Assembly (NCBI GenBank): GCA_001939945.1
Contig: MOEB01000006.1
Coordinates: 92,934-156,933 of the forward strand
DNA: 64,000 nt
Source of the DNA: Aerophototrophica crusticola
GTDB lineage: Bacteria > Pseudomonadota > Alphaproteobacteria > Azospirillales > Azospirillaceae
Direction: 5' to 3'
A program made the position numbers and the translations under genes. Shown one piece after another: positions 1 through 64,000 of this stretch. How positions within the stretch are numbered: position 1 is the first letter of the stretch; each line of letters opens with the position of its first letter. The notes below the pieces were generated by a model. That model did no database searches. It was not told where the DNA came from and saw nothing but the letters and a program-made list of their open reading frames with translations.

Positions 1-1503
1 GCCGGCGGCAGCCCCGTCCGCCTGACCGACGACCCGGGCATCGACTCGGCCCCCGCCTGGTCTCCCGACGGCAGCCGCATCGCCTTCTCCCGCAGCGCCG
101 ACGGCCAGCCCTGCCGCATCCTGGTGATGACCGTCCCCGCCGGCCAGCCGCAGCAGGTGGGCCAGTGCCGTGACGCCCCCTGGACCCAGCCCGCCTGGAC
201 CCCCGACGGCAAGTCCATCATCTTCCCGGACCGCCCCGGCATCGTGGCGCCATTCCAGCTCTACCGCCTGGCCCTGGATGACGGCCGCGTCACGCCCCTG
301 ACAAGGGCGCTGGCCCGCACCTGGGGCCATGACCGGCCCACCGTCTCCCCCGACGGTCGCCGGGTCGCCTTCGTGGACACCCCCGCCTGGTCGGTGCAGG
401 ACGTGCAGGTGCTGGACCTGCTGGACGGCACGGTGCGCCGCGTCACCAACGAGGGCGGGGAGATCGGCGGCCTCGCCTGGCTGCGCGATGGCTCCCTGGT
501 CTTCAGCTCCGCCCGGCAGGGCGACCGCGGCCTCTGGACCCTGGCGCCGGGGGCGGAGGTGCCGCGCCGGCTGCTGGCCGGGGTGCAGGACCTGCGCCGC
601 CTGTCCAGCGCCCGCCATGCGGACCGGCTGGCGGTGGAGTCCTGGACCTTCCACGCCAACCTGTCCGAGATCACCCTGGACCCAGGCGGCTCCCCCGTGG
701 CGGACACGTCCGGCAAGCGCCTGACCTTCGCTACCGCCGCCGACCACGACCCCGACCTCGCCCCCGACGGCAGCCTGGCCTTCATCTCCACCCGCTCCGG
801 CACGCCGGAAATTTGGGTGAAGCCGACGGCGGGGGAGCCGCGGAAGCTCACGGAGCTGGGCGGCACCTCCATCAGCAGCGTGCGCTGGTCGCCGGACGGC
901 ACGCGGCTGGCCTTCGCCGCGGCGCGGGCTGGCAACTATGACGTCTTCACGGTGGGGGCCGACGGCAGTGGCCTGAAGCGCTGGACGGAGGAGATGGAGG
1001 AGGATCTGTCCCCCGTCTGGGCAGCGGATGGGCAGTCCCTCTACTTCACCTCGCGCCGTACCGGGTTCTGGCGGCTGTGGAGCCTGGACCTCTCCTCCGG
1101 CGAGGCGCTGCCCCTGACCGGCGACGGCCCCATGACGGTCCGGGCCAGCCCGGACGGCCAAGCCATCTATTATGCCAAGGAGGGGGAAAGCGGGATCTGG
1201 CGCCGGTCCCTGGACGGGTCGGAGGATGAGGTGCTGGTGATCCCCGACTTCGCCTACCAGGACTGGCCCAACTGGACCATCGCCGACGGGATGCTCTGGT
1301 ACGTGCTGCGCGGCCGGCCCGGGGGCGCGGTGCTGGTGCGGGCGGGGCTGGACGGGCAGGGGGCGCAGGCGGTGGCGACCCTGTCCCGCTTCTATGCCAT
1401 GTCCGGCCTGGCGGTGCGGCCGGATGGCCGGTCGGTCATCCTGTCCAGCATGGTGATCGACGAGGCGGACATCCACCTCGTCGATCTCGCCCGGCACGAC
1501 TAG
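1..1503 (+). CDS. PD40/TolB-like beta-propeller protein (5' end cut off)
   Basis: The reading frame is open from base 1, so the start lies outside the window. The visible 500 residues are a run of WD40-like PD40 repeats, each with a W-SPDG- or W-ADG-type turn followed by a short hydrophobic strand, as in the C-terminal propeller of TolB and of CadC-type winged-helix regulators carrying PD40 repeats. No enzyme motif or membrane segment is visible. Without the N-terminus I cannot tell a periplasmic TolB-like protein from a DNA-binding protein with a PD40 sensor. It converges on copA, with only 26 bases between the two stop codons. Confidence 0.8.
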   Translation, partial: AGGSPVRLTDDPGIDSAPAWSPDGSRIAFSRSADGQPCRILVMTVPAGQPQQVGQCRDAPWTQPAWTPDGKSIIFPDRPGIVAPFQLYRLALDDGRVTPLTRALARTWGHDRPTVSPDGRRVAFVDTPAWSVQDVQVLDLLDGTVRRVTNEGGEIGGLAWLRDGSLVFSSARQGDRGLWTLAPGAEVPRRLLAGVQDLRRLSSARHADRLAVESWTFHANLSEITLDPGGSPVADTSGKRLTFATAADHDPDLAPDGSLAFISTRSGTPEIWVKPTAGEPRKLTELGGTSISSVRWSPDGTRLAFAAARAGNYDVFTVGADGSGLKRWTEEMEEDLSPVWAADGQSLYFTSRRTGFWRLWSLDLSSGEALPLTGDGPMTVRASPDGQAIYYAKEGESGIWRRSLDGSEDEVLVIPDFAYQDWPNWTIADGMLWYVLRGRPGGAVLVRAGLDGQGAQAVATLSRFYAMSGLAVRPDGRSVILSSMVIDEADIHLVDLARHD

Positions 1504-1509
1504 GCGAAC

Positions 1510-1523
1510 TTTCGAATTCGAAA
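1510..1523. repeat. 14-bp perfect palindrome between convergent genes
   Basis: TTTCGAATTCGAAA lies seven bases after the stop of the PD40 gene and just before the copA stop. It has no loop, so it is a DNA palindrome more than a good RNA hairpin. It could be a weak terminator or a protein-binding site; nothing further can be said. Confidence 0.4.
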
Positions 1524-1529
1524 CCCGCC

Positions 1530-3722
1530 CTACCTTCCAGGCGTCCAGCGGTAGAGCAGCAGGGCGTTGCTGACGACGCTGACGCTGGAGAAGGCCATGG
1601 CCGCCCCGGCGACCATCGGGCTCAGCAGGCCCAAGGCGGCCAGTGGGATTCCCAGGACGTTGTAGGCGAAGGCCCAGAACAGGTTCTGGCGGATCTTGGC
1701 GTAAGTCCGCCGCGCCAGGTCCAGCGCGTCCCCCACCAGCGCCGGGTCGCCCCGCATCAGGGTGATGCCCGCGGCCTGCATGGCCACGTCGGTGCCGCTG
1801 CCCATGGCCAACCCCAAATCGGCCGCGGCCAGGGCCGGGGCGTCGTTCACCCCGTCGCCCACCATGGCCACCTTGGCGCCCTTGGCCTTCAGGGCGGCGA
1901 CGGCGGCGGCCTTGTCCTCCGGCAGCACCTCGGCCACCACCTCCGTGATGCCCAGGGTCCGGGCGGCGGCATGGGCGCTGCCCACATTGTCGCCGGTCAG
2001 CAGGACGGTACGGAGGCCCCGCGCCGCCAGCCGCCGGACAGCCTCCACCGCCCCGACCTTCACCGGGTCGCCGAAAGCCAACAGGCCCAGCAAGGTGCCG
2101 GTCCCGGCATCGGCCAGGTAGGAGACGGTACGCCCCTCGGACGCCAGCCGTTCCGCCGCCGCGGCCAGGGGCGTCAGGTCCAAGCCCAGCTCCGCCACCA
2201 GCCGGCCGCTGCCCAGGCGCAGGTCGCGGCCCTCCACGGTCGCGGCGACGCCCCGGCCGGGCAGGGCGCGCAGGCCCGCCGCCTTGGGGATGTGAAGGCC
2301 CTTGTCAGCGGCGGCGGCGAGGACGGCCCTGGCCAGGGGATGCTCGCTGCCGGACTGGACGGCGGCAGACAGGCGCAACAGCTCGTCCGCGGGGATGCCC
2401 ACCGGTTCCGCTGCAACCAGGGTGGGGCGCCCCTCCGTCAGGGTGCCGGTCTTGTCGAAGACGACGGTGTCCACCCCCGTCGCCCGCTCCAGCGACTCCG
2501 CGTCCTTCACCAGGATGCCGGCCCGGGCGGCGACGCCGGTGCCGGCCATGATGGCGGTGGGTGTGGCGAGGCCCAGGGCGCAGGGGCAGGCGATGACCAG
2601 GACGGAGACGGCGTTGACGATGGCCTGCTCCATGCCGGCGCCCACCAGAAGCCAGACCGCCAAAGTCAGCAAAGCGATGGCCAGCACCACGGGCACGAAA
2701 ACGGCGCTGACCTTGTCCACCAGCTTCTGGATGGGGGCCTTGGCGGCCTGGGCGTCCTCCACCAGCCGGATAATGCGGGACAGGACGGTTTCGGTCCCGA
2801 CCGCGGTCGTGCGGACCAGCAGGCGGCCCTCCCCGTTGATGGCGCCGCCGGCCACCTTGGCACCGGGGTGCTTGGGCACGGGCAGGCTCTCCCCGGTCAG
2901 CAGGCTCTCATCCGCGTGGCTGTCGCCCTCCGCCACCTGCCCGTCCACCGGGATGCGCTCGCCTGGGCGGACGACCACCAGGTCGCCCACGCGGATGGCG
3001 GCCACGGGCACCTCCACCTCCTCTCCCTTCCGCAAACGCCGGGCGGTGGCGGGGCGGAGGGCGGAGAGGGCGCGGATGGCGGAGGTGGCCTGCCGCTTGG
3101 CCCGACCTTCCAGATACTTGCCCAGGAGGACCAGGGTGATGACGACGCTGGACGCCTCGAAATACAGATGCGGCATGTGCCCGGGATGGGCAGTCAGCAA
3201 CAGCCAGAGGGACAGGGCATAGGCGGCCGAGGTGCCCAGGGCCACCAGCAGGTCCATGTTGCCGGACAGCGCCTTGGCTGCCTTCCAGCCGGCCCGGTAG
3301 AAGCGGGCGCCCAGCCAGAACTGCACCGGGGTGGCGAGCACAAGCTGCAGCCAGCCCGGCACCACCAAGTCCACCCCCGCCAAGGCCAGCAGCATCGGCG
3401 CGGCCAGGGGCAGGGTCAGCAGGGCGGCGATGAGGACGTGCAGGCGCTCCCGCCCGGATGTGTCGGGCGGCGGGGGGGCGACCTCATCCGCTGCGACGGG
3501 GTGGGCTGGATAGCCGGCGCGGGTGACGGCGTCCGCCAGTTCCTGGGCGGTGGGGCCGCTGGACTGCACCCGGGCCATCTCCGTCGCCAGGTTCACGCTG
3601 GCGCTGACCACGCCCGGCAGGCGGGCCAGGGCCTTCTCCACGCGGGTGCTGCAACTGGCGCAGGTCATGCCCTGGATGGACAAATCGACCTGGGTGACGG
3701 GGGCCGTGGCGGTCGTGCTCAT
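1530..3722 (-). CDS. copA: Copper-translocating P1B-type ATPase CopA
   Basis: This 730-residue inner-membrane pump exports Cu(I) using ATP. An N-terminal heavy-metal-associated domain carries GMTCASC at residues 18-24. Transmembrane helices follow, then the TGES actuator motif, the CPC metal-transport motif at about residues 379-381, the phosphorylated Asp in DKTGT near residue 423, the SEHPLA nucleotide-site motif, and GDGVNDAP near residue 623. Length and motif order fit the family. CPC plus a single CxxC domain points to Cu(I) and not Zn/Cd. A MerR/CueR-type operator lies immediately upstream, which supports copper induction. No cueR gene is visible in the window. Confidence 0.95.
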
Positions 3723-3767
3723 GACAGGAAACCCAAACGGTTCGTTCAGACCCTCGGATAGGTGGGG

Positions 3768-3789
3768 CTTCCAGTCACTGGAAGGTCAA
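3768..3789 (-). promoter_or_regulatory. CueR/MerR-type operator-promoter of copA
   Basis: On the copA strand a -35 TTGACC (3784-3789) runs into a perfect 8+1+8 dyad, CTTCCAGTCACTGGAAG as read on the plus strand (3768-3784). The arrangement TTGACCTTCC...GGAAG is that of MerR-family copper promoters, where the activator binds between widely spaced -35 and -10 boxes. A clear -10 is not obvious (the nearest is ACCTAT). The dyad sits about 45 bases before the copA start and about 95 bases before the divergent pseudouridine synthase gene. Confidence 0.7.
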
Positions 3790-3878
3790 GGGGTGATCTT
3801 GGCCGTCCCGGGCCCTGGCGCAAATGACCTGGGTCAGGTAGGACGGGGACCCGATCCCAGACCCGCGGCCCCGACCCG

Positions 3879-4559
3879 ATGCCTTACCTGCCCGAGGAGA
3901 TCCGTGCCCGCGTGCTGGTGGAGGCTGCGGACCTGTTGGTCTTCGACAAGCCCCACGGCCTGCCTGTCCATTTCGGCACCAAGACGACGGATGACCTGGA
4001 CCGCTACCTGCCCCTGATCGCCATGGGCCGGGAAGAGCCGCCGCGGCTTGCCCACCGGCTGGACAAGGACACGGCCGGCTGCCTGGTGCTGGCCCGCGAC
4101 GCGGCAGCCGCCGCGCGGATGGGCCGGCTGTTCCTGTCGGGCCAGGTGCGGAAGACCTATTGGGCTGTCGTGTTGGGCCGCCCGAAGGCGGAGGCTGGGC
4201 AGATCGACCTGCCGCTGATGAAGGTGCACATCCCCGGCTGTTCCAAGGTCGTGGTGGACCCGGCAGGCAAGCCGGCCCTGACCGACTGGCGCCTGTTGGG
4301 CACGGACGGGCGCCTGTCCTTGCTGGAGCTGAACCCGCGCACCGGGCGGATGCACCAGTTGCGCGCGCACTTGGCCGTCACGGCCATGCCCATCCTGGGC
4401 GACCCGATCTATGGGGCGGAGATACCGCCGGCCCAGCCCCTGCACCTGCTGTCCCGCGCCGTACGCATCCCCTGGGCGGAGGCGCAGGGCGGCTGGGTGG
4501 AAGCCACGGCCGAACCGCCGCCGCACATGGCGGCGACGATCCGGGGCATGTTTGGCTAG
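3879..4559 (+). CDS. RluA-family pseudouridine synthase
   Basis: The 226-residue protein isomerises uridine to pseudouridine in rRNA or tRNA. The catalytic motif HRLD is at residues 59-62 (Asp62 the likely catalytic residue), followed by TAGCLVLA. RTGRMHQLRAH and the ILGDPIYG segment are typical of the RluA/RluD catalytic domain. There is no N-terminal S4 domain, so it is a short RluA/TruC-like form. The target site cannot be deduced. A decayed second copy of its 3' portion lies 2.2 kb downstream, on the far side of a phage-type gene. Confidence 0.9.
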   Translation: MPYLPEEIRARVLVEAADLLVFDKPHGLPVHFGTKTTDDLDRYLPLIAMGREEPPRLAHRLDKDTAGCLVLARDAAAAARMGRLFLSGQVRKTYWAVVLGRPKAEAGQIDLPLMKVHIPGCSKVVVDPAGKPALTDWRLLGTDGRLSLLELNPRTGRMHQLRAHLAVTAMPILGDPIYGAEIPPAQPLHLLSRAVRIPWAEAQGGWVEATAEPPPHMAATIRGMFG

Positions 4560-4840
4560 GGTCCGCGGACAGCCATATCCGGGGTTCGCGTGACGGGGTT
4601 GTCCGCCTCCGGCCGCCAATGAGGATCAGCCGAACTGAAAGGGCTTGTCTGCTTGCTCCAGCAAGCATTACCTTCCACACCCAATCCAGAGAATGCAACA
4701 ATCGTTGTGAAGCAAGACTTTTCCCGAAACCGGGCGCCGGATGACCTGGCTTGGCCAGGGTTAAGTGCCTTGCCCACTGCTCTGAATACTTATTTAAACG
4801 CAGACCCGCCATCAGCCAACGGGCTTTTTTTATAACTTCC

Positions 4841-4868
4841 AGCCCCGCATGACCCGCGGGGCTTTTCT
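4841..4868 (+). terminator. Rho-independent terminator-like hairpin before the tailspike gene
   Basis: AGCCCCGC (4841-4848) pairs perfectly with GCGGGGCT (4856-4863) around a seven-base loop and runs into TTTTCTC. A second weaker T-rich stop (T7 at 4824-4831) precedes it. They lie in a 326-base gene-free stretch (4560-4885) whose middle part is visibly AT-richer than its surroundings; I see no other gene there. Compact hairpin-plus-T terminators next to a Shine-Dalgarno are typical of phage gene borders. Confidence 0.6.
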
Positions 4869-4885
4869 CGCGCCAAGGAGCCGCA

Positions 4886-6574
4886 ATGTCGCGCTTGTTC
4901 TCCCCCTTCGTCGCCACCTTCGATGCCAGCGGCCTCCCCCGTGATGGGGCAAAGCTATACACCTACGAGGCCGGCACCAGCACGCCCAAGCCCACCTACT
5001 CCGACCCTGCCATGACGACCCCGCACGCGAATCCCGTGGTTGCCGACAGCGCCGGTCTGTTCCCGGCCATCTTCGGCGCCGGGGCTTACAAGGTTGTCCT
5101 GCGCGACAAGGCCGACAATCTAGTGCAGTCGATCGACGGCCTGGAATTCCCCGCCGGTGACAGCTTCACGCAGGGAGGCACCGGTTCGGTGCCCGTGCAG
5201 TTGGCGGACGCGATCCGCCAGTACGTCACGCCGGCCCGCTTCGGTGCCACGCCGGGTGGCGTGGTGGACAGCACGACGGCCATGCGGGACTGGCTGGCCT
5301 ATGTGCAAGCCAACCCGGTGGCGGGCTTCATCGATGCAGTTTACCGCGTCACGGATGAACTCCAGATCACCGTGCCAGGCACCAAGATTTTTGGATGCGG
5401 CCTGAAATCGGGCATCTATCTGCATGCCAGCAACAAGGCGGCACTGCGGGTGGCCACGTCCCGGTGCGTGGTGCACGACATCAAGCTGACGTCCGACCTG
5501 TCTCAGTTCAGTGGCAACACCGGCTTGCGCTTGGCCCCCGTCAACGAAAGCGCCGGCTTCTCGGAGATCAACGACAACAACATCCGCGTCTACGTGAATG
5601 GCTTCGAGAACGGGATCGTGCTGCGGCCCGGCCCTCGGGCCGGCGCCTTGGACAGCCAGCTGTACTATAACCACATCGCTGGTGAGGTGAAGGATTGCCG
5701 GCGTGGGGTGTGGCTGGCGGGCAATGCGTCGCCGGGCTCTGGTTCTGGTAGCAACCGCAATTGGTTCAGGCTGCACATCTGGGGCCCGACGTACGGAAAT
5801 ACCGGCTTCCAACTGGACGACGGCGAGGGCAACTTCCTGGATAACCGGTACGAGCAAATTCAAAACCATACGGGCCCGAACGCCACTCCGACGGCCCTGA
5901 AAATCCTCAACGTGGGCAGTTCGTCCGGCATCGTGAACGACGCCAACTATGTCGTCGGCGAGTGGGAAGCCTGCACCCGCGACGTGGAAAACCACAACGC
6001 CAGCACCGTGTTCGCGAAGGTGCCCGGAATGGTCTGGTCCCGCGTCAGCGGCACCGCGCCCTATGGCGGCCTGACCAACCGCGTGCAGTCGTCCTTCCCG
6101 AGCGAGATCCCCGACATCACCCCGTCCACCCTGTACCAGGCCAATTCCCAGGTGACGGACCCGGACCAGGGCCTGCCCTTTGAGGACCTGGTGATGCACG
6201 TCACCGCGCCACGGGGCTTGTCGGCGCTGGTCGGCCGGTTCGGGCGGCAGGAGGTGGCGCGGCCCTCGGGCGGCAGCTCAACCCATGCCTTCCCTGGTAT
6301 GCGCTACAAGGAGCTGCGGGTCTATCTGGTGACGCGCGGGGCATATACCGCGTCCGGCACGGCCTATCTGGTCCGGTGCAGCATCTTCCTTGAGACAGGC
6401 ATCGGCACCTTGGTTGAGCTGCCGCGCTTGGCCGACAATGGCGGCGGCTCCGGCCTATCCTGGATGACCGATGCCTTGACCCGAACGGACAGCCAAACCC
6501 TGCAGGTGACGGTCAACATAGCCACCGGGGGTGCGGCGACGACCAACTTCGCTTCCGTCCTGCGCCTTGCCTGA
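4886..6574 (+). CDS. Phage tailspike-like protein with beta-helix domain
   Basis: This 562-residue protein is preceded by a good Shine-Dalgarno (AAGGAG, 4875-4880). Residues 1 to about 95 look like the head-binding N-terminus of podovirus tailspikes: a short beta-rich domain with an LPRDGAKLYTYEAGT...YSDPA...NPVVADSAGLFPAIF pattern. From about residue 115, the VTPARFGATPGGVVDSTTA segment is the usual entry into a pectate-lyase-like right-handed beta-helix (FGA...D.T.A). The remainder, rich in Asn, Gly and short strands, fits a beta-helix plus receptor-binding end. No other phage gene is present nearby, so this is either a relic of a prophage or a captured cargo gene. Its substrate is unknown. 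Confidence 0.7.
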   Translation: MSRLFSPFVATFDASGLPRDGAKLYTYEAGTSTPKPTYSDPAMTTPHANPVVADSAGLFPAIFGAGAYKVVLRDKADNLVQSIDGLEFPAGDSFTQGGTGSVPVQLADAIRQYVTPARFGATPGGVVDSTTAMRDWLAYVQANPVAGFIDAVYRVTDELQITVPGTKIFGCGLKSGIYLHASNKAALRVATSRCVVHDIKLTSDLSQFSGNTGLRLAPVNESAGFSEINDNNIRVYVNGFENGIVLRPGPRAGALDSQLYYNHIAGEVKDCRRGVWLAGNASPGSGSGSNRNWFRLHIWGPTYGNTGFQLDDGEGNFLDNRYEQIQNHTGPNATPTALKILNVGSSSGIVNDANYVVGEWEACTRDVENHNASTVFAKVPGMVWSRVSGTAPYGGLTNRVQSSFPSEIPDITPSTLYQANSQVTDPDQGLPFEDLVMHVTAPRGLSALVGRFGRQEVARPSGGSSTHAFPGMRYKELRVYLVTRGAYTASGTAYLVRCSIFLETGIGTLVELPRLADNGGGSGLSWMTDALTRTDSQTLQVTVNIATGGAATTNFASVLRLA

Positions 6575-6580
6575 CCGGAC

Positions 6581-6612
6581 GGCCCCGTCGGTCCTCCTGG
6601 GCTGACGGGGCC
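6581..6612 (+). terminator. Hairpin after the tailspike gene
   Basis: GGCCCCGTC (6581-6589) pairs perfectly with GACGGGGCC (6604-6612) around a 14-base loop, seven bases after the tailspike stop codon. There is no T tract, so termination strength is uncertain. Confidence 0.45.
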
Positions 6613-6845
6613 GGCAGCCTTGTGCTGGCCCAGTATGTCGCGGCTGCCAGCGCAGCTGGGCACGGACGTGCGCCTGTCGTGGGTGACGCTGAAACCGCGG
6701 ACAGGCCAATGCACCAGCTGCGCCCGGACCTGTCCGCGTCGGCCATGCCCATCCTGGGCGATCCGGTCCATGAGGTTTATTTCTTGAAGCCACGGCCGAA
6801 CCGCCGCCGCACATGGCGACGACGATCCGGCGCCTGGTCGGTTAG
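6610..6845 (+). pseudogene. Decayed 3' copy of the RluA-family pseudouridine synthase gene
   Basis: Three blocks resemble the intact gene at 3879-4559 in the same order, separated by deletions. 6610-6655 matches the AGCLVLA region (about 4072-4117). About 6656-6780 matches 4298-4420, including the MHQLR and AMPILGDP codons. 6786-6845 matches the last 60 bases 4500-4559 with 54 identities by eye, including the stop codon. The HRLD motif is gone and the frame is broken, so it cannot be functional. It shows that the tailspike gene sits between two related 3' ends. Confidence 0.75.
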
Positions 6846-7048
6846 TCGCCCGTCCCGTGCTGGGCGTGGCCGGATTGGCCGTGGCAGGACGCCTCCACCA
6901 CCTTGGCCTTGTCGCCCGGCTTGCCGCCGGCGTCGGCCTTGCGGTCCGGGGTCTGGCCCTTGATGCGGCTCTCGAACTGGTCGGCGCGGACCTTGTCTGG
7001 CGAGGCGTCGCCCAGATTACTGGGATGGGCGCGGTTGTCCGTTGTCAT
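6842..7048 (-). CDS. Small hydrophilic hypothetical protein (68 aa)
   Basis: I chose the ATG at 7048 because it follows a strong Shine-Dalgarno (GGGAGG). The upstream in-frame start at 7117 would add an unlikely leader. The protein begins MTTDNRAHPSNLGD and is rich in Lys, Asp, Gly and Ala, with no membrane segment and one Cys-His pair near the end. I do not recognise the family; small charged soluble proteins of this kind are often stress-induced. Its stop codon overlaps the end of the pseudouridine synthase remnant. Upstream is an AT-rich region with palindromes. Confidence 0.55.
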   Translation of the reverse strand: MTTDNRAHPSNLGDASPDKVRADQFESRIKGQTPDRKADAGGKPGDKAKVVEASCHGQSGHAQHGTGD

Positions 7049-7183
7049 GGCGGAACCTCCCGTTAGTGGATAAGGGGACAACAGCCCCTGCCCACGGGGA
7101 TCACGCCAAGCAGGCATCCCGATGATGCCATGCCGATGTTGCGAAGATCAGAGCAGATCGGCAACGAAAGGGAAACTCTACGT

Positions 7184-7275
7184 CAATGGAAAATGACGTT
7201 CCTTTACGTAAACGGAAATTCCTGGGCCAGGTCTTAAGGCTAAATGGATAGTGGGACAGGGTTGGTTCAACCAAC
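7184..7275. promoter_or_regulatory. AT-rich intergenic block with three inverted repeats (candidate operators)
   Basis: The 294-base gap between the small minus-strand gene and the sensor kinase is much less G+C-rich than the window average. It holds a perfect 10-bp palindrome TTTACGTAAA (7203-7212), a nearby TGACGT that mirrors an upstream ACGTCA, and the perfect 7+1+7 dyad GTTGGTTCAACCAAC (7261-7275), 68 bases before the kinase start. Any of these could bind a dimeric regulator of the two divergent genes. No regulator can be named. Confidence 0.45.
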
Positions 7276-7342
7276 TATGCAGGATATCATGCGAATGTAA
7301 GGCGTTGTGTGGCTTTTTTCATGAATTTGCTTTTCACGGCCC

Positions 7343-8440
7343 ATGATGATGTCCTGCATGACCAAGTTCGACAAAGACAAGCCAGGCAATTCGCCGGGTG
7401 GCGGCACCGATCCAGCCCTGTTGGAACGGCTCGTGGCGCTGACGCCGGACATCATTTATGTGCATGACGTCGTGGCGGACCGGAACGTCTATGCCAACCC
7501 GCGCGCCTGCGAGTTCACGGGCTTGACCCAGGCGGAAATGGCGGCGTTGGGGCCGGGACTGTTGCCGAGCATCATCCATCCTGACGATCTGGCGGAGATG
7601 CGGGCGCAGCGGCTGGCGGACGGCCGGCTGTCGGCTTGGCCGGACAGGATGGTGGAGGCCCGGTACCGACTTCGTGCGGCCGACGGGTCCTGGCACTGGA
7701 TACGCACCAAGGAACGCCCCTTCCAATGGGACGCGGACGGCCACGTCACACAGGTCATGGGCATCATCACCGAGATCGGCGCCCTGGTGGCGGCGGAGCA
7801 AGGCCAGGCCCAGCAGGCGGAGGCGCTGGAGAGCGAGCGGGCAGACGCCCTGCACCGTCGCGGCCTGCTGCTGCGGGAGCTTAACCACCGCATCAAGAAC
7901 AGCCTGCAACTGGTTGTCAGCCTTTTGCGTTTGCAGGCCGGAACCCTGGGCGCGGGTGACACGCGCGTCGCCTTCGACGCGGCCTGCCAGCGCGTCAGCG
8001 CCATCGCCGAGATCCACGCCCGGCTCTACATGACGGAGGAGGTGGGGCTTCTGGATTTCGGCGACTATGTCCGCACCCTGGCCCCGCAACTGGCCTCCCT
8101 CTCCGGCCGGCCCGAGGTCGTGGTGCTGGTGGAGGAAGCGGCCGGCCGGTTGGACGTGGACCGGGCCGTCCCGATCGGCCTGATCCTGAACGAGCTGCTG
8201 TCCAACGCCTTGCGGCACGCCTACCCGGCCGGGACCAGGGGGACCGTGCGGGTGGGCTTCCGGGCGGATGAGGGGGCGGCTTGGCTATGGGTGGCAGATG
8301 ACGGGCCCGGGCCGGCCCAGCCCTTGCGCCATGGCCTGGGGCTGCGACTGTCCAAGGCGCTGGCGGAGCAGGTGCGGGGGACATTGGTCCCCACCATGGG
8401 GAAAGGCCTGCGCTGGGACCTGAAGGTGCCGCTGGGCTGA
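7343..8440 (+). CDS. PAS-domain sensor histidine kinase, HisKA_2/HWE type
   Basis: The 365-residue protein has no transmembrane segment. A PAS domain occupies about residues 25-140 (DIIYVHDVVADRNVYANP to the WHWIRTKERPF strand). The dimerisation/phosphoacceptor region follows, with LRELNHRIKNSLQLV and the probable phospho-His at residue 182. The ATPase domain has an NELLSNALRHA N-box and DDGPG and GLGLRLSKALA G-boxes. This layout is typical of alphaproteobacterial HWE/HisKA_2 kinases in light, redox or general stress signalling. No response regulator is adjacent, so it is an orphan. The ATG at 7358 (MTKFDKDK) is an equally plausible start. Confidence 0.88.
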   Translation: MMMSCMTKFDKDKPGNSPGGGTDPALLERLVALTPDIIYVHDVVADRNVYANPRACEFTGLTQAEMAALGPGLLPSIIHPDDLAEMRAQRLADGRLSAWPDRMVEARYRLRAADGSWHWIRTKERPFQWDADGHVTQVMGIITEIGALVAAEQGQAQQAEALESERADALHRRGLLLRELNHRIKNSLQLVVSLLRLQAGTLGAGDTRVAFDAACQRVSAIAEIHARLYMTEEVGLLDFGDYVRTLAPQLASLSGRPEVVVLVEEAAGRLDVDRAVPIGLILNELLSNALRHAYPAGTRGTVRVGFRADEGAAWLWVADDGPGPAQPLRHGLGLRLSKALAEQVRGTLVPTMGKGLRWDLKVPLG

Positions 8441-8463
8441 GAGTGCGCGTGCCCCCAAAAGAG

Positions 8464-8497
8464 AAAGGGCCGCGGCACCGGGATGCCGCGGCCCTTT
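8464..8497. terminator. Bidirectional terminator
   Basis: AAAGGGCCGCGGCA (8464-8477) pairs perfectly over 14 bases with TGCCGCGGCCCTTT (8484-8497) around a six-base loop. It lies between the convergent kinase and PRC-barrel genes, with A/T runs at each end, so it can serve both strands. Confidence 0.85.
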
Positions 8498-8512
8498 CCA
8501 GTCCTTGATGAC

Positions 8513-9919
8513 TTATTGGGTGGTCAGGTTCATCGGCACGGTGATGCGGCCGTTGCCCATCTGCACCAGGGTGAAAGGCACCCGGACCAGGGCGACGCTG
8601 TCGTCGCTGGACTGGTCCACCCGGACCAGCAGGGCGGAGATGCCGCCGGTGCTGCCAGAGACCAGCAGGTCCTCCACCCGGCCCAGCGGCTCGCCCCGGC
8701 TGCCATAGACCTCACGGCCCATGACGGTGCGCAGGGTGACCGGCTCGGCCTCCGCCGTCACCGGGGCGGTGTCCGCCGCGGCAGGAGCTGGGAGGGCCGC
8801 CTGTTGCTCCGCCGGGGTCAGGGCGGAGTGCTGCTCGGGCGCCGGTACCGGCGTGGCCGGCGCCACGGGGGCAGCCGTGCCCTCGGCCGGCAGGGTGGCC
8901 GCAGGGGGGATGTTGGCGAGGGGCTCCGGCGCGGCCTCGGGACCGGGCTGGGTGCCGAGGGCCAGCGGCGGCTGGGCCTCACCCGGGGTGACCATGGCCG
9001 TCTCGGCCGGGGCGGGCTCAGCCGGCAAGGCCGAGGACTGTTCCGTCACCGGCGGCGTGGCCGGGTCGGCGGTTGCCGGCTCAGTCGGGGCCAGCATGGA
9101 GGACTGGGGCTCCGCCGCAGGCGGGGCCACGTCGGTGGCGGCAAGCGCGTCACCGGTGGTGGCGCTGGCTGCCGGGGAGGGCGGGGCCACGTCCGGCATG
9201 GGCTCCCCACGGCCGGCCAGGGCCACGGTGCTGTCGGCCGGCGGGACGGGCTCGGTGGCCAGGCCACTGGCGGCCGGGCCCTGCTGGTCCACGCCCTGGC
9301 GGTCAGCGTCCAGGCTGGCCGTGTCCTGCGGCGCGGAAGCGGTGGGGTCCATGGCCGGTACAGGCGGCGCGGGGGCGGCGGAGGGGTCGGCGTCCGGCGG
9401 CTCCACCGGCGGGCCGGCCTCGGCACGCTGCTGCTCCGGCGTGGCCATGGCCTGGGTCACGGGTTCGCCGTCCACGGGGGCGGTGCCCTCGAAGCGGGTG
9501 GGCTCGGCATCCCGGGTGGGCGAGGAGTCGAACGGGCGCACGGCGGCGGCGACGTTCTCCTGGGCGTCCGGCGCTTCCTGCTGGAGGGAGGCGCGGGCTA
9601 CCTCCACCTGGCGCTGGGCGTCGGTCAGCACGGCGGACAGGCGCACAAGGGCTTGGTCCATGGCGGAGCGCGCCCGCTCCAGCCGCATCTCATCCCCGGC
9701 GCGCTGGGCGATGCCCAACTCCCGCTGGGCGAGGCGGATGGAGTTGCGGGCCTCGAACAGTTGCGCCGTGGTGGCGCTGGCCGCCAGCTCGGCCCGGCTC
9801 GGTTCGGTGCTCGCCTCGGTGGTCGGTGTCGTAACGGGTCCGGCCTCCTCGGCCAGTACGGGCAGCGGCGCGGCCAGCACCATCAAGGCCACCGCCGCCG
9901 TCATCAGGCGGGTACGCAT
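8513..9919 (-). CDS. Secreted Pro/Ala-rich protein with C-terminal PRC-barrel
   Basis: The start is set at 9919 because a GGAGGAG Shine-Dalgarno precedes it and the sequence then opens with a good signal peptide (MRTRLMTAAVALMVLAAPLPVLAEE). The mature protein has an alpha-helical, probably coiled segment (about residues 40-125), a long low-complexity Pro/Ala/Thr/Glu linker of about 270 residues, and a PRC-barrel fold over the last 75 residues (VMGREVYGSRGEPLGRVEDL onward). PRC-barrels are small beta-barrels found in photosynthetic reaction centre H subunits, RimM and many periplasmic stress proteins. A second, shorter protein of this kind lies at 48165-48986. Function unknown. Confidence 0.8.
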   Translation of the reverse strand: MRTRLMTAAVALMVLAAPLPVLAEEAGPVTTPTTEASTEPSRAELAASATTAQLFEARNSIRLAQRELGIAQRAGDEMRLERARSAMDQALVRLSAVLTDAQRQVEVARASLQQEAPDAQENVAAAVRPFDSSPTRDAEPTRFEGTAPVDGEPVTQAMATPEQQRAEAGPPVEPPDADPSAAPAPPVPAMDPTASAPQDTASLDADRQGVDQQGPAASGLATEPVPPADSTVALAGRGEPMPDVAPPSPAASATTGDALAATDVAPPAAEPQSSMLAPTEPATADPATPPVTEQSSALPAEPAPAETAMVTPGEAQPPLALGTQPGPEAAPEPLANIPPAATLPAEGTAAPVAPATPVPAPEQHSALTPAEQQAALPAPAAADTAPVTAEAEPVTLRTVMGREVYGSRGEPLGRVEDLLVSGSTGGISALLVRVDQSSDDSVALVRVPFTLVQMGNGRITVPMNLTTQ

Positions 9920-9994
9920 CGGGCTCCTCCGCAGGGGCAAACGGGGTGGTACGGGCCTGCCGCCCGCACCACGGCATTGGTCTTCGTTACGCTT

Positions 9995-10097
9995 CCTCAA
10001 ACGCCGGCACCGCATCCGCGGCTTGGCTTCCGCGACCACGGGGCCGTGCGGCGGCGGTCGCCTCCGGAGCGGTTTCCCGTCGCCTGGAAACCGCTCT
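9995..10097 (-). repeat. Repeat family A, copy 1
   Basis: Reverse-oriented copy containing the conserved core (CCTCA, a CGCCGG tract, GCATCCGCGG, CTTGGCT, GGCGGTCGCC). Its outer module is a hairpin of GGAGCGGTTTCC (10066-10077) with GGAAACCGCTCT (10086-10097). The GTTGATC hairpin found in some other copies is absent. It lies upstream of the PRC-barrel gene. Confidence 0.6.
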
Positions 10098-10147
10098 AAG
10101 CAACCGGCCCGGCCCCTTGGTGTGACATCCGGCCAGCGGGCGCGGGC

Positions 10148-10336
10148 CTATCCGCAAGCGCCGCGGCCCGCCAATCGTTCGGGCATGGGGGGCGGTTCCT
10201 GCGGCGGGACGGGGATGGCGTCCGGCGGCTCCTCCACAGGTGGCGGGGCGTCCGGGTCTTCCCGGCCGGGGCCGGCAGGTTCGGGCAGGGGCGGCACTGG
10301 GTAGGGTCCCGCCAGGATGTCGGTCATCTCGTCCAT
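10148..10336 (-). CDS. Very small proline/glutamate-rich hypothetical protein
   Basis: The 62-residue product starts MDEMTDILAGPYPVPPLPEP and consists largely of Pro, Glu, Gly and Asp, with no membrane segment. The reading frame also extends to a TTG at 10384 that overlaps the stop of the upstream cytochrome gene (TTGA), which would couple translation. No strong Shine-Dalgarno precedes 10336. A similar Pro-rich mini-protein with a better ribosome site lies at 14800-14991. It may be a genuine small protein or chance coding; confidence is low. Confidence 0.35.
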   Translation of the reverse strand: MDEMTDILAGPYPVPPLPEPAGPGREDPDAPPPVEEPPDAIPVPPQEPPPMPERLAGRGACG

Positions 10337-10380
10337 GGGCCTGCAACAGGGGTGGGGTGAGGCGGTTCCAAGCCGTGTCG

Positions 10381-12333
10381 TCAACGGGGCGCGGCCTGGC
10401 GGATGGACAGCAGGAAACTGACCAAATCCTCCTGCTCCGCCGGGCTGAAGCCGGCTGCCGCGTCGGCCCAGAAGGGGTGGCCCTCGCCGGTCGCGTGGGT
10501 GGTCTGGGCGCGGGCGTCGGCCCTGTTCGCGGCTACCACCTTTGCCCGCAGGTCACGGTCCAGCAGGGCCCTAAGGCTGTTGCGCGGATCGGGCGTCACC
10601 CCGGCATAGAGGGTGCCGGGCAGGCCGAGCTGCCGGTCGGCATCCGGCCCCACCGCGACGCCGGAGTCATGCAGGTAGGGGGCGGTCCAGGCGAGGCCTA
10701 CCAGCCCCTTCACCTTGTAGCCACCCTGTGTCCCCCGGTGCGCCCAGCCCAGGGCGAGCTGGTCGAGCTGCTCCGTCGGGATGGGCACGTCGATCACCCG
10801 CGGCTCCGCCGGCATGGGGAAGGGGGCGGAGGGGGCGATCATTAGGCTGGGGGCCAGCGCCTTCTCCGTCGCCGCCAGGGCGATGGCGCGGGACGGCTCC
10901 GTCCCCACCTCCGCCACCGGCAGGATGCGGTTGTTGGTCAGGGCCGGGCCGGCATGGCAGGCACCGCAGCCGGCCCGGTCGAAAACCCGCGCCCCGCGCT
11001 GCACCGCTTGCGGGTCCAGGGGCGGCAGGGGGGCGGTCAGCGTCTCCTGGAAGGCGGACATGGCGTTCACCTTCTCCCACACCGGCAGGCCCGGGGTGCT
11101 GAGCAGCAGGCTGTCGGTGGAGACGTAGGTGACTTTGGGGAAGGTGGGCATCCTTGCCGCGCTGACCAGGGCCGGGCTTTCCGGCGTCGGGTCGGCGGCG
11201 GCCAGCACGGCCGACGGCGGGGCGCCGCCGGCAGGGTCCCAGCGGAAATCCGGGTTGGCCGCCCCGCGCAGCAGCAGGGCCAGGTACACCTCCGTGTCCA
11301 GGCCCAGCACGTCCGGTGCCGCCTGGGCGCTGGTGGTGGCGTCGGCGTTCAGGGCGTGGACGTTGTTGCTGAGCATGCTGGAGCCGCGGAACGGCCCCAC
11401 CAGGGCGAAGCCGGACCAGCCATAGGGGTGCGCCTCCGCCGTGAAGCTGTCGGGGATGCTGGTCGGGTTGTTCACCTTGTCGATGGTGCTGTCGAAGCTG
11501 CCCGGCGGCCAGGCGGCGAACTGCCCGTCCACCAGCGCCTCCAGGGCCGCCGGGTCCGGCAGGGGGACGGGCTGCCCGTCCCGGGCGGTGACGGTGGCGG
11601 CATCCGGCCCGGCCAGGGCGGTGGGGTCCTTCACCCCCACATGGGTGAAATAGGCTGACGTGTTGGACGCCAAGGCCAGCATCAGCCCCACGTTCAGGTC
11701 TGTGTTGGGCACCCCCTCCACCACCTTGCCGGTGGCCGCGTCCACGGTGCTGTGGCAGGCGGCGCAGGTCAGGCCGGCGCGCAAACGCCCCTTGTCCCAA
11801 ACCATCTTCACGCCTAGGGGCAGCAGGGAGCCCGCGGGCACGTCCAGGCCGGTGGGGACCACCGTGCCCTTGGCCAGTACCCGGTCGCCCAGCCGCACGT
11901 CCCTGGCCAGGGTCAGCTCCAGGTTCGTGGTGGAACCGCCTGCCAGGGAGAGGAGGGACTTGGTCATCGCCCAGGGCGTCATGGCCCCGTCCAGCAGGCC
12001 CATCACGTCGGACAGGAAGACCTCGTTGCCGAAGGTCTCCCGGTAGAAGGCGTCGCGGCCCAGTTGCACCAGGGCGGGGGTGACCTGGATGGCCCCGTTC
12101 TCCCGCGAGAGGTGGGCGAGGCCGGCGCGGGTGGCCTTGAGCTGGGGCACGTCGGCATGGGGCACCCGCTCCCCCAGCACGTCATAGGCTGTGTCGAACG
12201 GCCGGCGCTGGGGGTTCAGCAGCTCCGCCTCCGACGGGAAGGGCGCGTACTCCACCCGGACCAGCAGGGCGGCGGCGGCCAGGGAAATGCCCAGCACGGC
12301 CAGGACAAGCAGGGTCTTCCACACACGCATCAT
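10381..12333 (-). CDS. Membrane-anchored di-heme cytochrome c protein (MauG/CCP-like)
   Basis: The 650-residue protein begins with one hydrophobic helix (about residues 7-27), which should direct it to the periplasm as a signal or anchor. Two c-type haem sites are visible, CAACH at 190-194 and CGACH at 456-460, 266 residues apart. The second lies in a cytochrome-c-peroxidase-like C-terminal domain. Similar architectures occur in di-heme peroxidases, MauG-like enzymes and the rubber oxygenase RoxA, but I see nothing that fixes a substrate. It should need the cytochrome c maturation machinery, which is not in this window. It is transcribed away from the alpha-glucosidase gene. Confidence 0.75.
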   Translation of the reverse strand: MMRVWKTLLVLAVLGISLAAAALLVRVEYAPFPSEAELLNPQRRPFDTAYDVLGERVPHADVPQLKATRAGLAHLSRENGAIQVTPALVQLGRDAFYRETFGNEVFLSDVMGLLDGAMTPWAMTKSLLSLAGGSTTNLELTLARDVRLGDRVLAKGTVVPTGLDVPAGSLLPLGVKMVWDKGRLRAGLTCAACHSTVDAATGKVVEGVPNTDLNVGLMLALASNTSAYFTHVGVKDPTALAGPDAATVTARDGQPVPLPDPAALEALVDGQFAAWPPGSFDSTIDKVNNPTSIPDSFTAEAHPYGWSGFALVGPFRGSSMLSNNVHALNADATTSAQAAPDVLGLDTEVYLALLLRGAANPDFRWDPAGGAPPSAVLAAADPTPESPALVSAARMPTFPKVTYVSTDSLLLSTPGLPVWEKVNAMSAFQETLTAPLPPLDPQAVQRGARVFDRAGCGACHAGPALTNNRILPVAEVGTEPSRAIALAATEKALAPSLMIAPSAPFPMPAEPRVIDVPIPTEQLDQLALGWAHRGTQGGYKVKGLVGLAWTAPYLHDSGVAVGPDADRQLGLPGTLYAGVTPDPRNSLRALLDRDLRAKVVAANRADARAQTTHATGEGHPFWADAAAGFSPAEQEDLVSFLLSIRQAAPR

Positions 12334-12507
12334 CAGTGCCCGCGAAGGCCGGGATCAGCCAGGGCGCAGAACAAGGACCGGGCGGGGACTGTTCCTTGGC
12401 CGGCCCTTGTCATGCGGTCGCAATGGGCGGGCGGTAGGGTTGCGGGCAACAAGCGGCCGGTGACGCCGTTGGAGTCGGCTCATGGCGACACGGAAGAGGG
12501 GTTCGGG

Positions 12508-14103
12508 ATGTCCAGCGAGGCGGAATGGTGGAAGCGGGGGATCGTCTACCAGGTCTATCCGCGCAGCTTCCAGGACACGGACGGCGACGGGGTTGGGGAC
12601 CTGCGGGGCATCCGCCAGCGGCTGGACCATGTGGTGTCGCTGGGGGTCGACGCGATCTGGATCAGCCCGATCTTCCCGTCGCCCATGAAGGATTTCGGCT
12701 ACGACATCGCCGACTATTGCGGGATCGAGCCCCTGTTCGGGACGATGGCCGACTTCGACGCCCTGCTGGCGGCGGCGAAGGAGCGTGGGTTGAAGCTGGT
12801 CCTGGACCTGGTGCCCAACCACACCAGCGACCAGCACCCCTGGTTCCTGGAAAGCCGGTCGTCCCGGGACAATCCCAAGCGCGACTGGTACATCTGGCGG
12901 GACCCCGCCCCGGATGGCGGCCCGCCCACCAACTGGCTGTCGGAGTTCGGCGGGTCGGGCTGGGAATATGACGAGGCCACGGGCCAGTACTACTACCACG
13001 CCTTCCTGGCCAGCCAGCCGGACCTGAACTGGCGCAACCCGGAGGTCCGGGAGGCCATCTATGATTCCATGCGCTTCTGGCTGGACAAGGGGGTGGACGG
13101 GTTCCGGGTGGACGTCATGTGGCACCTGGTCAAGGACGACCAGTTCCGGGACAACCCGCCGAACCCCAACCCGCCCGCCGGCGGCAACCCGGCCAACCGC
13201 CTGCTGACCACCTATTCCGCCGACCGGCCGGAGGTGCATGAGGTGGTGCGGGAGATGCGTGCCGTGATGGATGCCTATCCGGAGCGGGTCCTGATCGGGG
13301 AGATCTGGCTGCCCAGTGAGCGGCTGGTGGCCTATTACGGGGAGGATTTGAAGGGCGCGCACCTGCCCTTCAACTTCCAGCTCATCACCTCGGCCTGGGA
13401 CGCAAGGCAGATCCGGGATCTGGTGGAGGAGTATGAGCGGGCGCTGCCCAAGGGCGGCTGGCCCAACTGGGTGCTGGGCAACCATGACCGCAGCCGCATC
13501 GCCAGCCGGGTGGGGCCGCGGCAGGCCAGGGTGGCAGCCATGCTGCTGCTGACCCTGCGCGGCACGCCGACCCTCTATTACGGGGACGAGCTGGGCATGA
13601 TGGACGTGCCCATCCCGCCGGACCGGGTTCAGGACCCGTTCGAGAAGAACGTGCCCGGCCTGGGCCTTGGCCGCGACCCCTGCCGCACGCCCATGCAGTG
13701 GGATGACAGCCCCAACGCCGGCTTCGCGGCGGAGGGGGTGGAGCCCTGGCTGCCCCTGGCGGAGGACTGGAAGACCAACAATGTGGCGGCGCAAAGCCGG
13801 GACCCTGGCAGCGTCCTGTCCCTCTACCGCGACCTGATCGCCCTGCGCCGGGAAGAGCCGGCGTTGAGCCTGGGCGATTACCAGGACGTCACCGCCCTGG
13901 GCACCCTGCTGGTCTACAGCCGGACCCATGCCGGCCGGACCATCCTGGTGGTCCTGAACCTGGGCGCGGAGCGGCATGAGGTGGCCCTGCCCGACGGCGG
14001 CGGCGACGTGCTGCTGTCCACCGGCGGCCACGCGCGGGGGGAGCGCCTGTCTGGCACCCTGTCCTTGGGTGAGGCGGAAGGGGTGCTCATCGCCTTAGGC
14101 TGA
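12508..14103 (+). CDS. GH13 alpha-glucosidase / oligo-1,6-glucosidase
   Basis: I start at the ATG at 12508, after GAAGAGGGG, where the conserved WWKRGIVYQVYPRSF strand begins. The 531-residue cytoplasmic enzyme shows the GH13 regions in order: DLVPNHTSD (about residues 100-108), GFRVDVMWH with nucleophile Asp202, GEIW with acid/base Glu265, and NHDRSR with His326/Asp327. It should hydrolyse terminal alpha-glucosyl bonds in short oligosaccharides or sucrose/maltose-type substrates; trehalose-synthase-like activity is less likely given the length. No sugar transporter or regulator is adjacent, so its inducer is unknown. Confidence 0.92.
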   Translation: MSSEAEWWKRGIVYQVYPRSFQDTDGDGVGDLRGIRQRLDHVVSLGVDAIWISPIFPSPMKDFGYDIADYCGIEPLFGTMADFDALLAAAKERGLKLVLDLVPNHTSDQHPWFLESRSSRDNPKRDWYIWRDPAPDGGPPTNWLSEFGGSGWEYDEATGQYYYHAFLASQPDLNWRNPEVREAIYDSMRFWLDKGVDGFRVDVMWHLVKDDQFRDNPPNPNPPAGGNPANRLLTTYSADRPEVHEVVREMRAVMDAYPERVLIGEIWLPSERLVAYYGEDLKGAHLPFNFQLITSAWDARQIRDLVEEYERALPKGGWPNWVLGNHDRSRIASRVGPRQARVAAMLLLTLRGTPTLYYGDELGMMDVPIPPDRVQDPFEKNVPGLGLGRDPCRTPMQWDDSPNAGFAAEGVEPWLPLAEDWKTNNVAAQSRDPGSVLSLYRDLIALRREEPALSLGDYQDVTALGTLLVYSRTHAGRTILVVLNLGAERHEVALPDGGGDVLLSTGGHARGERLSGTLSLGEAEGVLIALG

Positions 14104-14215
14104 ACCTGCCCCGTGACCTTCCCGGCCGGGTTACCCCGTCCGAATGTTTTCACAGCCGCCCATCGTTCGGCCGTGGCACCTGTCTGCCGTGGGCATCGGT
14201 AGCACGGGGGCAGTG

Positions 14216-14635
14216 ATGGACCAGGGGGCAGTGCGGGCGGCGGGCAGGATGGTGGCCCATTTCCGCGCGTTGGACGCGGAGATCGGCGCGGTGGCGATGG
14301 CCATCCTGCTGGTGGTGGCGGAAGCGGGTGAGATCGGGATGAAGGACATCGCCCAGCGGGTCGGGGTGGTGAAATCCTCCGTCAGCCGCACGGTGGCGCT
14401 TATGTCCCGCACGGGGCACAAGGGCGCCAACGGGCATGACCTGCTGGCCTGGCGGGAAGACCCCGCCGACCGGCGAAACAAGCGCGTCTTCCTGACCCGC
14501 AAGGGCCAGGACTTCATGCGCCAGCTCACCGGCCTTCTGGTTGTGGACACGGCGGAGGCCGGCGCGGCCGAGACGATGCCGGCGCCGATCCTGGCGGTGG
14601 CCGCCGTGCCGTTGAACGGGCACGCCAGCCACTGA
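14216..14635 (+). CDS. MarR-like winged-helix transcriptional regulator
   Basis: The 139-residue protein has the MarR layout: an N-terminal dimer helix, a helix-turn-helix around residues 40-65 (MKDIAQRVGVVKSSVSRTVALM), and a beta-wing ending in EDPADRRNKRVFLTRKGQDF, which matches the DxRxxRVxLTxKG signature. An in-frame ATG at 14144 would add 24 residues, but the MarR fold needs only the shorter form. Its TGA stop codon is the first three bases of repeat A copy 2, so the natural C-terminus may have been reset by repeat insertion. Ligand and targets unknown. Confidence 0.75.
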   Translation: MDQGAVRAAGRMVAHFRALDAEIGAVAMAILLVVAEAGEIGMKDIAQRVGVVKSSVSRTVALMSRTGHKGANGHDLLAWREDPADRRNKRVFLTRKGQDFMRQLTGLLVVDTAEAGAAETMPAPILAVAAVPLNGHASH

Positions 14636-14784
14636 TACCAAGCGCATGAGTTTTTGACTCATGCGCTTGGAGGCCGGCGACCGCCGACCCGCGGGCCCAT
14701 GCCCGCGTGAGCCAAGCCGCCGGAGGGCGGCGCCCGGCGCCTGAGGGGCCGTTGATCGGTCACGATCAACGGCGGCTGGTATGA
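14633..14784 (+). repeat. Repeat family A, copy 2 (full length)
   Basis: A complete 152-base copy bounded by TGATACCA and TGGTATGA (7 of 8 positions complementary). It contains a 14-bp hairpin CCAAGCGCATGAGT/ACTCATGCGCTTGG (14638-14670), the G+C-rich core, and a CCGTTGATCG/CGATCAACGG hairpin (14749-14772). The terminal TGA is the stop codon of the MarR-like gene. Confidence 0.8.
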
Positions 14785-14799
14785 GTCCCCACCGCCCCG

Positions 14800-14991
14800 T
14801 CACATGGGGATGACGCCCGGCGGGGCGCCGGGGGGCAGGCCGGGCGGGTCCTTGGGAATGCCGACACCGGGAAGGTCGTTCCCCGGCAGGTCCCGGGGGC
14901 CCGGGATGTCGGTCATGGGGATGTCGGTGACGGGAAGGTCCTCGTTCGGCGCGGGACGGCCGTCCCCGGGCAGGGGCTGCGGACGCGGCAT
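14800..14991 (-). CDS. Small proline-rich hypothetical protein (63 aa)
   Basis: A strong GAGGGGAG ribosome site lies directly before the ATG at 14991. The protein is nearly one-third proline, with repeated DIPxTDIP, DLPGNDLPG and PPGLPPGAPPG runs, and no hydrophobic segment. It resembles the mini-protein at 10148-10336 in composition. No function can be assigned. It may form an extended or disordered chain. Confidence 0.5.
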   Translation of the reverse strand: MPRPQPLPGDGRPAPNEDLPVTDIPMTDIPGPRDLPGNDLPGVGIPKDPPGLPPGAPPGVIPM

Positions 14992-15021
14992 GGTGCTCTC
15001 CCCTCGGTGTCGTGTCGTCGG

Positions 15022-15585
15022 CTAGAGCCGGGCGACGCGCAGGTCCCGGAACTGCACCCGGGACCCGTCATGGTGGGCCTGGAGGGCAACGTGCCCCTCC
15101 CGCCGCCGGTTCCCACCGGTGAGGTGGCAGACAGGCCGGCCGTTCAGCACCACGCCGATGTCGCCGCCCCGGGCCTTGACCTCGAACCGGTTCCAGTCGC
15201 CGGTGGGGCGGAAGGCGCTTTCCGTCACGGGGACCAGGGAATAGACGGCACCGGTCAGGTGCAACGGGCTGCCCAGGCTGCCGTCCGGGGCCACGCCACG
15301 GTCGTCGATCTGGATTTCATAGCCCTGCTCAATGGCAGGCTTGTCGCTGTCGGCCAGGGGCGGGCTGCGCAGGAATATGCCGGAATTGTCATGGTCGCCC
15401 TGGCAACGCCACTCCGCCACCAGCACGAAGTCCGCGAAGACCGCGTCCGCGAACCAGAACAGGCCGGGCCCGCCCCGGCTTTCGACCGTGCCCGGCCCCA
15501 CCTCAAGGAAGCCGCCGGCGCCTGCCATGCGCCAGCCCGGCAGGCCGGGGGTGAGGAGGGGGAGGAAGTCCTTGTCCGTCGGCAT
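15022..15585 (-). CDS. DUF1080 / 3-keto-disaccharide hydrolase-like protein
   Basis: The 187-residue single-domain protein has the concanavalin-like jelly-roll pattern of the DUF1080 family: an FADFVLVAEWR strand, NSGIFLRS, YEIQIDDRG, a long W-N-RFEVKARG strand and a final VQFRDLRV. Family members hydrolyse 3-keto-glycosides or bind glucans. The usual signal peptide is missing, so this one would be cytoplasmic unless the start is wrong. It is transcribed in the same direction as mlaA, but 189 bases containing a large inverted repeat separate them. Confidence 0.8.
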   Translation of the reverse strand: MPTDKDFLPLLTPGLPGWRMAGAGGFLEVGPGTVESRGGPGLFWFADAVFADFVLVAEWRCQGDHDNSGIFLRSPPLADSDKPAIEQGYEIQIDDRGVAPDGSLGSPLHLTGAVYSLVPVTESAFRPTGDWNRFEVKARGGDIGVVLNGRPVCHLTGGNRRREGHVALQAHHDGSRVQFRDLRVARL

Positions 15586-15637
15586 GGCCGGCTTAACAGG
15601 CTCAGGGGGCCAGAATTCCGGCGTAGCTGGGAATTAT

Positions 15638-15734
15638 GCCTCCCCCGCGCAGGCGGGGGTCCACTGTTTTTCAGCTACGGCTGGCGGCGGGCAACGGCTC
15701 AAAAACCGTGGACCCCCGCCTGCGCGGGGGAAGC
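15638..15734. repeat. Long inverted repeat (REP/MITE-like)
   Basis: Left arm 15638-15675 and right arm 15697-15734 are near-perfect complements over about 37 bases (core CCCCCGCGCAGGCGGGGGTC, then CCAC-GTTTTT-AGC), with a 21-base loop. It lies between two minus-strand genes, about 40 bases after the stop of the mlaA-family gene, so it can also act as its terminator. It is unrelated to families A and B. Confidence 0.75.
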
Positions 15735-15774
15735 TGCGCTCCAGGCCCTAGCTCGGTCCAAAGACCGGCTGTAC

Positions 15775-16560
15775 TCACTTCCCGGCCGGCGCGTCGTAGT
15801 CCGGGATGTCCGGCAGGTCGGCGGAGGGGGGCGGCAGGACGCCGTCGCGGACCCAATTGTCCCGCCGCTGGCGATAGAGGGAGCGCATGGCAGCGTAGTA
15901 GTCGAAGCTGTTGCGCTTCAGGTCGTCCATCACCTCGATGTAGCCGGCACGGGTGTCCGCCACGTTCAGGCCAGCCCGGGTGTAGTTGAACCACTGGGCA
16001 TCGTTGTTGCTGGCGAGGTTGGAGACGGGGTCGCCGTAGAACTCCGCCCCGAATCCTACGGCGTCGCGCAGGGAGGACGGGCCCAGTAGCGGCAGCACCA
16101 GATACGGTCCCTCTGGCACGCCCCAGACCGCCAATGTCTGGTCGAAGCTTTCATACTCATAGGGCATGCCGTGTTCCCCGGCCACGTCGATCAGACCGCC
16201 CAGGCCCACGGTGGTGTTGATGGCGAAACGCTTCACCACGTTGCCGGCCCCCTCCCAGTCGCCCTGCAGTGTCTGGTTGGCGAGGTCCAGCGGCGAGCGC
16301 AGGTTCTGCAGCACGTTGCGCACGCCGCGCTTGGCGGGGTCGGGCAACACGGCCTTGTAGATCTCCGCCACGGGGCGGAGGATGACCACGTCCAGCCCCT
16401 CATTCAGCCAGAAGATGGCGCGGTTCACCGGCTCCAGCGGGTCGTTGACGTCTTCCGCCGGTTGCGATGCCTCCTGGGCCCCGGCCGGCAAGGCGAAGGT
16501 GGCCGCCCCCAGAAACAGGACGGCAAGTAGGGCGGGGAGGCGACGGGGAAGCAAGCTCAC
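15775..16560 (-). CDS. mlaA: MlaA/VacJ-family outer-membrane lipid-asymmetry protein
   Basis: The 261-residue protein carries the MlaA core: DPLEPVNRAIFWLNEGLD near residues 40-58, a long amphipathic ring region, and the GPSSLRDAVG segment. MlaA removes mislocalised phospholipids from the outer leaflet of the outer membrane and passes them to MlaC. The N-terminus is a signal peptide ending around LPAGAQEAS. It lacks the lipobox cysteine usual in this lipoprotein family, so it is probably cleaved by signal peptidase I. The partners mlaBCDEF are not in the window. Confidence 0.9.
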   Translation of the reverse strand: MSLLPRRLPALLAVLFLGAATFALPAGAQEASQPAEDVNDPLEPVNRAIFWLNEGLDVVILRPVAEIYKAVLPDPAKRGVRNVLQNLRSPLDLANQTLQGDWEGAGNVVKRFAINTTVGLGGLIDVAGEHGMPYEYESFDQTLAVWGVPEGPYLVLPLLGPSSLRDAVGFGAEFYGDPVSNLASNNDAQWFNYTRAGLNVADTRAGYIEVMDDLKRNSFDYYAAMRSLYRQRRDNWVRDGVLPPPSADLPDIPDYDAPAGK

Positions 16561-16755
16561 GGGGAATGGTCCTGGAAGGTGGCGGCTGCCACCAGGGCGG
16601 GCATACCGATATCACCAAAAAAGATGCGACAAAGTGATGGTCGCCACATCATGCGATCTGCGCAGGGCGGTTCATCCTGCACTGCAACACTTCACCGGCT
16701 ACCTGTCAGCGCATGTCCATAGGCGGGTGGCAGCGATGCTGCTAGATGCAATCCC

Positions 16756-18156
16756 ATGAGTCCTATCCTTCCGAGTGATCCCCCTCCACCCCCCGCAAGG
16801 GCCGGCTGGTTCGGAGACGGCCGTTTGCGGCGGCTGTTCGCCAATGCCGGTATCCTGTTGGGCGGCAAGGGTTTCAACGCCGTCTTCAGCCTGGGCGCCA
16901 TGGCCGTGGCCGCCCGCGCCCTCGGCGTGGAGCAGTTCGGCATCCTGGTGCTGATCCATACCTTCACCCAGGCCATCGGGGAGATCGCCAAATTCCAGTC
17001 CTGGCAGGCGGTGCTGCGCTACGGCACCCCGGCCCTGGTGGATGGCCGGGTCGGCGACCTGCAACGGCTTATCCGTTTCACCGTGCTGCTGGACGCAAGT
17101 GCGGCCGTGGCCGGCATGGTGTTCTCTGTGGCGCTGGCCTGGGTGCTGGGGCCGCGGTTCGGCTGGCCGGCGGAGCTGCTGCCGGCCGCGGCGCTTTATG
17201 TCACCTCCGTGCTGTTCATGGTCACGGCCACGCCCACCGGGGTGCTGCGCCTGGTGGACCGTTTCGGCGTGCTGTCGGTCCAGGGCACCCTGGGCAACCT
17301 GGTGCGGCTGCTGGCCGGGGCGGCGGCCTGGGCGTGGGGCGGGGGGATCGAGTGGTTCCTGGCCGCCTGGTACCTGGCCACCGTCGTGGCGGGCGTCTAC
17401 CTGATCCATGCCGGCTGGAAGGAACTGAAGGTCCGTGGCCTGCTGGATGGCTTCCGTTGGCGCGGCGGCGGGCTGACCCGCGGGTTCGACGGCATCTGGA
17501 AGTTCGTCTTCTCCACCAACCTGAACGCCACGCTGGAACTGGCCTTCACCCATATTGGCACGCTGGTGGTCGGCTGGTACCTGGGGCCGAAGGATGCCGC
17601 CCTGTTCCGGGTCGCCCGGCAGGTGGGGGAGGCACTGGCCAAGCCCGCCAAGCTGCTGGTCCCGGCCATCTACCCGGAGCTGGCCCGCCTGTCCGCGGCG
17701 GGGGAGCACAAGACCATGCGCGACCTGGCCCTGCGTTCCGCCCTGCTGGCGGGGGCGGGGGCCAGCCTGGGGTTGGGGTTGGTCTGGCTGGCGGGGGAAT
17801 GGCTGTTGGGCCTGGTCCTGGGACCGGACTTCATCCCGGCCTATCCGGTCATGATCTGGCTTGTGGCGGCGGCCGTGGTGGGCATCTGGGCCTTCCCCCT
17901 GGAACCCGTGCTGATCAGCAGCGGCGAGGCCGGGGCCGCCCTGCGGGCGCGGATCTGGAGTTCCGCGGTGTACCTGCCGGTGCTGTTCCTGGCCGTCCAG
18001 TCCTATGGCCTGATCGGCGCCGGGTGGGCACGGCTGTTCGCGTCGGTGGTGGTGTTCGCCGCTTTCCTGCTGCCGGTCATCCGCTGGTTCCGGGGCCAGG
18101 CGTTGCCGGCGACCCCGCCGGCCAGGGCGGCGCGTGACGAGGGGGACGGGGCATGA
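16756..18156 (+). CDS. Wzx-like oligosaccharide/lipid flippase
   Basis: The 466-residue protein is almost entirely hydrophobic, with about 12-14 predicted helices and the polysaccharide-biosynthesis (MATE/Wzx) signature near its N-terminus (GILLGGKGFNAVFSLGAMAVAARALG...FGILVLIHTF). Such proteins flip undecaprenyl-linked oligosaccharides or related lipid-linked sugars across the inner membrane. Its last four bases overlap the start of a TagF-like transferase (ATGA), so the two are translationally coupled and probably act in one pathway. Position at the head of the lipid locus suggests a role in surface glycolipid assembly, but this is inference. Confidence 0.85.
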   Translation: MSPILPSDPPPPPARAGWFGDGRLRRLFANAGILLGGKGFNAVFSLGAMAVAARALGVEQFGILVLIHTFTQAIGEIAKFQSWQAVLRYGTPALVDGRVGDLQRLIRFTVLLDASAAVAGMVFSVALAWVLGPRFGWPAELLPAAALYVTSVLFMVTATPTGVLRLVDRFGVLSVQGTLGNLVRLLAGAAAWAWGGGIEWFLAAWYLATVVAGVYLIHAGWKELKVRGLLDGFRWRGGGLTRGFDGIWKFVFSTNLNATLELAFTHIGTLVVGWYLGPKDAALFRVARQVGEALAKPAKLLVPAIYPELARLSAAGEHKTMRDLALRSALLAGAGASLGLGLVWLAGEWLLGLVLGPDFIPAYPVMIWLVAAAVVGIWAFPLEPVLISSGEAGAALRARIWSSAVYLPVLFLAVQSYGLIGAGWARLFASVVVFAAFLLPVIRWFRGQALPATPPARAARDEGDGA

Positions 18157-19292
18157 GGGTCGCCTTCTTCTACAACGCCCAGCTCCACCAGATCCCGCAC
18201 AGCCTGCCCATGGCGTTCGAGCTGTCGGCCATGCAGGGATTCTGCGTGGACATCCTGTCCCCCTATCCCGGCCACCTGGACTTCGTCCGTGAGATGGAGC
18301 GGCTCTACCCGGAGTCGCGGGTCAATTACCGCCTGCTGGGGACGGCCTGGCCCCTGCGCCTGCTGCGCAAGGTCAGCCGGGTGCAGGTGCCGCCGAAGCT
18401 GCTGACCCTCTGGCACAACCGGCATGTCTTCGACGAGTACGACGCCCTGGTGGTGACGGAGAAGACCAGCCTGAACCTGAAGAGGTTCGGCGTCCGCCGG
18501 CCCAAGTTCATCCACACCGCCCACGGTGCGGGGGACAAGGGCACGGCGGTGGAGCGGCGCATCCGGAAGTTCGACTTCGTCCTGGCCCCCGGGCCGAAGA
18601 CGGCCGGCTGGCTGGCGGAGGCGGGGCTGGTCCGGCCGGGCGACCATGCCGTCGGCGCCTATGCCAAGTTCGACATGGTCCGCCGGATGCGCCAGCAACC
18701 GCGGCGCCTGTTCGACAATGACCGGCCGACCATCCTGTACAATCCCAACTGGGACCCGAAATACGCATCGTGGGAGCGGTTCGGCTGGGACGTGCTGGAA
18801 TATTTCGCCGGCAGCGACCGGTACAATCTGGTGTTCGCCCCCCACGTCAGGCTGTTCGACCCGCCGACACCGGACAAGTACGCGCCCTTCGCCCGTTACC
18901 GCGACCTGCCGCACATGCTCATCGACCTGGGCAGCGGCCGCAGCGTGGACATGACCTACACGATCAGCGCCGACGCCTATCTCGGCGACGTGTCCAGCCA
19001 GGTGTACGAGTTCCTGCTGTCGCCCCGGCCCTGCCTGTTCCTCGACGCCCACGGGGTGGAATGGCAGGGCAACCCCCGCTACCTGTTCTGGACCCTGGGG
19101 CCCGTGGTGTCCGACATGGCGGACTTCGGCGCGGCGCTGGATTCCCTGATGGCCGACCCGTCCCCCTGGCGGCCGTTCCAGGAACAGGCGGTGGCCGCGA
19201 CATTCGACCTGACCGTCGCCGAGCCCGGCCGGCACAATGCCGACGTCATCGCCACATGGCTGCGGAAGAAGGTGGCGGCCGGAAAGGCCTGA
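18153..19292 (+). CDS. TagF-like / CDP-glycerol glycerophosphotransferase-type protein
   Basis: The 379-residue cytosolic protein has a GT-B-like two-domain layout. The C-terminal half shows the pattern of the CDP-glycerol:polyglycerol-phosphate transferase family: ILYNPNWDPK (usually YxPTWR), a VFAPH strand, DAYLGDVSSQVYEFLLSPRPCLFLD (usually SDYSS...E...xxPxxF) and a following GP segment. Members transfer glycerol-phosphate or related groups to lipid-linked sugars. It overlaps the flippase by four bases. A sphingoglycolipid or polysaccharide acceptor is possible; the exact donor is not deducible. Confidence 0.65.
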   Translation: MRVAFFYNAQLHQIPHSLPMAFELSAMQGFCVDILSPYPGHLDFVREMERLYPESRVNYRLLGTAWPLRLLRKVSRVQVPPKLLTLWHNRHVFDEYDALVVTEKTSLNLKRFGVRRPKFIHTAHGAGDKGTAVERRIRKFDFVLAPGPKTAGWLAEAGLVRPGDHAVGAYAKFDMVRRMRQQPRRLFDNDRPTILYNPNWDPKYASWERFGWDVLEYFAGSDRYNLVFAPHVRLFDPPTPDKYAPFARYRDLPHMLIDLGSGRSVDMTYTISADAYLGDVSSQVYEFLLSPRPCLFLDAHGVEWQGNPRYLFWTLGPVVSDMADFGAALDSLMADPSPWRPFQEQAVAATFDLTVAEPGRHNADVIATWLRKKVAAGKA

Positions 19293-19329
19293 GGATTGGC
19301 CTGGATCAAGGCGGGGCGGATGCGCCGCT

Positions 19330-19344
19330 GTCACACCCTGTGAC
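19330..19344. promoter_or_regulatory. Inverted repeat upstream of the acyl-AMP ligase gene
   Basis: GTCACACCCTGTGAC is a perfect 6+3+6 dyad, 28 bases before a candidate -35 box. It could be an operator for the sphingolipid operon. Confidence 0.4.
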
Positions 19345-19371
19345 GATCAGGACGCACGCGCCCCGGCCGTG

Positions 19372-19400
19372 TTGCCCCTTGGGGGTGGCTTTGCTAGGAA
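19372..19400 (+). promoter_or_regulatory. Candidate sigma-70 promoter of the sphingolipid operon
   Basis: TTGCCC (19372-19377) and TAGGAA (19395-19400) are spaced by 17 bases, about 105 bases before the acyl-AMP ligase ATG, in a 212-base gap. Both boxes are only partial consensus matches. Confidence 0.4.
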
Positions 19401-19504
19401 GCGCGTTCCATCTTTGCCCGGCCCTTCGACGGTCGCGACGATAACCCCTTCGCGTGTTAGGCTTATCGCCCGCCACGCCCTCGTTTGTTGGAACCCAGGA
19501 CCCC

Positions 19505-21235
19505 ATGTCGTCACCCACCCCCACCGCTTCCGGGCTGGCCAGGCGCCTTGCCGACTTCCGCACGGTCGCGGAGGCGCTGGACTATGCCGCCAGGGGAGCG
19601 ACCGGCCTGAACTTCTATTCCGGCCGGGGGGAGTTGCTGGAGGTGCTCACCTACCGCGCCCTGCGGGACCAGTCCCTGGACCTGGCCCGGCGGATGCTGG
19701 CCGCCGGACTGGTGCCGGGGGAACGGGTGGCCATCATCGCGGAGTCCGACGGCGATTTCCTGCGGGCCTTCATGGCCTGCCAGTATGCCGGGCTGGTGCC
19801 GGCCCCCATGCCGCTGCCCGCGGCATTCGGCGGCAAGGACGCCTATGTCGACCATATCCGCCGCATGATCCAGGGTGCCCAGGCCGCAGCCGCCCTGGCC
19901 CCGGCCGCCCTGGCCGACTGGCTGGCCGCCGCGGCCGACGGGCTGGACCTGAAGGCGGTGGGCACGCTGGCCCTGTTCCAGGACGTGTCCGCGGACGGGG
20001 TGGAACTGCCCACCGTCGGCCCGGACGACCTCTGCTATCTCCAGTTCTCCTCCGGCAGCACCCGCTTCCCCCTGGGCGTCGCGGTGACGCAGGGCGCCTT
20101 GATGGCCAATTGCGTGGGCATCACCCGCGACGGGCTGAAGGTGCGTGACGGGGACCGGGCCACCTCCTGGCTGCCCCTCTACCATGACATGGGCATGGTG
20201 GGTTTCATGCTGGCCCCGCTGGTCAGCCAGCTCTCCATCGACCTGTTGCCGACGCGGGAATTCGCGCGGCGGCCGCTGCTCTGGCTGCAGCTCATCACCC
20301 GCAATGGCGGCACCCTGTCCTACAGCCCCAGCTTCGGCTATGAGCTGGCCAGCCGCCGGGCGCAGACCGCCTCGACCGAGGATATCGACCTGTCGGGCTG
20401 GCGGGTGGCCGGCATCGGCGGCGACATGGTGCGCCCCCGGGTGCTGGAGCGGTTCGCCGACGCCTTCGGGCCCCGCGGCTTCCGGAAGGAGGCCCTGGTC
20501 GCCAGCTATGGCATGGCGGAGGCGAGCCTTGCCCTCAGCTTCGCGCCGCTGGACACGGGGCTGGTCACCGACCTGGTGGACCTGGACCGGCTGGAGAACG
20601 AACAGGTGGCCGTGCCCCCCGGGCCGGATACCGAGCGGTCCCGCGACTTCGTGCTGAACGGCCCGGCCCTGCCGGGGCATGAGATCCAGGTGCGGGATGA
20701 GGTGGGCCGGCCCGTCGCCGAACGCCAGGTGGGCCGCGTCTTCGCCCGCGGCCCGTCGCTGATGCGGGAGTATTTCGGCCGGCCGGAAGAGACGGCCGCG
20801 GCCCTGTCCGCGCAGGGATGGCTGGACACGGGCGACCTGGGCTACCTCTGCGACGGGCAGATTGTCATCACCGGCCGTGCCAAGGACCTGATCCTGGTGA
20901 ACGGCCGCAACATCTGGCCGCAGGACCTGGAGTGGACGACGGAGCACCAGGTCGAGTCGCTGCGCAGCGGCGATGTGGCCGCCTTCTCCGTGGATGAGGA
21001 CTCAGGCGAGGTGGTCATGGTTCTGGTCCAGTGCCGGACCAGCGACCCGGGCGCCCGCGACGCGTTGGCACAGGAGGTGGCCGGCGTGCTGCGCTCCGCC
21101 CACGGGGTGGAGGTGCGGGTGGTCCTGGTGCCCACCCATTCCCTGCCGCAGACCTCCTCCGGCAAGCTCAGCCGCTCCCGCGCCAAGCAGATGTACCTGC
21201 GGGGGGAGTACGGCCGCGGCACGGCGGCAGCCTGA
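19505..21235 (+). CDS. Fatty-acyl-AMP ligase / acyl-ACP synthetase of sphingolipid synthesis
   Basis: The ATG at 19505 follows an AGGA site. The 576-residue adenylate-forming enzyme has the P-loop-like YLQFSSGSTRFPLG motif, WLPLYHDMGMVG, YGMAEASLALSF, and the C-terminal LDTGDLGYLCDGQIVITGRAKDLI hinge with a catalytic Lys region near SSGKLSRSRAK. These are hallmarks of FAAL-type ligases, which activate fatty acids as acyl-AMP and load an acyl carrier protein. With the ACP and serine palmitoyltransferase downstream, the likely job is to make the acyl-ACP substrate for SPT, as in the equivalent Caulobacter cluster. It starts a co-directional run of four genes. Confidence 0.88.
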   Translation: MSSPTPTASGLARRLADFRTVAEALDYAARGATGLNFYSGRGELLEVLTYRALRDQSLDLARRMLAAGLVPGERVAIIAESDGDFLRAFMACQYAGLVPAPMPLPAAFGGKDAYVDHIRRMIQGAQAAAALAPAALADWLAAAADGLDLKAVGTLALFQDVSADGVELPTVGPDDLCYLQFSSGSTRFPLGVAVTQGALMANCVGITRDGLKVRDGDRATSWLPLYHDMGMVGFMLAPLVSQLSIDLLPTREFARRPLLWLQLITRNGGTLSYSPSFGYELASRRAQTASTEDIDLSGWRVAGIGGDMVRPRVLERFADAFGPRGFRKEALVASYGMAEASLALSFAPLDTGLVTDLVDLDRLENEQVAVPPGPDTERSRDFVLNGPALPGHEIQVRDEVGRPVAERQVGRVFARGPSLMREYFGRPEETAAALSAQGWLDTGDLGYLCDGQIVITGRAKDLILVNGRNIWPQDLEWTTEHQVESLRSGDVAAFSVDEDSGEVVMVLVQCRTSDPGARDALAQEVAGVLRSAHGVEVRVVLVPTHSLPQTSSGKLSRSRAKQMYLRGEYGRGTAAA

Positions 21236-21245
21236 CGGCAGGCCC

Positions 21246-22217
21246 ATGGCAGTCGGAGCAGACAGCGCGCCGCGGCCCCTGGCGGCCCTGACCGGGGCCA
21301 CCGGGTTCCTGGGCCGGCACGTCATCCGGGCGCTGCATAAAGCGGGGTTCCGGGTCCGGATTCTGGTGCGCCAGGACCCCGTCCACCCCCTGACGGCCGC
21401 GGTGCCCCTGGAGGTGGTCCCCGGCGACCTGTCCAGCGATGCCGCGCTGGAGCGGCTGGTGCGCGGGGCCGACGCGGTCATCCATGCCGCGGGCCTGATC
21501 AAGGCGGCCGGCAGGAAGGACTTCTTCGCCATCAACGAGGGCGGCTCCGCCCGGCTGGGCCGTGCCATGGCCAAGGCGGCACCCGGCGCCCGGCTGGTGG
21601 TGGTCTCCAGCCTCGCGGCGCGGGAGCCGCAGCTTTCCCCCTATGCCGCCAGCAAACGGGCGGGGGAGGAGGCGGCGGTGCGCTGCTCCGGCACGGAGGA
21701 TTGGGTGGTGCTGCGCCCCCCGGCCCTGTACGGCCCCGGCGACCGCGAGACGCTGGCCCTGTTCAAGGCTGCCGACAGCCCCGTCGTGCCCGTCGCGGGT
21801 GGTCCCGGCGCGCGCCTGGCCCTGCTGCATGTGGAGGATTGCGCGGCGGCCGTCGCCGCCCTGGCCCGTCCCGGCGGCCCCCGCGGTCAGACCTACGAGC
21901 TGGCCGACGGCAAGCCCGGCGGATATGGCTGGGCGGATTTGCTTGACACCGCCGCGGCGGCCCTGGGGCACAAGGCCGTGCGGGTCAGAGTCGCCGCCCC
22001 GCTGCTGCGTGGGATGGGTCTGGCGGGCAGCGGCTGGGCATGGCTGCTTCGACGTCCGGTCATGATGACATCCGGCAAAGTCCGTGAAATTCTCCACCCG
22101 GACTGGTCGGTCGACCCGTCCGGCATGCCGCCCCCGGGCCTGTGGAAGCCCACCCGCAAGCTGTTGGAAGGATTTACGGAATCCGTTTCCTGGTACCGAC
22201 ACCAGGGCTGGCTATAG
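21246..22217 (+). CDS. cerR: NAD(P)-dependent SDR reductase, CerR-like
   Basis: The 323-residue extended SDR starts at the ATG at 21246, 10 bases after the ligase stop. It has the Rossmann motif TGATGFLG, the DAVIHAAG strand, and an active-site YxxxK in SPYAASKRAG. In the homologous Caulobacter sphingolipid cluster the protein in this position reduces the 3-keto group of the sphingoid/ceramide intermediate. Gene order ligase-SDR-ACP-SPT is the same, so I assign that role. Sequence alone cannot exclude another sugar or lipid epimerase function. Confidence 0.75.
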   Translation: MAVGADSAPRPLAALTGATGFLGRHVIRALHKAGFRVRILVRQDPVHPLTAAVPLEVVPGDLSSDAALERLVRGADAVIHAAGLIKAAGRKDFFAINEGGSARLGRAMAKAAPGARLVVVSSLAAREPQLSPYAASKRAGEEAAVRCSGTEDWVVLRPPALYGPGDRETLALFKAADSPVVPVAGGPGARLALLHVEDCAAAVAALARPGGPRGQTYELADGKPGGYGWADLLDTAAAALGHKAVRVRVAAPLLRGMGLAGSGWAWLLRRPVMMTSGKVREILHPDWSVDPSGMPPPGLWKPTRKLLEGFTESVSWYRHQGWL

Positions 22218-22431
22218 GCCGAAAGCCGTAACCGCTAGGGATGGTGTGGCCGAATTACCAAACGCGCGGCTGTTCTGCGCCTGCAACAAACTGTCCCGCC
22301 GGTTTCTACTTGCATCCGTGGGCGTTGCACTTACCTTACAGCCAGATGACGATTTGTGCATGGATGCCGAGGCTTCGGTATCCTTGATCCCTTTCCAAAA
22401 AACTCTTCCAGAATTCGCCCGGGTTCGCTGA
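22218..22431 (+). other. Gap between cerR-like and ACP genes
   Basis: This 214-base stretch is clearly less G+C-rich than its flanks and has no plausible gene. It probably carries an internal promoter for the ACP-SPT pair. I could not pick a convincing -35/-10 pair; TTGCAC at about 22325 is the best -35 candidate. Confidence 0.35.
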
Positions 22432-22683
22432 ATGGACGCTGAAGACGACGAGATCGTTGCAGAGATCATCCGCGCCCTCGGGCCTAGCCTGCAATCGCCC
22501 GTTACCATCACCACCGACACGAACATCACCCGCGACCTGGGGCTCGACTCCCTGGCCGTCATGGATTTCGTGATGGTGCTTGAGGACAGGTTCGACATCT
22601 CCATCCCCCTTGAGCGCATCGCCGAGGTGGAGACGGTGGGGGATCTGGCGCGGACGATCCGGGAACTTCGGGGGCGCTCCTGA
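22432..22683 (+). CDS. Acyl carrier protein dedicated to sphingolipid synthesis
   Basis: The 83-residue acidic protein has the phosphopantetheine site DLGLDSLAVMDF with Ser40 as attachment residue and the usual four-helix ACP pattern. It ends two bases before the SPT start codon. An ACP linked to an acyl-AMP ligase and SPT implies that SPT uses acyl-ACP and not acyl-CoA, as reported for Caulobacter. Confidence 0.92.
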   Translation: MDAEDDEIVAEIIRALGPSLQSPVTITTDTNITRDLGLDSLAVMDFVMVLEDRFDISIPLERIAEVETVGDLARTIRELRGRS

Positions 22684-22685
22684 AC

Positions 22686-23909
22686 ATGACCATCCTCGCG
22701 AAATTTTCCCCGCTGCGTGAGAACTATGAGCGGCTTCGGGCCCTGGGGCACGATCCCTTCTCAGTCAAGTTCGAGCGCATCGTGTCGCCGACCGAGGGCG
22801 TGCTGCGCGGGAAGCGCACCATCCTGCTGGGCACCAACAACTATCTGGGCCTGACCTTCGACCCGAGCTGCATCGACGCTGGCGTCGCCGCGCTCGAAGG
22901 GCAGGGGACGGGCACCACCGGCTCGCGCATCGCCAACGGCACCTATGGCGGCCATGGCGATCTGGAAGCGGCCCTGGCGGACTTCTACGGCCGCCAGCAC
23001 TGCATGGTGTTCACCACGGGCTATCAGGCCAACCTGGGCATCATCTCCACGCTGGTCGGCAAGGACGATTTCCTGCTGATCGACAGCGACAGCCACGCCA
23101 GCATCTATGACGCGGCGAAGATGGGCACCGCCCCGGTGGTGCGCTTCCGGCACAACGACCCGGACGACCTTTACAAGCGCCTGCGCCGCCTGGGCGACCA
23201 GCCCGGCAACAAGCTGGTGGTGGTGGAGGGCATCTACTCCATGCTGGGCGACACCGCCCCGCTGAAGGAGTTCGTGCAGGTGAAGCGGGAGACCGGCGCC
23301 TTCCTGCTGGTGGACGAGGCCCATTCCATGGGCGTCCTCGGCGAGAACGGCCGCGGCCTCGCGGAGCAGGAGGGGGTGGAGGACGACGTGGACTTCACCG
23401 TCGGCACCTTCTCCAAGAGCCTGGGCGCCGTGGGCGGCTTCTGCGTGTCCGACCACCCGGATTTCGACATCCTGCGGGTGGCCTGCCGGCCCTACATGTT
23501 CACCGCCTCCCTGCCGCCGTCGGTCATCGCCACCACCCTGCAGGCGCTGAAGCGCATGCGGGAGGAGCCGGGCCTGCGCCGTCGCCTGACCGCCAATGCG
23601 GAACGGCTGTATTACGGGCTGAAGGGGCTGGGCTTCGAGCTGGGGCCTGAGCCGAACCCCATCGTCTCCGTCATGCTCCCGAACAAGGAGCTGGCCATCG
23701 CGGCCTGGAACATGCTGCTGGAGGCGGGCCTGTACCTGAACCTGGCCCTGCCGCCGGCGACGCCCAACAGCCTCGCCCTGCTGCGCTCCAGCGTCAGCGC
23801 CGCCCACACGCCGGCGCAGATCGATACGGCCATCGAGCTGTTCGGCCAGGTCGGCCGCCGGCTCGGTGTCCTGCCCACCCCTGGCCTCGTGGTCCAGGCG
23901 GCGGAGTAA
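22686..23909 (+). CDS. spt: Serine palmitoyltransferase
   Basis: The 407-residue PLP enzyme of the alpha-oxoamine synthase family condenses L-serine with a C16-type acyl thioester to 3-ketosphinganine. Visible motifs are TGSRIANGTYGGH, HASIYDAA, EGIYSMLGD, the cofactor Asp in LLVDEAH (Asp210), and the Schiff-base Lys244 in GTFSKSLGAVGG. The VACRPYMFTASLPPSV segment matches the Sphingomonas SPT pattern closely and distinguishes it from 8-amino-7-oxononanoate synthase. It is the committed step of the pathway and closes the operon, with a strong terminator 42 bases downstream. Confidence 0.93.
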   Translation: MTILAKFSPLRENYERLRALGHDPFSVKFERIVSPTEGVLRGKRTILLGTNNYLGLTFDPSCIDAGVAALEGQGTGTTGSRIANGTYGGHGDLEAALADFYGRQHCMVFTTGYQANLGIISTLVGKDDFLLIDSDSHASIYDAAKMGTAPVVRFRHNDPDDLYKRLRRLGDQPGNKLVVVEGIYSMLGDTAPLKEFVQVKRETGAFLLVDEAHSMGVLGENGRGLAEQEGVEDDVDFTVGTFSKSLGAVGGFCVSDHPDFDILRVACRPYMFTASLPPSVIATTLQALKRMREEPGLRRRLTANAERLYYGLKGLGFELGPEPNPIVSVMLPNKELAIAAWNMLLEAGLYLNLALPPATPNSLALLRSSVSAAHTPAQIDTAIELFGQVGRRLGVLPTPGLVVQAAE

Positions 23910-23950
23910 ACCCGGCGAAGGGTCGGGAGCCTCAAGCAAAAAACAGCGCA

Positions 23951-23984
23951 CGGGCCCGGCGGCGACGCCGGGCCCGAAACTTTT
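23951..23984 (+). terminator. Terminator of the sphingolipid operon
   Basis: A perfect 11-bp stem CGGGCCCGGCG/CGCCGGGCCCG (23951-23961 with 23966-23976) closes on a GCGA tetraloop and is followed by AAACTTTT. Confidence 0.85.
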
Positions 23985-24012
23985 GGGGGAAGGCCAGCGG
24001 CATGGGTCCCGT

Positions 24013-24100
24013 GCCGGCGACCGCCGGCCCGCGCCCTCGTGGGCGCGTGAGCCAAGCCCGCCGATGCGGGCGCCCGGCGCTTGAGGGGACGCGTATCAGG
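24013..24100 (+). repeat. Repeat family A, copy 3
   Basis: Core copy beginning CCGGCGACCGCCGG and ending CTTGAGGGGACGCGTATCAG. It lacks both accessory hairpins seen in copies 2 and 5. Its end reads TGATACGCG on the minus strand, resembling the family terminus TGATACCA, and that TGA is the stop codon of the methyltransferase gene. Confidence 0.7.
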
Positions 24101-24683
24101 CCTTCCGCCAGAGGGTCGCGAGCCAGGTCTGCTGGCGACGCGGGGCGTCCAGGGGGCGGCGCCATTCCTCCACCAGGGTGAGGCCCGAGTCCCGCGCCAG
24201 CCGCTTCCAGGACTGGGGGCGGCGCAGGGCGATGTGGCGGTCTTCCACCCAGCCTTCCTCCCCCGACCCGGTAGGGTCGCAGGCGTAGAAGACCCCGCCC
24301 GGGCGCAGGGTGGCCAGGATGGCGGCCAGCAGCGCGGGAAGGCCCGGCGTGGGGACATGGAACAGCACGGCTTGGGCGAACACCCCGTCGAAGGCTTCCG
24401 CGGGAAGGCCCGGATCGGCCAGGTCCCGTTCCCAGACGGGGCAGCCGCTGTATGCCCGCGCCGCGGCGGCAAGGGTGGGGGAGCCGTCCAGGCCGACGGC
24501 GCGGTGCCCGGCCGCGGCGAAAGCCTTCAGGTCCCGACCGGGGCCGCAGCCCAAATCCAGGATGTCCGCCGCTTCCTTGGCGATGGCTGCCAGGAAGCGC
24601 CGGCGGCTGTCGCCTGTGTCATGGCCCAGCAGGGCAGTCCCATACTCGGCGGCGTGTGCCTCGTAATGGGCGATGCTGCTCAC
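24096..24683 (-). CDS. Class I SAM-dependent methyltransferase
   Basis: The GTG at 24683 overlaps the preceding stop codon (GTGA), giving a 195-residue protein. The SAM site is DILDLGCGPGRD near residues 40-51, followed by an acidic-loop strand (AVGLDGS) and the FDGVFAQAVLFHV motif IV region. It lacks the motifs of DNA or rRNA methylases. As the last gene of an operon for a lipid kinase, cytidylyltransferase and phosphatidyltransferase, it may methylate the sphingolipid head group. The stop codon lies inside repeat A copy 3. Confidence 0.8.
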   Translation of the reverse strand: MSSIAHYEAHAAEYGTALLGHDTGDSRRRFLAAIAKEAADILDLGCGPGRDLKAFAAAGHRAVGLDGSPTLAAAARAYSGCPVWERDLADPGLPAEAFDGVFAQAVLFHVPTPGLPALLAAILATLRPGGVFYACDPTGSGEEGWVEDRHIALRRPQSWKRLARDSGLTLVEEWRRPLDAPRRQQTWLATLWRKA

Positions 24684-25615
24684 CGGATCGCCCCCTGCCG
24701 CCTCAGCTGCCACAGCAGCAGGGGCGCCGACAGGATGGGGTGGCGGCGTTGCCAGGGCGTCATTTCCAGCCTCACGCCGGAATGCCGCTCGATCTTCCAG
24801 GTGATGTAGTCCACCCCGCCGACGAAGGTGAAGGCCGCCTTCGCCAGCCGGCTGACATTCAGTGCCTTGCCCGCGAGCCGCCGCAGGGCCCAGCCGCGCC
24901 GCGCGGCCTTCCGCTGGGCTGGCGTGAGGGCCGGGGCCAGCGCCCCGCCGCCAACCTCCCGCCAATCGAGCCCCGCCTGGGCCAGGGCGGGGCGGAACAG
25001 GTCCCGGTAGCGGGCAGGGTCGTGGCCGACGATGCTCACGGCCCGCTCCCCCGTCTCCACCCGCAACTCGGCCGCGTAGGTGTGGCGGAACAGGGCGTCC
25101 CAATAGTCCAGCGGCGTCCCCTGGTCGGGGCCGAGTCGGGCCGCCCAGGCGCAGGCCGTGGTGGTTGCCGTCGCCACCAGCCCCGCCGCCTTGTTCCTGG
25201 CCGCCGCATCACGGGCGTAGGCAAGGCGGGCAGGCTGGGCGAAGCGGGCCCAGATGGTGGTGTCCAGGCTGCCCGGCCGGACGGCGCGGGCGAACTGGTC
25301 CGGCCGCATCACCGCCACCTTGGCCCGGAGGATGCGGCCGTCCACCGGGACCTCCCAATACTCCACCGTCGGCGGCAGCAGCCGTGTGGCCAGGGCCAGC
25401 CCCGGGCTGCCGTGCCAGGCGCGCAGGGAGTCCACCAACACGTAGAAGTCCAGGATGCCGTCCAGATCGCCGGTGCGCAGGATGGAGCCGTAGAACAGCA
25501 CGGCCGCTACGGTGCCGCCACCCTTGGCCGCCAACGCGTCCACCATGGGCCGTGTGCCCGCGGGGATGGGCCGGTCCAGTTCCGCCGCCAGCACCTCCGC
25601 CAGGGCGGCGCTCAT
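24680..25615 (-). CDS. Tam41-like phosphatidate/ceramide-phosphate cytidylyltransferase candidate
   Basis: The 311-residue soluble protein has a nucleotidyltransferase core, LFYGSILRTG at about residues 40-49, then DFYVLVDSLRAWHG at 56-69. The pairing of YGS with D-F-x3-V-D...WH, followed by a VEYWEVPVDGRILRAKVAV strand and an IWARFAQPARLAY stretch, matches the order of motifs in Tam41, the mitochondrial CDP-diacylglycerol synthase (YGS, DFxFxVDDPxxWH, VYFN...G..IKYGV, W..LY.AGRL.KPV). It overlaps the lipid-kinase gene by four bases and the methyltransferase by four. The inferred reaction is CTP plus ceramide-1-phosphate (or phosphatidate) to the CDP-lipid. No homology search was run. Confidence 0.62.
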   Translation of the reverse strand: MSAALAEVLAAELDRPIPAGTRPMVDALAAKGGGTVAAVLFYGSILRTGDLDGILDFYVLVDSLRAWHGSPGLALATRLLPPTVEYWEVPVDGRILRAKVAVMRPDQFARAVRPGSLDTTIWARFAQPARLAYARDAAARNKAAGLVATATTTACAWAARLGPDQGTPLDYWDALFRHTYAAELRVETGERAVSIVGHDPARYRDLFRPALAQAGLDWREVGGGALAPALTPAQRKAARRGWALRRLAGKALNVSRLAKAAFTFVGGVDYITWKIERHSGVRLEMTPWQRRHPILSAPLLLWQLRRQGAIR

Positions 25616-26568
25616 GGCACGACGAAATCGATCAGCGGCCCGCTGGACAGGTGCACCACACCGCCGGGGCCGGGCTGGTAGACCTCCCCGTCCAGGATGA
25701 AGGGCCGGGTCAGGCCCCAGGTCAGCCGGTCGGTCACGCCGCTGCGATAGCCGTCCCGCTTCATCCAGCGTGTGGGCTTGCCGCGCAGGATGCGGGGCAG
25801 GGCGCAGGCCAGGTGCGCCGGGTTGGCGGCCACGTCCAGGTAACGCACGGACCCGTCCCCCTCACCCCAGAAGGGCCAGAGGCCAAGCATCAGCCGGTGC
25901 AGCGTGGTAGCCAGGGTGATGAAGCGGCTGCCGGCGGGGCCGTTGCAATCCGGCGTCACCACCGACATGGGTTCCCCCGCCAGCCAGCCGTCCCGGTCGT
26001 TGCCCACCAGGGCGCGGCCCAACACGCCGGCCATGGTGGCGATGACGGCGGGCCCCTGGGTCAGGCCCTTGGCATGATAGCCCTGGGCCAGCTCGGTCCC
26101 CCGGGTGAAGGCGCCCGCCCCGGCGAACATGCCCAGGACCGGCGCCTGGCTGCCGTCGGCCCAGCTCACCTCCAGCGCGTGGCGGCGGCGGATATGGCCG
26201 CCCAGGGTGCCTTTCCGCGCGCCCTCCACCAGCCGAGCCAAGCCTTTCAGCCCGGGGCCGGGCGTGCCCACGTCGGCGGCGATCAGGTTTGTCTTGCCCG
26301 ACGCCAGGATGCTGAGCTGGGGCAGGCTGTCGCCATAGGCCTGGGGCAGGGCGGTCAGCACCTCCCGCACCGTGCCGTCGCCCCCGTCCACGCAGATGAT
26401 CTCCACCCCGTCCCGGGCGAAGTCGGCCAGCACGTCCGACAGCTCCGCCGGTGTGGCGGGCTCGGCGAAGTAAAGGCCCAGCATGGCCGCCGCCCGGTCG
26501 CGCGCGTCCGATCCCGCCGCCTTGTTGCGGGTGCTCTTGGGGTTGCGGATCAGGCCGAGGCGGACCAT
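25612..26568 (-). CDS. LCB5/DAG-kinase-family lipid kinase (ceramide kinase candidate)
   Basis: The 318-residue protein has the diacylglycerol-kinase catalytic pattern: IRNPKST near the N-terminus, the nucleotide-binding VDGGDGTVREV with GGDGT at 62-66, and a C-terminal beta-rich lipid-binding domain ending in FILDGEVY. The eukaryotic sphingosine and ceramide kinases belong to the same superfamily, and an LCB5-type ceramide kinase is known from the Caulobacter ceramide-phosphoglycerate cluster. With SPT and bCerS-like genes nearby, ceramide or sphingoid base is the likely substrate; diacylglycerol remains possible. It starts 9 bases after the CDP-alcohol transferase stop. Confidence 0.8.
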   Translation of the reverse strand: MVRLGLIRNPKSTRNKAAGSDARDRAAAMLGLYFAEPATPAELSDVLADFARDGVEIICVDGGDGTVREVLTALPQAYGDSLPQLSILASGKTNLIAADVGTPGPGLKGLARLVEGARKGTLGGHIRRRHALEVSWADGSQAPVLGMFAGAGAFTRGTELAQGYHAKGLTQGPAVIATMAGVLGRALVGNDRDGWLAGEPMSVVTPDCNGPAGSRFITLATTLHRLMLGLWPFWGEGDGSVRYLDVAANPAHLACALPRILRGKPTRWMKRDGYRSGVTDRLTWGLTRPFILDGEVYQPGPGGVVHLSSGPLIDFVVP

Positions 26569-26577
26569 GGCGTCACG

Positions 26578-27774
26578 TCAGCTCGCCAGCCAGGACCGGA
26601 TCGGGCCGGCGCGGCGGGCGGCGAGTGCCTGGAGGATCTGCACCATGTGGACGCCGAAGCAGAACAGGGTCCACAGGGCCACCGCCACCATGCCCCATTC
26701 CGGCCGGTCCGCCACGGCGAAGCCGGTCAGCAGCAGCAGGTTCGGGTTGCGGCGGGCGGTGATCAGCCGGAAGAAGCTGTCGAACCGGCGCCAGATGTGG
26801 ATCTCGATCTTGAACACGGACAGGAAGACACCCTCCTGCACCCGTTGCAGCACATAGCCGCCCACGACGATCCAGAAGACCAGGTCGGGGTACAGCGTGT
26901 CATACCCGTTGGACCAGAGGCCCACCATCCAGGCCCAATACCAGAAGGGCGGGTGGACCAGGTCGATGCCGTGGTCGAAGACATTGCCCCACTTGCTGCT
27001 GGTCAGGGTGACGCGGGCCAGCTTGCCGTCCACCGTATCCAGGAAGGTCATGCCCCACGCGGCGGCAAGGCCCAGCAGGAAATGCCCCTCCCAGAACATC
27101 CAGAAGGCGATGCCCACCAGCACGGCGCTCAGCGTCGTCACCATGTTCGGCGTGATGCCCAGCAGGGCACAGGCCTTGGTCACGTGCCGGGCCGGCCAGG
27201 GCCAGACATATTTGGTCACCAGGTCGGTGACGCCCTTGTAGCTGCCGGCGAACATGCGCTGCTCGATCCTCGGCAGGGCCTCCGGCGTCAGCCGCAGCAG
27301 GAAGGGCGGCTCCTTCTTGCGCAGGGCGTTGTTGTAGGTGCTGGTCAGCTCACCGGGGCCCACCACCCGCAGCCGCTCCCGCAGTTCATCCGGCACGACG
27401 CGGGATGAGCCCAGCATGGACGCCACGGCGGCGGCGTCGGCAGGTTCCACATGGGCGGCCACCGGCTCCCCCGACCGGCTGTCCACCAGGATGGTGCCCG
27501 GTGACTTGGCCAGGTCGCGCACCAGCGCCTCGTCGAACACCCAGTCCGCGCGCAGCAGGATCTGCGGGAGGCCGCCGTCGAACCCGTCCCAACCGCGCAC
27601 GTCGGTGATGCCGCTGCGCACCAGGGACCGGCGCAGCCGCTCCGCCGAGGTCATGCCCCACAGGCGCACGGGGCTTTCGCCCACGATGGCGCCCTGGGGT
27701 TTCCGTGCCGTTTGGGTGTCGTCCTTGCCCACGTCCGCCGCCAACTCTAGAACCATTGCCACGCGCTGCTTCAT
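26578..27774 (-). CDS. CDP-alcohol phosphatidyltransferase with extra N-terminal domain
   Basis: The 398-residue membrane protein contains the full family signature DxxDGxxARx8Gx3Dx3D at residues 246-271 (from DTVDG to HGID), with about six hydrophobic helices from residue 205 onward (TPNMVTTLSAVLV...). The motif binds the CDP-lipid or CDP-alcohol and metal ions. Residues 1 to about 170 form a soluble domain that looks like a degenerate MobA-type nucleotidyltransferase, as in inositol-phosphate cytidylyltransferase/DIPP-synthase fusions, but the nucleotide-binding GxGxRM loop is missing. It leads the minus-strand operon. Its likely role is joining a phospho-head group to ceramide or CDP-ceramide. 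Confidence 0.85.
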   Translation of the reverse strand: MKQRVAMVLELAADVGKDDTQTARKPQGAIVGESPVRLWGMTSAERLRRSLVRSGITDVRGWDGFDGGLPQILLRADWVFDEALVRDLAKSPGTILVDSRSGEPVAAHVEPADAAAVASMLGSSRVVPDELRERLRVVGPGELTSTYNNALRKKEPPFLLRLTPEALPRIEQRMFAGSYKGVTDLVTKYVWPWPARHVTKACALLGITPNMVTTLSAVLVGIAFWMFWEGHFLLGLAAAWGMTFLDTVDGKLARVTLTSSKWGNVFDHGIDLVHPPFWYWAWMVGLWSNGYDTLYPDLVFWIVVGGYVLQRVQEGVFLSVFKIEIHIWRRFDSFFRLITARRNPNLLLLTGFAVADRPEWGMVAVALWTLFCFGVHMVQILQALAARRAGPIRSWLAS

Positions 27775-27873
27775 ACCTGGGGTGAGGGGGTTTGCCTACC
27801 CACCCGCGTGACGGTTGCGTGACATGGTGGCATGGTTGCCACTTTCATCCCCTGGCCGTCACCGCGGGCAAGC

Positions 27874-28839
27874 ATGGTCGCCTTTCGTTTCGCGCATCTC
27901 TCCGACCCACACCTGCCGCTGGTGCCTGGGGAAACCAAGGCTTCGCACCTGTTTTCCAAGCGGGCGCTGGGGTTCCTGTCCTGGCAGCGCAAGCGTCGCC
28001 GCATCCACAGCCCTGCCATGCTGGCGCGGCTGGTGGAGGATGTGAGGGCCGCTGCCCCCGACCATGTGGCCGTCACGGGGGACCTGGCCAACATCGCCAT
28101 GGCCGGGGAATTCGCGCGGGGGCGGGATTGGCTGCGTTCCCTGGGCAACGCGGAAGCTGTGACGGTCATCCCCGGCAACCACGACACGCTGGTGCCGTTC
28201 CCCTGGGACGAGGGGCTGGGACTCTGGACCCCCTGGATGGCCGCCGACCCGGGGCAGGAGGGGGAAGGGCCGTTCCCCGCCGTGCGCGTGCGCGGCCCGG
28301 TGGCCTTCGTCTGCCTCAACTCCGGCCTACCCACCCCGCCGCTGCTGGCGACCGGCCGGTTGGGTCCGGCCCAGATCCGCGCCGCCCGCGACCGGCTGGA
28401 ATCGCTGGGCCGCCAGGGGCTGTTCCGCGTGGTGCTGGTCCACCACCCCGTGGCATCGGGCGTGATCTCCCCCCGCAAGGCCTTGTCGGACCAGCAGGAT
28501 TTCCGCGCCATGCTGGCGGGGGTGGGGGCGGAGCTGGTGCTGCACGGCCATGCCCACCGGAGCTGCTTCAGCACCGTGCCGGGCCCGTCTGGGCCCATCC
28601 CGTGCCTTGGCGTTCCGTCCGCCTCCTCCGCCCCGTCACGCCGCCGGGCGGACAGCCACAAGGACGAGCCGGCGCGCTGGCACCTCCTGTCCGTGGCGCG
28701 GACGGCGGAAGGCTGGCGCCTGACGGTCACGGCCCGGGGACCGAAGGCCAGCGACGGCGGGTTCGGGACGTTGGGGGAGTATGTCATGGACCTGCCGGCG
28801 GCAGCGGCCTTGCCGTCTGCCCTCAGTAGCGCAGCCTGA
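27874..28839 (+). CDS. Calcineurin-like metallophosphoesterase
   Basis: I prefer the ATG at 27874, where the family's FRFAHLSDPHLP strand begins; the in-frame ATG at 27832 adds 14 residues. The 321-residue protein shows the binuclear metal ligands DPH, GDLAN, GNHD, VLVHHP and GHAH in order. It is cytoplasmic with no signal peptide. Lying between lipid-head-group and lipid-transport genes, it may be a lipid phosphate or CDP-lipid phosphatase; the nucleotide-sugar hydrolase LpxH has the same fold. Its last 17 bases overlap the convergent DUF2141 gene. Confidence 0.85.
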   Translation: MVAFRFAHLSDPHLPLVPGETKASHLFSKRALGFLSWQRKRRRIHSPAMLARLVEDVRAAAPDHVAVTGDLANIAMAGEFARGRDWLRSLGNAEAVTVIPGNHDTLVPFPWDEGLGLWTPWMAADPGQEGEGPFPAVRVRGPVAFVCLNSGLPTPPLLATGRLGPAQIRAARDRLESLGRQGLFRVVLVHHPVASGVISPRKALSDQQDFRAMLAGVGAELVLHGHAHRSCFSTVPGPSGPIPCLGVPSASSAPSRRRADSHKDEPARWHLLSVARTAEGWRLTVTARGPKASDGGFGTLGEYVMDLPAAAALPSALSSAA

Positions 28840-29290
28840 TGGTCACGCTGTTGTCGCCCGCCTTGGCGTCGAACCGCACCTCCTGGAACCGGGGCAGGCC
28901 CAGGGTCGTCTCCGCGTTGTTGGAGAAGCCATAGCCTTCCTTCGGCATGCCAAGCATGGTCCGGTTGAAGTCCTTGTCCCCGTTCTCATCATGGTACACG
29001 GCGATGGCATAGCCGCCAGCCTCCGGCGCGGGCAGGCAGATGCTGGTGGCGGGGACGGTCGCGGGCACCCGGATGCGGGCGATCTTGCCGGTGCGGGCCA
29101 GGAACTTGTCCGGGTCGTCAGGGTAAAGGGTGATGGTGACGTTGCCCGCCGCCCTGCGCACCCCCTCTACCGTCAGGTTCAGCCGCACTTCCCCGTCACC
29201 GCCGTCACAGGCGGGGGCAGGGGTGGCGGCAAAGGCCTTCGCGACCCCGGCCAGCATCAGGATCGAGAGGGCGAGGCTGGTCTTGCGCAT
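28823..29290 (-). CDS. Secreted DUF2141 protein
   Basis: The ATG at 29290 follows an AGGA site and opens a clear signal peptide (MRKTSLALSILMLAGVAKAFAA). The 155-residue protein then shows the DUF2141 beta-sandwich: VTITLYPDDPDKFL, YAIAVYHDENGDKDFN, and LGMPKEGYGFSNNA. Family function is unknown; the Asp/Asn-rich HDENGDKDFN turn suggests a calcium or metal site. DUF2141 genes recur beside lipid and cell-envelope genes, which fits this setting. Confidence 0.85.
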   Translation of the reverse strand: MRKTSLALSILMLAGVAKAFAATPAPACDGGDGEVRLNLTVEGVRRAAGNVTITLYPDDPDKFLARTGKIARIRVPATVPATSICLPAPEAGGYAIAVYHDENGDKDFNRTMLGMPKEGYGFSNNAETTLGLPRFQEVRFDAKAGDNSVTIRLRY

Positions 29291-29555
29291 GCGCGGGTCC
29301 TGGTCTGTCGTGCCGGGGAAGGGGCCGGGCAAGGCTCGCAGTCTAGGGCTGCCGTCCGCCCCGTCCACCCCTTTCGGGACATGGCTTGTCCAACCCGGGA
29401 TCAACCGGCGGTGTGATGGCCGTCATCGAACGAAGGGCATTGGTGGTGTCATGCTTCGCTTTCTCGGGCATCACCCGCCTGGCCGGGGTCGCGGATCGTT
29501 TGGCAGGTGACATGATTGGCACTAGAGTAGCGCCGCGCCGCCGGCACCCCTGCCC

Positions 29556-30026
29556 ATGTCCCGACACACCCGGTTCCCGATGCAGCCCAACGCGACCATG
29601 CTGAAGTTCGGCTATCCCGCCACCCTGGTGGCGGAGACGGAGCACTGGTGCGTGCTGGTCCGGCCGCAGCAGCCCACCCTCGGCTCCCTGGTGTTGGCCT
29701 GCAAGCAGCCGGCGGCCGCCTTTGGGCAGGTGGACCCGGCCGGGTTCGCCGGACTGCAGCCCGTGGTGGCCGCGGCCGAGTCCGCGCTGGCGGACCTGGT
29801 GGGCTACCAGAAGATCAATTACCTGATGCTGATGATGGTGGACCCCGACGTGCACTTCCATGTCATCCCCCGCTATGAGGGGAGCCGGACGTTCGAGGGT
29901 GTGGAGTTCAGGGACGCCGGTTGGCCCGGGCAGCCCGCCCTGTCCCCGGCCGTCGCCCTGGCGGACCCGGTGCGCGATGCGCTGGTGGCCGCACTGAAGG
30001 CCCGCTGGCCGGGGCAGGCGGCCTGA
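29556..30026 (+). CDS. HIT-family protein
   Basis: The 156-residue protein carries the histidine-triad active site as DVHFHVIPRY near residues 105-114 and an upstream hydrophobic strand (NYLMLMMVDP). HIT enzymes hydrolyse or transfer nucleotide monophosphates from phosphoramidates, dinucleotides or NDP-sugars. The third histidine of the canonical HxHxHxx is replaced (HFHVIP), as in several bacterial HIT branches. ATG codons at 29580 and 29598 are alternative starts. It precedes the lptF-like gene by 34 bases and may share its transcript. Confidence 0.82.
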   Translation: MSRHTRFPMQPNATMLKFGYPATLVAETEHWCVLVRPQQPTLGSLVLACKQPAAAFGQVDPAGFAGLQPVVAAAESALADLVGYQKINYLMLMMVDPDVHFHVIPRYEGSRTFEGVEFRDAGWPGQPALSPAVALADPVRDALVAALKARWPGQAA

Positions 30027-30060
30027 TGGGGAGATTCCAGACCCAGGGGCGGGGCCGTCC

Positions 30061-31302
30061 GTGACAGACCTCGCCCAACCGGCCCCCCGCCTTGGCACGC
30101 CCGGCGGGACGGGCCTGATCGATCGCTATATCCTGGTGGAGCTTGCGAAGCCGCTGCTGGCATCGCTGGCCGTCGTGCTGGTGGCCCTGCTGATGGAGCG
30201 GGTGCTGCGCCTGTTCGAGCTGCTGGCCCAGCATGGCGGCGCCTTCGACACGGTCATCCTGATGGCGGCCAACCTGGTGCCGCACTATCTGGGCCTGGCC
30301 CTGCCGGCGGCCTTCTTCATCAGCATGTTCGTCATCGTCGCCCGCATGGGGGAGGACAACGAGCTTGACGCCCTCCAGTCCAGCGGCCTGTCGGTGGCCC
30401 GGATCGCCCGCCCGCTGCTGTTCACCGGCTTCGGGCTGATGGTGTTCAGCGTGCTGCTGTTCGGTTTCCTGCAGCCCTACAGCCGCTATGCCTACCGCGC
30501 CCTGTTCCATGTGGTGACCAATACCGCCTGGGACGCCACCGTGCCGGAGACCAGCTTCGTGCAGGCCGGTGACGGGGTCACCATCAGCGCCGACATGGTG
30601 GACTCCACGGGGCGGGAGCTGACCGGCGTCTTCATCCACCAGCTCCGCCCCGACGGGGAGGAATGGGTGACCACCGCCGCCGGCGGGCGGCTGGACGCGA
30701 CGCCCGACCGCAGGCGCATCCTGCTGACCCTGGAGAACGGCACCCAGCTCCGCACCCGACCCGACGGGCGGCAGCAGTTGCTGGACTTCAACACCCTGAC
30801 CGTTGACCACCCCTTCAACCTGGAAGCCCCGCCCTTCCGCGCCCGCGGCGGCAGCGAGCGGGAACTGACCCTGCTGGAGCTGTGGCGGGAGATGCACGAC
30901 CCCACCTCCCTGCTGCCCAAGCGCAAGCTGGCAGCGGAGTTCAACGGGCGGCTGGTGCGGGCGGTGACGCTGCCGTTGCTGCCCCTGCTGGCGGTGCCCA
31001 TGGGCATGGCGGCCAAGCGGGCCCGCCGCGGCCTGGGCATCACCCTGGCCGCGGTGATCCTGGTCGTCTACCACCACTCCGTCCAACTGGGTGAGAGCCT
31101 TGCGGACGTGGGCCGGTTGCCGCCGGGCATCGGCGTATGGGTGCCCTTCGTGCTGTTCACCGCCCTGTGCCTCTGGCTGTTCCACCGGGCCCAGGTTCGG
31201 CCGGGGGACAACCCCTTCGTCAACGCCTTCGAGCGGATGGACGCCCTGCTGCACCGGCTGGGCCGCAGCCTGCCGAAGCGCCGGAAGGAGCCGGCGGCAT
31301 GA
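30061..31302 (+). CDS. lptF: LptF-like YjgP/YjgQ permease
   Basis: The 413-residue protein starts at GTG and has the LptF/G layout: an N-terminal DRYILVELAKPLLASLAVVL helix, two more helices, a periplasmic beta-jellyroll of about 160 residues (roughly 150-310), then three C-terminal helices. LptF and LptG form the membrane channel of the LptB2FG exporter that extracts lipopolysaccharide from the inner membrane. The pair here lies inside a sphingolipid locus and without lptA, lptB or lptC, so it may be a second set serving an anionic sphingolipid. The window cannot show whether another pair exists. Confidence 0.88.
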   Translation: MTDLAQPAPRLGTPGGTGLIDRYILVELAKPLLASLAVVLVALLMERVLRLFELLAQHGGAFDTVILMAANLVPHYLGLALPAAFFISMFVIVARMGEDNELDALQSSGLSVARIARPLLFTGFGLMVFSVLLFGFLQPYSRYAYRALFHVVTNTAWDATVPETSFVQAGDGVTISADMVDSTGRELTGVFIHQLRPDGEEWVTTAAGGRLDATPDRRRILLTLENGTQLRTRPDGRQQLLDFNTLTVDHPFNLEAPPFRARGGSERELTLLELWREMHDPTSLLPKRKLAAEFNGRLVRAVTLPLLPLLAVPMGMAAKRARRGLGITLAAVILVVYHHSVQLGESLADVGRLPPGIGVWVPFVLFTALCLWLFHRAQVRPGDNPFVNAFERMDALLHRLGRSLPKRRKEPAA

Positions 31303-32372
31303 GCACGCCCGTCCTGACCCGCTATCTGACCCGGATGTTCGTCACCCGCTGCCTGGCGGTGCTGCTGGCGCTGTCGGCCCTTCTGCAATTGCTGGACCTG
31401 CTGGACGCCGCCAGTACCGTTTTGGAACGGGGCGGCGGGGCGGGGGACCTGGCGCGCTACATCGGCTACCGGCTGCCGGTGATCGTGGAGCAGGTGGTGC
31501 CCCTGTCCGTGCTGGTGGGAAGCCTGTCCACCCTGTGGACCCTGGCCGGGGCGAATGAGGTGGTGGCCATGCGCTCCATCGGCATGACGCCGTACCAGCT
31601 TCTCGGTGCCCTGTTCCCGGCGGCCATCGCGGTGGGCCTGCTGCATCTGGTCCTGTCCGACCAGGTGGTGCCGCGGGTGGAGCGGGGCTTCATCGACTGG
31701 TGGGCCAGCACCACCCCGCCCAACGACGAGCCGGAGGTGCCCAAGCCCCTTTGGTTCCGCCTTGGGGACCAGGTGGTCACCGCGAAGGTGGTCGCCCGCG
31801 ACGGGCGGCGGCTGGAAGGGGTGGAGGTGTTCCGACGCACGGCCGACGGCGCCCTGGTCGCCCGCCTGACCGCCGAGGCGGCCATCTATGACGGCAAGGC
31901 CTGGACCCTGGCCAACGTGGCCCGGACGGAGCTGGAGCCCACCCTCGTCACCACCCGGGCGGAGACGCAACCCTGGGACACCGCCCTGACCCCGTCCAAC
32001 CTGCGGGACCTGAGCGCGCCCACGGACCGCCAGCCCGTGTCCCGCCTGCGGGGCATCCTGCGCGGCACCTATGCGGGCACGGAAAGCCGGGCCTTCTACC
32101 AGACCCGCCTGCATGAGACCTATTCCGGCCCCTTCGCCACCCTGGTCATGCTGCTGCTGGCCGCGCCCGTGGCCCACGGCCTGCGCCGCCGCGGCGGGGC
32201 CATGGGCAACATGGCGCTGGGCGTGGTGATCGGGCTGGCCTTCCTGCTGGTGGACGGCCTCCTGGCCGCCATGGGGGAGGCGGGGAGCATGCCCCCGTTG
32301 GTCGCCGCCTGGGCACCGACCCTGTTCTTCGCCGCCGTGGGCGGGGCGATCCTGGTGCATGTGGAGGGGTAG
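31299..32372 (+). CDS. lptG: LptG-like YjgP/YjgQ permease
   Basis: The ATG overlaps the preceding stop (ATGA). The 357-residue protein has the same three helices, periplasmic jellyroll, three helices design as its neighbour, with TRYLTRMFVTRCLAVLLALSALL at the N-terminus and the LptG-type VAMRSIGMTPYQLL coupling helix near residues 87-100, which in LptG contacts the LptB ATPase. Four-base overlap with the LptF-like gene indicates a stoichiometric heterodimer. Confidence 0.88.
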   Translation: MSTPVLTRYLTRMFVTRCLAVLLALSALLQLLDLLDAASTVLERGGGAGDLARYIGYRLPVIVEQVVPLSVLVGSLSTLWTLAGANEVVAMRSIGMTPYQLLGALFPAAIAVGLLHLVLSDQVVPRVERGFIDWWASTTPPNDEPEVPKPLWFRLGDQVVTAKVVARDGRRLEGVEVFRRTADGALVARLTAEAAIYDGKAWTLANVARTELEPTLVTTRAETQPWDTALTPSNLRDLSAPTDRQPVSRLRGILRGTYAGTESRAFYQTRLHETYSGPFATLVMLLLAAPVAHGLRRRGGAMGNMALGVVIGLAFLLVDGLLAAMGEAGSMPPLVAAWAPTLFFAAVGGAILVHVEG

Positions 32373-32444
32373 CGACGCCACTCCAAACCTGTCGCGCCCG
32401 CGACACAGGCATGCCCGCAACCCGGCCCTGCGACTCCCGATGTC

Positions 32445-32473
32445 TTGATAGGTCGGGCGAACACCCATAGTTT
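32445..32473 (+). promoter_or_regulatory. Candidate promoter of the hydroxylase-bCerS genes
   Basis: TTGATA (32445-32450) and TAGTTT (32468-32473) are separated by 17 bases and lie 60 bases before the hydroxylase ATG, in a 160-base gap after lptG. The match is moderate. Confidence 0.4.
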
Positions 32474-32532
32474 CTGGGGATTCCGCATCGCGGCAGCGGT
32501 GCCTTGACGGTATCAGACAAAGGGGCAAGGGC

Positions 32533-33315
32533 ATGTGGGGCGACGCGTGGCGCGGCCGCAGCTATGACCTGGGCAAGATGAACCTGCGCGACCTGACGGT
32601 GGCGTACTGGACCTATCCGGCCATCCAGGCTTATGCGGCGTTGGCCCTGGTGGCGGCCGTCCTGTCCCTGTCCCTGACGACGGACTGGCTGCGCTTCGGC
32701 CTGGTGATCCTGGTGGCGTCGCTGGTCTACCCGCTGGCCTGGTACGGCATCCACCGCTGGATCCTGCACGGACGCTGGCTCTACAAGATGTCCTGGACGG
32801 CCGCCCTGTGGAAGCGCATCCACTTCGACCACCACCAGGACCCCCACAAGCTTGAGGTGCTGTTCGGCAGCCTGCTGAACACCCTGCCGACCATCGCCGC
32901 CATCACCCTGCCGGTGGGTTGGCTGATCGACGGGCTGCCCGGCGCGATGACGGCCCTGGCCACGGGCTTGGCCACCACCTGCTTCTATGAGTTCTGCCAC
33001 TGCATCCAGCACCTGAACTACAAGCCGCGGAACGCCTACTTCGCCCGGATCAAGCAGCTCCACCTGTCCCACCACTTCCATAACGAGGACGGGAACTACG
33101 GCATCACCAGCTTCCTGCCCGACATCCTGTTCGGCACCTTCTACAAGGACGCCAAGGAGCGGCCGCGCAGCCCGCACGTGTTCAACCTGGGCTACGACGT
33201 GAAGGAGGCGGAGCGGTATCCCTGGGTGATGGAGCTGACCGGTTCGCCGCCGCGGGACCGGCCGCCCCGGGCCAACGCCAACAAGACCGACACCGACCTG
33301 AAGGCCGTGTCGTGA
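32533..33315 (+). CDS. Fatty-acid/sphingolipid hydroxylase-superfamily membrane enzyme
   Basis: The 260-residue protein has four hydrophobic segments and the histidine clusters of the di-iron fatty-acid-hydroxylase/sterol-desaturase superfamily: HRWILH, HFDHHQDPHK, FCHCIQH and LHLSHHFHNE. Eukaryotic members hydroxylate the fatty acid or long-chain base of sphingolipids. Its stop codon overlaps the start of the bCerS-like gene (GTGA), so hydroxylation of the acyl chain or sphingoid base of ceramide is the most economical reading. An AAGGGG ribosome site precedes the ATG. Confidence 0.85.
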   Translation: MWGDAWRGRSYDLGKMNLRDLTVAYWTYPAIQAYAALALVAAVLSLSLTTDWLRFGLVILVASLVYPLAWYGIHRWILHGRWLYKMSWTAALWKRIHFDHHQDPHKLEVLFGSLLNTLPTIAAITLPVGWLIDGLPGAMTALATGLATTCFYEFCHCIQHLNYKPRNAYFARIKQLHLSHHFHNEDGNYGITSFLPDILFGTFYKDAKERPRSPHVFNLGYDVKEAERYPWVMELTGSPPRDRPPRANANKTDTDLKAVS

Positions 33316-34478
33316 GTGCCGCCGAAGCCCTGGCCCCGCGGGATGCCTCCCTGCGGGTGGTTCCGGTGTCGCCGGACGACAAGGCGGCGATGGCGCGCTT
33401 CATCCGGCTGCCCTACCGCATCAATGCCGGGGACCCCAACTGGGTGCCGCCCCTGCTGATGGAGCGGGAGGAGTCCCTCTCCCCCGCCAAGAACCCGTTC
33501 TTCGGGCATGCCGAGGTGCAGTTCTTCCTGGCCGTGCGGGACGGGCGGGACGTGGGCCGGATCAGCGCCCAGGTGGACAAGCTTTCCCCCCTCACGGCCG
33601 ATGGGGTCGGCTGTTTCGGCATGATCTGCGCCGAGGACGACCCGGACATCTTCGCCGCCCTGTTCGAGGCGGCAGAGGCTTGGTTGCGGGCCAAGGGCAT
33701 GCGCGCCGCCCAGGGTCCCTTCAATCTCTCCATCAATGAGGAGATGGGCCTGCTGGTGGCCGGCCACGACACGCCGCCCGTCATGATGATGCCCCACGAC
33801 CAGCCCTATGTGGCCCGCCGGATAGAGGCGCTGGGCTATGCCAAGGCGAAGGATGTCTACGCTTACTGGTATGACATCCGGAAGGAACTCCCCAAGTATG
33901 TCCGCCAGATGCTGGAGCGGAAGCTTCCTGGCCAGGTCGTCCTGCGCAAGCTGGACATGAAGAACTATGCCCGGGACGTCCGGTACCTGACGGAGATCTT
34001 CAACGACGCCTGGATGGGCAACTGGGGCTTCGTCCCGTTGACCGACGCCGAGACGGAGCATCTGGCCACGTCGCTGCGCCCGCTTGTGGTGGCGGACATG
34101 GTCTGGTTCGTGGAGATCGACGGGGAGCCAGCGGCCTTCGGCGTCTGCCTGCCCAACCTGAACGAGGCGATCCGCGATCTGGGCGGCAGCCTGTTCCCCC
34201 TGGGCTGGGCCAAGCTGCTGTGGCGGCTGAAGGTGTCCGGCGTGAAGACGGCCAGGGTGCCGCTGATGGGCGTGAGGCAGAAGTTCCAGGTGGGCCTGTC
34301 TGGCGGCATCCTGCCGTTCCTGGTGATCAACGGCATGCGGGAGAACGCGATCAAGCGGGGGATCGAGTTCGTGGAGCTGTCCTGGATCCTTGAGGACAAC
34401 CTGCCCATGCGGAAGATCAACGAACGGATCGGCAGCATCCCCTACAAGACCTATCGAATCTACGGCAAGGCCCTGTAG
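33312..34478 (+). CDS. bcerS: GNAT-fold acyltransferase, bacterial ceramide synthase candidate
   Basis: The 388-residue soluble protein starts at GTG. It has the pattern of the long GNAT-related family that includes bacterial ceramide synthase of Caulobacter: FIRLPYRINAGDPNWVPPLLMERE at the N-terminus, FFLAVRDGRDVGRISAQVD, GPFNLSINEEMGLL, and a C-terminal EFVELSWILEDNLPMRKINERIG segment matching the family's ExxWxLxxN...I stretch. This enzyme N-acylates 3-ketosphinganine, or the sphingoid base, to give (keto)ceramide. The assignment relies on family resemblance plus the SPT-containing locus. Confidence 0.7.
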   Translation: MSAAEALAPRDASLRVVPVSPDDKAAMARFIRLPYRINAGDPNWVPPLLMEREESLSPAKNPFFGHAEVQFFLAVRDGRDVGRISAQVDKLSPLTADGVGCFGMICAEDDPDIFAALFEAAEAWLRAKGMRAAQGPFNLSINEEMGLLVAGHDTPPVMMMPHDQPYVARRIEALGYAKAKDVYAYWYDIRKELPKYVRQMLERKLPGQVVLRKLDMKNYARDVRYLTEIFNDAWMGNWGFVPLTDAETEHLATSLRPLVVADMVWFVEIDGEPAAFGVCLPNLNEAIRDLGGSLFPLGWAKLLWRLKVSGVKTARVPLMGVRQKFQVGLSGGILPFLVINGMRENAIKRGIEFVELSWILEDNLPMRKINERIGSIPYKTYRIYGKAL

Positions 34479-34485
34479 CGCTGCC

Positions 34486-35262
34486 ATGGCCCCCGTCACC
34501 ACCCTGGTCCTTGCGGGCTCCCGCGGGGCGGAAGACCCGGTCGCCAAGCTGGCCGGTGTCAGCCACAAGGCTTTCGCCCCGGTGGCGGGTGTGCCCATGC
34601 TGGTCCGTGTCGTCCGCGCCCTGCTGGCCACCCCTGACGTGGGCACCATCGCCGTCGCCATCGAGCGGCCGGAACTGGTGCGGGAAGACGCGGAACTCTC
34701 CCCCCTGCTGGACAGCGGGCGGCTCGTCCTGCTGCCGGCGGAGGGCAGCCCCAGCCGCAGCGTCGTGGCAGCGCTCAAGGCCCTGGGCACGCCCCTGCTG
34801 GTGACCACCGCCGACCATGCCCTGCTGCGGCCGGAGTGGGTCAGCCACTTCCTGGCCAACCTCCCCGACGATGCCGACGTGGTCGCCGCCCTGGCCCGGG
34901 ACAGCGCCGTGCAGGCCGCCGTGCCTGGGACGCAGCGCACCTACCTGCGCTTCGCGGACGGCCGCTTCAGCGGCTGCAACCTGTTCGCCTTCCGCACCCC
35001 TGCCGCCATGCGTGCCGCGGAGGTCTGGCGGCAGGTGGAGGCGCAGCGGAAGCATCCCTTGAGGATGATCCGGCTGCTGGGTCCCTGGGCCGTGTTCCGC
35101 TTCCTCATCGGGCAGCTCAGCCTGGGTGCCGCCCTGGCCCGCCTTGGTGCCATCACCGGTACCCAGGCCGCCGTGGTGGAAATGCCATTCGGTGCCGCGG
35201 CCGTGGATGTGGACAAGACAGCGGACCTGGAATTGGCCGAAAGGCTGCTGGCGGGGCGATAG
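34486..35262 (+). CDS. MobA-like nucleotidyltransferase
   Basis: The 258-residue protein is a sugar-phosphate/alcohol-phosphate nucleotidyltransferase by fold: VTTLVLAGSRGAEDP at residues 3-17 (a variant of LAGGxGxRM), KAFAPVAGVPMLVRVVRAL, LLVTTADHALL with the metal-binding Asp, and a final VDVDKTADLELAERLL, the usual MobA/GlmU-type ending. It could make the activated head group (for example CDP-glycerate or CDP-glycerol) for the CDP-alcohol transferase in this locus, whose own N-terminal nucleotidyltransferase domain looks inactive. It lies 7 bases after the bCerS-like stop. Confidence 0.78.
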   Translation: MAPVTTLVLAGSRGAEDPVAKLAGVSHKAFAPVAGVPMLVRVVRALLATPDVGTIAVAIERPELVREDAELSPLLDSGRLVLLPAEGSPSRSVVAALKALGTPLLVTTADHALLRPEWVSHFLANLPDDADVVAALARDSAVQAAVPGTQRTYLRFADGRFSGCNLFAFRTPAAMRAAEVWRQVEAQRKHPLRMIRLLGPWAVFRFLIGQLSLGAALARLGAITGTQAAVVEMPFGAAAVDVDKTADLELAERLLAGR

Positions 35263-35272
35263 GGCAGGGCGC

Positions 35273-36337
35273 TCAGCCGCCCAACCGCGCCCGGACTATC
35301 TCCACCGCTTCGGCTACGGCCGGGGTCCAGTCGCCCTGGACCCGCTGCCGGGCGAGGTGCAGGGTCGGGTACCAGGGGGTGCGCGTGCCCGCGGCGCCCC
35401 AGCGCCAATCCGCGTCCTGGTGCAGCAGCGCGACCGTCGGCACGGCCAGCGCCCCGGCCAGGTGGGCGGCCATGGTGTCCACCGCCACCATCAGGTCCAG
35501 ACTGCACATGGCTTCCGCAAGCGCCTCCAGCCTGTCCACCGCCCCGTCGCGGACAGCGGGGAAGGCCGCCAGCTCTTCCCGCGCGGGGCCTTGCTGCAAG
35601 CTGACAAGTTCGACCCCGGACAGGCCCAGCAGTGGCTCCAGCGCGGCCAGGGGCAGGGACCGCCTGGCATCCCATCCCCCTGCCTGCCAGACCAGGCCCA
35701 CCCGCATCGCCTCCCCCGCGGGCCTGACCCGGCGTGGCAAACCACGGCCGAGGTACGGCACGTCGTTCGGAATGGTGTGGGGCAGGGTGCGCAGGGCATG
35801 GGACAGTTCCATGCTCTCCACCTGCACCTCCCAGCCGCGTTCTTCCACCAGCAGGTCGTCCGCCTCGCCCAGGGCCACCGCCTCGGCCACGCCGGGGCAG
35901 TCGCGGGCGAGCGACAGCAGCTCCGGCTGGATTTCCACCGCCACCCGGCAGCCCTGCGCCTCCAATGCCGGGGCGTAGCGCAGGAACTGCACCGAGTCGC
36001 CCAGCCCGTGATAGCAGCGCACCAACACCCGGCGCCCTGCCAAGGGCGTGCCGTCCCAGACGCAGCGGGTGTGGTAGGGCGTCCAGGGCCGGTTGAAATC
36101 TTCCGGGGCCCGACTGGCCAGCACGCTGTCGGACAGGCGCCAGGCCCACTCGTACCTGCCCAATAGCATGGCCGCCTTCCAGCGCGCCTCCACCTCTGCC
36201 AAGGGATCGGCGCCCAGCCGCTCCGCCCGGCGGAACAGGGCGGCGGCCCGCGCCACCCGTCGCGCCTCCAGGGCCCTCGTCCCGGCCCTCAACAGCGCCT
36301 CGGCCTGGGGTCCCGTGCCGAACCCGCCGTCAGCCAT
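35273..36337 (-). CDS. TPR-plus-glycosyltransferase-9-like protein
   Basis: The 354-residue protein opens with a short helical repeat region (residues 10-70, TPR-like), followed by a GT-B type fold: VLVRCYHGLGDSVQFLRYAPAL, a nucleotide-sugar strand VGLVWQAGGWDARRSLPL, and LDLMVAVDTMAAHLAGALAVPTVALL, which matches the heptosyltransferase D-T..AHLAGA motif. Such proteins are common in large glycosylation loci. It overlaps the upstream GNAT gene by 8 bases and converges on the nucleotidyltransferase gene with a 10-base gap. Confidence 0.75.
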   Translation of the reverse strand: MADGGFGTGPQAEALLRAGTRALEARRVARAAALFRRAERLGADPLAEVEARWKAAMLLGRYEWAWRLSDSVLASRAPEDFNRPWTPYHTRCVWDGTPLAGRRVLVRCYHGLGDSVQFLRYAPALEAQGCRVAVEIQPELLSLARDCPGVAEAVALGEADDLLVEERGWEVQVESMELSHALRTLPHTIPNDVPYLGRGLPRRVRPAGEAMRVGLVWQAGGWDARRSLPLAALEPLLGLSGVELVSLQQGPAREELAAFPAVRDGAVDRLEALAEAMCSLDLMVAVDTMAAHLAGALAVPTVALLHQDADWRWGAAGTRTPWYPTLHLARQRVQGDWTPAVAEAVEIVRARLGG

Positions 36338-36881
36338 GGGCGGCCATTCCCGCCGACAGTTGGGCAGCCCCGGCCAACCGCTTCTCCAGCAGGATGCGCC
36401 GGCCGCCGGAGCTGCGGATGGTGGGCGCCACCCGGTCCCAATGCTTCGGCACGGTCAGGTAGCCCAGCCGGGCATAAAGTCGCCGGGCGGTGAGGTTCGT
36501 CTCCTCCACCTCCAGGGACAGGCCCGTATGCCCACGCCCCATTGCCAACCCCTCCAGCGCGCCCAGCAGCCGGGCGGCGATGCCCTTGCGGCGGAAGGCG
36601 GGTTGCACCCGAAGGCCCCAGACCATGGGCAGCTTGCCGGCGGCGGCGGGGCGGTAGTCCGCCCAGGCCTGGCCCACGGGCACGTCGCCCACGGCGGCCA
36701 CCAGCATGTCCACCTCACCCAGGTGCTGGCGCTGGTGGATGGCCTGGAACAGGTCGCGCTGGTCGCGGAAGGCGCCGGACCATTCCAGCCCCTCCAGGTC
36801 CTGGGGCCCGCAGGGGCGGATCACCACGTCCAGGGACAGGGTAAGCCGGTCCAGGGACCCGCACCGCCAAAGCCCGTCCAT
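36330..36881 (-). CDS. GNAT N-acetyltransferase
   Basis: The 183-residue protein shows the GNAT acetyl-CoA motif LRVQPAFRRKGIAARLLGALE near residues 95-115 and the following LEVEETNLTARRLYARLGY strand-helix. A GAGGGGAG-type ribosome site precedes the ATG. Target unknown; RimI- or small-molecule-type acetylation are both possible. Confidence 0.85.
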   Translation of the reverse strand: MDGLWRCGSLDRLTLSLDVVIRPCGPQDLEGLEWSGAFRDQRDLFQAIHQRQHLGEVDMLVAAVGDVPVGQAWADYRPAAAGKLPMVWGLRVQPAFRRKGIAARLLGALEGLAMGRGHTGLSLEVEETNLTARRLYARLGYLTVPKHWDRVAPTIRSSGGRRILLEKRLAGAAQLSAGMAAHG

Positions 36882-36979
36882 CCGAACCCGCTCCCCTCAC
36901 CGGACACTGCCGCAGCAACGGCGGCGGCGGGGGAGGGTTCCTCACCAGCGGCATGAGGCCATGGTTCATGTCACGGGAG

Positions 36980-37030
36980 GCGGGCGCCCGGCGTTTCAGG
37001 GGGCCGTTGATCGGTCCAGATCAACGGCCG
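36980..37030 (+). repeat. Repeat family A, copy 4 (partial)
   Basis: Only the right third is present: GCGGGCGCCCGGCG, then the hairpin CCGTTGATC/GATCAACGG around a short loop. It lies in the 154-base gap between the GNAT and phosphatase genes, six bases from the phosphatase stop codon. Confidence 0.65.
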
Positions 37031-37035
37031 ACAAA

Positions 37036-37620
37036 TCAAGTCCGCCCGAGGGCGATGTCCACCTCGCGCCCCCGGCCGTACTGGTCGAGGAACTGCATGA
37101 ACTCCATGTTCGTCGGCCCGACGCGGCGGTACAGCGGCTTCACCGCCTCCACCAACTCACCCCCGCGGCCCAGCAACCGGTCGCCGATCTCCAGGATGCG
37201 CAGGTTGGGCCAGGCGCGGTCGCGGATCCGGAACACCTCCTCGATCGCTTCGGCGGCGGGCCGGTCGGGCCGGGCCTGGGCCAGGATCAGGGCCATGGAC
37301 GCGGTGGAGCGGGACACGCCCATGTGGCAGTGGACCAACAGGTGGGCGCCATCCCCCTCGGCCTCCAGCTCCTTGCCGAAAGCCAGCAGGGCCTCGACAT
37401 GCGCCTGCTCCGGCGCCTGCTTGCCCTCCAGCTCCTCGATGATGTCGTCGAAGCGCAGGTCCAGCCGGGCATGCTCCCCATAGCTGCCGAAGGCGGGCGG
37501 CGCCTCTCGGCCCGGGTCCATGATGGACAGCACGTGGCTGACCCCCACGGCGCAATGGGCGCCCAGTTCCTCGATCCCGCAGACGGTGATGCGGAAGGGG
37601 ACGAAATCGGACTGGCTCAC
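37036..37620 (-). CDS. Dual-specificity/tyrosine protein phosphatase-like
   Basis: I place the start at the GTG at 37620, preceded by CGGAG, giving 194 residues. The catalytic P-loop is VHCHMGVSRSTASMAL, a perfect HCxxGxSRS, with the general acid region upstream (LDLRFDDI). The protein is soluble. Bacterial relatives act on phospho-Tyr or phospho-Ser/Thr proteins or on inositol phosphates and phospholipids. With no kinase adjacent, the substrate is unknown. Confidence 0.85.
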   Translation of the reverse strand: MSQSDFVPFRITVCGIEELGAHCAVGVSHVLSIMDPGREAPPAFGSYGEHARLDLRFDDIIEELEGKQAPEQAHVEALLAFGKELEAEGDGAHLLVHCHMGVSRSTASMALILAQARPDRPAAEAIEEVFRIRDRAWPNLRILEIGDRLLGRGGELVEAVKPLYRRVGPTNMEFMQFLDQYGRGREVDIALGRT

Positions 37621-37720
37621 GGCTCGGCACTCCGGTCGACGGGTCGGGCGGGCCAAGCTGTACCCGCTTTCCCGCCCCCTTGCCAGCCGACAACCGGCGG
37701 GGTGGGGCAGCCGTTGCCCC

Positions 37721-37753
37721 AAAAGCGAAAGGGCCGCCCCAGTGGGACGGCCC
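37721..37753 (-). terminator. Terminator after tRNA-Pro
   Basis: On the minus strand GGGCCGTCCC pairs with GGGGCGGCCC around ACT (37731-37753), followed by TTTCGCTTTT. It lies 9 bases after the 3' end of the tRNA gene. Confidence 0.85.
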
Positions 37754-37761
37754 CTCGTCAT

Positions 37762-37838
37762 TGGTCGGAGTGAGAGGATTCGAACCTCCGCTCTCCTGCT
37801 CCCGAAGCAGGCGCTTTACCAGGCTAAGCTACACTCCG
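37762..37838 (-). tRNA. tRNA-Pro(CGG)
   Basis: The 77-nt gene begins CGGAGTGTAGCTTAGCCTGG and folds into a complete cloverleaf. The acceptor stem CGGAGTG pairs with CACTCCG, the anticodon stem CCTGC/GCAGG encloses loop TTCGGGA with anticodon CGG, and GGTTCGAATCC forms the T arm. The discriminator A and 3' CCA are encoded. Confidence 0.96.
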
Positions 37839-37924
37839 TCAGGCCCCGTCGTCGGGGTGGGCGGCTATATAGCGCCCTATCCCGGACACTGCAAGCGTTC
37901 AATCACGCTTGCGATGCAGGGATT

Positions 37925-38947
37925 TCAGAAATCCCGGTCGACGACGAAATCGATCACGTCCAGCAGGGCGCGCTTCACGGGGGAGTTGGGGAACAGGCCC
38001 AGCGCGTCGCGGGCCACGGCGCCGTAATGGCGGGCGCGCTCCACGCTGTCGCGCAGGGCGTTGTGTTTCACCATCAGCTCGATGGCCCGCTCCAGGTCGC
38101 CGTCCTGCTGCTCCATCTCCTCCATGGTGCGCCGCCAGAAGCCGCGCTCCTCCTCGCTGCCGCGGCGGAAGGCCAGGACGACGGGCAGGGTGATCTTGCC
38201 CTCGCGGAAGTCGTCGCCGATGGTCTTGCCCAGCCGGGCCTGCACGGCGGAATAGTCCAGCACATCGTCCACCAGCTGGAAGGAGATGCCCAGGTTCAGG
38301 CCGTAGGAGCGCAGCGCGTCCTCTTCCGCCGCCGGGCGGTTGGCCACCACGGCGCCGATGCGGCAAGCGGCAGCGAACAACTCCGCCGTCTTGGCCTTGA
38401 TCACCTCCAGGTAAGCTTCCTCGGAGGTCTCCGTGTCGTTGCTGGTGGTGAGCTGCAGCACCTCCCCCTCGGAGATGACGGCGGAGGCGTTGGACAGGAT
38501 GCGCAGCACGTCCAGGCTGCCATCCTCCACCATCACCTGGAAGGCGCGGGCGAACAGGAAGTCGCCCACCAGCACGGACGACTTGTTGCCGAACACGGCG
38601 TTGGCGCTGGCCTGGCCGCGGCGCAGGTCGCTCTCATCCACCACGTCGTCATGCAGCAGGGTGGCGGTGTGGATGAACTCCACGCAGGCCGCCAGGGCCT
38701 TTTCCCGCCCGCCCTGCGCGCCGCACAGCTTGGCGGCGGCCAGCGTCAGCACCGGCCGCAGCCGCTTGCCGCCGCCCGCCACGATATAGCCGGCAAGCTG
38801 CGGGATCAGCTCGACAGGGGAGTGCATCCTTTTCAGGATGATGTCGTTGACGTCCCGCAGTTCCGGCTCGACCAGGCTGATCAAGGCGTCCAGCGCGTCC
38901 GTACCGCCCTTGCGGCGCTTGGGATCCAGGGTGGTGACGGTGGCCAA
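37925..38947 (-). CDS. ispB: Octaprenyl/decaprenyl diphosphate synthase
   Basis: The start is probably TTG at 38947, 7 bases after a perfect AGGAG, giving 340 residues (MATVTTLDPK...). Both Asp-rich motifs of long-chain trans-prenyltransferases are present: LLHDDVVDESDLRRG and FQLVDDVLDYS, plus GGGKRLRP. It elongates farnesyl or geranylgeranyl diphosphate with isopentenyl diphosphate to make the ubiquinone side chain. The Ala residues before the first motif (AACVEFIHTATLLHDD) fit long-chain products. It is divergent from the DUF2007 gene. Confidence 0.92.
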   Translation of the reverse strand: MATVTTLDPKRRKGGTDALDALISLVEPELRDVNDIILKRMHSPVELIPQLAGYIVAGGGKRLRPVLTLAAAKLCGAQGGREKALAACVEFIHTATLLHDDVVDESDLRRGQASANAVFGNKSSVLVGDFLFARAFQVMVEDGSLDVLRILSNASAVISEGEVLQLTTSNDTETSEEAYLEVIKAKTAELFAAACRIGAVVANRPAAEEDALRSYGLNLGISFQLVDDVLDYSAVQARLGKTIGDDFREGKITLPVVLAFRRGSEEERGFWRRTMEEMEQQDGDLERAIELMVKHNALRDSVERARHYGAVARDALGLFPNSPVKRALLDVIDFVVDRDF

Positions 38948-39106
38948 GGATGCGCTCCTGAACGACGGGGGTACCGACAAAGGGCGGGCCGGGTTGACGG
39001 CCCCGCTTTGGTTGGGGAGCATAACTGTGAACCCACGGGGGTCAAGGCCCCGGCGGATTCGCCGCAGACCGTATGGGGACATGCCCGCCATGCCAGCCGG
39101 GGAGCC

Positions 39107-39322
39107 ATGAAAGAGCTGCTGCGCACCAACAACCCGGTGGAGCTGTCCTTCCTCCAGGCCCTGCTGGCCGACGCCGGCATCGAGTCGCTGGTCCTGGACC
39201 AGCACACCTCGATCCTGGAAGGCAGCATCGGCGCCATTCCCCGCCGTCTCGTGGTGGATGATGAAGATTACCACGCCGCCCGCCGCGTCCTGGCCGAGTC
39301 CGGCTGCCTGCCCGATGGCTGA
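39107..39322 (+). CDS. DUF2007 small signal-transducer-like protein
   Basis: The 71-residue protein, after a GGGGAG ribosome site, has the DUF2007 pattern ELLRTNNPVELSFLQALLADAGIESLVLDQ...RRLVVDDEDYHAARRVL. These ferredoxin-like folds resemble PII-type domains; function unknown. The gene overlaps the next by 8 bases, so the two are co-translated. Confidence 0.85.
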   Translation: MKELLRTNNPVELSFLQALLADAGIESLVLDQHTSILEGSIGAIPRRLVVDDEDYHAARRVLAESGCLPDG

Positions 39323-40073
39323 GGTGGGGGAGACGGCGCTGCTGGGCGGCCGGGTGCGGCTGCTCCAGCCCGAAAAAGGTTACCGCGCCGCCATCGACCC
39401 GGTGTTCCTGGCCGCATCCGTGCCGGCGAGGGAGGGGGAACGGGTGCTGGAGCTGGGCTGCGGCACCGGCGCCGCACTTCTCTGCCTTGCCGCCCGGGTG
39501 CAGGGATGTGCCCTGACCGGGTTGGAGCTGCAACCCTTTGCCGCGGGTTTGGTCAGGGAAAGCGCCGACCTGACCGGGGTGGCTGACCGGGTCACGGTGG
39601 TGGAGGGCGACCTGTCCGACCCGCCGCCCGACCTGAAGCCCAACAGCTTCCATCATGTCATGATGAACCCGCCCTTCCATGAGGCCGGCCGCCATACCCC
39701 CTCGCCCCACGCCCACAAGGCCCAGAGCCATGGGGAGGGCACGGCGGACCTCGCCGCCTGGGTGCAGGGTGCCCTCCGCTTCCTGAAAAGCCGCGGCACC
39801 CTGACCGCCATCTACCCCGCCGACCGGCTGGAGCATCTGCTGGCCTTGTTGGCCGGCCGGTTCGGGGACATCCGCGTCTTCCCCCTCTGGCCCCGCCAGG
39901 GCTTGCCCGCCAAGCGCGTCATCGTGCAGGCCCGGCGTGACGCCCGCGGCCCCACCTTGCTGCTGCCCGGCTTGGTGCTGCATGGGGAGGGAAGCGGCTA
40001 TGCCCCCCAGGCGGAAGCTGTGCTGCGGGATGCCGCCCCCCTGGATTTGTCCGGCAACAATCCCAACCTATAG
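39315..40073 (+). CDS. TrmN6-like SAM methyltransferase (tRNA adenine-N6 type)
   Basis: The 252-residue protein has the SAM loop VLELGCGTGAALLCLAARV and the catalytic NPPF tetrad in VMMNPPFHEAGR, which marks N6-adenine or N-directed methylases. The N-terminal GGRVRLLQPEKGYRAAIDPVFLAAS is typical of the YfiC/TrmN6 family that methylates A37 of tRNA-Val. In alphaproteobacteria this gene is frequently beside the DUF2007, S49 peptidase and polyprenyl synthase genes, as here. Confidence 0.88.
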   Translation: MAEVGETALLGGRVRLLQPEKGYRAAIDPVFLAASVPAREGERVLELGCGTGAALLCLAARVQGCALTGLELQPFAAGLVRESADLTGVADRVTVVEGDLSDPPPDLKPNSFHHVMMNPPFHEAGRHTPSPHAHKAQSHGEGTADLAAWVQGALRFLKSRGTLTAIYPADRLEHLLALLAGRFGDIRVFPLWPRQGLPAKRVIVQARRDARGPTLLLPGLVLHGEGSGYAPQAEAVLRDAAPLDLSGNNPNL

Positions 40074-40077
40074 GGTC

Positions 40078-40926
40078 ATGTCCATCCGGTCCCGCCTGCG
40101 GAAGCTGTTCCGCCGCCCCGCCCGCCCCCTCGTCACCGTCCTGCGTCTCTCCGGCGTCATCGGCGCCGGGGTCGGCCCCATGCGCGGCGGGCTGTGCATG
40201 GAGTCCACCGCCGAGTCCATCGAGCGCGCTTTCGCGCCGGATGAGCTGAAGGCCGTGGCCCTGGTCATCAACTCCCCCGGCGGCAGCCCGGTGCAGTCCG
40301 CCCTGATCGGCAATCGCATCCGCGCCCTGTCCGTGGAGAAGAAGGTGCCCGTGGTCGCCTTCGTGGAGGATGTGGCAGCCTCCGGCGGCTATTGGCTGGC
40401 CTGCGCGGCGGATGAGATCATCGCCGATGCCGGGTCCGTGGTCGGATCCATCGGCGTCATCTCCGCCGGGTTCGGCTTCCAGGATCTGATCGCCAAGCTG
40501 GGCGTGGAGCGGCGCGTCTACACCGCCGGCCGCAACAAGGCCATGCTCGACCCCTTCCGCCCGGAGCGGGAGGAGGATGTGGAGCGGCTGAAGTCCCTCC
40601 AACTCGAGATCCACCAGAACTTCATCGACTGGGTGAAGTCCCGCCGTGGCGATAAGCTGCGGGCCGACGACGATACTCTGTTCACGGGGGAGTTCTGGAC
40701 CGGCAAGCGCGGCCTGGACCTTGGCCTTGTGGACGCGCTGGGCGACGTGCGCACTGTGATGCGCGCCCGGTATGGGGAGAAGGTGCGCCTTGCCCTGGTC
40801 GAGACCCGCAAGCCCTGGCTGGCCCGCCGCTTCGGCCTGTCCGGCAGCAGCCTGGGCGCGGAGGTGGCGTCGGCCGTCGTCTCGGCGGCGGGGGAACGGT
40901 CCCTGTGGGGGCGGTATGGGTTGTGA
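40078..40926 (+). CDS. S49-family signal peptide peptidase (SppA/SohB-like)
   Basis: The 282-residue protein has the S49 core: VALVINSPGGSPVQS, the catalytic Ser in DVAASGGYWLACAADEI, GSVVGSIGVI, and the probable catalytic Lys in AGRNKAMLDPFRP. No clear N-terminal membrane helix or signal peptide is visible, unlike E. coli SppA, so it resembles the short cytoplasmic-facing S49 enzymes of alphaproteobacteria. It should degrade cleaved signal peptides or small membrane proteins. Confidence 0.9.
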   Translation: MSIRSRLRKLFRRPARPLVTVLRLSGVIGAGVGPMRGGLCMESTAESIERAFAPDELKAVALVINSPGGSPVQSALIGNRIRALSVEKKVPVVAFVEDVAASGGYWLACAADEIIADAGSVVGSIGVISAGFGFQDLIAKLGVERRVYTAGRNKAMLDPFRPEREEDVERLKSLQLEIHQNFIDWVKSRRGDKLRADDDTLFTGEFWTGKRGLDLGLVDALGDVRTVMRARYGEKVRLALVETRKPWLARRFGLSGSSLGAEVASAVVSAAGERSLWGRYGL

Positions 40927-40992
40927 GTTACCCACCCGCGGAGCCGCAAGCTGTGCTAGGGCTTAACCACTGACACCCCAGGTCGGCCGCCC

Positions 40993-41235
40993 ATGTTCTC
41001 AAAGCTCCTCGTCCTCGCCCTGCTGATCGCCGTGGCCTGGTACGGCATGAAAGCCTACCGCCGCATCCAGGAGGACCGCGCCCGCGCCATCAAGCGGGGG
41101 GAGGGGCCGGCCCCGGCCAAGCCCAAGACCCCGGCTGTCATGTCGGAGGACATGGTGAAGTGTACAGCCTGCGGCGTCTATGTCGCGCCGGACGCGCAGG
41201 CTTGCGGCAAGCCCGGCTGCCCCCAGCGGGGATGA
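40993..41235 (+). CDS. Small membrane protein with zinc-ribbon tail (PP0621-like)
   Basis: The 80-residue protein has one N-terminal transmembrane helix (residues 4-20), a charged linker (YRRIQEDRARAIKRGEG) and a C-terminal CTACGVYVAPDAQACGKPGCP with four cysteines suited to bind zinc. This layout is that of the PP0621 family, conserved next to glyQ in many proteobacteria. Function unknown. Confidence 0.8.
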   Translation: MFSKLLVLALLIAVAWYGMKAYRRIQEDRARAIKRGEGPAPAKPKTPAVMSEDMVKCTACGVYVAPDAQACGKPGCPQRG

Positions 41236-41342
41236 CCGCCTTGTCCGAATTGCCTGGATTCCGGCTGCTCCCCTGCCTTGATTCCACCCAACCGCCCGAC
41301 TAAGGTGCACCGCACCGCAACATCGGGCAGAGTACCAAGGGC

Positions 41343-42248
41343 ATGGCAGGCGGCACGGGCGCGAAGCCCCTCAGTTTCCAGGGCGTCATCCTCACCCTCC
41401 AGAACTTCTGGGCGGAACAGGGCTGCCTCGTCCTCCAGCCCTATGACATGGAAGTGGGCGCCGGCACCTTCCACCCGGCGACCACCCTGCGCGCCCTGGG
41501 CCCCGACACCTGGAACGCCTGCTACGTGCAGCCCTCCCGCCGGCCGAAGGACGGGCGGTACGGGGAGAACCCGAACCGGCTGCAGCATTATTACCAGTTC
41601 CAGGTCATCATGAAGCCGTCCCCGCCGGACATCCAGGACCTGTACCTGAAGTCCCTGGTGGCCCTGGGCATCGACCCCGCCCTGCACGACATCCGCTTCG
41701 TGGAGGATGACTGGGAAAGCCCGACCCTGGGCGCCTGGGGCCTGGGCTGGGAGGTCTGGTGCGACGGGATGGAGGTGACCCAGTTCACCTATTTCCAGCA
41801 GGTGGGCGGCATCGAGTGCAACCCCGTCGCGGCCGAGCTGACCTATGGGCTGGAGCGGCTGGCCATGTATATCCAGGGTGTGGAGAACGTCTACGACCTG
41901 GACTTCAACGACGCCGTCGGCAACCGCCCCGCCAAGAAGTACGGCGAGGTGTTCAAGCGGGCGGAGATCGAGTACAGCGCCCACAATTTCGAATTCGCAA
42001 ACACGGAAATGCTGCTCCAGCACTTCCAGGACGCGGAGAAGGAATGCGCCGCCCTGCTGGACCGCGGTCTGGCCCAGCCCGCCTATGACCAGTGCATCAA
42101 GGCCAGCCACCTGTTCAACCTGCTGGACGCCCGCGGCGTGATCAGCGTGGTGGAGCGCCAAAGCTACATCCTGCGCGTCCGCACCCTGGCCAAGGCCTGC
42201 TGCGAGTCCTGGCTGGCCGACCGCTTCCGCCGGGAGCGGGCGGCGTGA
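41343..42248 (+). CDS. glyQ: Glycyl-tRNA synthetase alpha subunit
   Basis: The 301-residue protein starts [18 protein letters not shown] and contains [35 protein letters not shown] and LQHYYQFQV, the class II aminoacylation core unique to bacterial alpha2beta2 glycyl-tRNA synthetase. The alpha subunit binds glycine and ATP. Length is normal for the family. It is followed by glyS after a 210-base gap with a large hairpin. Confidence 0.97.
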
Positions 42249-42279
42249 CCCCCTGCTTCGACATCGCTCCGAAAAATTG

Positions 42280-42398
42280 ACATCCACGAACACACACAAA
42301 CACACGCACGAACACGCACAGGGGAAAAGATGGCTGCGCCGCAGGCAGTATTTCTTTTTGTGAATGTCCGTGAGTGTATTGTGCGTGTTCGTGAATGT
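42280..42398. repeat. Imperfect inverted repeat between glyQ and glyS
   Basis: A 41-base CA-rich arm of ACACACGCACGAACACGC-type sequence (42280-42320) is complementary to a GT-rich arm (42360-42398), with about 40 bases between them. By eye most positions pair. It would form a long hairpin in the glyQ-glyS transcript. Composition (CACGAACA / TGTTCGTG units) is unlike families A and B. Confidence 0.7.
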
Positions 42399-42458
42399 TT
42401 ACTGCACCATCCCGCAGGCGTTGAGCGCCTGAGAAACACCTGACCGGACCCCCGCCCC

Positions 42459-44777
42459 ATGGCCGAGCTTTTCATCGAACTGTTCATGGAAGAAATCCCC
42501 GCCCGCATGCAGGTGCGGGCCGCGGAGGATTTCCGGCGGCTGGTGACGGACAAGCTTGCCGCGGCGGGCCTGTCCTTCGATCACGCGGAGGCGCACAGCA
42601 CCCCGCGGCGGCTGGCCCTGGTGGTGGATGGCCTGCCCACGAAGCAGGCCGACGTGCGGGAGGAGCGCAAGGGCCCCCGCGTCGGCTCCCCCGAGCAGGC
42701 GCTGGCCGGCTTCCTGAAGGCGGCGGGCCTGACCGACATCTCGCAAGCGGAGCAGCGGGACACCGGCAAGGGCGTGTTCTACTTCGCCGTGATGGAAAAG
42801 CCGGGCGGGCAGACCATCGACGCGCTGCCCGCCATCATCGACGCGGCGATCCGGGAGCTGCCCTGGCCCAAATCTATGCGCTGGGGCGATGCCCAGTTCC
42901 GCTGGGTCCGGCCGCTGCACGCCATCACCGCCCTGTTCGACGGCCAAGTGATCCCCGGCGCCCTGACCCTAGGTACTTCTGAGCCGGCGCCGGAGGCGTC
43001 CGACGGCACCGTCTGCCTGGCGGGGGAGGTGACGGCCACCGTCCTGCGCTATGGCAACATCACCTACGGCCACCGCTTCCTGGCGCCCGACGCCATCACC
43101 GTGACTGGCTTTGCCCAGTATGCCGAGGCCCTGCGCAAGGCCTGCGTGATCCTGGACCGGGAGGAGCGCAAGCGCCTGATCCTGGACGGCGCGCGGAAGG
43201 CGGCGGAGGCCGAAGGTTACGTCCTGAAGGACGACCCGGGCCTGTTGGAGGAGGTGGCGGGGCTGGTGGAATGGCCCGTCGTCCTGACCGGCGCCATCGA
43301 CCAGCAGTTCATGGATGTGCCGGCGGAGGTGCTGACCACCTCCATGCGCACCCACCAGCGCTATTTCGCCCTCGAAACGGCCGACGGCAAGCTCGCCCCC
43401 CGCTTCGTTGTGGTGGCGAACCGACCCACGGCGGACGGCGGCAAGGCCGTGGTGGCGGGGAATGAGCGTGTACTGCGGGCGCGCCTGTCTGACGCCAAGT
43501 TCTTCTGGGACCAGGACTTGGCCACGCCGCTGGAGACGCGCCGCGAGGCCCTGGCGCAGATCACCTTTCACGAGAAGCTCGGCACCATGCTGGAGCGGGT
43601 GGAGCGGATCGAGAAGCTGGCCGTGGAGATCGCCGGCGCCCTGAACTACGACGCCGAAATGACCGATCAGGTCCGCACCGCCGCCCGCCTGTGCAAGGCC
43701 GACTTGGTCACCGGCGTGGTGGGGGAGTTCCCGGAAGTGCAGGGCATCCTGGGCGGCTACGTCGCCCGCGCCCAGGGCCAGCCGGCGGCCGTCGCCACCG
43801 CCATCGCCGACCACTACAAGCCCTTGGGGCCGAGCGACCGCGTACCCACCGACAAGGTGGCCGTCGCCGTGGCCCTGGCCGACAAGATCGACACGCTGGT
43901 GGCCTTTTTCGGCATCGACGAGAAGCCCACCGGCAGCCGCGACCCCTTTGCGCTGCGCCGTGCCGCGCTGGGCGTGATCCGGCTGGTGGTGGAGAATGGG
44001 CTGCGGATAAATCTTTCGACGCCATTAACAAAAGCCTATGGTCCTGTCATCGCTTCAGTCTCCAGAACTGGATTGCTTTTCAATTACGATCATAAATCGA
44101 ACGAGGATTTCTTCTTCCAAACATATGAGGGCTGGCTAAGTCAGAATCATCGCTTGGGCCTGCTTCGGCAGAAACCAAAGTCGATGAAGGACTTACAGAT
44201 CGACATGGATAACGGTGATTGGCAGGCCGTGCTTCCGGCAGCCGAGCTTGCAAACGACCTCCTCACCTTCTTCGCCGACCGCCTGAAGGTCACCCTCAAG
44301 GACAAGGGCGTCCGGCATGACTTGATCGACGCGGTGTTCGCCCTGGGCGGCCAGGATGACCTGGTGCTGTTGCTGAAGCGGGTGGACGCGCTGGCCGGGT
44401 TCGTGACGTCAGAGGACGGGGCGAACCTGCTGACCGCCTACAAGCGGGCCGCCAACATCCTGCGGATCGAGGAGAAGAAGGACGGCACCACCTTCTCCGG
44501 CAAGGTGGACGTCACCAAGCTTGCCCTGGCGGAGGAAATGGCCTTGTTCGGCGCGCTGGAGGACACCGGCGCCACCGTCGGCCCGCTGCTGGAGGCGGAG
44601 GACTTCACCGGCGCCATGAAGGCCTTGTCGGCCCTGCGCGCCCCCGTGGACGCCTTCTTCGACAAGGTCACCGTCAACGCGCCGGAACCGGAGCTGCGTG
44701 CCAACCGCCTGCGCCTGCTGTCCCAGATCCGCGACACGCTGAACCGCGTCGCCGACTTCTCCCGCATCGAGGGCTGA
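42459..44777 (+). CDS. glyS: Glycyl-tRNA synthetase beta subunit with unusual insert
   Basis: The 772-residue protein shows the beta-subunit hallmarks: [17 protein letters not shown] at the start, FEWPKSMRW-type [51 protein letters not shown] and a C-terminal anticodon-binding/HD-like helical region ending [19 protein letters not shown]. Typical bacterial GlyS is about 690-700 residues. The excess lies around residues 517-598 (44008-44255), where the DNA falls to about 45% G+C and the protein reads [13 protein letters not shown]-like, foreign to both flanks. The frame is intact, so the enzyme is presumably active. Confidence 0.95.
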
Positions 44778-44907
44778 GCCATGGCCCAACCCCGCCCCCC
44801 CGCAGCCCGACAAGGGGCTGGGCAGGGGTGCGGGGGTAGTGGAATTACCGGCTGTGGCGCCTGGATTTGTTGCAATGCAACAAAGCGCGTCGTGCAAGTC
44901 ACCGGAT

Positions 44908-45055
44908 GTCACCCCGGCCTTGAGCCGGGGCCCTTGGGAAAGCGGATGTGCCAAGGGGTGGCAGTGGGCTTGTGGAGGCGTATTCGGGCTTTCGGTGTGC
45001 TGCATCGGCCGATCCCAAGGGCCCCGGCTCTCCGCTGCGCTCCGGCCGGGGTGAC
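44908..45055. repeat. Inverted repeat in the glyS-ppdK gap
   Basis: The left arm GTCACCCCGGCC...GGGCCCTTGGGA (44908-44939) is complementary to the right arm beginning TCCCAAGGGCCCCGGCTC (45013-45055), and each arm also has internal self-complementarity. It lies in a 558-base gene-free gap (44778-45335) in which I see no convincing coding region; the ppdK promoter should be in the 45100-45330 part. Confidence 0.6.
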
Positions 45056-45335
45056 TTCCAGTGCCCTGCACATCCCTGCCCCTCCTGCGACCCGCTGCCG
45101 CCCCCGGCTGCGTCCTTCGCGGCGGCGGTCTGGCTCAGCAGGCGTAATCCCCCAGCGCGACCCTTGGATTTCCCGCGCTTTCGGGAACACGCTCCCCCAA
45201 TGCGGCGTATTCCCCATCCAATCAGGATCGATTTCCGGCCATTTGACCGCGATCCGATCCAGCGCTTACCTTCCACGCACCCGCGCCGGCGGGCCTGCGT
45301 TTTTCCCCACCCAACCTTAGGACAGGACCGGGACC

Positions 45336-48017
<2,682 letters not shown>

Positions 48018-48027
48018 TCACCTCCGT

Positions 48028-48111
48028 GTAGGTCGGATTAGGCGCCGCAAGGCGCCGTAATCCGACGGCCTAGCGACGGATGTCGGATTACGCATCGCCA
48101 ATCCGACCTAC
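48028..48111. repeat. Repeat family B, copy 1
   Basis: Two hairpin halves: GTAGGTCGGATTAGGCGCC with GGCGCCGTAATCCGAC, then TGTCGGATTACG...AATCCGACCTAC, about 84 bases in all with inverted ends GTAGGTCGGATT/AATCCGACCTAC. It begins 11 bases after the ppdK stop codon. GTAGGTCGGATTA-type repeats are widespread in proteobacterial genomes. Confidence 0.85.
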
Positions 48112-48115
48112 GAAA

Positions 48116-48147
48116 AACCCCCGGGCCTCGCGACCCGGGGGTTCTTT
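48116..48147 (+). terminator. ppdK terminator
   Basis: AACCCCCGGG (48116-48125) pairs perfectly with CCCGGGGGTT (48134-48143), followed by CTTT. It lies 98 bases after the ppdK stop and may also serve the convergent PRC-barrel gene. Confidence 0.8.
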
Positions 48148-48164
48148 CATTCCAACCCCAAGCC

Positions 48165-48986
48165 TCAGCGGCTGCCGCCACCGCCGCCGCTGCCGCCGGC
48201 GGACCCCGTGGTGCCCGGATTGTTGGTCAGGCTGCCGGTGGGATTGCTGGTCCCGCCCATGTTCTCCCCGGCGGAACCGACGGTGCCGCTGGTGTTCGGC
48301 GCGCTGCCGGAGCGGCTGGCCGCGTTGGACCCAGCCTGGGAACCCTCACCGTCCGTGTTCCGGCTCAGCGAGACGGTGTTGTCGTCATATTCGAACTCCT
48401 TCATGGCCTGGAGCTGGTCCTGGGTCAGGCTGCTGACCTGCACCTTGTCCTGGCCCGGCTGGATCTGCGCCTGGGTCATGTCCACGGCCACCGTGCGTTC
48501 CCCGATTCCCAGGAAGCCGCCGCTAGAGATCACCAACTGCTTGGCCTGGCCGGTGGAGGGGTCCAGCACCACGTCCGACACCTCGCCCAACTCCTGGCCA
48601 TTGGCGCCGACCACGGTCTTGCCCATCAGCTCCTGGGCGGACTGGCGGTCAAAGGCGGTGGTGCCCATGCCGGTGCTGCCCATGTTGTCGCTGCCGGTCA
48701 TCCCGGCGGTGGTGCCGGCCGGGTTGGTGCCGGAGGATTCGGGTGCCATGCTGCCGGGGGCGCCGGCCGACGTCGTATCGGACGTGCCACGGTCCATGGA
48801 TTGGCTGCTGTCCCGGTTGGTATCGCTGGGGGTCACCGGGGCAGGGCTGCTGCTGGCCGGCGGGCTGCCGGTGGCGCTGTCGGTCCCGGCAGGGCTGCCG
48901 CCGGGACCGGTGCTGCCCTGGGCGTAGGCTGCGCCCGACAAAAGAAGGGCGAGGGCCGACGTGGCCCCGATCAGGTCCTTGCGCAT
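48165..48986 (-). CDS. Secreted PRC-barrel protein with Gly/Ser-rich tails
   Basis: A GGGAG ribosome site precedes the ATG. The 273-residue protein has a signal peptide (MRKDLIGATSALALLLSGAAYAQ), a Ser/Thr/Gly/Asn-rich disordered region to about residue 110, and a PRC-barrel at about 113-180 (AQELMGKTVVGANGQELGEVSDVVLDPSTG...IGERTVAVDM). A second disordered stretch ends in a glycine run. PRC-barrel periplasmic proteins are common in Azospirillaceae-like genomes and often stress-related. Function unknown. Confidence 0.85.
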   Translation of the reverse strand: MRKDLIGATSALALLLSGAAYAQGSTGPGGSPAGTDSATGSPPASSSPAPVTPSDTNRDSSQSMDRGTSDTTSAGAPGSMAPESSGTNPAGTTAGMTGSDNMGSTGMGTTAFDRQSAQELMGKTVVGANGQELGEVSDVVLDPSTGQAKQLVISSGGFLGIGERTVAVDMTQAQIQPGQDKVQVSSLTQDQLQAMKEFEYDDNTVSLSRNTDGEGSQAGSNAASRSGSAPNTSGTVGSAGENMGGTSNPTGSLTNNPGTTGSAGGSGGGGGSR

Positions 48987-49090
48987 GGTGCTCTACTCCC
49001 GCGTTCTGGGTGGCCCGGCCACGGCCGGGCTTTCCACCCATCAACACGCGGGCGTGCCGCTTATTCCCGCGGGGCGTGCGCGCGAAAGGG

Positions 49091-51757
49091 TCACATCCCC
49101 ACTGCGCTGCCGCGAAGCTGCTCGGCGATCTGGGCCAGCCGGTTGCCCAGGTCGCGGGTGGCCTGGGCATTGGCCGCCTCTGACTGGCGGTTGGCGTTGC
49201 GCAGCCCGTCGATGGAGCGGGACAGGTCCACCGACAGCCCGTCCAGCCGCAGCACCCGCTCCCGCAGGTTCTGGGCCAGGTCGGTGATGACCGCCAGATC
49301 GGTGCTTTCCCGCTGGCGGTTGGCCTCCACCAGCAGCTTCACCGCGTCGGCGCTGCCGTCCAGCCGCTCGCCCAGCCGTTCCACCGCCGCCAAGCGGTCG
49401 CGCAGGGCCTCCGCGATGGCGGCCAGCTCCTCCGCCCCCCGCTTTTCCTCACCGGACGCGATCAGGGCGTGGACGGCCTCCGTCGCCGCCCCCAGCCCGG
49501 CGGCCACGCCCTCCACATGGTCCAGACGGTCCTTCAGGCTGGCCACGAGGGCCAGGGCGTCGCGCACGCTGTCCGCCTCCCGGCTGTCCGTGCTGGCCAC
49601 CAGGGCATGCACCGCGTCTGTTGCAGCGCTGAGGCCCGCCGCCACCTCCAGCAGCCGTTCGGGCGTGCCGTCCTCCCGCCGTGCCGCCAGCTCATCCGAC
49701 AGGGACTTCAGCCCCTCCACCACCTGCTCTTGCCGCACGGCGGTGCGGGCCAGGGCGTCGGTCGCCTCCGTGGCGCCGGCCATCAGGCTGCGGGCTTCCT
49801 GCCGCAGGTCGCCCGTCACGTCGCGCAGGCGGGCCGTGGCATCGTCCACGCCGCCCGCCAGGGTCTGGGCCAGGCGCTGGGCCGTGCCGCCGATTTCCTG
49901 CACCCGGTCGGCGATCTGGGCGGCGCTGCCGCGCATGCGGGCCAGCAGGTCCGCCATGGCCTCCTGCTGGCCGGGTTCCACCTTGCGCCGCTCGAACTCC
50001 GCCCGCAGGTCCTGGCCGGTACGGCGCAGGGCATCCACCGCGTCCGCCATCTCCCCCGACCGGGCGGAGATGTCGCCCAGCAGCGCCTCGTACCCAGCCT
50101 GCACCTGCTCCATCTGGTCCGCCAGCGGTTCCAGCTTGTGGGTGGCGAGGTCGGCGGAGGATTCCATGATGGTCTGCGCCCGGGCCATGCCGTCCAGGGC
50201 GATGTCGAAGCGGTCGTTCAGGCCGGCGGTGCGGTCCTCCAGCAGGTCGGCGGCCCGGGCCACCTGGGTGCCCGCATCCTCCAGCCGGGCGCTGGCCTGG
50301 GCCGTGGCGCTGTCCAACCGCTCCGTGGCGGCACCCAGGGCCGCCACCAGGGCCTTCTCGCCTGCGTCCACCGCCTCCGCCGCACGGGCCAGGCGGTTGC
50401 CGGTCTGCTCGGCGGAATTGGACAGCAGCTCGCCAGAGGCCTTCAGCAGCTTCACGGCGCTCAGCAGGTGCGACTGCGCCTCACCCATGCTGGCCATCAG
50501 GCCCTGGGCGGCCTCCCGCGCCTGGGCGCTGGCGGCCCGCATCTGGCCGTCGCTGCCGGACAGGCTGCGCATGGTGCTGTCCACCTGCTCCCCGGCCGTG
50601 GAAAGGGTCTCCGCCAGCGTGTCGGCATGGCGGCGCAGGGTCTCCACGACCCCGTCCAGCCCGCCGCCCGGCCCCTCCGCCTCGAAGGCGCGGATGCGGG
50701 ACACGGCGTGGGCCAGGATTTCCGTGGCCTGCCGGACCTCGCGGTTGCTCTCGCTCACCGTGCGCACGGCGGCGGTGCAGAGGTTGTTCACCTGGGAAAG
50801 CGTGTCGGTGAGCTGGGTCTTGGTGTCAGTGACCATACGGCCCACGTCGGTGCCCAGCACCGCCAGGGTGCCGCCGGCGCCGCGCAGCCGGGCCGACAGG
50901 GCCTCGAACAGGTCGGCATAGTCCCCTTCGAACTTCAGCCGCATCCGCCCGCCGTCGGTGAGGACGGAAATGTCCGGCACCTCAGCCGCCGCCTCGCGGA
51001 AGCCGTCCACCGCCCGGGCCAGTTCCCCGAATTCATCCCCGCGCGTCGTCCCCCAGACGGGGCTGCGCCAGTCACCCTTCGCCACGGCGGCCACGCTTGT
51101 GCCCAGCTCCGCCAACGGCCGCAGCACGCGGGCATGCACCAGCACCAGCACGGCGGCCAGCAGGGCCAACAAGGCCGCCACCGCGCCGGTGCCCAGCCAG
51201 AAGCCGCGGGCGGCGGTGGCTTCCAGCCGGTCCAGCGCCAGCACCGATTGGGCGCGGCGCAGCTCCGCGATGCGGTCGGCCAGGGCGGCGTGGCGGGTCA
51301 GCAGGGCGACGCCGGTGCCCCCGCCCAGGGCCTGCGGCCTGTCCCCCGCGGCGGCCAACGCCTGGCGGTAGGTCTCCAGCAGGCGCTTCAAGTCGGCGGC
51401 GAGCTGCGACTCGGTGGGCGTCAGGCGGGTCGCCTCGAAGCCGCGCAGGGACTGCTCGGCTGCCTCCAGGTCCTTGCCCATGGCCGCCTTGGCGTCGGCG
51501 GAGCCTGTCTCCGCGAACAGGGCCAGGTTTTGCAGGAATCCGCCATGGCCCAGCCGGTCGCGCACCCCGTCCAGCAGCCGGGCCTTGGCCTGGGCGTCCC
51601 CCGGCGTCTCCAGCAGGGCGGATTGCACCTTGCCGAACCAAGCCAGGTGGAAGGCGGCCGCGGCGGCCAAGCCCCCCACCACCAGGACGGCGACGACCGT
51701 GATCGCCGCGCTGAGGCCGCGCAGCGAGGACAGCCGCGATGCCTTGCCCCGGTCCAT
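49091..51757 (-). CDS. Large HAMP-domain membrane protein with long coiled coil
   Basis: I use the ATG at 51757 after a GGGGGG site, giving 888 residues. The protein has an N-terminal helix (about 18-37), an extracytoplasmic helical sensor region of about 150 residues, a second helix near residues 187-210 and a HAMP domain (RVLRPLAELGTSVAAVAKGDW). About 600 residues of alanine-rich heptad coiled coil follow. It looks like a chemoreceptor but lacks the conserved MCP signalling hairpin, so it is not an ordinary MCP. It may be a scaffold or a degenerate receptor. Confidence 0.75.
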   Translation of the reverse strand: MDRGKASRLSSLRGLSAAITVVAVLVVGGLAAAAAFHLAWFGKVQSALLETPGDAQAKARLLDGVRDRLGHGGFLQNLALFAETGSADAKAAMGKDLEAAEQSLRGFEATRLTPTESQLAADLKRLLETYRQALAAAGDRPQALGGGTGVALLTRHAALADRIAELRRAQSVLALDRLEATAARGFWLGTGAVAALLALLAAVLVLVHARVLRPLAELGTSVAAVAKGDWRSPVWGTTRGDEFGELARAVDGFREAAAEVPDISVLTDGGRMRLKFEGDYADLFEALSARLRGAGGTLAVLGTDVGRMVTDTKTQLTDTLSQVNNLCTAAVRTVSESNREVRQATEILAHAVSRIRAFEAEGPGGGLDGVVETLRRHADTLAETLSTAGEQVDSTMRSLSGSDGQMRAASAQAREAAQGLMASMGEAQSHLLSAVKLLKASGELLSNSAEQTGNRLARAAEAVDAGEKALVAALGAATERLDSATAQASARLEDAGTQVARAADLLEDRTAGLNDRFDIALDGMARAQTIMESSADLATHKLEPLADQMEQVQAGYEALLGDISARSGEMADAVDALRRTGQDLRAEFERRKVEPGQQEAMADLLARMRGSAAQIADRVQEIGGTAQRLAQTLAGGVDDATARLRDVTGDLRQEARSLMAGATEATDALARTAVRQEQVVEGLKSLSDELAARREDGTPERLLEVAAGLSAATDAVHALVASTDSREADSVRDALALVASLKDRLDHVEGVAAGLGAATEAVHALIASGEEKRGAEELAAIAEALRDRLAAVERLGERLDGSADAVKLLVEANRQRESTDLAVITDLAQNLRERVLRLDGLSVDLSRSIDGLRNANRQSEAANAQATRDLGNRLAQIAEQLRGSAVGM

Positions 51758-51892
51758 GTCCGCCCCCCTGTAACCGATCTTGTGGTGTACCGCGGAGACG
51801 CTAACAAATTGTTGCCCCCTCATCATCCTTTCGTTCGGTCAGGGCCGCCCCGGGTCTGGACGAAAGGGGGCGCATCTGGCAGGCAGGAGGCC

Positions 51893-52900
51893 ATGCGCGT
51901 CCTGCAGATGATCTTTTCCCGCAACTTCCGCGGGGCCGAGCGGCACGTGGCCGACCTCGCCAACGGCCAGGCGGGGCGGCATGACCTGCTGCTGCTGCTG
52001 CGCGCCGATCATGAGGAGGACGGCGCCTCCATCATGCGGGCCCTGGACCCGGCCGTGCCGGTGCGGCTGGTTCGGCCGTCGCTCCTGGGCTGGGACAGTT
52101 GGCGGGCGGCGCGGGCCTTTCGGCCTGACGTGGTGCACAGCCATGGCGGGCGGGCAGGCAAGGTGGCGGGCGCTTGGCTGCGGCGCTGGCCGCGGCTGGC
52201 CACCATGCATTTGGACTACCGCCCCGCCTGGTACCGCCGCCAGGACGCGCTGGTGGCGCCGACGGGCTGGCAGGCGGAGGACGCGCGGGCCAAGGGCTTC
52301 ACCGGGTCGATCCACAGGTTGGACCTGTGGGTGAAGCCCGCCTTGCCACTGACGCCCGGGCAGGTAGCCGCCTTGCGCGCTGAACTGGGTGCTGGGCCGG
52401 GCACGGCCCTGCTGGGGGCCGTTGGTGCGCTGATCCCGGTGAAGGGCTTCGACACCCTGGTCCAAGCCTTCCGCCGCCTGCCCGGCGACCATCTGCGGCT
52501 GGCCTTGGTGGGGCAGGGGCCACAACGGGCGGAGCTGGAATCCCTGGCCCAAGGGGACCCGCGCATCCGGTTCGCCGGCTTCCGCGACGATGCCGCGTCG
52601 CTCTATCAGGCCTTCGACCTGTTCGCCTTCCCCTCACGGGAGGAACCCTTCGGCCTCGTGGCGCTGGAGGCGCTTGACGCCGGACTGCCCGTGGTCGCGA
52701 CGGACACGAAGGGCGCCCGGGCCACCCTTGGCCCTGGCGGGTTGGTCCCGCCGGGCGACGTGGACGCCCTAACGTCGGCATTGGCCGCCCGGCTGAGCCA
52801 AAGCCTGACCAAGCACCGCCCCGACCTGTCCCGCTGGTCCATGGAGCGGCATCTGGTTGGATTGGATGAAGTCTACCAAGGGCTTCGTAGGTCGGATTAG
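51893..52900 (+). CDS. GT4-family glycosyltransferase
   Basis: A perfect AGGAGG lies directly before the ATG. The 335-residue GT-B enzyme has MRVLQMIFSRNFRGAERHVADLA at the N-terminus, VHSHGGRAG, a GAVGALIPVKGFDTLVQAF hinge strand, and SREEPFGLVALEALDAGLPVVATD, the GT4 E-x7-E signature for donor sugar binding. It probably acts in LPS or surface polysaccharide synthesis with the GT9 and O-antigen-ligase-like genes 1.3 kb downstream. Its last four codons and stop come from a family-B repeat (ending RRSD). Confidence 0.88.
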   Translation: MRVLQMIFSRNFRGAERHVADLANGQAGRHDLLLLLRADHEEDGASIMRALDPAVPVRLVRPSLLGWDSWRAARAFRPDVVHSHGGRAGKVAGAWLRRWPRLATMHLDYRPAWYRRQDALVAPTGWQAEDARAKGFTGSIHRLDLWVKPALPLTPGQVAALRAELGAGPGTALLGAVGALIPVKGFDTLVQAFRRLPGDHLRLALVGQGPQRAELESLAQGDPRIRFAGFRDDAASLYQAFDLFAFPSREEPFGLVALEALDAGLPVVATDTKGARATLGPGGLVPPGDVDALTSALAARLSQSLTKHRPDLSRWSMERHLVGLDEVYQGLRRSD

Positions 52901-53146
52901 GCGCGCCAGCGCCGTAATCCGACGGCCAACGCCGAATCCGCCATCCGGCCTTCGGTCATCTGATACCAGTGGCCGTTGATCGTGACCGATCAACGGCCCC
53001 CTCAGGCGCCGGGCGCCCGCATCCGCGGGCTTGGCTCACGCGGGCACGGGCCCGCGGGCCGGCGGTCGCCGGCCTCCAGGCGCATGAGTCAAAAGCTCAT
53101 TCGCCTGGTATGAGACGTCGGATTACGCTTCGCTGACCCGACCTAC
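52887..53146. repeat. Repeat family B, copy 2, interrupted by a family-A copy
   Basis: The left half is GTAGGTCGGATTAG...GTAATCCGAC (52887-52922). The right half is GTCGGATTACG...CCCGACCTAC (53117-53146). Between them lies a complete family-A element, so B was present first and A was inserted into it. The left half supplies the stop codon of the GT4 gene and the right half that of the minus-strand ygfZ gene. Confidence 0.8.
52961..53113 (-). repeat. Repeat family A, copy 5 (full length, nested in B)
   Basis: A 153-base reverse-oriented copy bounded by TGATACCA (52961-52968) and TGGTATGA (53106-53113). It holds the CCGTTGATCG/CGATCAACGG hairpin, the core, and a third hairpin CCAGGCGCATGAGT with a near-complementary partner ending ATTCGCCTGG. 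It matches copy 2 closely along its whole length. Confidence 0.82.
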
Positions 53147-54036
53147 GCCCCTGCCTTCTCCGGCAGCCGAACCCACTCGGGCACCTGCGGCACCAGCCGC
53201 GCCTCCCCGGCGGTCAGGTCGGCCTCCAGCGCGTCCAGCCGGACCAGGGCGAGGGCTAGGCCGTCCGCCCCGCTGCGCACCTCCCCGGCCTCCCGCTCCC
53301 CGGCCATGACCAACGTGCCCGGCGGGGGCAGGGGACCTTGCACCGCCACGGGCAGCAGGCGCTTCTTGACCAAGCCACGGTACTTGGTCCGGGCGGTCAG
53401 CTCCTGGCCCACATAGCAGCCCTTGTCCCAGGCCACGCCGCGCAACTCGTCAAAGCCGTTCTCCAGCAGGATGGACTTGTCCACCACCAGGTCGCGGCTG
53501 CCGTCCGGCACGCCCAGCATCAGGCGCAGCCGGTCCCAATCGGCGAAGCTCCCCTGGGCCAGATCGGGCGTAGCGCCGGCGGGCAGCAGCAGGCGTGCGC
53601 CCAACCCGGCCAGCCGCGGGTCCGCATAGGCCACGCCCCCCGCGAACGCCGCCACGGTCCCCGGCTCGCCGGCCAGCCCCACCGCTTCCGTGGCACCATC
53701 ACCGATCACGGCGAAACTCGCGAACTGGTCGGTCACATCCGCCAGCTCGACCTTGCTGCGCAGCTTGTACATGCGCAGGCGCCGGTACAGGTCGTCCCGC
53801 CGGCCTGCCTCGCACTCCAGCAGCAGCCGTTCCCCGTCCGGCACCACGAAGAAATCGTGCAGGTACTTGCCCTGCGGCGTCAGCAGGGCGGCCCAGACGG
53901 CGCGGTCGGGCTTGGCCACGTCGTTGCTGACCAGCCCTTGCAGGAACGCCACCCGCTCCGGCCCCGACAGGGCCAGCACCCCGCGGTCGGCCAAGGGAAC
54001 GAGGGTGGATACCGGGGGACGGGACGACTCGCTCAT
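53143..54036 (-). CDS. ygfZ: Folate-binding Fe-S cluster protein YgfZ/IBA57-like
   Basis: The ATG at 54036 opens a 297-residue protein of the GcvT-like fold, beginning LVPLADRGVLALSGPERVAFLQGLVSNDV. The diagnostic YgfZ motif KGCYVGQELTARTKY contains the conserved K-G-C-Y-x-G-Q-E. YgfZ uses tetrahydrofolate in the assembly or repair of some Fe-S enzymes. The stop codon TAG lies in the right half of repeat B copy 2. Confidence 0.9.
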   Translation of the reverse strand: MSESSRPPVSTLVPLADRGVLALSGPERVAFLQGLVSNDVAKPDRAVWAALLTPQGKYLHDFFVVPDGERLLLECEAGRRDDLYRRLRMYKLRSKVELADVTDQFASFAVIGDGATEAVGLAGEPGTVAAFAGGVAYADPRLAGLGARLLLPAGATPDLAQGSFADWDRLRLMLGVPDGSRDLVVDKSILLENGFDELRGVAWDKGCYVGQELTARTKYRGLVKKRLLPVAVQGPLPPPGTLVMAGEREAGEVRSGADGLALALVRLDALEADLTAGEARLVPQVPEWVRLPEKAGA

Positions 54037-54217
54037 GGTCGGGGGCCGGCTGCACGGAAGGGGGATGGTCCCCAGACGTAGGCGCTCCCCATCGGCACGG
54101 CAAGGCCGCCCTGCGGCGAGTCGCACCTGCCCGCCTTGGCAAGGGCGCGGGCCGGCGTCTATAAGCGGCCTTCGGGGGGCTTGACTGCCCCGATCCCAAC
54201 CCGATGGCCTGCTGCCG

Positions 54218-55147
54218 GTGGACGTCCTCTTCATCACCTCGAACCGCCTGGGCGACGCGGTCCTGACCACGGGGCTGCTCGGCCATCTGGTGGACACGCT
54301 GCCCGCGGCCCGATTCACCGTCGCCTGCGGCCCGATCCCGGCGCCCCTGTTCCGCACCGTGCCGCGCCTGGCCAGGCTGATCCCCCTGCGCAAGCGCCGC
54401 TGGTCCGGCCATTGGCTGGAGTTGTGGGCGCAGGTGGTGGGTACCCGCTGGGATCTGGTGGTGGACCTCCGGGACAGCGCCGTCTCCCGCCTTATCCCCG
54501 CCCGGCGGCGGGCCATCTTTCGAAATCGAAAGCTCGGTTTGCACAAGGTGGCGGAGTTGGCGGGCGTGCTGGGCGTGGACCCGCCGCCGTCCCCCCGCCT
54601 CTGGCTGGATGCGGAGACCCAGCGGGAGGCCGCGGCCCGCCTGGGGCCGGGCAACTTCCTGGCCCTGGGCCCGGCGGCCAACTGGACCGGCAAGGAATGG
54701 CCTGCCGAGCGCTATGCCGACTTGGCTGAACGGCTGACCGCCCCGGGCACCCCCCTGGCCGGGGCGCGGGTGGTGGTGCTGGCCGGCCCGGGGGAGGAGC
54801 AGCGCTGCCGCCCCGTCCTGGACCGGCTGGGCGACCGGGCCATCAACCTGGTGGGCAGGACGGACCCTTTGCTGGCCGGGGCCTGCGTGGCCCGGGCGCG
54901 GCTGTTCGTCGGCAATGATTCCGGCCTGATGCATGTGGCCGCGGCGGTGGGCACGCCCACGCTGGGCGTCTTCGGCCCCACCCCGGTGGAGACCTATGGC
55001 CCTTGGGGCGAGCACTGCCGTTACGTGCTGGCCCCCCGGGTCGAGGGGGACACGCCGGAGGACCGCATGCGCCGTATCACGGTGGAGGAGGTGGAGCAGG
55101 CCGCCCTCGGCCTGCTGGCGCGGACGCCGGAACTGGCCGCATGGTGA
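54218..55147 (+). CDS. Heptosyltransferase-like GT9 glycosyltransferase
   Basis: The gene starts at GTG and encodes 309 residues: DVLFITSNRLGDAVLTTGLLGHL at the N-terminus, LALGPAANWTGKEWPAERYADLA, and FVGNDSGLMHVAAAVGTPTLGVFGPT, the GT9 signature with the acceptor-site DSGxMH. It probably adds heptose or a related sugar in the LPS core. The next gene starts inside its last codons (ATG at 55141), so the two are coupled. Confidence 0.88.
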   Translation: MDVLFITSNRLGDAVLTTGLLGHLVDTLPAARFTVACGPIPAPLFRTVPRLARLIPLRKRRWSGHWLELWAQVVGTRWDLVVDLRDSAVSRLIPARRRAIFRNRKLGLHKVAELAGVLGVDPPPSPRLWLDAETQREAAARLGPGNFLALGPAANWTGKEWPAERYADLAERLTAPGTPLAGARVVVLAGPGEEQRCRPVLDRLGDRAINLVGRTDPLLAGACVARARLFVGNDSGLMHVAAAVGTPTLGVFGPTPVETYGPWGEHCRYVLAPRVEGDTPEDRMRRITVEEVEQAALGLLARTPELAAW

Positions 55148-56433
55148 CGGCCCCCCTCCAGGAGGACCGGCCGCAGCCCCGCCCGGACGCGTTGCCGCCG
55201 GCAGTGGACAGCTTCGCGCCGCCCTTCCTGCCCCTGGTCATGGGCCTGCTGGCCCCCGGCCTCGCCATCCTGGCACCGCTGGTGCCCCTGGGCATGGCGC
55301 CCCTGCTGATCACGCTGGCGGTCCTGGCCGGGGGGCTGGTGCTCTGGCGGACCCGCCGGCTTCCGCCCCTTCCGCGGGACATGCTGCTGCCCCTGGCCCT
55401 GTTCTGGGCCCTGGGCACCGTCAGCATCGCCTGGACACCCGTCCCCATGGACGGCTTGGCCCAATCCATCACCTTCGTGTACGAACTGGTACCCGGCTTC
55501 CTGCTGATGGGCGGGATCTGGGCCCTGGGGAACGGGCAACGGTGCCGACTCCGCCGGGTGGTGGTGGTGGCTTTCGCCATCGGCTTGGGTCTCTATGCCG
55601 TGGAAAGCCTGTTCGGACAGCCCCTGTACCACCTGGCCAAGTGGCTGGAGGGCACGAAGGTGGCGCAGGAACGGGCCTTGAACCGGCCGTCGGTCATCTT
55701 CACCGTCCTGGTCTGGCCGGTGGCGCTGCTGCTCTGGCAGCAGGGCAGGGCGTGGGCCGCCTTCCTGCTGCCGGCCGCCTATGGCCTGTTGACCCTGGCC
55801 ACGCCCAGCGCCTCCGCGGTGGCGGGAATGGCGGGCGGGCTGCTGCTGCTGCCCCTCGCCTGGTATCGGCCACGGTTGGCCGTGTGGCTGCTGGCCGCCC
55901 TGCTGGTGGGCGGGTTCCTGTTCTGCGTGCCCGTCGCGGGCCTGCTGGCGGGGCTGGGGTTGGAGAAGCATCCCGACTTCCCCTTCAGCTTCGCCCACCG
56001 CATCGACATCTGGCAGTTCGCCGCCGAGCGGGCGACGGAGCGGCCCTGGTTCGGCTGGGGGTTGGACGCCTCCCGCGCCATCCCGGAGGGCAACCGGGTC
56101 ACGGAAGGTCTGGCGCTGGAGCGGCCGGTCATGCCTTTGCACCCGCACAACCTGTTCCTCCAGGCGCGGCTGGAACTGGGCTGGGTGGGGTCCGCCCTGC
56201 TGGCGTGGTTCGGCGTCGTGCTCCTGGCCCGCATCGGCCGCCTGCCCCGGGCACCCCGCGCCTTTGCCCTGGCTTGCTATGGCTCGTCGGTGCTGGTGGC
56301 CTGCTTCGCCTATGGGGCGTGGCAGACCTGGTGGGTCTGCACCCTGCTGCTGGCCGGCTTCCTGTTCGTGGGCGTGGCGGAGCGGCCGGGGCTTACGGCT
56401 TCCGCACCAGGCAGTCCCCGCCCGCTTCCTTGA
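55141..56433 (+). CDS. O-antigen ligase / polymerase-like membrane protein
   Basis: The 430-residue protein has about 10-12 hydrophobic segments and the Wzy/WaaL layout, with a long periplasmic loop holding RPWFGWGLDASRAIPEG and a PLHPHNLFLQARLELGWVGSALL segment. HNxxLQxxxExGxxG is the signature of the O-antigen ligase superfamily. It overlaps the GT9 stop codon by 7 bases. It either links O-antigen to the lipid A-core or polymerises it. Its 3' end overlaps the convergent SPOR gene by 41 bases. Confidence 0.85.
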   Translation: MVTAPLQEDRPQPRPDALPPAVDSFAPPFLPLVMGLLAPGLAILAPLVPLGMAPLLITLAVLAGGLVLWRTRRLPPLPRDMLLPLALFWALGTVSIAWTPVPMDGLAQSITFVYELVPGFLLMGGIWALGNGQRCRLRRVVVVAFAIGLGLYAVESLFGQPLYHLAKWLEGTKVAQERALNRPSVIFTVLVWPVALLLWQQGRAWAAFLLPAAYGLLTLATPSASAVAGMAGGLLLLPLAWYRPRLAVWLLAALLVGGFLFCVPVAGLLAGLGLEKHPDFPFSFAHRIDIWQFAAERATERPWFGWGLDASRAIPEGNRVTEGLALERPVMPLHPHNLFLQARLELGWVGSALLAWFGVVLLARIGRLPRAPRAFALACYGSSVLVACFAYGAWQTWWVCTLLLAGFLFVGVAERPGLTASAPGSPRPLP

Positions 56434-57436
56434 TCCGGCGGCACAGATCCTCGGCCGCCGCCTTGTCCGGCAACCCGCCCAGCAGGATGCGTGTGTAGAC
56501 GCCCTTCGCCCCCAGGTCCACCTGGGCAAAGCCGGCCTCCCGGTCGCCCAGCACGGCCGCCAGCCGCCGACGCTGGGCCTGCCATTCCTTCTCCGCCTCC
56601 GCCCGGCTGGGCAAGGCCGCGAGCTGCACGGCCCAGGCACCGGCGGCGGGTTGGGGCGGCGGTGTCGGTGCCGGGGCGGGCGCCGCCGGGACAGGGGCCG
56701 GGGGCGGTCCGGCTTCCCGGGGCGTGGGGACGACCAATGGCTCAGGTTCCGGCCTCGGCGGCGCCGCGGCGGGGGGAGGGGGCGAGGCGACGGCCTGGGG
56801 GGCAGGCCTGGCCGGCACCTGGGCGACAGCGGCGGGCCGCGGCGGGCCCTTCAGCGGCTGGTTCGACCGGCGAAGGGCCTCCGCCTTCATGGCCGGGCTC
56901 GCCTCGGCCTCGATCTCGCTGCGCAGGCGAATGGCGGTGACCACATTCTGCCGTTCCGCCAGGATGGCCCAGCGCAGGGCTTCGGTCAGGTCCTTGGGCG
57001 TGCCCAGGCCGAAATAGAACAGGGTGGCCGCGTTGTTCTGGGCATTGGCATCCCCCGCCTCCGCCGCGGGGACCAGCAGGGCCAGGGCCTTGGCATAATC
57101 CGCCGGCACCTCCTCCCCGAAGGCGTAAAGGGTCCCGGCCGCGCTCATCGCCCCCACATGGCCCGAGGCGGCAGCCTTCTCCAGCCAGACCAGGCCCGCC
57201 GCCGGGTCCTTGTCCACGCCGCGGCCCTGCAGCAGCATCTGGCCGACCAGGAACTGGCCGGTGGGGTCGCCGGCTTCCGCGCTGGCCAGGAAGGCCTTGT
57301 GGGCTGTGGTGAGGTCCCCTGCCGCGAACGCCTTCCGCCCGACATCCAGGTCCGCCCGCACAGGCGGTGCCGCGCCCCAGGCGACCAGGCCGGCAAGCAG
57401 CAACATGGGGACCAGGCGGGACATGGGCGGGACCAT
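56393..57436 (-). CDS. Secreted Sel1-repeat protein with SPOR domain
   Basis: The 347-residue protein has a signal peptide (an in-frame ATG at 57424, MSRLVPMLLLAGLV, is equally likely). About three to four Sel1-type helical repeats follow (roughly 35-170; GxxxGQFLVGQMLLQGRGVDKDPAAGLVWLEKAA). A Pro/Ala-rich linker of about 60 residues leads to a C-terminal SPOR domain (AWAVQLAALPSRAEAEKEW ... YTRILLGGLPDKAAAEDLCRRI). SPOR domains bind denuded peptidoglycan at the division septum, so it is probably a cell-wall-associated periplasmic protein. Confidence 0.88.
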   Translation of the reverse strand: MVPPMSRLVPMLLLAGLVAWGAAPPVRADLDVGRKAFAAGDLTTAHKAFLASAEAGDPTGQFLVGQMLLQGRGVDKDPAAGLVWLEKAAASGHVGAMSAAGTLYAFGEEVPADYAKALALLVPAAEAGDANAQNNAATLFYFGLGTPKDLTEALRWAILAERQNVVTAIRLRSEIEAEASPAMKAEALRRSNQPLKGPPRPAAVAQVPARPAPQAVASPPPPAAAPPRPEPEPLVVPTPREAGPPPAPVPAAPAPAPTPPPQPAAGAWAVQLAALPSRAEAEKEWQAQRRRLAAVLGDREAGFAQVDLGAKGVYTRILLGGLPDKAAAEDLCRRIKEAGGDCLVRKP

Positions 57437-57603
57437 CGGTGGTGGGGCGACCGGCCCCTAACATGCCGGACCGGCACGCCCCGGCAAAGCCCGTTGGAGG
57501 TAGCGCACCCCTTTCGCGGGCAAGTGGCGCGCCAGTCCTTGACGGCGGGGTCCCGGACGCGGTTCAACCCATCCCCACATCGACCGACCGCGCCGGAGGG
57601 CCC

Positions 57604-57948
57604 ATGGCCGCCAAGAAGAACCCGCTGAACCTGAACCCCCTCCAGCTCAAGACCCTGACCCTGTTCCAGGCCCTGGCCGAGTTCGAGGAGATCGCCCGTC
57701 CGGCCGGCGACGGGGAGGTGGAGGTGCTGGAGATGCCCTTCACCGCCCATGGCAACCATTTCCACCTGGGCCCCTGGCTGGTCTATGCCCAGGATGCCAC
57801 CGGCCTGCGCAACCCCGCCCCCTGGGCGGTGCTGGAGCGCAAGGGCCTGATCCGCGGCAACTTCCCCATCAGCGTGGTGCTGACCCGGGCGGGCCTGGAG
57901 TATGAGACGGGCATGCGCCGCCAGATCCTCCAGGGCTCCGACCACTGA
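57604..57948 (+). CDS. Conserved hypothetical protein (114 aa)
   Basis: A GGAGGG site precedes the ATG. The protein is compact and beta-rich, starting MAAKKNPLNLNPLQLKTLTLFQ and containing EVLEMPFTAHGNHFHLGPWLV and RKGLIRGNFPISVVLTRAGLEYETG. I recall no named domain; similar short proteins occur in Rhodospirillales. A His-x-His pair (GNHFHLG) could bind metal, but there is no further evidence. Confidence 0.75.
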   Translation: MAAKKNPLNLNPLQLKTLTLFQALAEFEEIARPAGDGEVEVLEMPFTAHGNHFHLGPWLVYAQDATGLRNPAPWAVLERKGLIRGNFPISVVLTRAGLEYETGMRRQILQGSDH

Positions 57949-57962
57949 TCCCGGCAAAGAAA

Positions 57963-57993
57963 AAGGGCACGGGAGCCGCGGCCCCCGTGCCCT
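57963..57993. terminator. Bidirectional terminator
   Basis: AAGGGCACGGG (57963-57973) pairs perfectly with CCCGTGCCCTT (57983-57993), with an inner GCC/GGC pair. It lies between the convergent hypothetical and alpha/beta-hydrolase genes, with an A run on its left for the minus strand. Confidence 0.8.
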
Positions 57994-58011
57994 TCCGGTT
58001 CAAGCGGATGC

Positions 58012-58674
58012 TTACTCTGCCACCGCCGGCATGGGCCGGCCCAGGGCGGTGTCCAGGTAGTCGTCCACGATCTTGCCCAAATCGTCCGCCCGCTCCGTGA
58101 AGAAGTGGTTGGCACCCTCCAGCTTCTGGTAGGCGATGCGGATGTCCCGCTGGTGGGACAGCTTGTTCACCAGCCGCTGCACGCTGGCCTCCGGCACGAT
58201 ATCGTCCCGGTCGCCATGGACGATCAGGCCCGAGGCGGGGCAGGGGGCCAGGAAGCTGAAGTCGAACATGTTGGCCGGCGGGGCCACGCTGATGAACCCG
58301 TCGATCTCCGGACGGCGCATCAGCAACTGCATGCCGATCCAGGCGCCGAAGCTGAAGCCGCCGATCCAGCAGGAGGAGGCGTTGGGGTTGTAGGTCTGCA
58401 GCCAGTCTAGCGCGGAAGCCGCGTCGGACAACTCCCCCTCACCCCGGTCGTAGGTGCCCTGGCTGCGGCCAACGCCCCGGAAGTTGAAGCGCAGGGCGGA
58501 GAAGCCGCGCTTCGTGAAGGCGTGGAACATGGTGTAGACGACGCGATTGTTCATCGTCCCGCCATGCTGCGGGTGTGGCTGGAGCAGCAGCGCGATGGGC
58601 GCGTTCGGGCCCTTGGCGTGCGTGTAGCGGCCTTCGATGCGGCCGGCCGGCCCGTTGATGATCACGTCAGGCAT
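58012..58674 (-). CDS. Alpha/beta hydrolase (dienelactone-hydrolase-like)
   Basis: The 220-residue protein has the hydrolase fold with the nucleophile elbow GGFSFGAWIG (Ser near residue 109), the acid Asp in HGDRDDIVP, and the catalytic His in GANHFF. An HPQHGGT oxyanion region is near the N-terminus. No signal peptide. Similar genes stand beside iscR in many alphaproteobacteria; substrate unknown. Confidence 0.87.
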   Translation of the reverse strand: MPDVIINGPAGRIEGRYTHAKGPNAPIALLLQPHPQHGGTMNNRVVYTMFHAFTKRGFSALRFNFRGVGRSQGTYDRGEGELSDAASALDWLQTYNPNASSCWIGGFSFGAWIGMQLLMRRPEIDGFISVAPPANMFDFSFLAPCPASGLIVHGDRDDIVPEASVQRLVNKLSHQRDIRIAYQKLEGANHFFTERADDLGKIVDDYLDTALGRPMPAVAE

Positions 58675-58818
58675 TGTTCACCGGTCCCGCGTCGGGCCGC
58701 CCGTCCGGGCGGGCATGGATCTGGCATGGCAGCGGCTTGGCCCGGAGCAATTGGTCCGGCCGCCGAAATGTTCGGTAAATGGCCGAAAGGCCAGGAAAAA
58801 AACTGGGAGGTGGAATAC

Positions 58819-58847
58819 TTGACCCTCCTGGTAGGTCTTCTTATATC
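58819..58847 (+). promoter_or_regulatory. Strong sigma-70-like promoter upstream of iscR, with dyad in the spacer
   Basis: TTGACC (58819-58824) and TATATC (58842-58847) are spaced by exactly 17 bases. A dyad GACC-N9-GGTC spans the -35 box and spacer, where an Fe-S-sensing Rrf2 regulator such as IscR or RirA could bind. The iscR GTG is nearly 500 bases downstream, so the transcript has a long leader or is a separate RNA. Confidence 0.6.
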
Positions 58848-58853
58848 GCACCC

Positions 58854-59030
58854 TAGGGGTGTCGGGGGGACATGGCTGGCGGCCGCAGGCGCGACAAACG
58901 CCCAGGCTTTCAGCGGTGTCCCGCAGGTACCCACTTCTGTCCGCGGTGGGGTGACCCGCCCGGACAGGGCGCGGACTATACCACAGCGGGTGGCAGCCTA
59001 TTCAAGCCTCTTCGCGTGGTGGCCGCGAAG
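58854..59030 (+). ncRNA. Possible structured RNA or iscR leader
   Basis: The 658-base gap 58675-59332 has no convincing protein gene. Downstream of the promoter lies a strong hairpin (58937-58967): CTGTCCG and GGTGGG pair with CCCGCC and CGGACAG around a GTGA tetraloop. Flanking segments also pair outward (CCCGC with GCGGG, AGGCT with AGCCT, GCGGCC with GGCCGC), suggesting a rod about 155-175 nt long, reminiscent of 6S RNA. The assignment is speculative. Confidence 0.25.
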
Positions 59031-59332
59031 GTCACCGGGGCCGGGCCGTACCGGTGCGCGGGGGACCTGGGGACGGGGCGTCATGACCGCCTGTCGGACA
59101 GGTTTTCCGAGCGCCGTGAAGGGCCTTGCCGGGGTTGGGGCGTCACTCCATCTCTGGCGCCTGAGGGTTTGCGGATTTTCCCTGTCTGGGTGTGGCGGGG
59201 TGGTCCGTCGGGCCGGGCCCTGCACGGGGCCGCGTCCCGGGGCAACCGGCGGCAGCAGATCGCCGGGACAATGGGCAAATGACGGGCAACGCGCCTGCGC
59301 CGATGGCCAGGCCTTATGAACGGAGGGGTACA

Positions 59333-59803
59333 GTGAGGCTCAGCACCAAGGGTCGGTATGCCGTCATGGCGATGGTAGACTTGGCGAAGTCCAGCAAGGG
59401 GCATCCGGTGGCCCTGGCGGAGATCGCCGACCGGCAGGAAATCTCCCTGTCCTACCTGGAGCAGCTTTTCGCGAAGCTGCGCAAGGGCGGGCTGGTGAAG
59501 AGCGTCCGCGGCCCCGGCGGCGGCTACCTGCTGGCCCACCCTTCGGACGTGATGCGCATCAGCGACATCATCCTGGCCGTGGACGAGCCCATCCGCACCA
59601 CCCGCTGCGCCGCCAACAGCCCCAACGGCTGCCACGCCAACAAGACCCGCTGCCTGACCCATGATCTGTGGGAGGAGTTGGGCAACCAGATCCACATGTA
59701 CCTGTCCTCGGTCACCCTGGCCGACGTGGTGGAGCGCCGCGTGCTCTCTTCCAGCCAGATGATCGTCCAGGACGCCCGCCGCGCCCCCGTGCCGGCGGAG
59801 TGA
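59333..59803 (+). CDS. iscR: Rrf2-family Fe-S regulator IscR
   Basis: The start is GTG at 59333, preceded by GGAGGGG; the frame runs upstream but the family begins at (M)RLSTKGRYAVMAMVDLA. The 156-residue protein has the winged-helix region (residues 1-65, PVALAEIADRQEISLSYLEQLFAKLRKGGLVKSVRGPGGGY) and three cysteines C92, C100 and C107 with H110, which would hold a [2Fe-2S] cluster. The spacing C-x7-C-x6-C is longer than in E. coli. It probably represses or activates Fe-S genes around it according to cluster status. Confidence 0.9.
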   Translation: MRLSTKGRYAVMAMVDLAKSSKGHPVALAEIADRQEISLSYLEQLFAKLRKGGLVKSVRGPGGGYLLAHPSDVMRISDIILAVDEPIRTTRCAANSPNGCHANKTRCLTHDLWEELGNQIHMYLSSVTLADVVERRVLSSSQMIVQDARRAPVPAE

Positions 59804-59825
59804 GGCGGGGAGGGCACCCGGTCGG

Positions 59826-59949
59826 ATGCCGGCAGCCGCTGGCGAGGTTCGCCTCGACAGCGGCAGGCCGCCGACCGGCGGCCCGCGGCTCCATGGCCGC
59901 GCAAGCCTGGCCGCGGATGCGCCCGCCCGGCGCTTGAGGGCGAGATGAG
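59826..59949 (+). repeat. Repeat family A, copy 6
   Basis: The copy has a hairpin GCCGCTG-CGAGG closed by a TTCG tetraloop and CCTCG-CAGCGGC (59835-59864), then the core with CCGCCGACCGGCGG, CGCGCAAGCCTGG and GCCCGGCGCTTGAGGGCGAG. It runs into ATGAG, the first bases of the cysteine desulfurase gene. The hairpin module differs in sequence, not in type, from those of copies 1 and 2. Confidence 0.7.
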
Positions 59950-61048
59950 TATCTATTTGGATTGGAACGCGACGGCGCCGCTCCGGCCTGAGGCCAGGGC
60001 GGCGCTTGTCGCGTCGCTGGACCTGCCGGGCAACCCGTCCTCGGTCCATGGCTTCGGCCGCCGGGCGCGCCGGGTGGTGGAGGATGCGCGCGCCCGGGTG
60101 GCGGCGCTGGTCAACGTCCCTCCGTCGCAGGTGGTGTTCACCGCCAGCGGGACGGAAGCCAACAACCTCGCCCTCCGCGCCACGGGCGTGGCCCGGCGGC
60201 TGGTGCTGGCGACGGAGCATGCCTCCGTGCTGGAGGCGCGGCCTGACGTGGAGGTAGTCCCCGTCCACCCCGACGGCTTGGTCGACCTGGACGCGCTGGC
60301 CCGCCTGCTGGCCGGTGGGCCCGGCCCGGCCCTCGTCTCCGTCCAGGCGGCAAACAATGAGACGGGCGTGATCCAACCCTTGGGCGACGTGGCGGCCCTG
60401 GCCCGCGCCCATGGTGCTTTCCTGCACAGCGATGGGGTCCAGGTGGCCGGGCGGCTGCCGCTGGATCTCATGGCCCTGGGTGTGGACCTGTTCACCCTGT
60501 CCGCCCACAAGATCGGTGGGCCGCAAGGCGTCGGCGCCCTGGTCGCCGCCCCCCGCGTCGGCCTTGAGCCCATCCTGCGCGGCGGCGGGCAGGAGCGGCG
60601 GCAGCGGGCGGGGACGGAGAACGTGGCGGGAATCGCGGGCTTCGGCGCGGCGGCAGAGGCGGCGATGCATGACCTGGACGCCTATGCGCGGTTGGCGGAC
60701 TTGCGTGACCGGCTGGAGGAGCGGCTGCTGGAAGCGGTGCCGGAGGCGGTCATCTTCGGCCGTTCCGCCGCCCGCCTGCCCAACACCACCTGCGTTGCCC
60801 TGCCCGGCATCCCGGCAGAGACGCAGTTGATGCGCTTCGACCTGGCCGGCATCGCCGTCAGCAGCGGGGCCGCCTGTTCCAGCGGCAAGGTCAAGGCCTC
60901 CCACGTCCTCACCGCCATGGGGGCCGGGGCTAACCTGGCGGGCTCTGCCATCCGGGTCAGCCTTGGCTGGACCACGACCGAAGCCGAGCTGGACCGCTTC
61001 GCCAGCACCTGGGTCGCCATGGCGAAGGGACTGCGCAAGGCGGCGTGA
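59945..61048 (+). CDS. Cysteine desulfurase (NifS/IscS-like)
   Basis: The 367-residue PLP enzyme mobilises sulfur from cysteine for Fe-S clusters. The PLP Lys189 is in TLSAHKIGGPQGVG and the persulfide Cys311 in SSGAACSSGKVKASHVL. N-terminal YLDWNATAPLRPEA is typical of the shorter alphaproteobacterial type, about 40 residues below E. coli IscS. The ribosome site (GAGGGCGAG) and ATG lie at the end of repeat A copy 6. No iscU or sufE gene is adjacent. Confidence 0.93.
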   Translation: MSIYLDWNATAPLRPEARAALVASLDLPGNPSSVHGFGRRARRVVEDARARVAALVNVPPSQVVFTASGTEANNLALRATGVARRLVLATEHASVLEARPDVEVVPVHPDGLVDLDALARLLAGGPGPALVSVQAANNETGVIQPLGDVAALARAHGAFLHSDGVQVAGRLPLDLMALGVDLFTLSAHKIGGPQGVGALVAAPRVGLEPILRGGGQERRQRAGTENVAGIAGFGAAAEAAMHDLDAYARLADLRDRLEERLLEAVPEAVIFGRSAARLPNTTCVALPGIPAETQLMRFDLAGIAVSSGAACSSGKVKASHVLTAMGAGANLAGSAIRVSLGWTTTEAELDRFASTWVAMAKGLRKAA

Positions 61049-61111
61049 CGGGATGTCCCATGCCGTCCGCGCGGTTGTCATCGGAGCGTTGGTCGCCCAT
61101 CCTCCCGGCCC

Positions 61112-61717
61112 ATGAGCAATGACCGCCCCCGCCCCGTGCCCGTCCAGGGCGACCTGGGCCCCTGCTGGTTCTGCGGCAAGGGCGTCAGCCCCCGCGCCCT
61201 GTTCTGCCATGCTTGCGGCAGCGTGCAGCCGCCGGCGGACCTGGACGCCTTCGCCCGGCTGAACCTGCCGACCCGCTTCGACCTGGAAACCACCGCCATC
61301 GAGCGGCAGGCCACCGGCTTCCGCCGCATCCTGGACCCCGCCCGGTTCGAGGCCAAGGGCCAGCGGGAAAAGGCCATGGCCGAGCGGCAGCGCACCGCGG
61401 TGGGGTCCGCCGCCGCGATCCTGTTGGACCCGCTGCTGCGCGCCCGCGCCCTGCTGGGCCTGAACGGGCTGGAGCCCGGCCCCGCCGGGCCGACCCTGGC
61501 GGAATGGGAGATCGAGCTGGCCATCGCGCCCGACGCCATCTCCGTGGACCGCGTCGCCGCCCGCATCTCCGCCGCCGTCGGCACGGAGCTGCGGCAGCTC
61601 TCCACCGCCTTCCGCCTGGGCGACCTGGACCAGGCGGCGATGCTCGTCGGACGGCTGGAGGGGCTGGAGCGGGCGGGGGAGGCGGCCCACCGCCGGCGGC
61701 GCGACGTCTCCGCCTGA
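61112..61717 (+). CDS. HscB-like Fe-S co-chaperone lacking the HPD motif
   Basis: The 201-residue protein starts with a zinc-ribbon (CWFCGKGVSPRALFCHACG; Cys18, 21, 32, 35), as in some eukaryotic and bacterial HscB proteins. A J-like domain follows (about 49-115, LNLPTRFDLETTAIERQATGFRRILDPARF...DPLLRARALLGL), then a C-terminal three-helix bundle (EWEIELAIAPDA...). The J-domain HPD tripeptide, needed to stimulate HscA, is replaced by DPA (residues 75-77). The gene sits between the desulfurase and ferredoxin genes. hscA is not in the window. Confidence 0.75.
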   Translation: MSNDRPRPVPVQGDLGPCWFCGKGVSPRALFCHACGSVQPPADLDAFARLNLPTRFDLETTAIERQATGFRRILDPARFEAKGQREKAMAERQRTAVGSAAAILLDPLLRARALLGLNGLEPGPAGPTLAEWEIELAIAPDAISVDRVAARISAAVGTELRQLSTAFRLGDLDQAAMLVGRLEGLERAGEAAHRRRRDVSA

Positions 61718-61866
61718 CGTGGCCGCCCCGCCAGCCAATTAGGCACCCGCGGAGAGGGGACCCGCGCTGAAACGGCACTGGACTTGACGCGGGCGGGCTT
61801 CTAACAACATCCCCGATCACGGGGCGGACACGTCCGCCGGTTGTCTGGTTTGGGAGTTCTGGCGCG

Positions 61867-62181
61867 ATGCCGAAGATGGTGTTCATCGAGACCGACGGGA
61901 CCCGCCGCGAGGTGGACGCACCCCTGGGCCTGTCGATCCTGGAGGTGGCCCGCCGCCACAACATCGACATCGAGGGGGCGTGCGAGGGCTCGCTGGCCTG
62001 CTCCACCTGCCATGTGGTCGTGGACCCGCAGTGGTACGACCTGCTGCCGGACGCCAGCGAGGACGAGGAGGACATGCTGGACCTCGCCTTCGGCCTGACC
62101 AAGACCTCCCGCCTGGGCTGCCAGATCCGCATGACCGAGGAGCTGGACGGCCTGACCGTGAAGCTGCCCGGCGGGTCGTGA
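61867..62181 (+). CDS. fdx: Adrenodoxin-type [2Fe-2S] ferredoxin Fdx
   Basis: The 104-residue protein has the C-x5-C-x2-C...C cluster signature: Cys39, Cys45, Cys48 ([13 protein letters not shown]) and Cys85 (SRLGCQIRM). The acidic [10 protein letters not shown] helix is the reductase/partner interaction surface. In ISC systems this ferredoxin supplies electrons for cluster assembly. It overlaps the tenA gene by four bases (GTGA). Confidence 0.94.
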
Positions 62182-62888
62182 GCCCCGTGGCGGGCGCCGC
62201 CCTGCCGGACCTGGCCACATCAGGCGGCCTGTTCGCGCGCCTGCGCGACGCGGCGCGGCCGTCCTGGGAAAGCTATGTCGCCCATCCCTTCGTCAAGGGC
62301 ATGGGCGACGGCAGCCTGCCGGAAGCCAGCTTCCGCCATTACCTGGTGCAGGATTACCTGTTCCTGATCCACTTCGCCCGCGCCTACGCCCTGGCCGCCT
62401 ACAAGGCGGACAGTCTGGCGGACATGCGGTCGGCGGCCCGGTCCATGTCCGCCATCCTGGACCTGGAGATGGGCCTGCACGTGAAGTACTGCGCCGGCTG
62501 GGGCCTGTCGGAAGCCGACATGGCCGCCACGCCGGAGGCCCAGGCGACCCTGGCCTATACCCGCTTCGTGCTTGAGCGCGGCATGGCCGGCGACCTGCTG
62601 GACCTGCATGTGGCCCTCGCGCCCTGCGTGGTCGGCTATGCGGAGATCGCCGCCGGGCTGCTGGCCGACGCGGCCACCAGGTTGGACGGCAACCCCTACC
62701 GCGCCTGGATCGAGATGTATGCCGACCCGGAGTACCGGACCGTGGCCCATGCCCAGGTGGAGTTGCTGGACCGCCTGTCCTCGGCCCGGGGCGGGGAGGC
62801 CCGCTTCGCCGACCTGACCCGTACCTTCGATGCCGCCTCCCGCCTGGAGGCCGGCTTCTGGGAGATGGGGCTGACCCTGGCGGGTTGA
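62178..62888 (+). CDS. tenA: TenA-family aminopyrimidine aminohydrolase / thiaminase II
   Basis: The GTG at 62178 overlaps the ferredoxin stop. The 236-residue helical protein shows the TenA pattern: [42 protein letters not shown], and the catalytic cysteine in [11 protein letters not shown]. TenA hydrolyses aminopyrimidines in thiamine salvage. Coupling to ferredoxin expression is unusual and may reflect shared stress or iron control. Confidence 0.9.
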
Positions 62889-62906
62889 GCCTCCGGGGGA
62901 ACCCCC

Positions 62907-63758
62907 ATGCCTGCTGACCGCCTGCGCTGGCTAGCCCCATTCCTGGTGCTGCTCGCCCTGCTGCTGCCGCCCATCGGTGGCGGTTTGGCTAAGGAGGTGG
63001 CGGCGGGGAAGGATATCCTCGGCCTCGCATTCCTGCGCAACGCCGTTGGCGCCGCCATCCTGCTGGCCCTGGTCCGGCCCTCCCTCGCGGGGCTGACGGG
63101 GGAACAGTGGCGCGCCGCCCTGTCCCTGGGCGCCGCGCTGGCCGTGATGAACGCCAGCTTCTACCTCGCCATCGCGCGCCTGCCCCTGGGCGTGGCCGTG
63201 GCGGTGGAGTTCCTGGGGCCGCTGTCTGTGGCCGTGCTGGGCAGCCGCCGGCCGCTGGACTTCGCCTGGCCCGTGCTGGCCCTGGCCGGCGTGCTGCTGC
63301 TGACGCCGCTTGCCGGGGTGGAGCACCTGGACCCCGTGGGCCTGCTGTTCGCCCTGGTGGCCGGAGCCGGGTGGGCTGCCTATATCCTGACGACGGCCCG
63401 GGCCGGGCGGCTGATCCCGGGGCTGGACGGCTTGGCGCTGGCCCTTGCCTTCTCCGCCCTGCTGACGGCGCCCGTGGGGCTCTGGTCGGCCCCATCCTTC
63501 CTCACGGACAGCCACACCATCCTGCTGGTGCTGGGGGTGGCGCTGTTCTCCACCGTGCTGCCCTATATGCTGGAGTTCGTGGCCCTGCGGCAGGTGCCCA
63601 CCGCCGTGTTCGGCATCCTGCTGAGTACCGAACCGGCCATCGCCGCCCTGGTGGGCTTCCTGCTGTTAGGGGAACGGCTGGGCCTCCAGGCCTGGACCGC
63701 CATCGCCCTGGTCAGCGCCGCGGCGCTGGGGTCGACCTTGTGCCGTAGGTCGGATTAG
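62907..63758 (+). CDS. EamA-family transporter, RhtA-like
   Basis: The 283-residue protein has ten hydrophobic segments in two EamA halves, with GLAFLRNAVGAAILLALVRPSL, NASFYLAIARLPLGVAVAVEFLGPL in the first, and PTAVFGILLSTEPAIAALVGFLLLGERL in the second, matching threonine/homoserine exporter RhtA-like proteins. A GGGGGAA site precedes the ATG. The last codons (RRSD) and TAG stop come from family-B repeat copy 3. Confidence 0.87.
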   Translation: MPADRLRWLAPFLVLLALLLPPIGGGLAKEVAAGKDILGLAFLRNAVGAAILLALVRPSLAGLTGEQWRAALSLGAALAVMNASFYLAIARLPLGVAVAVEFLGPLSVAVLGSRRPLDFAWPVLALAGVLLLTPLAGVEHLDPVGLLFALVAGAGWAAYILTTARAGRLIPGLDGLALALAFSALLTAPVGLWSAPSFLTDSHTILLVLGVALFSTVLPYMLEFVALRQVPTAVFGILLSTEPAIAALVGFLLLGERLGLQAWTAIALVSAAALGSTLCRRSD

Positions 63759-63842
63759 GCGCGTCGCGCCGTAATCCGACGATCCCCTGTACCGACGCGT
63801 CCTGTCGGATTACGCGGCCTCCCGGCCGCTAATCCGACCTAC
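63745..63842. repeat. Repeat family B, copy 3
   Basis: GTAGGTCGGATTAGGCGCG/CGCGCCGTAATCCGAC, a 20-base linker, then TGTCGGATTACGCGG...AATCCGACCTAC. Total about 98 bases with inverted ends. It overlaps the 3' end of the EamA gene. Confidence 0.85.
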
Positions 63843-63856
63843 AGTCCCGAAATGAA

Positions 63857-63884
63857 ACGGGGAGGTGGTCGCCCACCTCCCCGT
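63857..63884 (-). terminator. Terminator of the minus-strand gene at the right edge
   Basis: ACGGGGAGGTGG pairs perfectly over 12 bases with CCACCTCCCCGT (63857-63868 with 63873-63884) around a four-base loop (GCGA on the minus strand), followed on the minus strand by TTCATTTC. Confidence 0.75.
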
Positions 63885-63915
63885 CGCGTCATTCCGGACT
63901 GTACCGGGGCCAAGC

Positions 63916-64000
63916 TTACTTGCGGCTCCACCAGCCCCGCTTCGGCGCCTCCACGGGCGGGTTCACCACCACATGGGGGTTGGCCGGGGGCTCCTCGGGT
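63916..64000 (-). CDS. 3' end of a minus-strand gene, possibly RNase E/G
   Basis: The last 27 codons visible at the window edge end in KRGWWSRK after a Pro/Asn-rich stretch (PANPHVVVNPPVEAPKRGWW). An acidic/proline-rich tail ending in K/R-R-G-W-W is typical of the C-terminus of alphaproteobacterial ribonuclease E, but 27 residues cannot prove it. The gene has a strong terminator 32 bases downstream. Confidence 0.4.
   Translation of the reverse strand, partial: PEEPPANPHVVVNPPVEAPKRGWWSRK

Follow-up and report, generated by a model that had tools for sequence, protein, structure and literature searches.

The operon studied here lies in a 64,000-nucleotide stretch of the Aerophototrophica crusticola genome (the window) and is the known cpgA, cpgB, cpgC operon for ceramide (di)phosphoglycerate (CPG and CPG2) rather than a new system. 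The gene cluster, and the idea that CpgC activates a substrate with a nucleotide, were already known; this analysis adds support for a Tam41 fold in CpgC, and an account of CpgA and CpgD as a module, in which CpgA presence follows that of CpgD, the CDP-glycerate synthase, and not that of CpgC. The original prediction proposed a CDP-ceramide route, of which its author knew no earlier description; this is overtaken both by the identity of the operon and by a 2024 paper that already proposed a nucleotide-activated ceramide as the CpgC product. The literature searched yielded no report of a test of that proposal, and no demonstration of CDP-ceramide synthesis was among the matches listed for open-licence papers, an exact-phrase search returning none.

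The three cpg genes are on the reverse strand. CpgA (26578-27774, 398 residues) is a CDP-alcohol phosphotransferase with CDP-glycerate as its probable substrate, matching Pfam PF01066 (E 1.2e-10) and 56% identical to its Caulobacter segnis counterpart. Enzymes of the PF01066 family carry the motif D-x2-DG-x2-AR-x8-9-G-x3-D-x3-D; in CpgA this active site is intact, as D246-x2-DG-x2-AR-x8-G-x3-D-x3-D271, and the named residues are invariant in all 24 aligned proteins. Nine nucleotides separate the cpgA stop from the start of cpgB (25612-26568), which encodes a 318-residue ceramide kinase of the DAGK_cat/LCB5 type (PF00781, E 6.7e-11; 39% identity to the C. segnis counterpart). Its GGDG motif, at residue 62, and its lack of CxxxCxxC agree with bacterial ceramide kinases as the available part of PMC10331486 defines them: an LCB5/DAGK domain with GGDG but without the eukaryotic CxxxCxxC. 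The cpgB stop and the cpgC start share four nucleotides, ATGA, and the translational coupling of the two genes, like the operon shared with a DGxxAR-type transferase, is as originally described; cpgB adjoins cpgC in all 80 loci compared. CpgC itself (24680-25615, 311 residues) is 48% identical to its C. segnis counterpart and, from its modelled fold and invariant residues, is proposed to be a CTP:ceramide-1-phosphate cytidylyltransferase of the Tam41 type. Overlapping its stop codon, within GTGA, is the GTG start of a SAM-dependent methyltransferase (24096-24683, reverse strand; Pfam Methyltransf_25/11 on residues of 24096-24557), for which all NCBIfam methyltransferase models fell under their cut-offs; present in 9 of the 80 loci, it is a lineage-specific addition to the cpg operon.

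Around the operon, on the forward strand, is the remainder of a sphingolipid cluster. On one side are a fatty acyl-AMP ligase, the AasR counterpart (19454-21235; NCBIfam PRK09192, 880 bits against a cut-off of 600); an NAD-dependent epimerase/dehydratase that is the counterpart of the ceramide reductase CerR by synteny with C. segnis (20973-22217; PF01370, E 3.5e-24; start probably further downstream); an acyl carrier protein counterpart assigned from position alone (22432-22683; a similar stretch in 69 of 80 loci); and serine palmitoyltransferase (22686-23909; NF047599, 683 bits, cut-off 500). On the other are a metallophosphoesterase (27832-28839; PF00149, E 1.6e-10; 64 of 80 loci), counterpart of CC_1158 from gene order; permeases of the LptF type (LptF2 counterpart, 30061-31302; PF03739, E 1.6e-72) and the LptG type (LptG2 counterpart, 31137-32372; E 1.9e-77; start probably downstream); a counterpart of ceramide synthase (CC_1154) from gene order (33312-34478), with no match in the Pfam search and 59% identity to the protein found at this place in C. 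segnis; and a MobA/IspD/CofC-like nucleotidyltransferase (34390-35262; NTP_transf_3, E 4.6e-12), counterpart of CC_1153 from gene order. This MobA-like protein, whose true start is perhaps downstream, has weak NCBIfam matches to ispD and CofC.

In Caulobacter crescentus cpgA, cpgB and cpgC (CC_1159, CC_1160 and CC_1161) belong to a syntenic cluster making negatively charged sphingolipids, with CpgD encoded by CC_1152. The CpgB of that species is a proven ceramide kinase, which also phosphorylates diacylglycerol in vitro according to a portion of PMC10331486. Passages of PMC11324152 report that formation of CPG requires both CpgB and CpgC, that it continues without CpgA or after single deletion of CC_1153 or CC_1152, and that CPG (C37H72O9NP) contains one phosphorus, while CDP-glycerate is given as the CpgD product in part of PMC12275187. 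The window has the same genes, in the same order as the published list, with cpgA-cpgB-cpgC near serine palmitoyltransferase and the CC_1158 and CC_1153 counterparts; C. segnis and other Caulobacter loci stood in for C. crescentus in these comparisons, and CC_ numbers were assigned to the window genes from gene order and annotation. There are three differences: the C. segnis locus has no counterpart of the methyltransferase coupled to cpgC; a fatty-acid hydroxylase sits between LptG and the ceramide synthase, but elsewhere in the C. segnis cluster; and CpgD (G000:C285:25926-26681), which is 59% identical to the protein occupying the CpgD position in C. segnis, is encoded on the same contig but outside the window, some 66 kb upstream of it. 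A TAG reported inside this CpgD frame is its terminal stop.

CpgC is predicted to fold like Tam41, the mitochondrial CDP-DAG synthase, as had been suspected from its motifs. When an AlphaFold2 model (pLDDT 86.6, pTM 0.84) was compared with the PDB using Foldseek, the structure-based search that the original prediction had called for, Tam41 chains of 6ig2 and 6ig4 occupied ranks 1-4 (E 1.8e-8 to 1.2e-7), and the next fold, an aminoglycoside nucleotidyltransferase, followed at E 3.9e-4. The overall match is moderate, given TM-scores of 0.48-0.55 and an rmsd of 6.2-7.4 A over 266-298 alignment columns. The motifs first noticed are found at Y42-G43-S44 and, for DFYVLVDSLRAWHG, at residues 56-69, but the latter is conserved only in part, W67 being tryptophan in 19 and H68 histidine in 15 of 48 aligned proteins. 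Residues G43, D56, Y58, K99, W122, R124, Q127 and P128 are invariant in all 48. By our reading of the alignment, position 54 is where the nucleotidyltransferase D-x-D would have its first acid; every protein has I, V, L or M there and aspartate at 56. Of the three acids of nucleotidyltransferases, Tam41 retains just one (PMC11646218, in part), and the third was not located in CpgC. The predicted likeness comprises the fold, an apparent single acid where the D-x-D is placed, a lysine on a later strand that never varies, and an R-F-x-x-P motif.

By sequence alone the link between CpgC and Tam41 is weak. Pfam PF09139 (Tam41) matched neither the window CpgC nor any protein in alignments of 14 and 48, and found nothing in the window's genome; its one match across 200 genomes of the phylum was below cut-off and itself a CpgC relative. 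In a more diverse set, one of 16 members matched (L099, E 1.4e-4), at 21.8 bits and so below the curated cut-off of 24. This protein is 41% identical to the window CpgC across 293 residues and aligns AKYAVIS...WARFAQP with IKYGVTS...AGRFQKP of Tam41, in a PDB match that is weak on its own (E 1.6). Neither the window CpgC nor profiles A1 and A2 led to Tam41 in PDB sequence searches, and a mixed profile, A8, got no further than a nucleotidyltransferase domain (E 1). CpgC also differs from Tam41 in its genomic context and probably in its substrate, ceramide-1-phosphate as opposed to phosphatidate.

A scan of genome contigs with the window CpgC alone found no relative; a profile scan found 488, from which the 80 loci were retained. 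Co-occurrence was assessed in 47 genomes with CpgC, a non-random sample made up of 14 with a match among 59 relatives (including the window's own), 13 more among 299 genomes of the phylum, and a varied selection of 20 from the genomes that carry the 80 loci. All 47 have serine palmitoyltransferase, which was also found in 2 of 15 CpgC-less genomes (from 21 such in the window's family), so that ceramide synthesis does not always come with CpgC. The MobA-like protein is present in 46. The exception, a metagenome-assembled genome (G373), lacks both it and CpgD, and its serine palmitoyltransferase match has four internal stops.

CpgA has a different distribution. It is present together with CpgD (orthology threshold E < 1e-50, drawn in this analysis) in 28 of the 47 genomes and both are absent from 18, with G373 the one discordant case. 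On a quick CpgC tree without bootstrap, which has at least four independent changes, the two proteins agree in the direction of change for 3.9 of 4 independent pairs; a sign test on the four gives p 0.125, significance being out of reach at n = 4. CpgC and the MobA-like transferase persist where CpgA and CpgD are missing; Gluconobacter and Komagataeibacter, for example, have CpgB and CpgC but neither CpgA nor CpgD. The pair recalls IPCT/DIPP synthase (NF041135), a CTP:inositol-1-phosphate cytidylyltransferase fused to a CDP-inositol transferase, since CpgD matches its N-terminal part (E 9e-15) and CpgA its C-terminal part (E 3.2e-4), one making and the other using a CDP-alcohol; here, however, the halves are separate genes, and glycerate replaces inositol, judging from the Caulobacter CpgD in part of PMC12275187.

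The model that we favour, with somewhat better than even confidence, has CpgB and CpgC acting before a transferase to give CPG, which CpgD and CpgA would convert to CPG2. CpgB phosphorylates ceramide, as shown for the Caulobacter enzyme. Because CPG has a single phosphorus and yet needs both the kinase and CpgC, one would expect the phosphate added by the kinase to be activated first and the glycerate ester to form afterwards; a Tam41-type CpgC would transfer CMP from CTP to ceramide-1-phosphate, releasing pyrophosphate and CDP-ceramide, and we consider this ceramide-1-phosphate cytidylyltransferase activity reasonably probable. A transferase would then exchange CMP for glycerate, or for phosphoglycerate that is subsequently dephosphorylated. 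Finally CpgD forms CDP-glycerate, as its Caulobacter counterpart does, from which CpgA would place a second phosphoglycerate on CPG, in keeping with published genetics and the co-loss seen here. Of the CDP-ceramide route first put forward, the kinase partner and sphingolipid context hold, and activation of ceramide-1-phosphate is the most reasonable reading, but the last step, in which CpgA consumes CDP-ceramide, is probably wrong; in the favoured model CpgA uses CDP-glycerate to make CPG2 and so is not CpgC's partner.

The scheme as it stands lacks a user for CDP-ceramide. A count of CDP-alcohol transferases covered the window's genome, C. segnis and the 18 genomes that lack CpgA, 20 in all; 10 of the 18 have only two, which look like PgsA and PssA in the three CpgA-less genomes checked. 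Since no dedicated transferase remains in some such genomes, PgsA could be the user, and a rather speculative elaboration follows: CpgC would be the first Tam41-fold maker of CDP-ceramide, housekeeping PgsA would join this to a phosphoglycerate-like acceptor, a phosphatase of the cluster would trim the product, and CpgA-CpgD would be an optional module for the second head group. A GT-B protein (18153-19292) was also considered as the missing CPG transferase; occurring in only 26 of 47 genomes and not tracking CpgA loss, it is not a general one. It has a GT-B fold whose structural matches are first to UDP-GlcNAc 2-epimerases, with TagF from rank 29, and PF04464 was touched by 7 of 14 aligned GT-B proteins (best E 0.0011), a set of hits that does not include the protein from the window.

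The CDP-ceramide scheme also leaves the near-universal MobA-like protein unexplained, and this is where a different head-group reaction has its appeal, for instance direct transfer by CpgC of glycerate onto ceramide-1-phosphate, with activated glycerate supplied redundantly by CpgD or the MobA-like protein. That protein is prevalent and weakly resembles CofC, and in four Sphingomonas loci (L062, L070, L078 and L086; starts assigned mechanically) its frame starts at the end of cpgC or just inside it. Such a reaction would account for CPG being formed with no CDP-alcohol transferase, and it fits what Zik et al. proposed, according to a passage of PMC11324152 that quotes them. We nevertheless think it unlikely, as the single deletions noted above keep CPG, and a product of ceramide-1-phosphate and phosphoglycerate would contain two phosphorus atoms, against the one that the same source gives for CPG. 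That CpgC is a plain phosphatidate cytidylyltransferase feeding CDP-DAG to the operon is very improbable: the fold and the activity of CpgB on diacylglycerol would suit it, but CpgC is required for CPG, it tracks serine palmitoyltransferase, and a separate PF01148 (CdsA family) protein in all 47 genomes means that CpgC is not needed as a housekeeping CDP-DAG synthase, a role we set aside. Least credible is CpgA as the user of CDP-ceramide, since, despite the shared operon and intact transferase motif, CPG forms without it in Caulobacter and it is missing altogether from 18 of the 47 CpgC genomes, its presence going with CpgD.

CPG2 aids survival of Caulobacter without LPS (part of PMC12275187), and polymyxin is presumed to target it in that genus (part of PMC11324152). 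The division into a core of CpgB, CpgC and the MobA-like protein and an optional CpgA-CpgD pair indicates the deletions and the species by which the steps could be told apart. If CpgC does make CDP-ceramide, sphingolipid head groups in these bacteria would arise from a CDP-activated lipid in the manner of bacterial phospholipids, and were PgsA its user, the pathway would be the sphingolipid equivalent of the PgsA/Pgp route.

The Tam41-like gene of the original prediction, cpgC (25615-24680), is third in transcription order in a run of four minus-strand genes, preceded by a CDP-alcohol phosphotransferase (cpgA, 27774-26578) and a lipid kinase of the DAG-kinase/LCB5 type (cpgB, 26568-25612), and followed by a small SAM-dependent methyltransferase (24683-24096). 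The predicted coupling of cpgC to the kinase gene is correct and the methyltransferase gene is the fourth of the run, since the window sequence has an ATGA overlap between cpgB and cpgC, a GTGA overlap between cpgC and the methyltransferase, and only 9 nt between cpgA and cpgB. The methyltransferase, which might modify the phosphoglycerate head group, adjoins cpgC in 9 of 80 cpgC loci; these carry the labels Niveispirillum, Oleisolibacter, Azospirillum or alphaproteobacterium.

The neighbourhood encodes serine palmitoyltransferase (NCBIfam NF047599, scoring 683 bits where the cut-off is 500) together with a fatty acyl-AMP ligase, a CerR-type dehydrogenase, a phosphoesterase, LptF/LptG-type permeases and a MobA-like nucleotidyltransferase, and includes a gene of the size expected for an ACP; from these surrounding genes the operon belongs to the pathway for ceramide phosphoglycerate (CPG), on which Zik et al. 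reportedly published first. The cluster is orthologous and syntenic with the CPG cluster: the Caulobacter segnis locus has counterparts for nearly all of its genes, the methyltransferase excepted, and the gene content is that described for C. crescentus, comprising CC_1161 (CpgC), CC_1160 (CpgB), CC_1159 (CpgA), CC_1158, CC_1153, CC_1152 and ceramide genes (PMC11324152). An ortholog of CpgD (C285:25926-26681) is encoded upstream of the window, at a distance of some 66 kb. Also within the cluster is a fatty-acid hydroxylase family protein (32533-33315, plus strand; PF04116, E 5.6e-20), a candidate for ceramide hydroxylation, which in C. crescentus is reported for CC_0202, located elsewhere (PMC11324152). 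A DUF2141 protein (28823-29404, minus strand) adjoins the phosphoesterase and has a counterpart in 16 of the 80 loci, and a flippase-like protein is encoded at 16756-18156 (plus strand).

Others have established the genetic need for CpgC, and in C. crescentus have demonstrated that CpgB is a ceramide kinase (PMC10331486) and that CpgD is a CTP:phosphoglycerate cytidylyltransferase, the CDP-glycerate synthase (PMC12275187; PMC13228409); CpgC itself is described as working 'through a yet unidentified mechanism' (PMC12275187). A nucleotide-activated ceramide had been put forward in 2024 as the product of CpgC. In the open-licence literature, 'CDP-ceramide' and three similar phrases returned no paper, and no test of CpgC-made activated ceramide was among the matches listed for CpgC/CCNA_01219/CC_1161, ceramide phosphoglycerate, bacterial ceramide, or Tam41 with sphingolipid.

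The structure-based search upheld the likeness to Tam41 for the predicted fold: with a good AlphaFold2 model (pLDDT 86.6), Tam41 took Foldseek ranks 1-4 (E 1.8e-8 to 1.2e-7; next fold 3.9e-4). TM-scores near 0.5 mean a fold in common without implying close kinship, and the sequence-only link is a single relative, L099, which belongs to another class and scores 21.8 bits, below the cut-off of 24. Among 48 aligned CpgC proteins, position 54, which we take to be that of the first acid in the nucleotidyltransferase D-x-D, is always I, V, L or M, and D56 is always conserved; Tam41 is said likewise to retain just one of three acids (PMC11646218). K99, R124, E183, R185, R256, K259, K274, R277 and H278 are also invariant, while the W-H pair in the motif originally quoted proved variable.

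That CpgC is a housekeeping CDP-DAG synthase is unlikely, and a sphingolipid substrate fits the data, because cpgB adjoins its relatives in all 80 loci, it co-occurs with sphingolipid synthesis, and a CdsA-family protein is present in 47/47 of a non-random set of CpgC genomes. Serine palmitoyltransferase is likewise found in 47/47, one copy having 4 internal stops, and in 2 of 15 CpgC-less genomes of the window's family. Within 10 kb of cpgC, contig ends being scored as misses, 71 of the 80 loci have serine palmitoyltransferase, 68 the MobA-like gene, 64 the phosphoesterase and 41 cpgA. The copy with internal stops belongs to a Devosia MAG (L089, genome G373), whose several duplicated or fragmented cluster genes, together with those stops, make it probably a record of poor quality. 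CpgC would catalyse CTP-dependent formation of CDP-ceramide.

Which enzyme would use this product? The GT-B protein at 18153-19292 (plus strand), weakly similar to CDP-glycerol glycerophosphotransferases, is rejected as a general CPG transferase, being found in 26/47 CpgC genomes; by gene order it may be the counterpart of CC_1167, called probably unrelated despite a cofitness of 0.57 with spt (PMC11324152).

The original prediction assigned the step to CpgA, which was not borne out. CpgA is present in 29/47 CpgC genomes and missing genome-wide from 18; CpgD orthologs, defined by E below 1e-50 (a threshold set after the gap was visible), occur in 28/47, every one CpgA-bearing, the sole discordant genome being G373, and in none of the 18 CpgA-less genomes (best E 8.6e-18). 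The CpgC tree requires 5 changes in CpgA presence, at least 4 of them forced by well-supported branches, and CpgD follows it in 3.9 of 4 independent pairs, which are few (sign test, p 0.125). CpgD and CpgA are coupled, and they match the N- and C-terminal parts, respectively, of one fused family, NF041135. This co-occurrence, the two halves of NF041135 and the report that Caulobacter still makes CPG without CpgA (PMC11324152) point to a CpgA-CpgD unit for the second phosphoglycerate and argue against the use of CDP-ceramide by CpgA. Besides CpgA, the window's genome encodes a divergent CpgA-like protein (C212:114163-115134, E 3.8e-65), and genome G066 has two more.

Just two CDP-alcohol transferases (E 1e-3) occur in 10 of the 18 CpgA-less genomes, and in the three checked (G096, G351, G357) the two resemble PgsA and PssA, one PssA falling below its cut-off; in C. 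segnis the family consists of CpgA and a single PgsA. Because only PgsA- and PssA-like transferases remain in those CpgA-less genomes, CDP-ceramide, if made there, must be used by PgsA or by an enzyme outside the family. The CDP-ceramide scheme leaves a near-constant companion of CpgC without explanation, the MobA/IspD/CofC-like nucleotidyltransferase (34390-35262, plus strand; 46/47 CpgC genomes), deletion of whose Caulobacter counterpart still produces CPG (PMC11324152).

In the Acetobacteraceae examined (e.g. L038, L050, L069), cpgB-cpgC are retained along with the MobA-like and phosphoesterase genes, but CpgA and a CpgD ortholog are absent; we predict that the phosphosphingolipid of these acetic acid bacteria differs from ceramide diphosphoglycerate (CPG2). 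The A. crusticola cluster is a further example of the known CPG pathway, and for its CpgC enzyme we infer a CDP-ceramide step.
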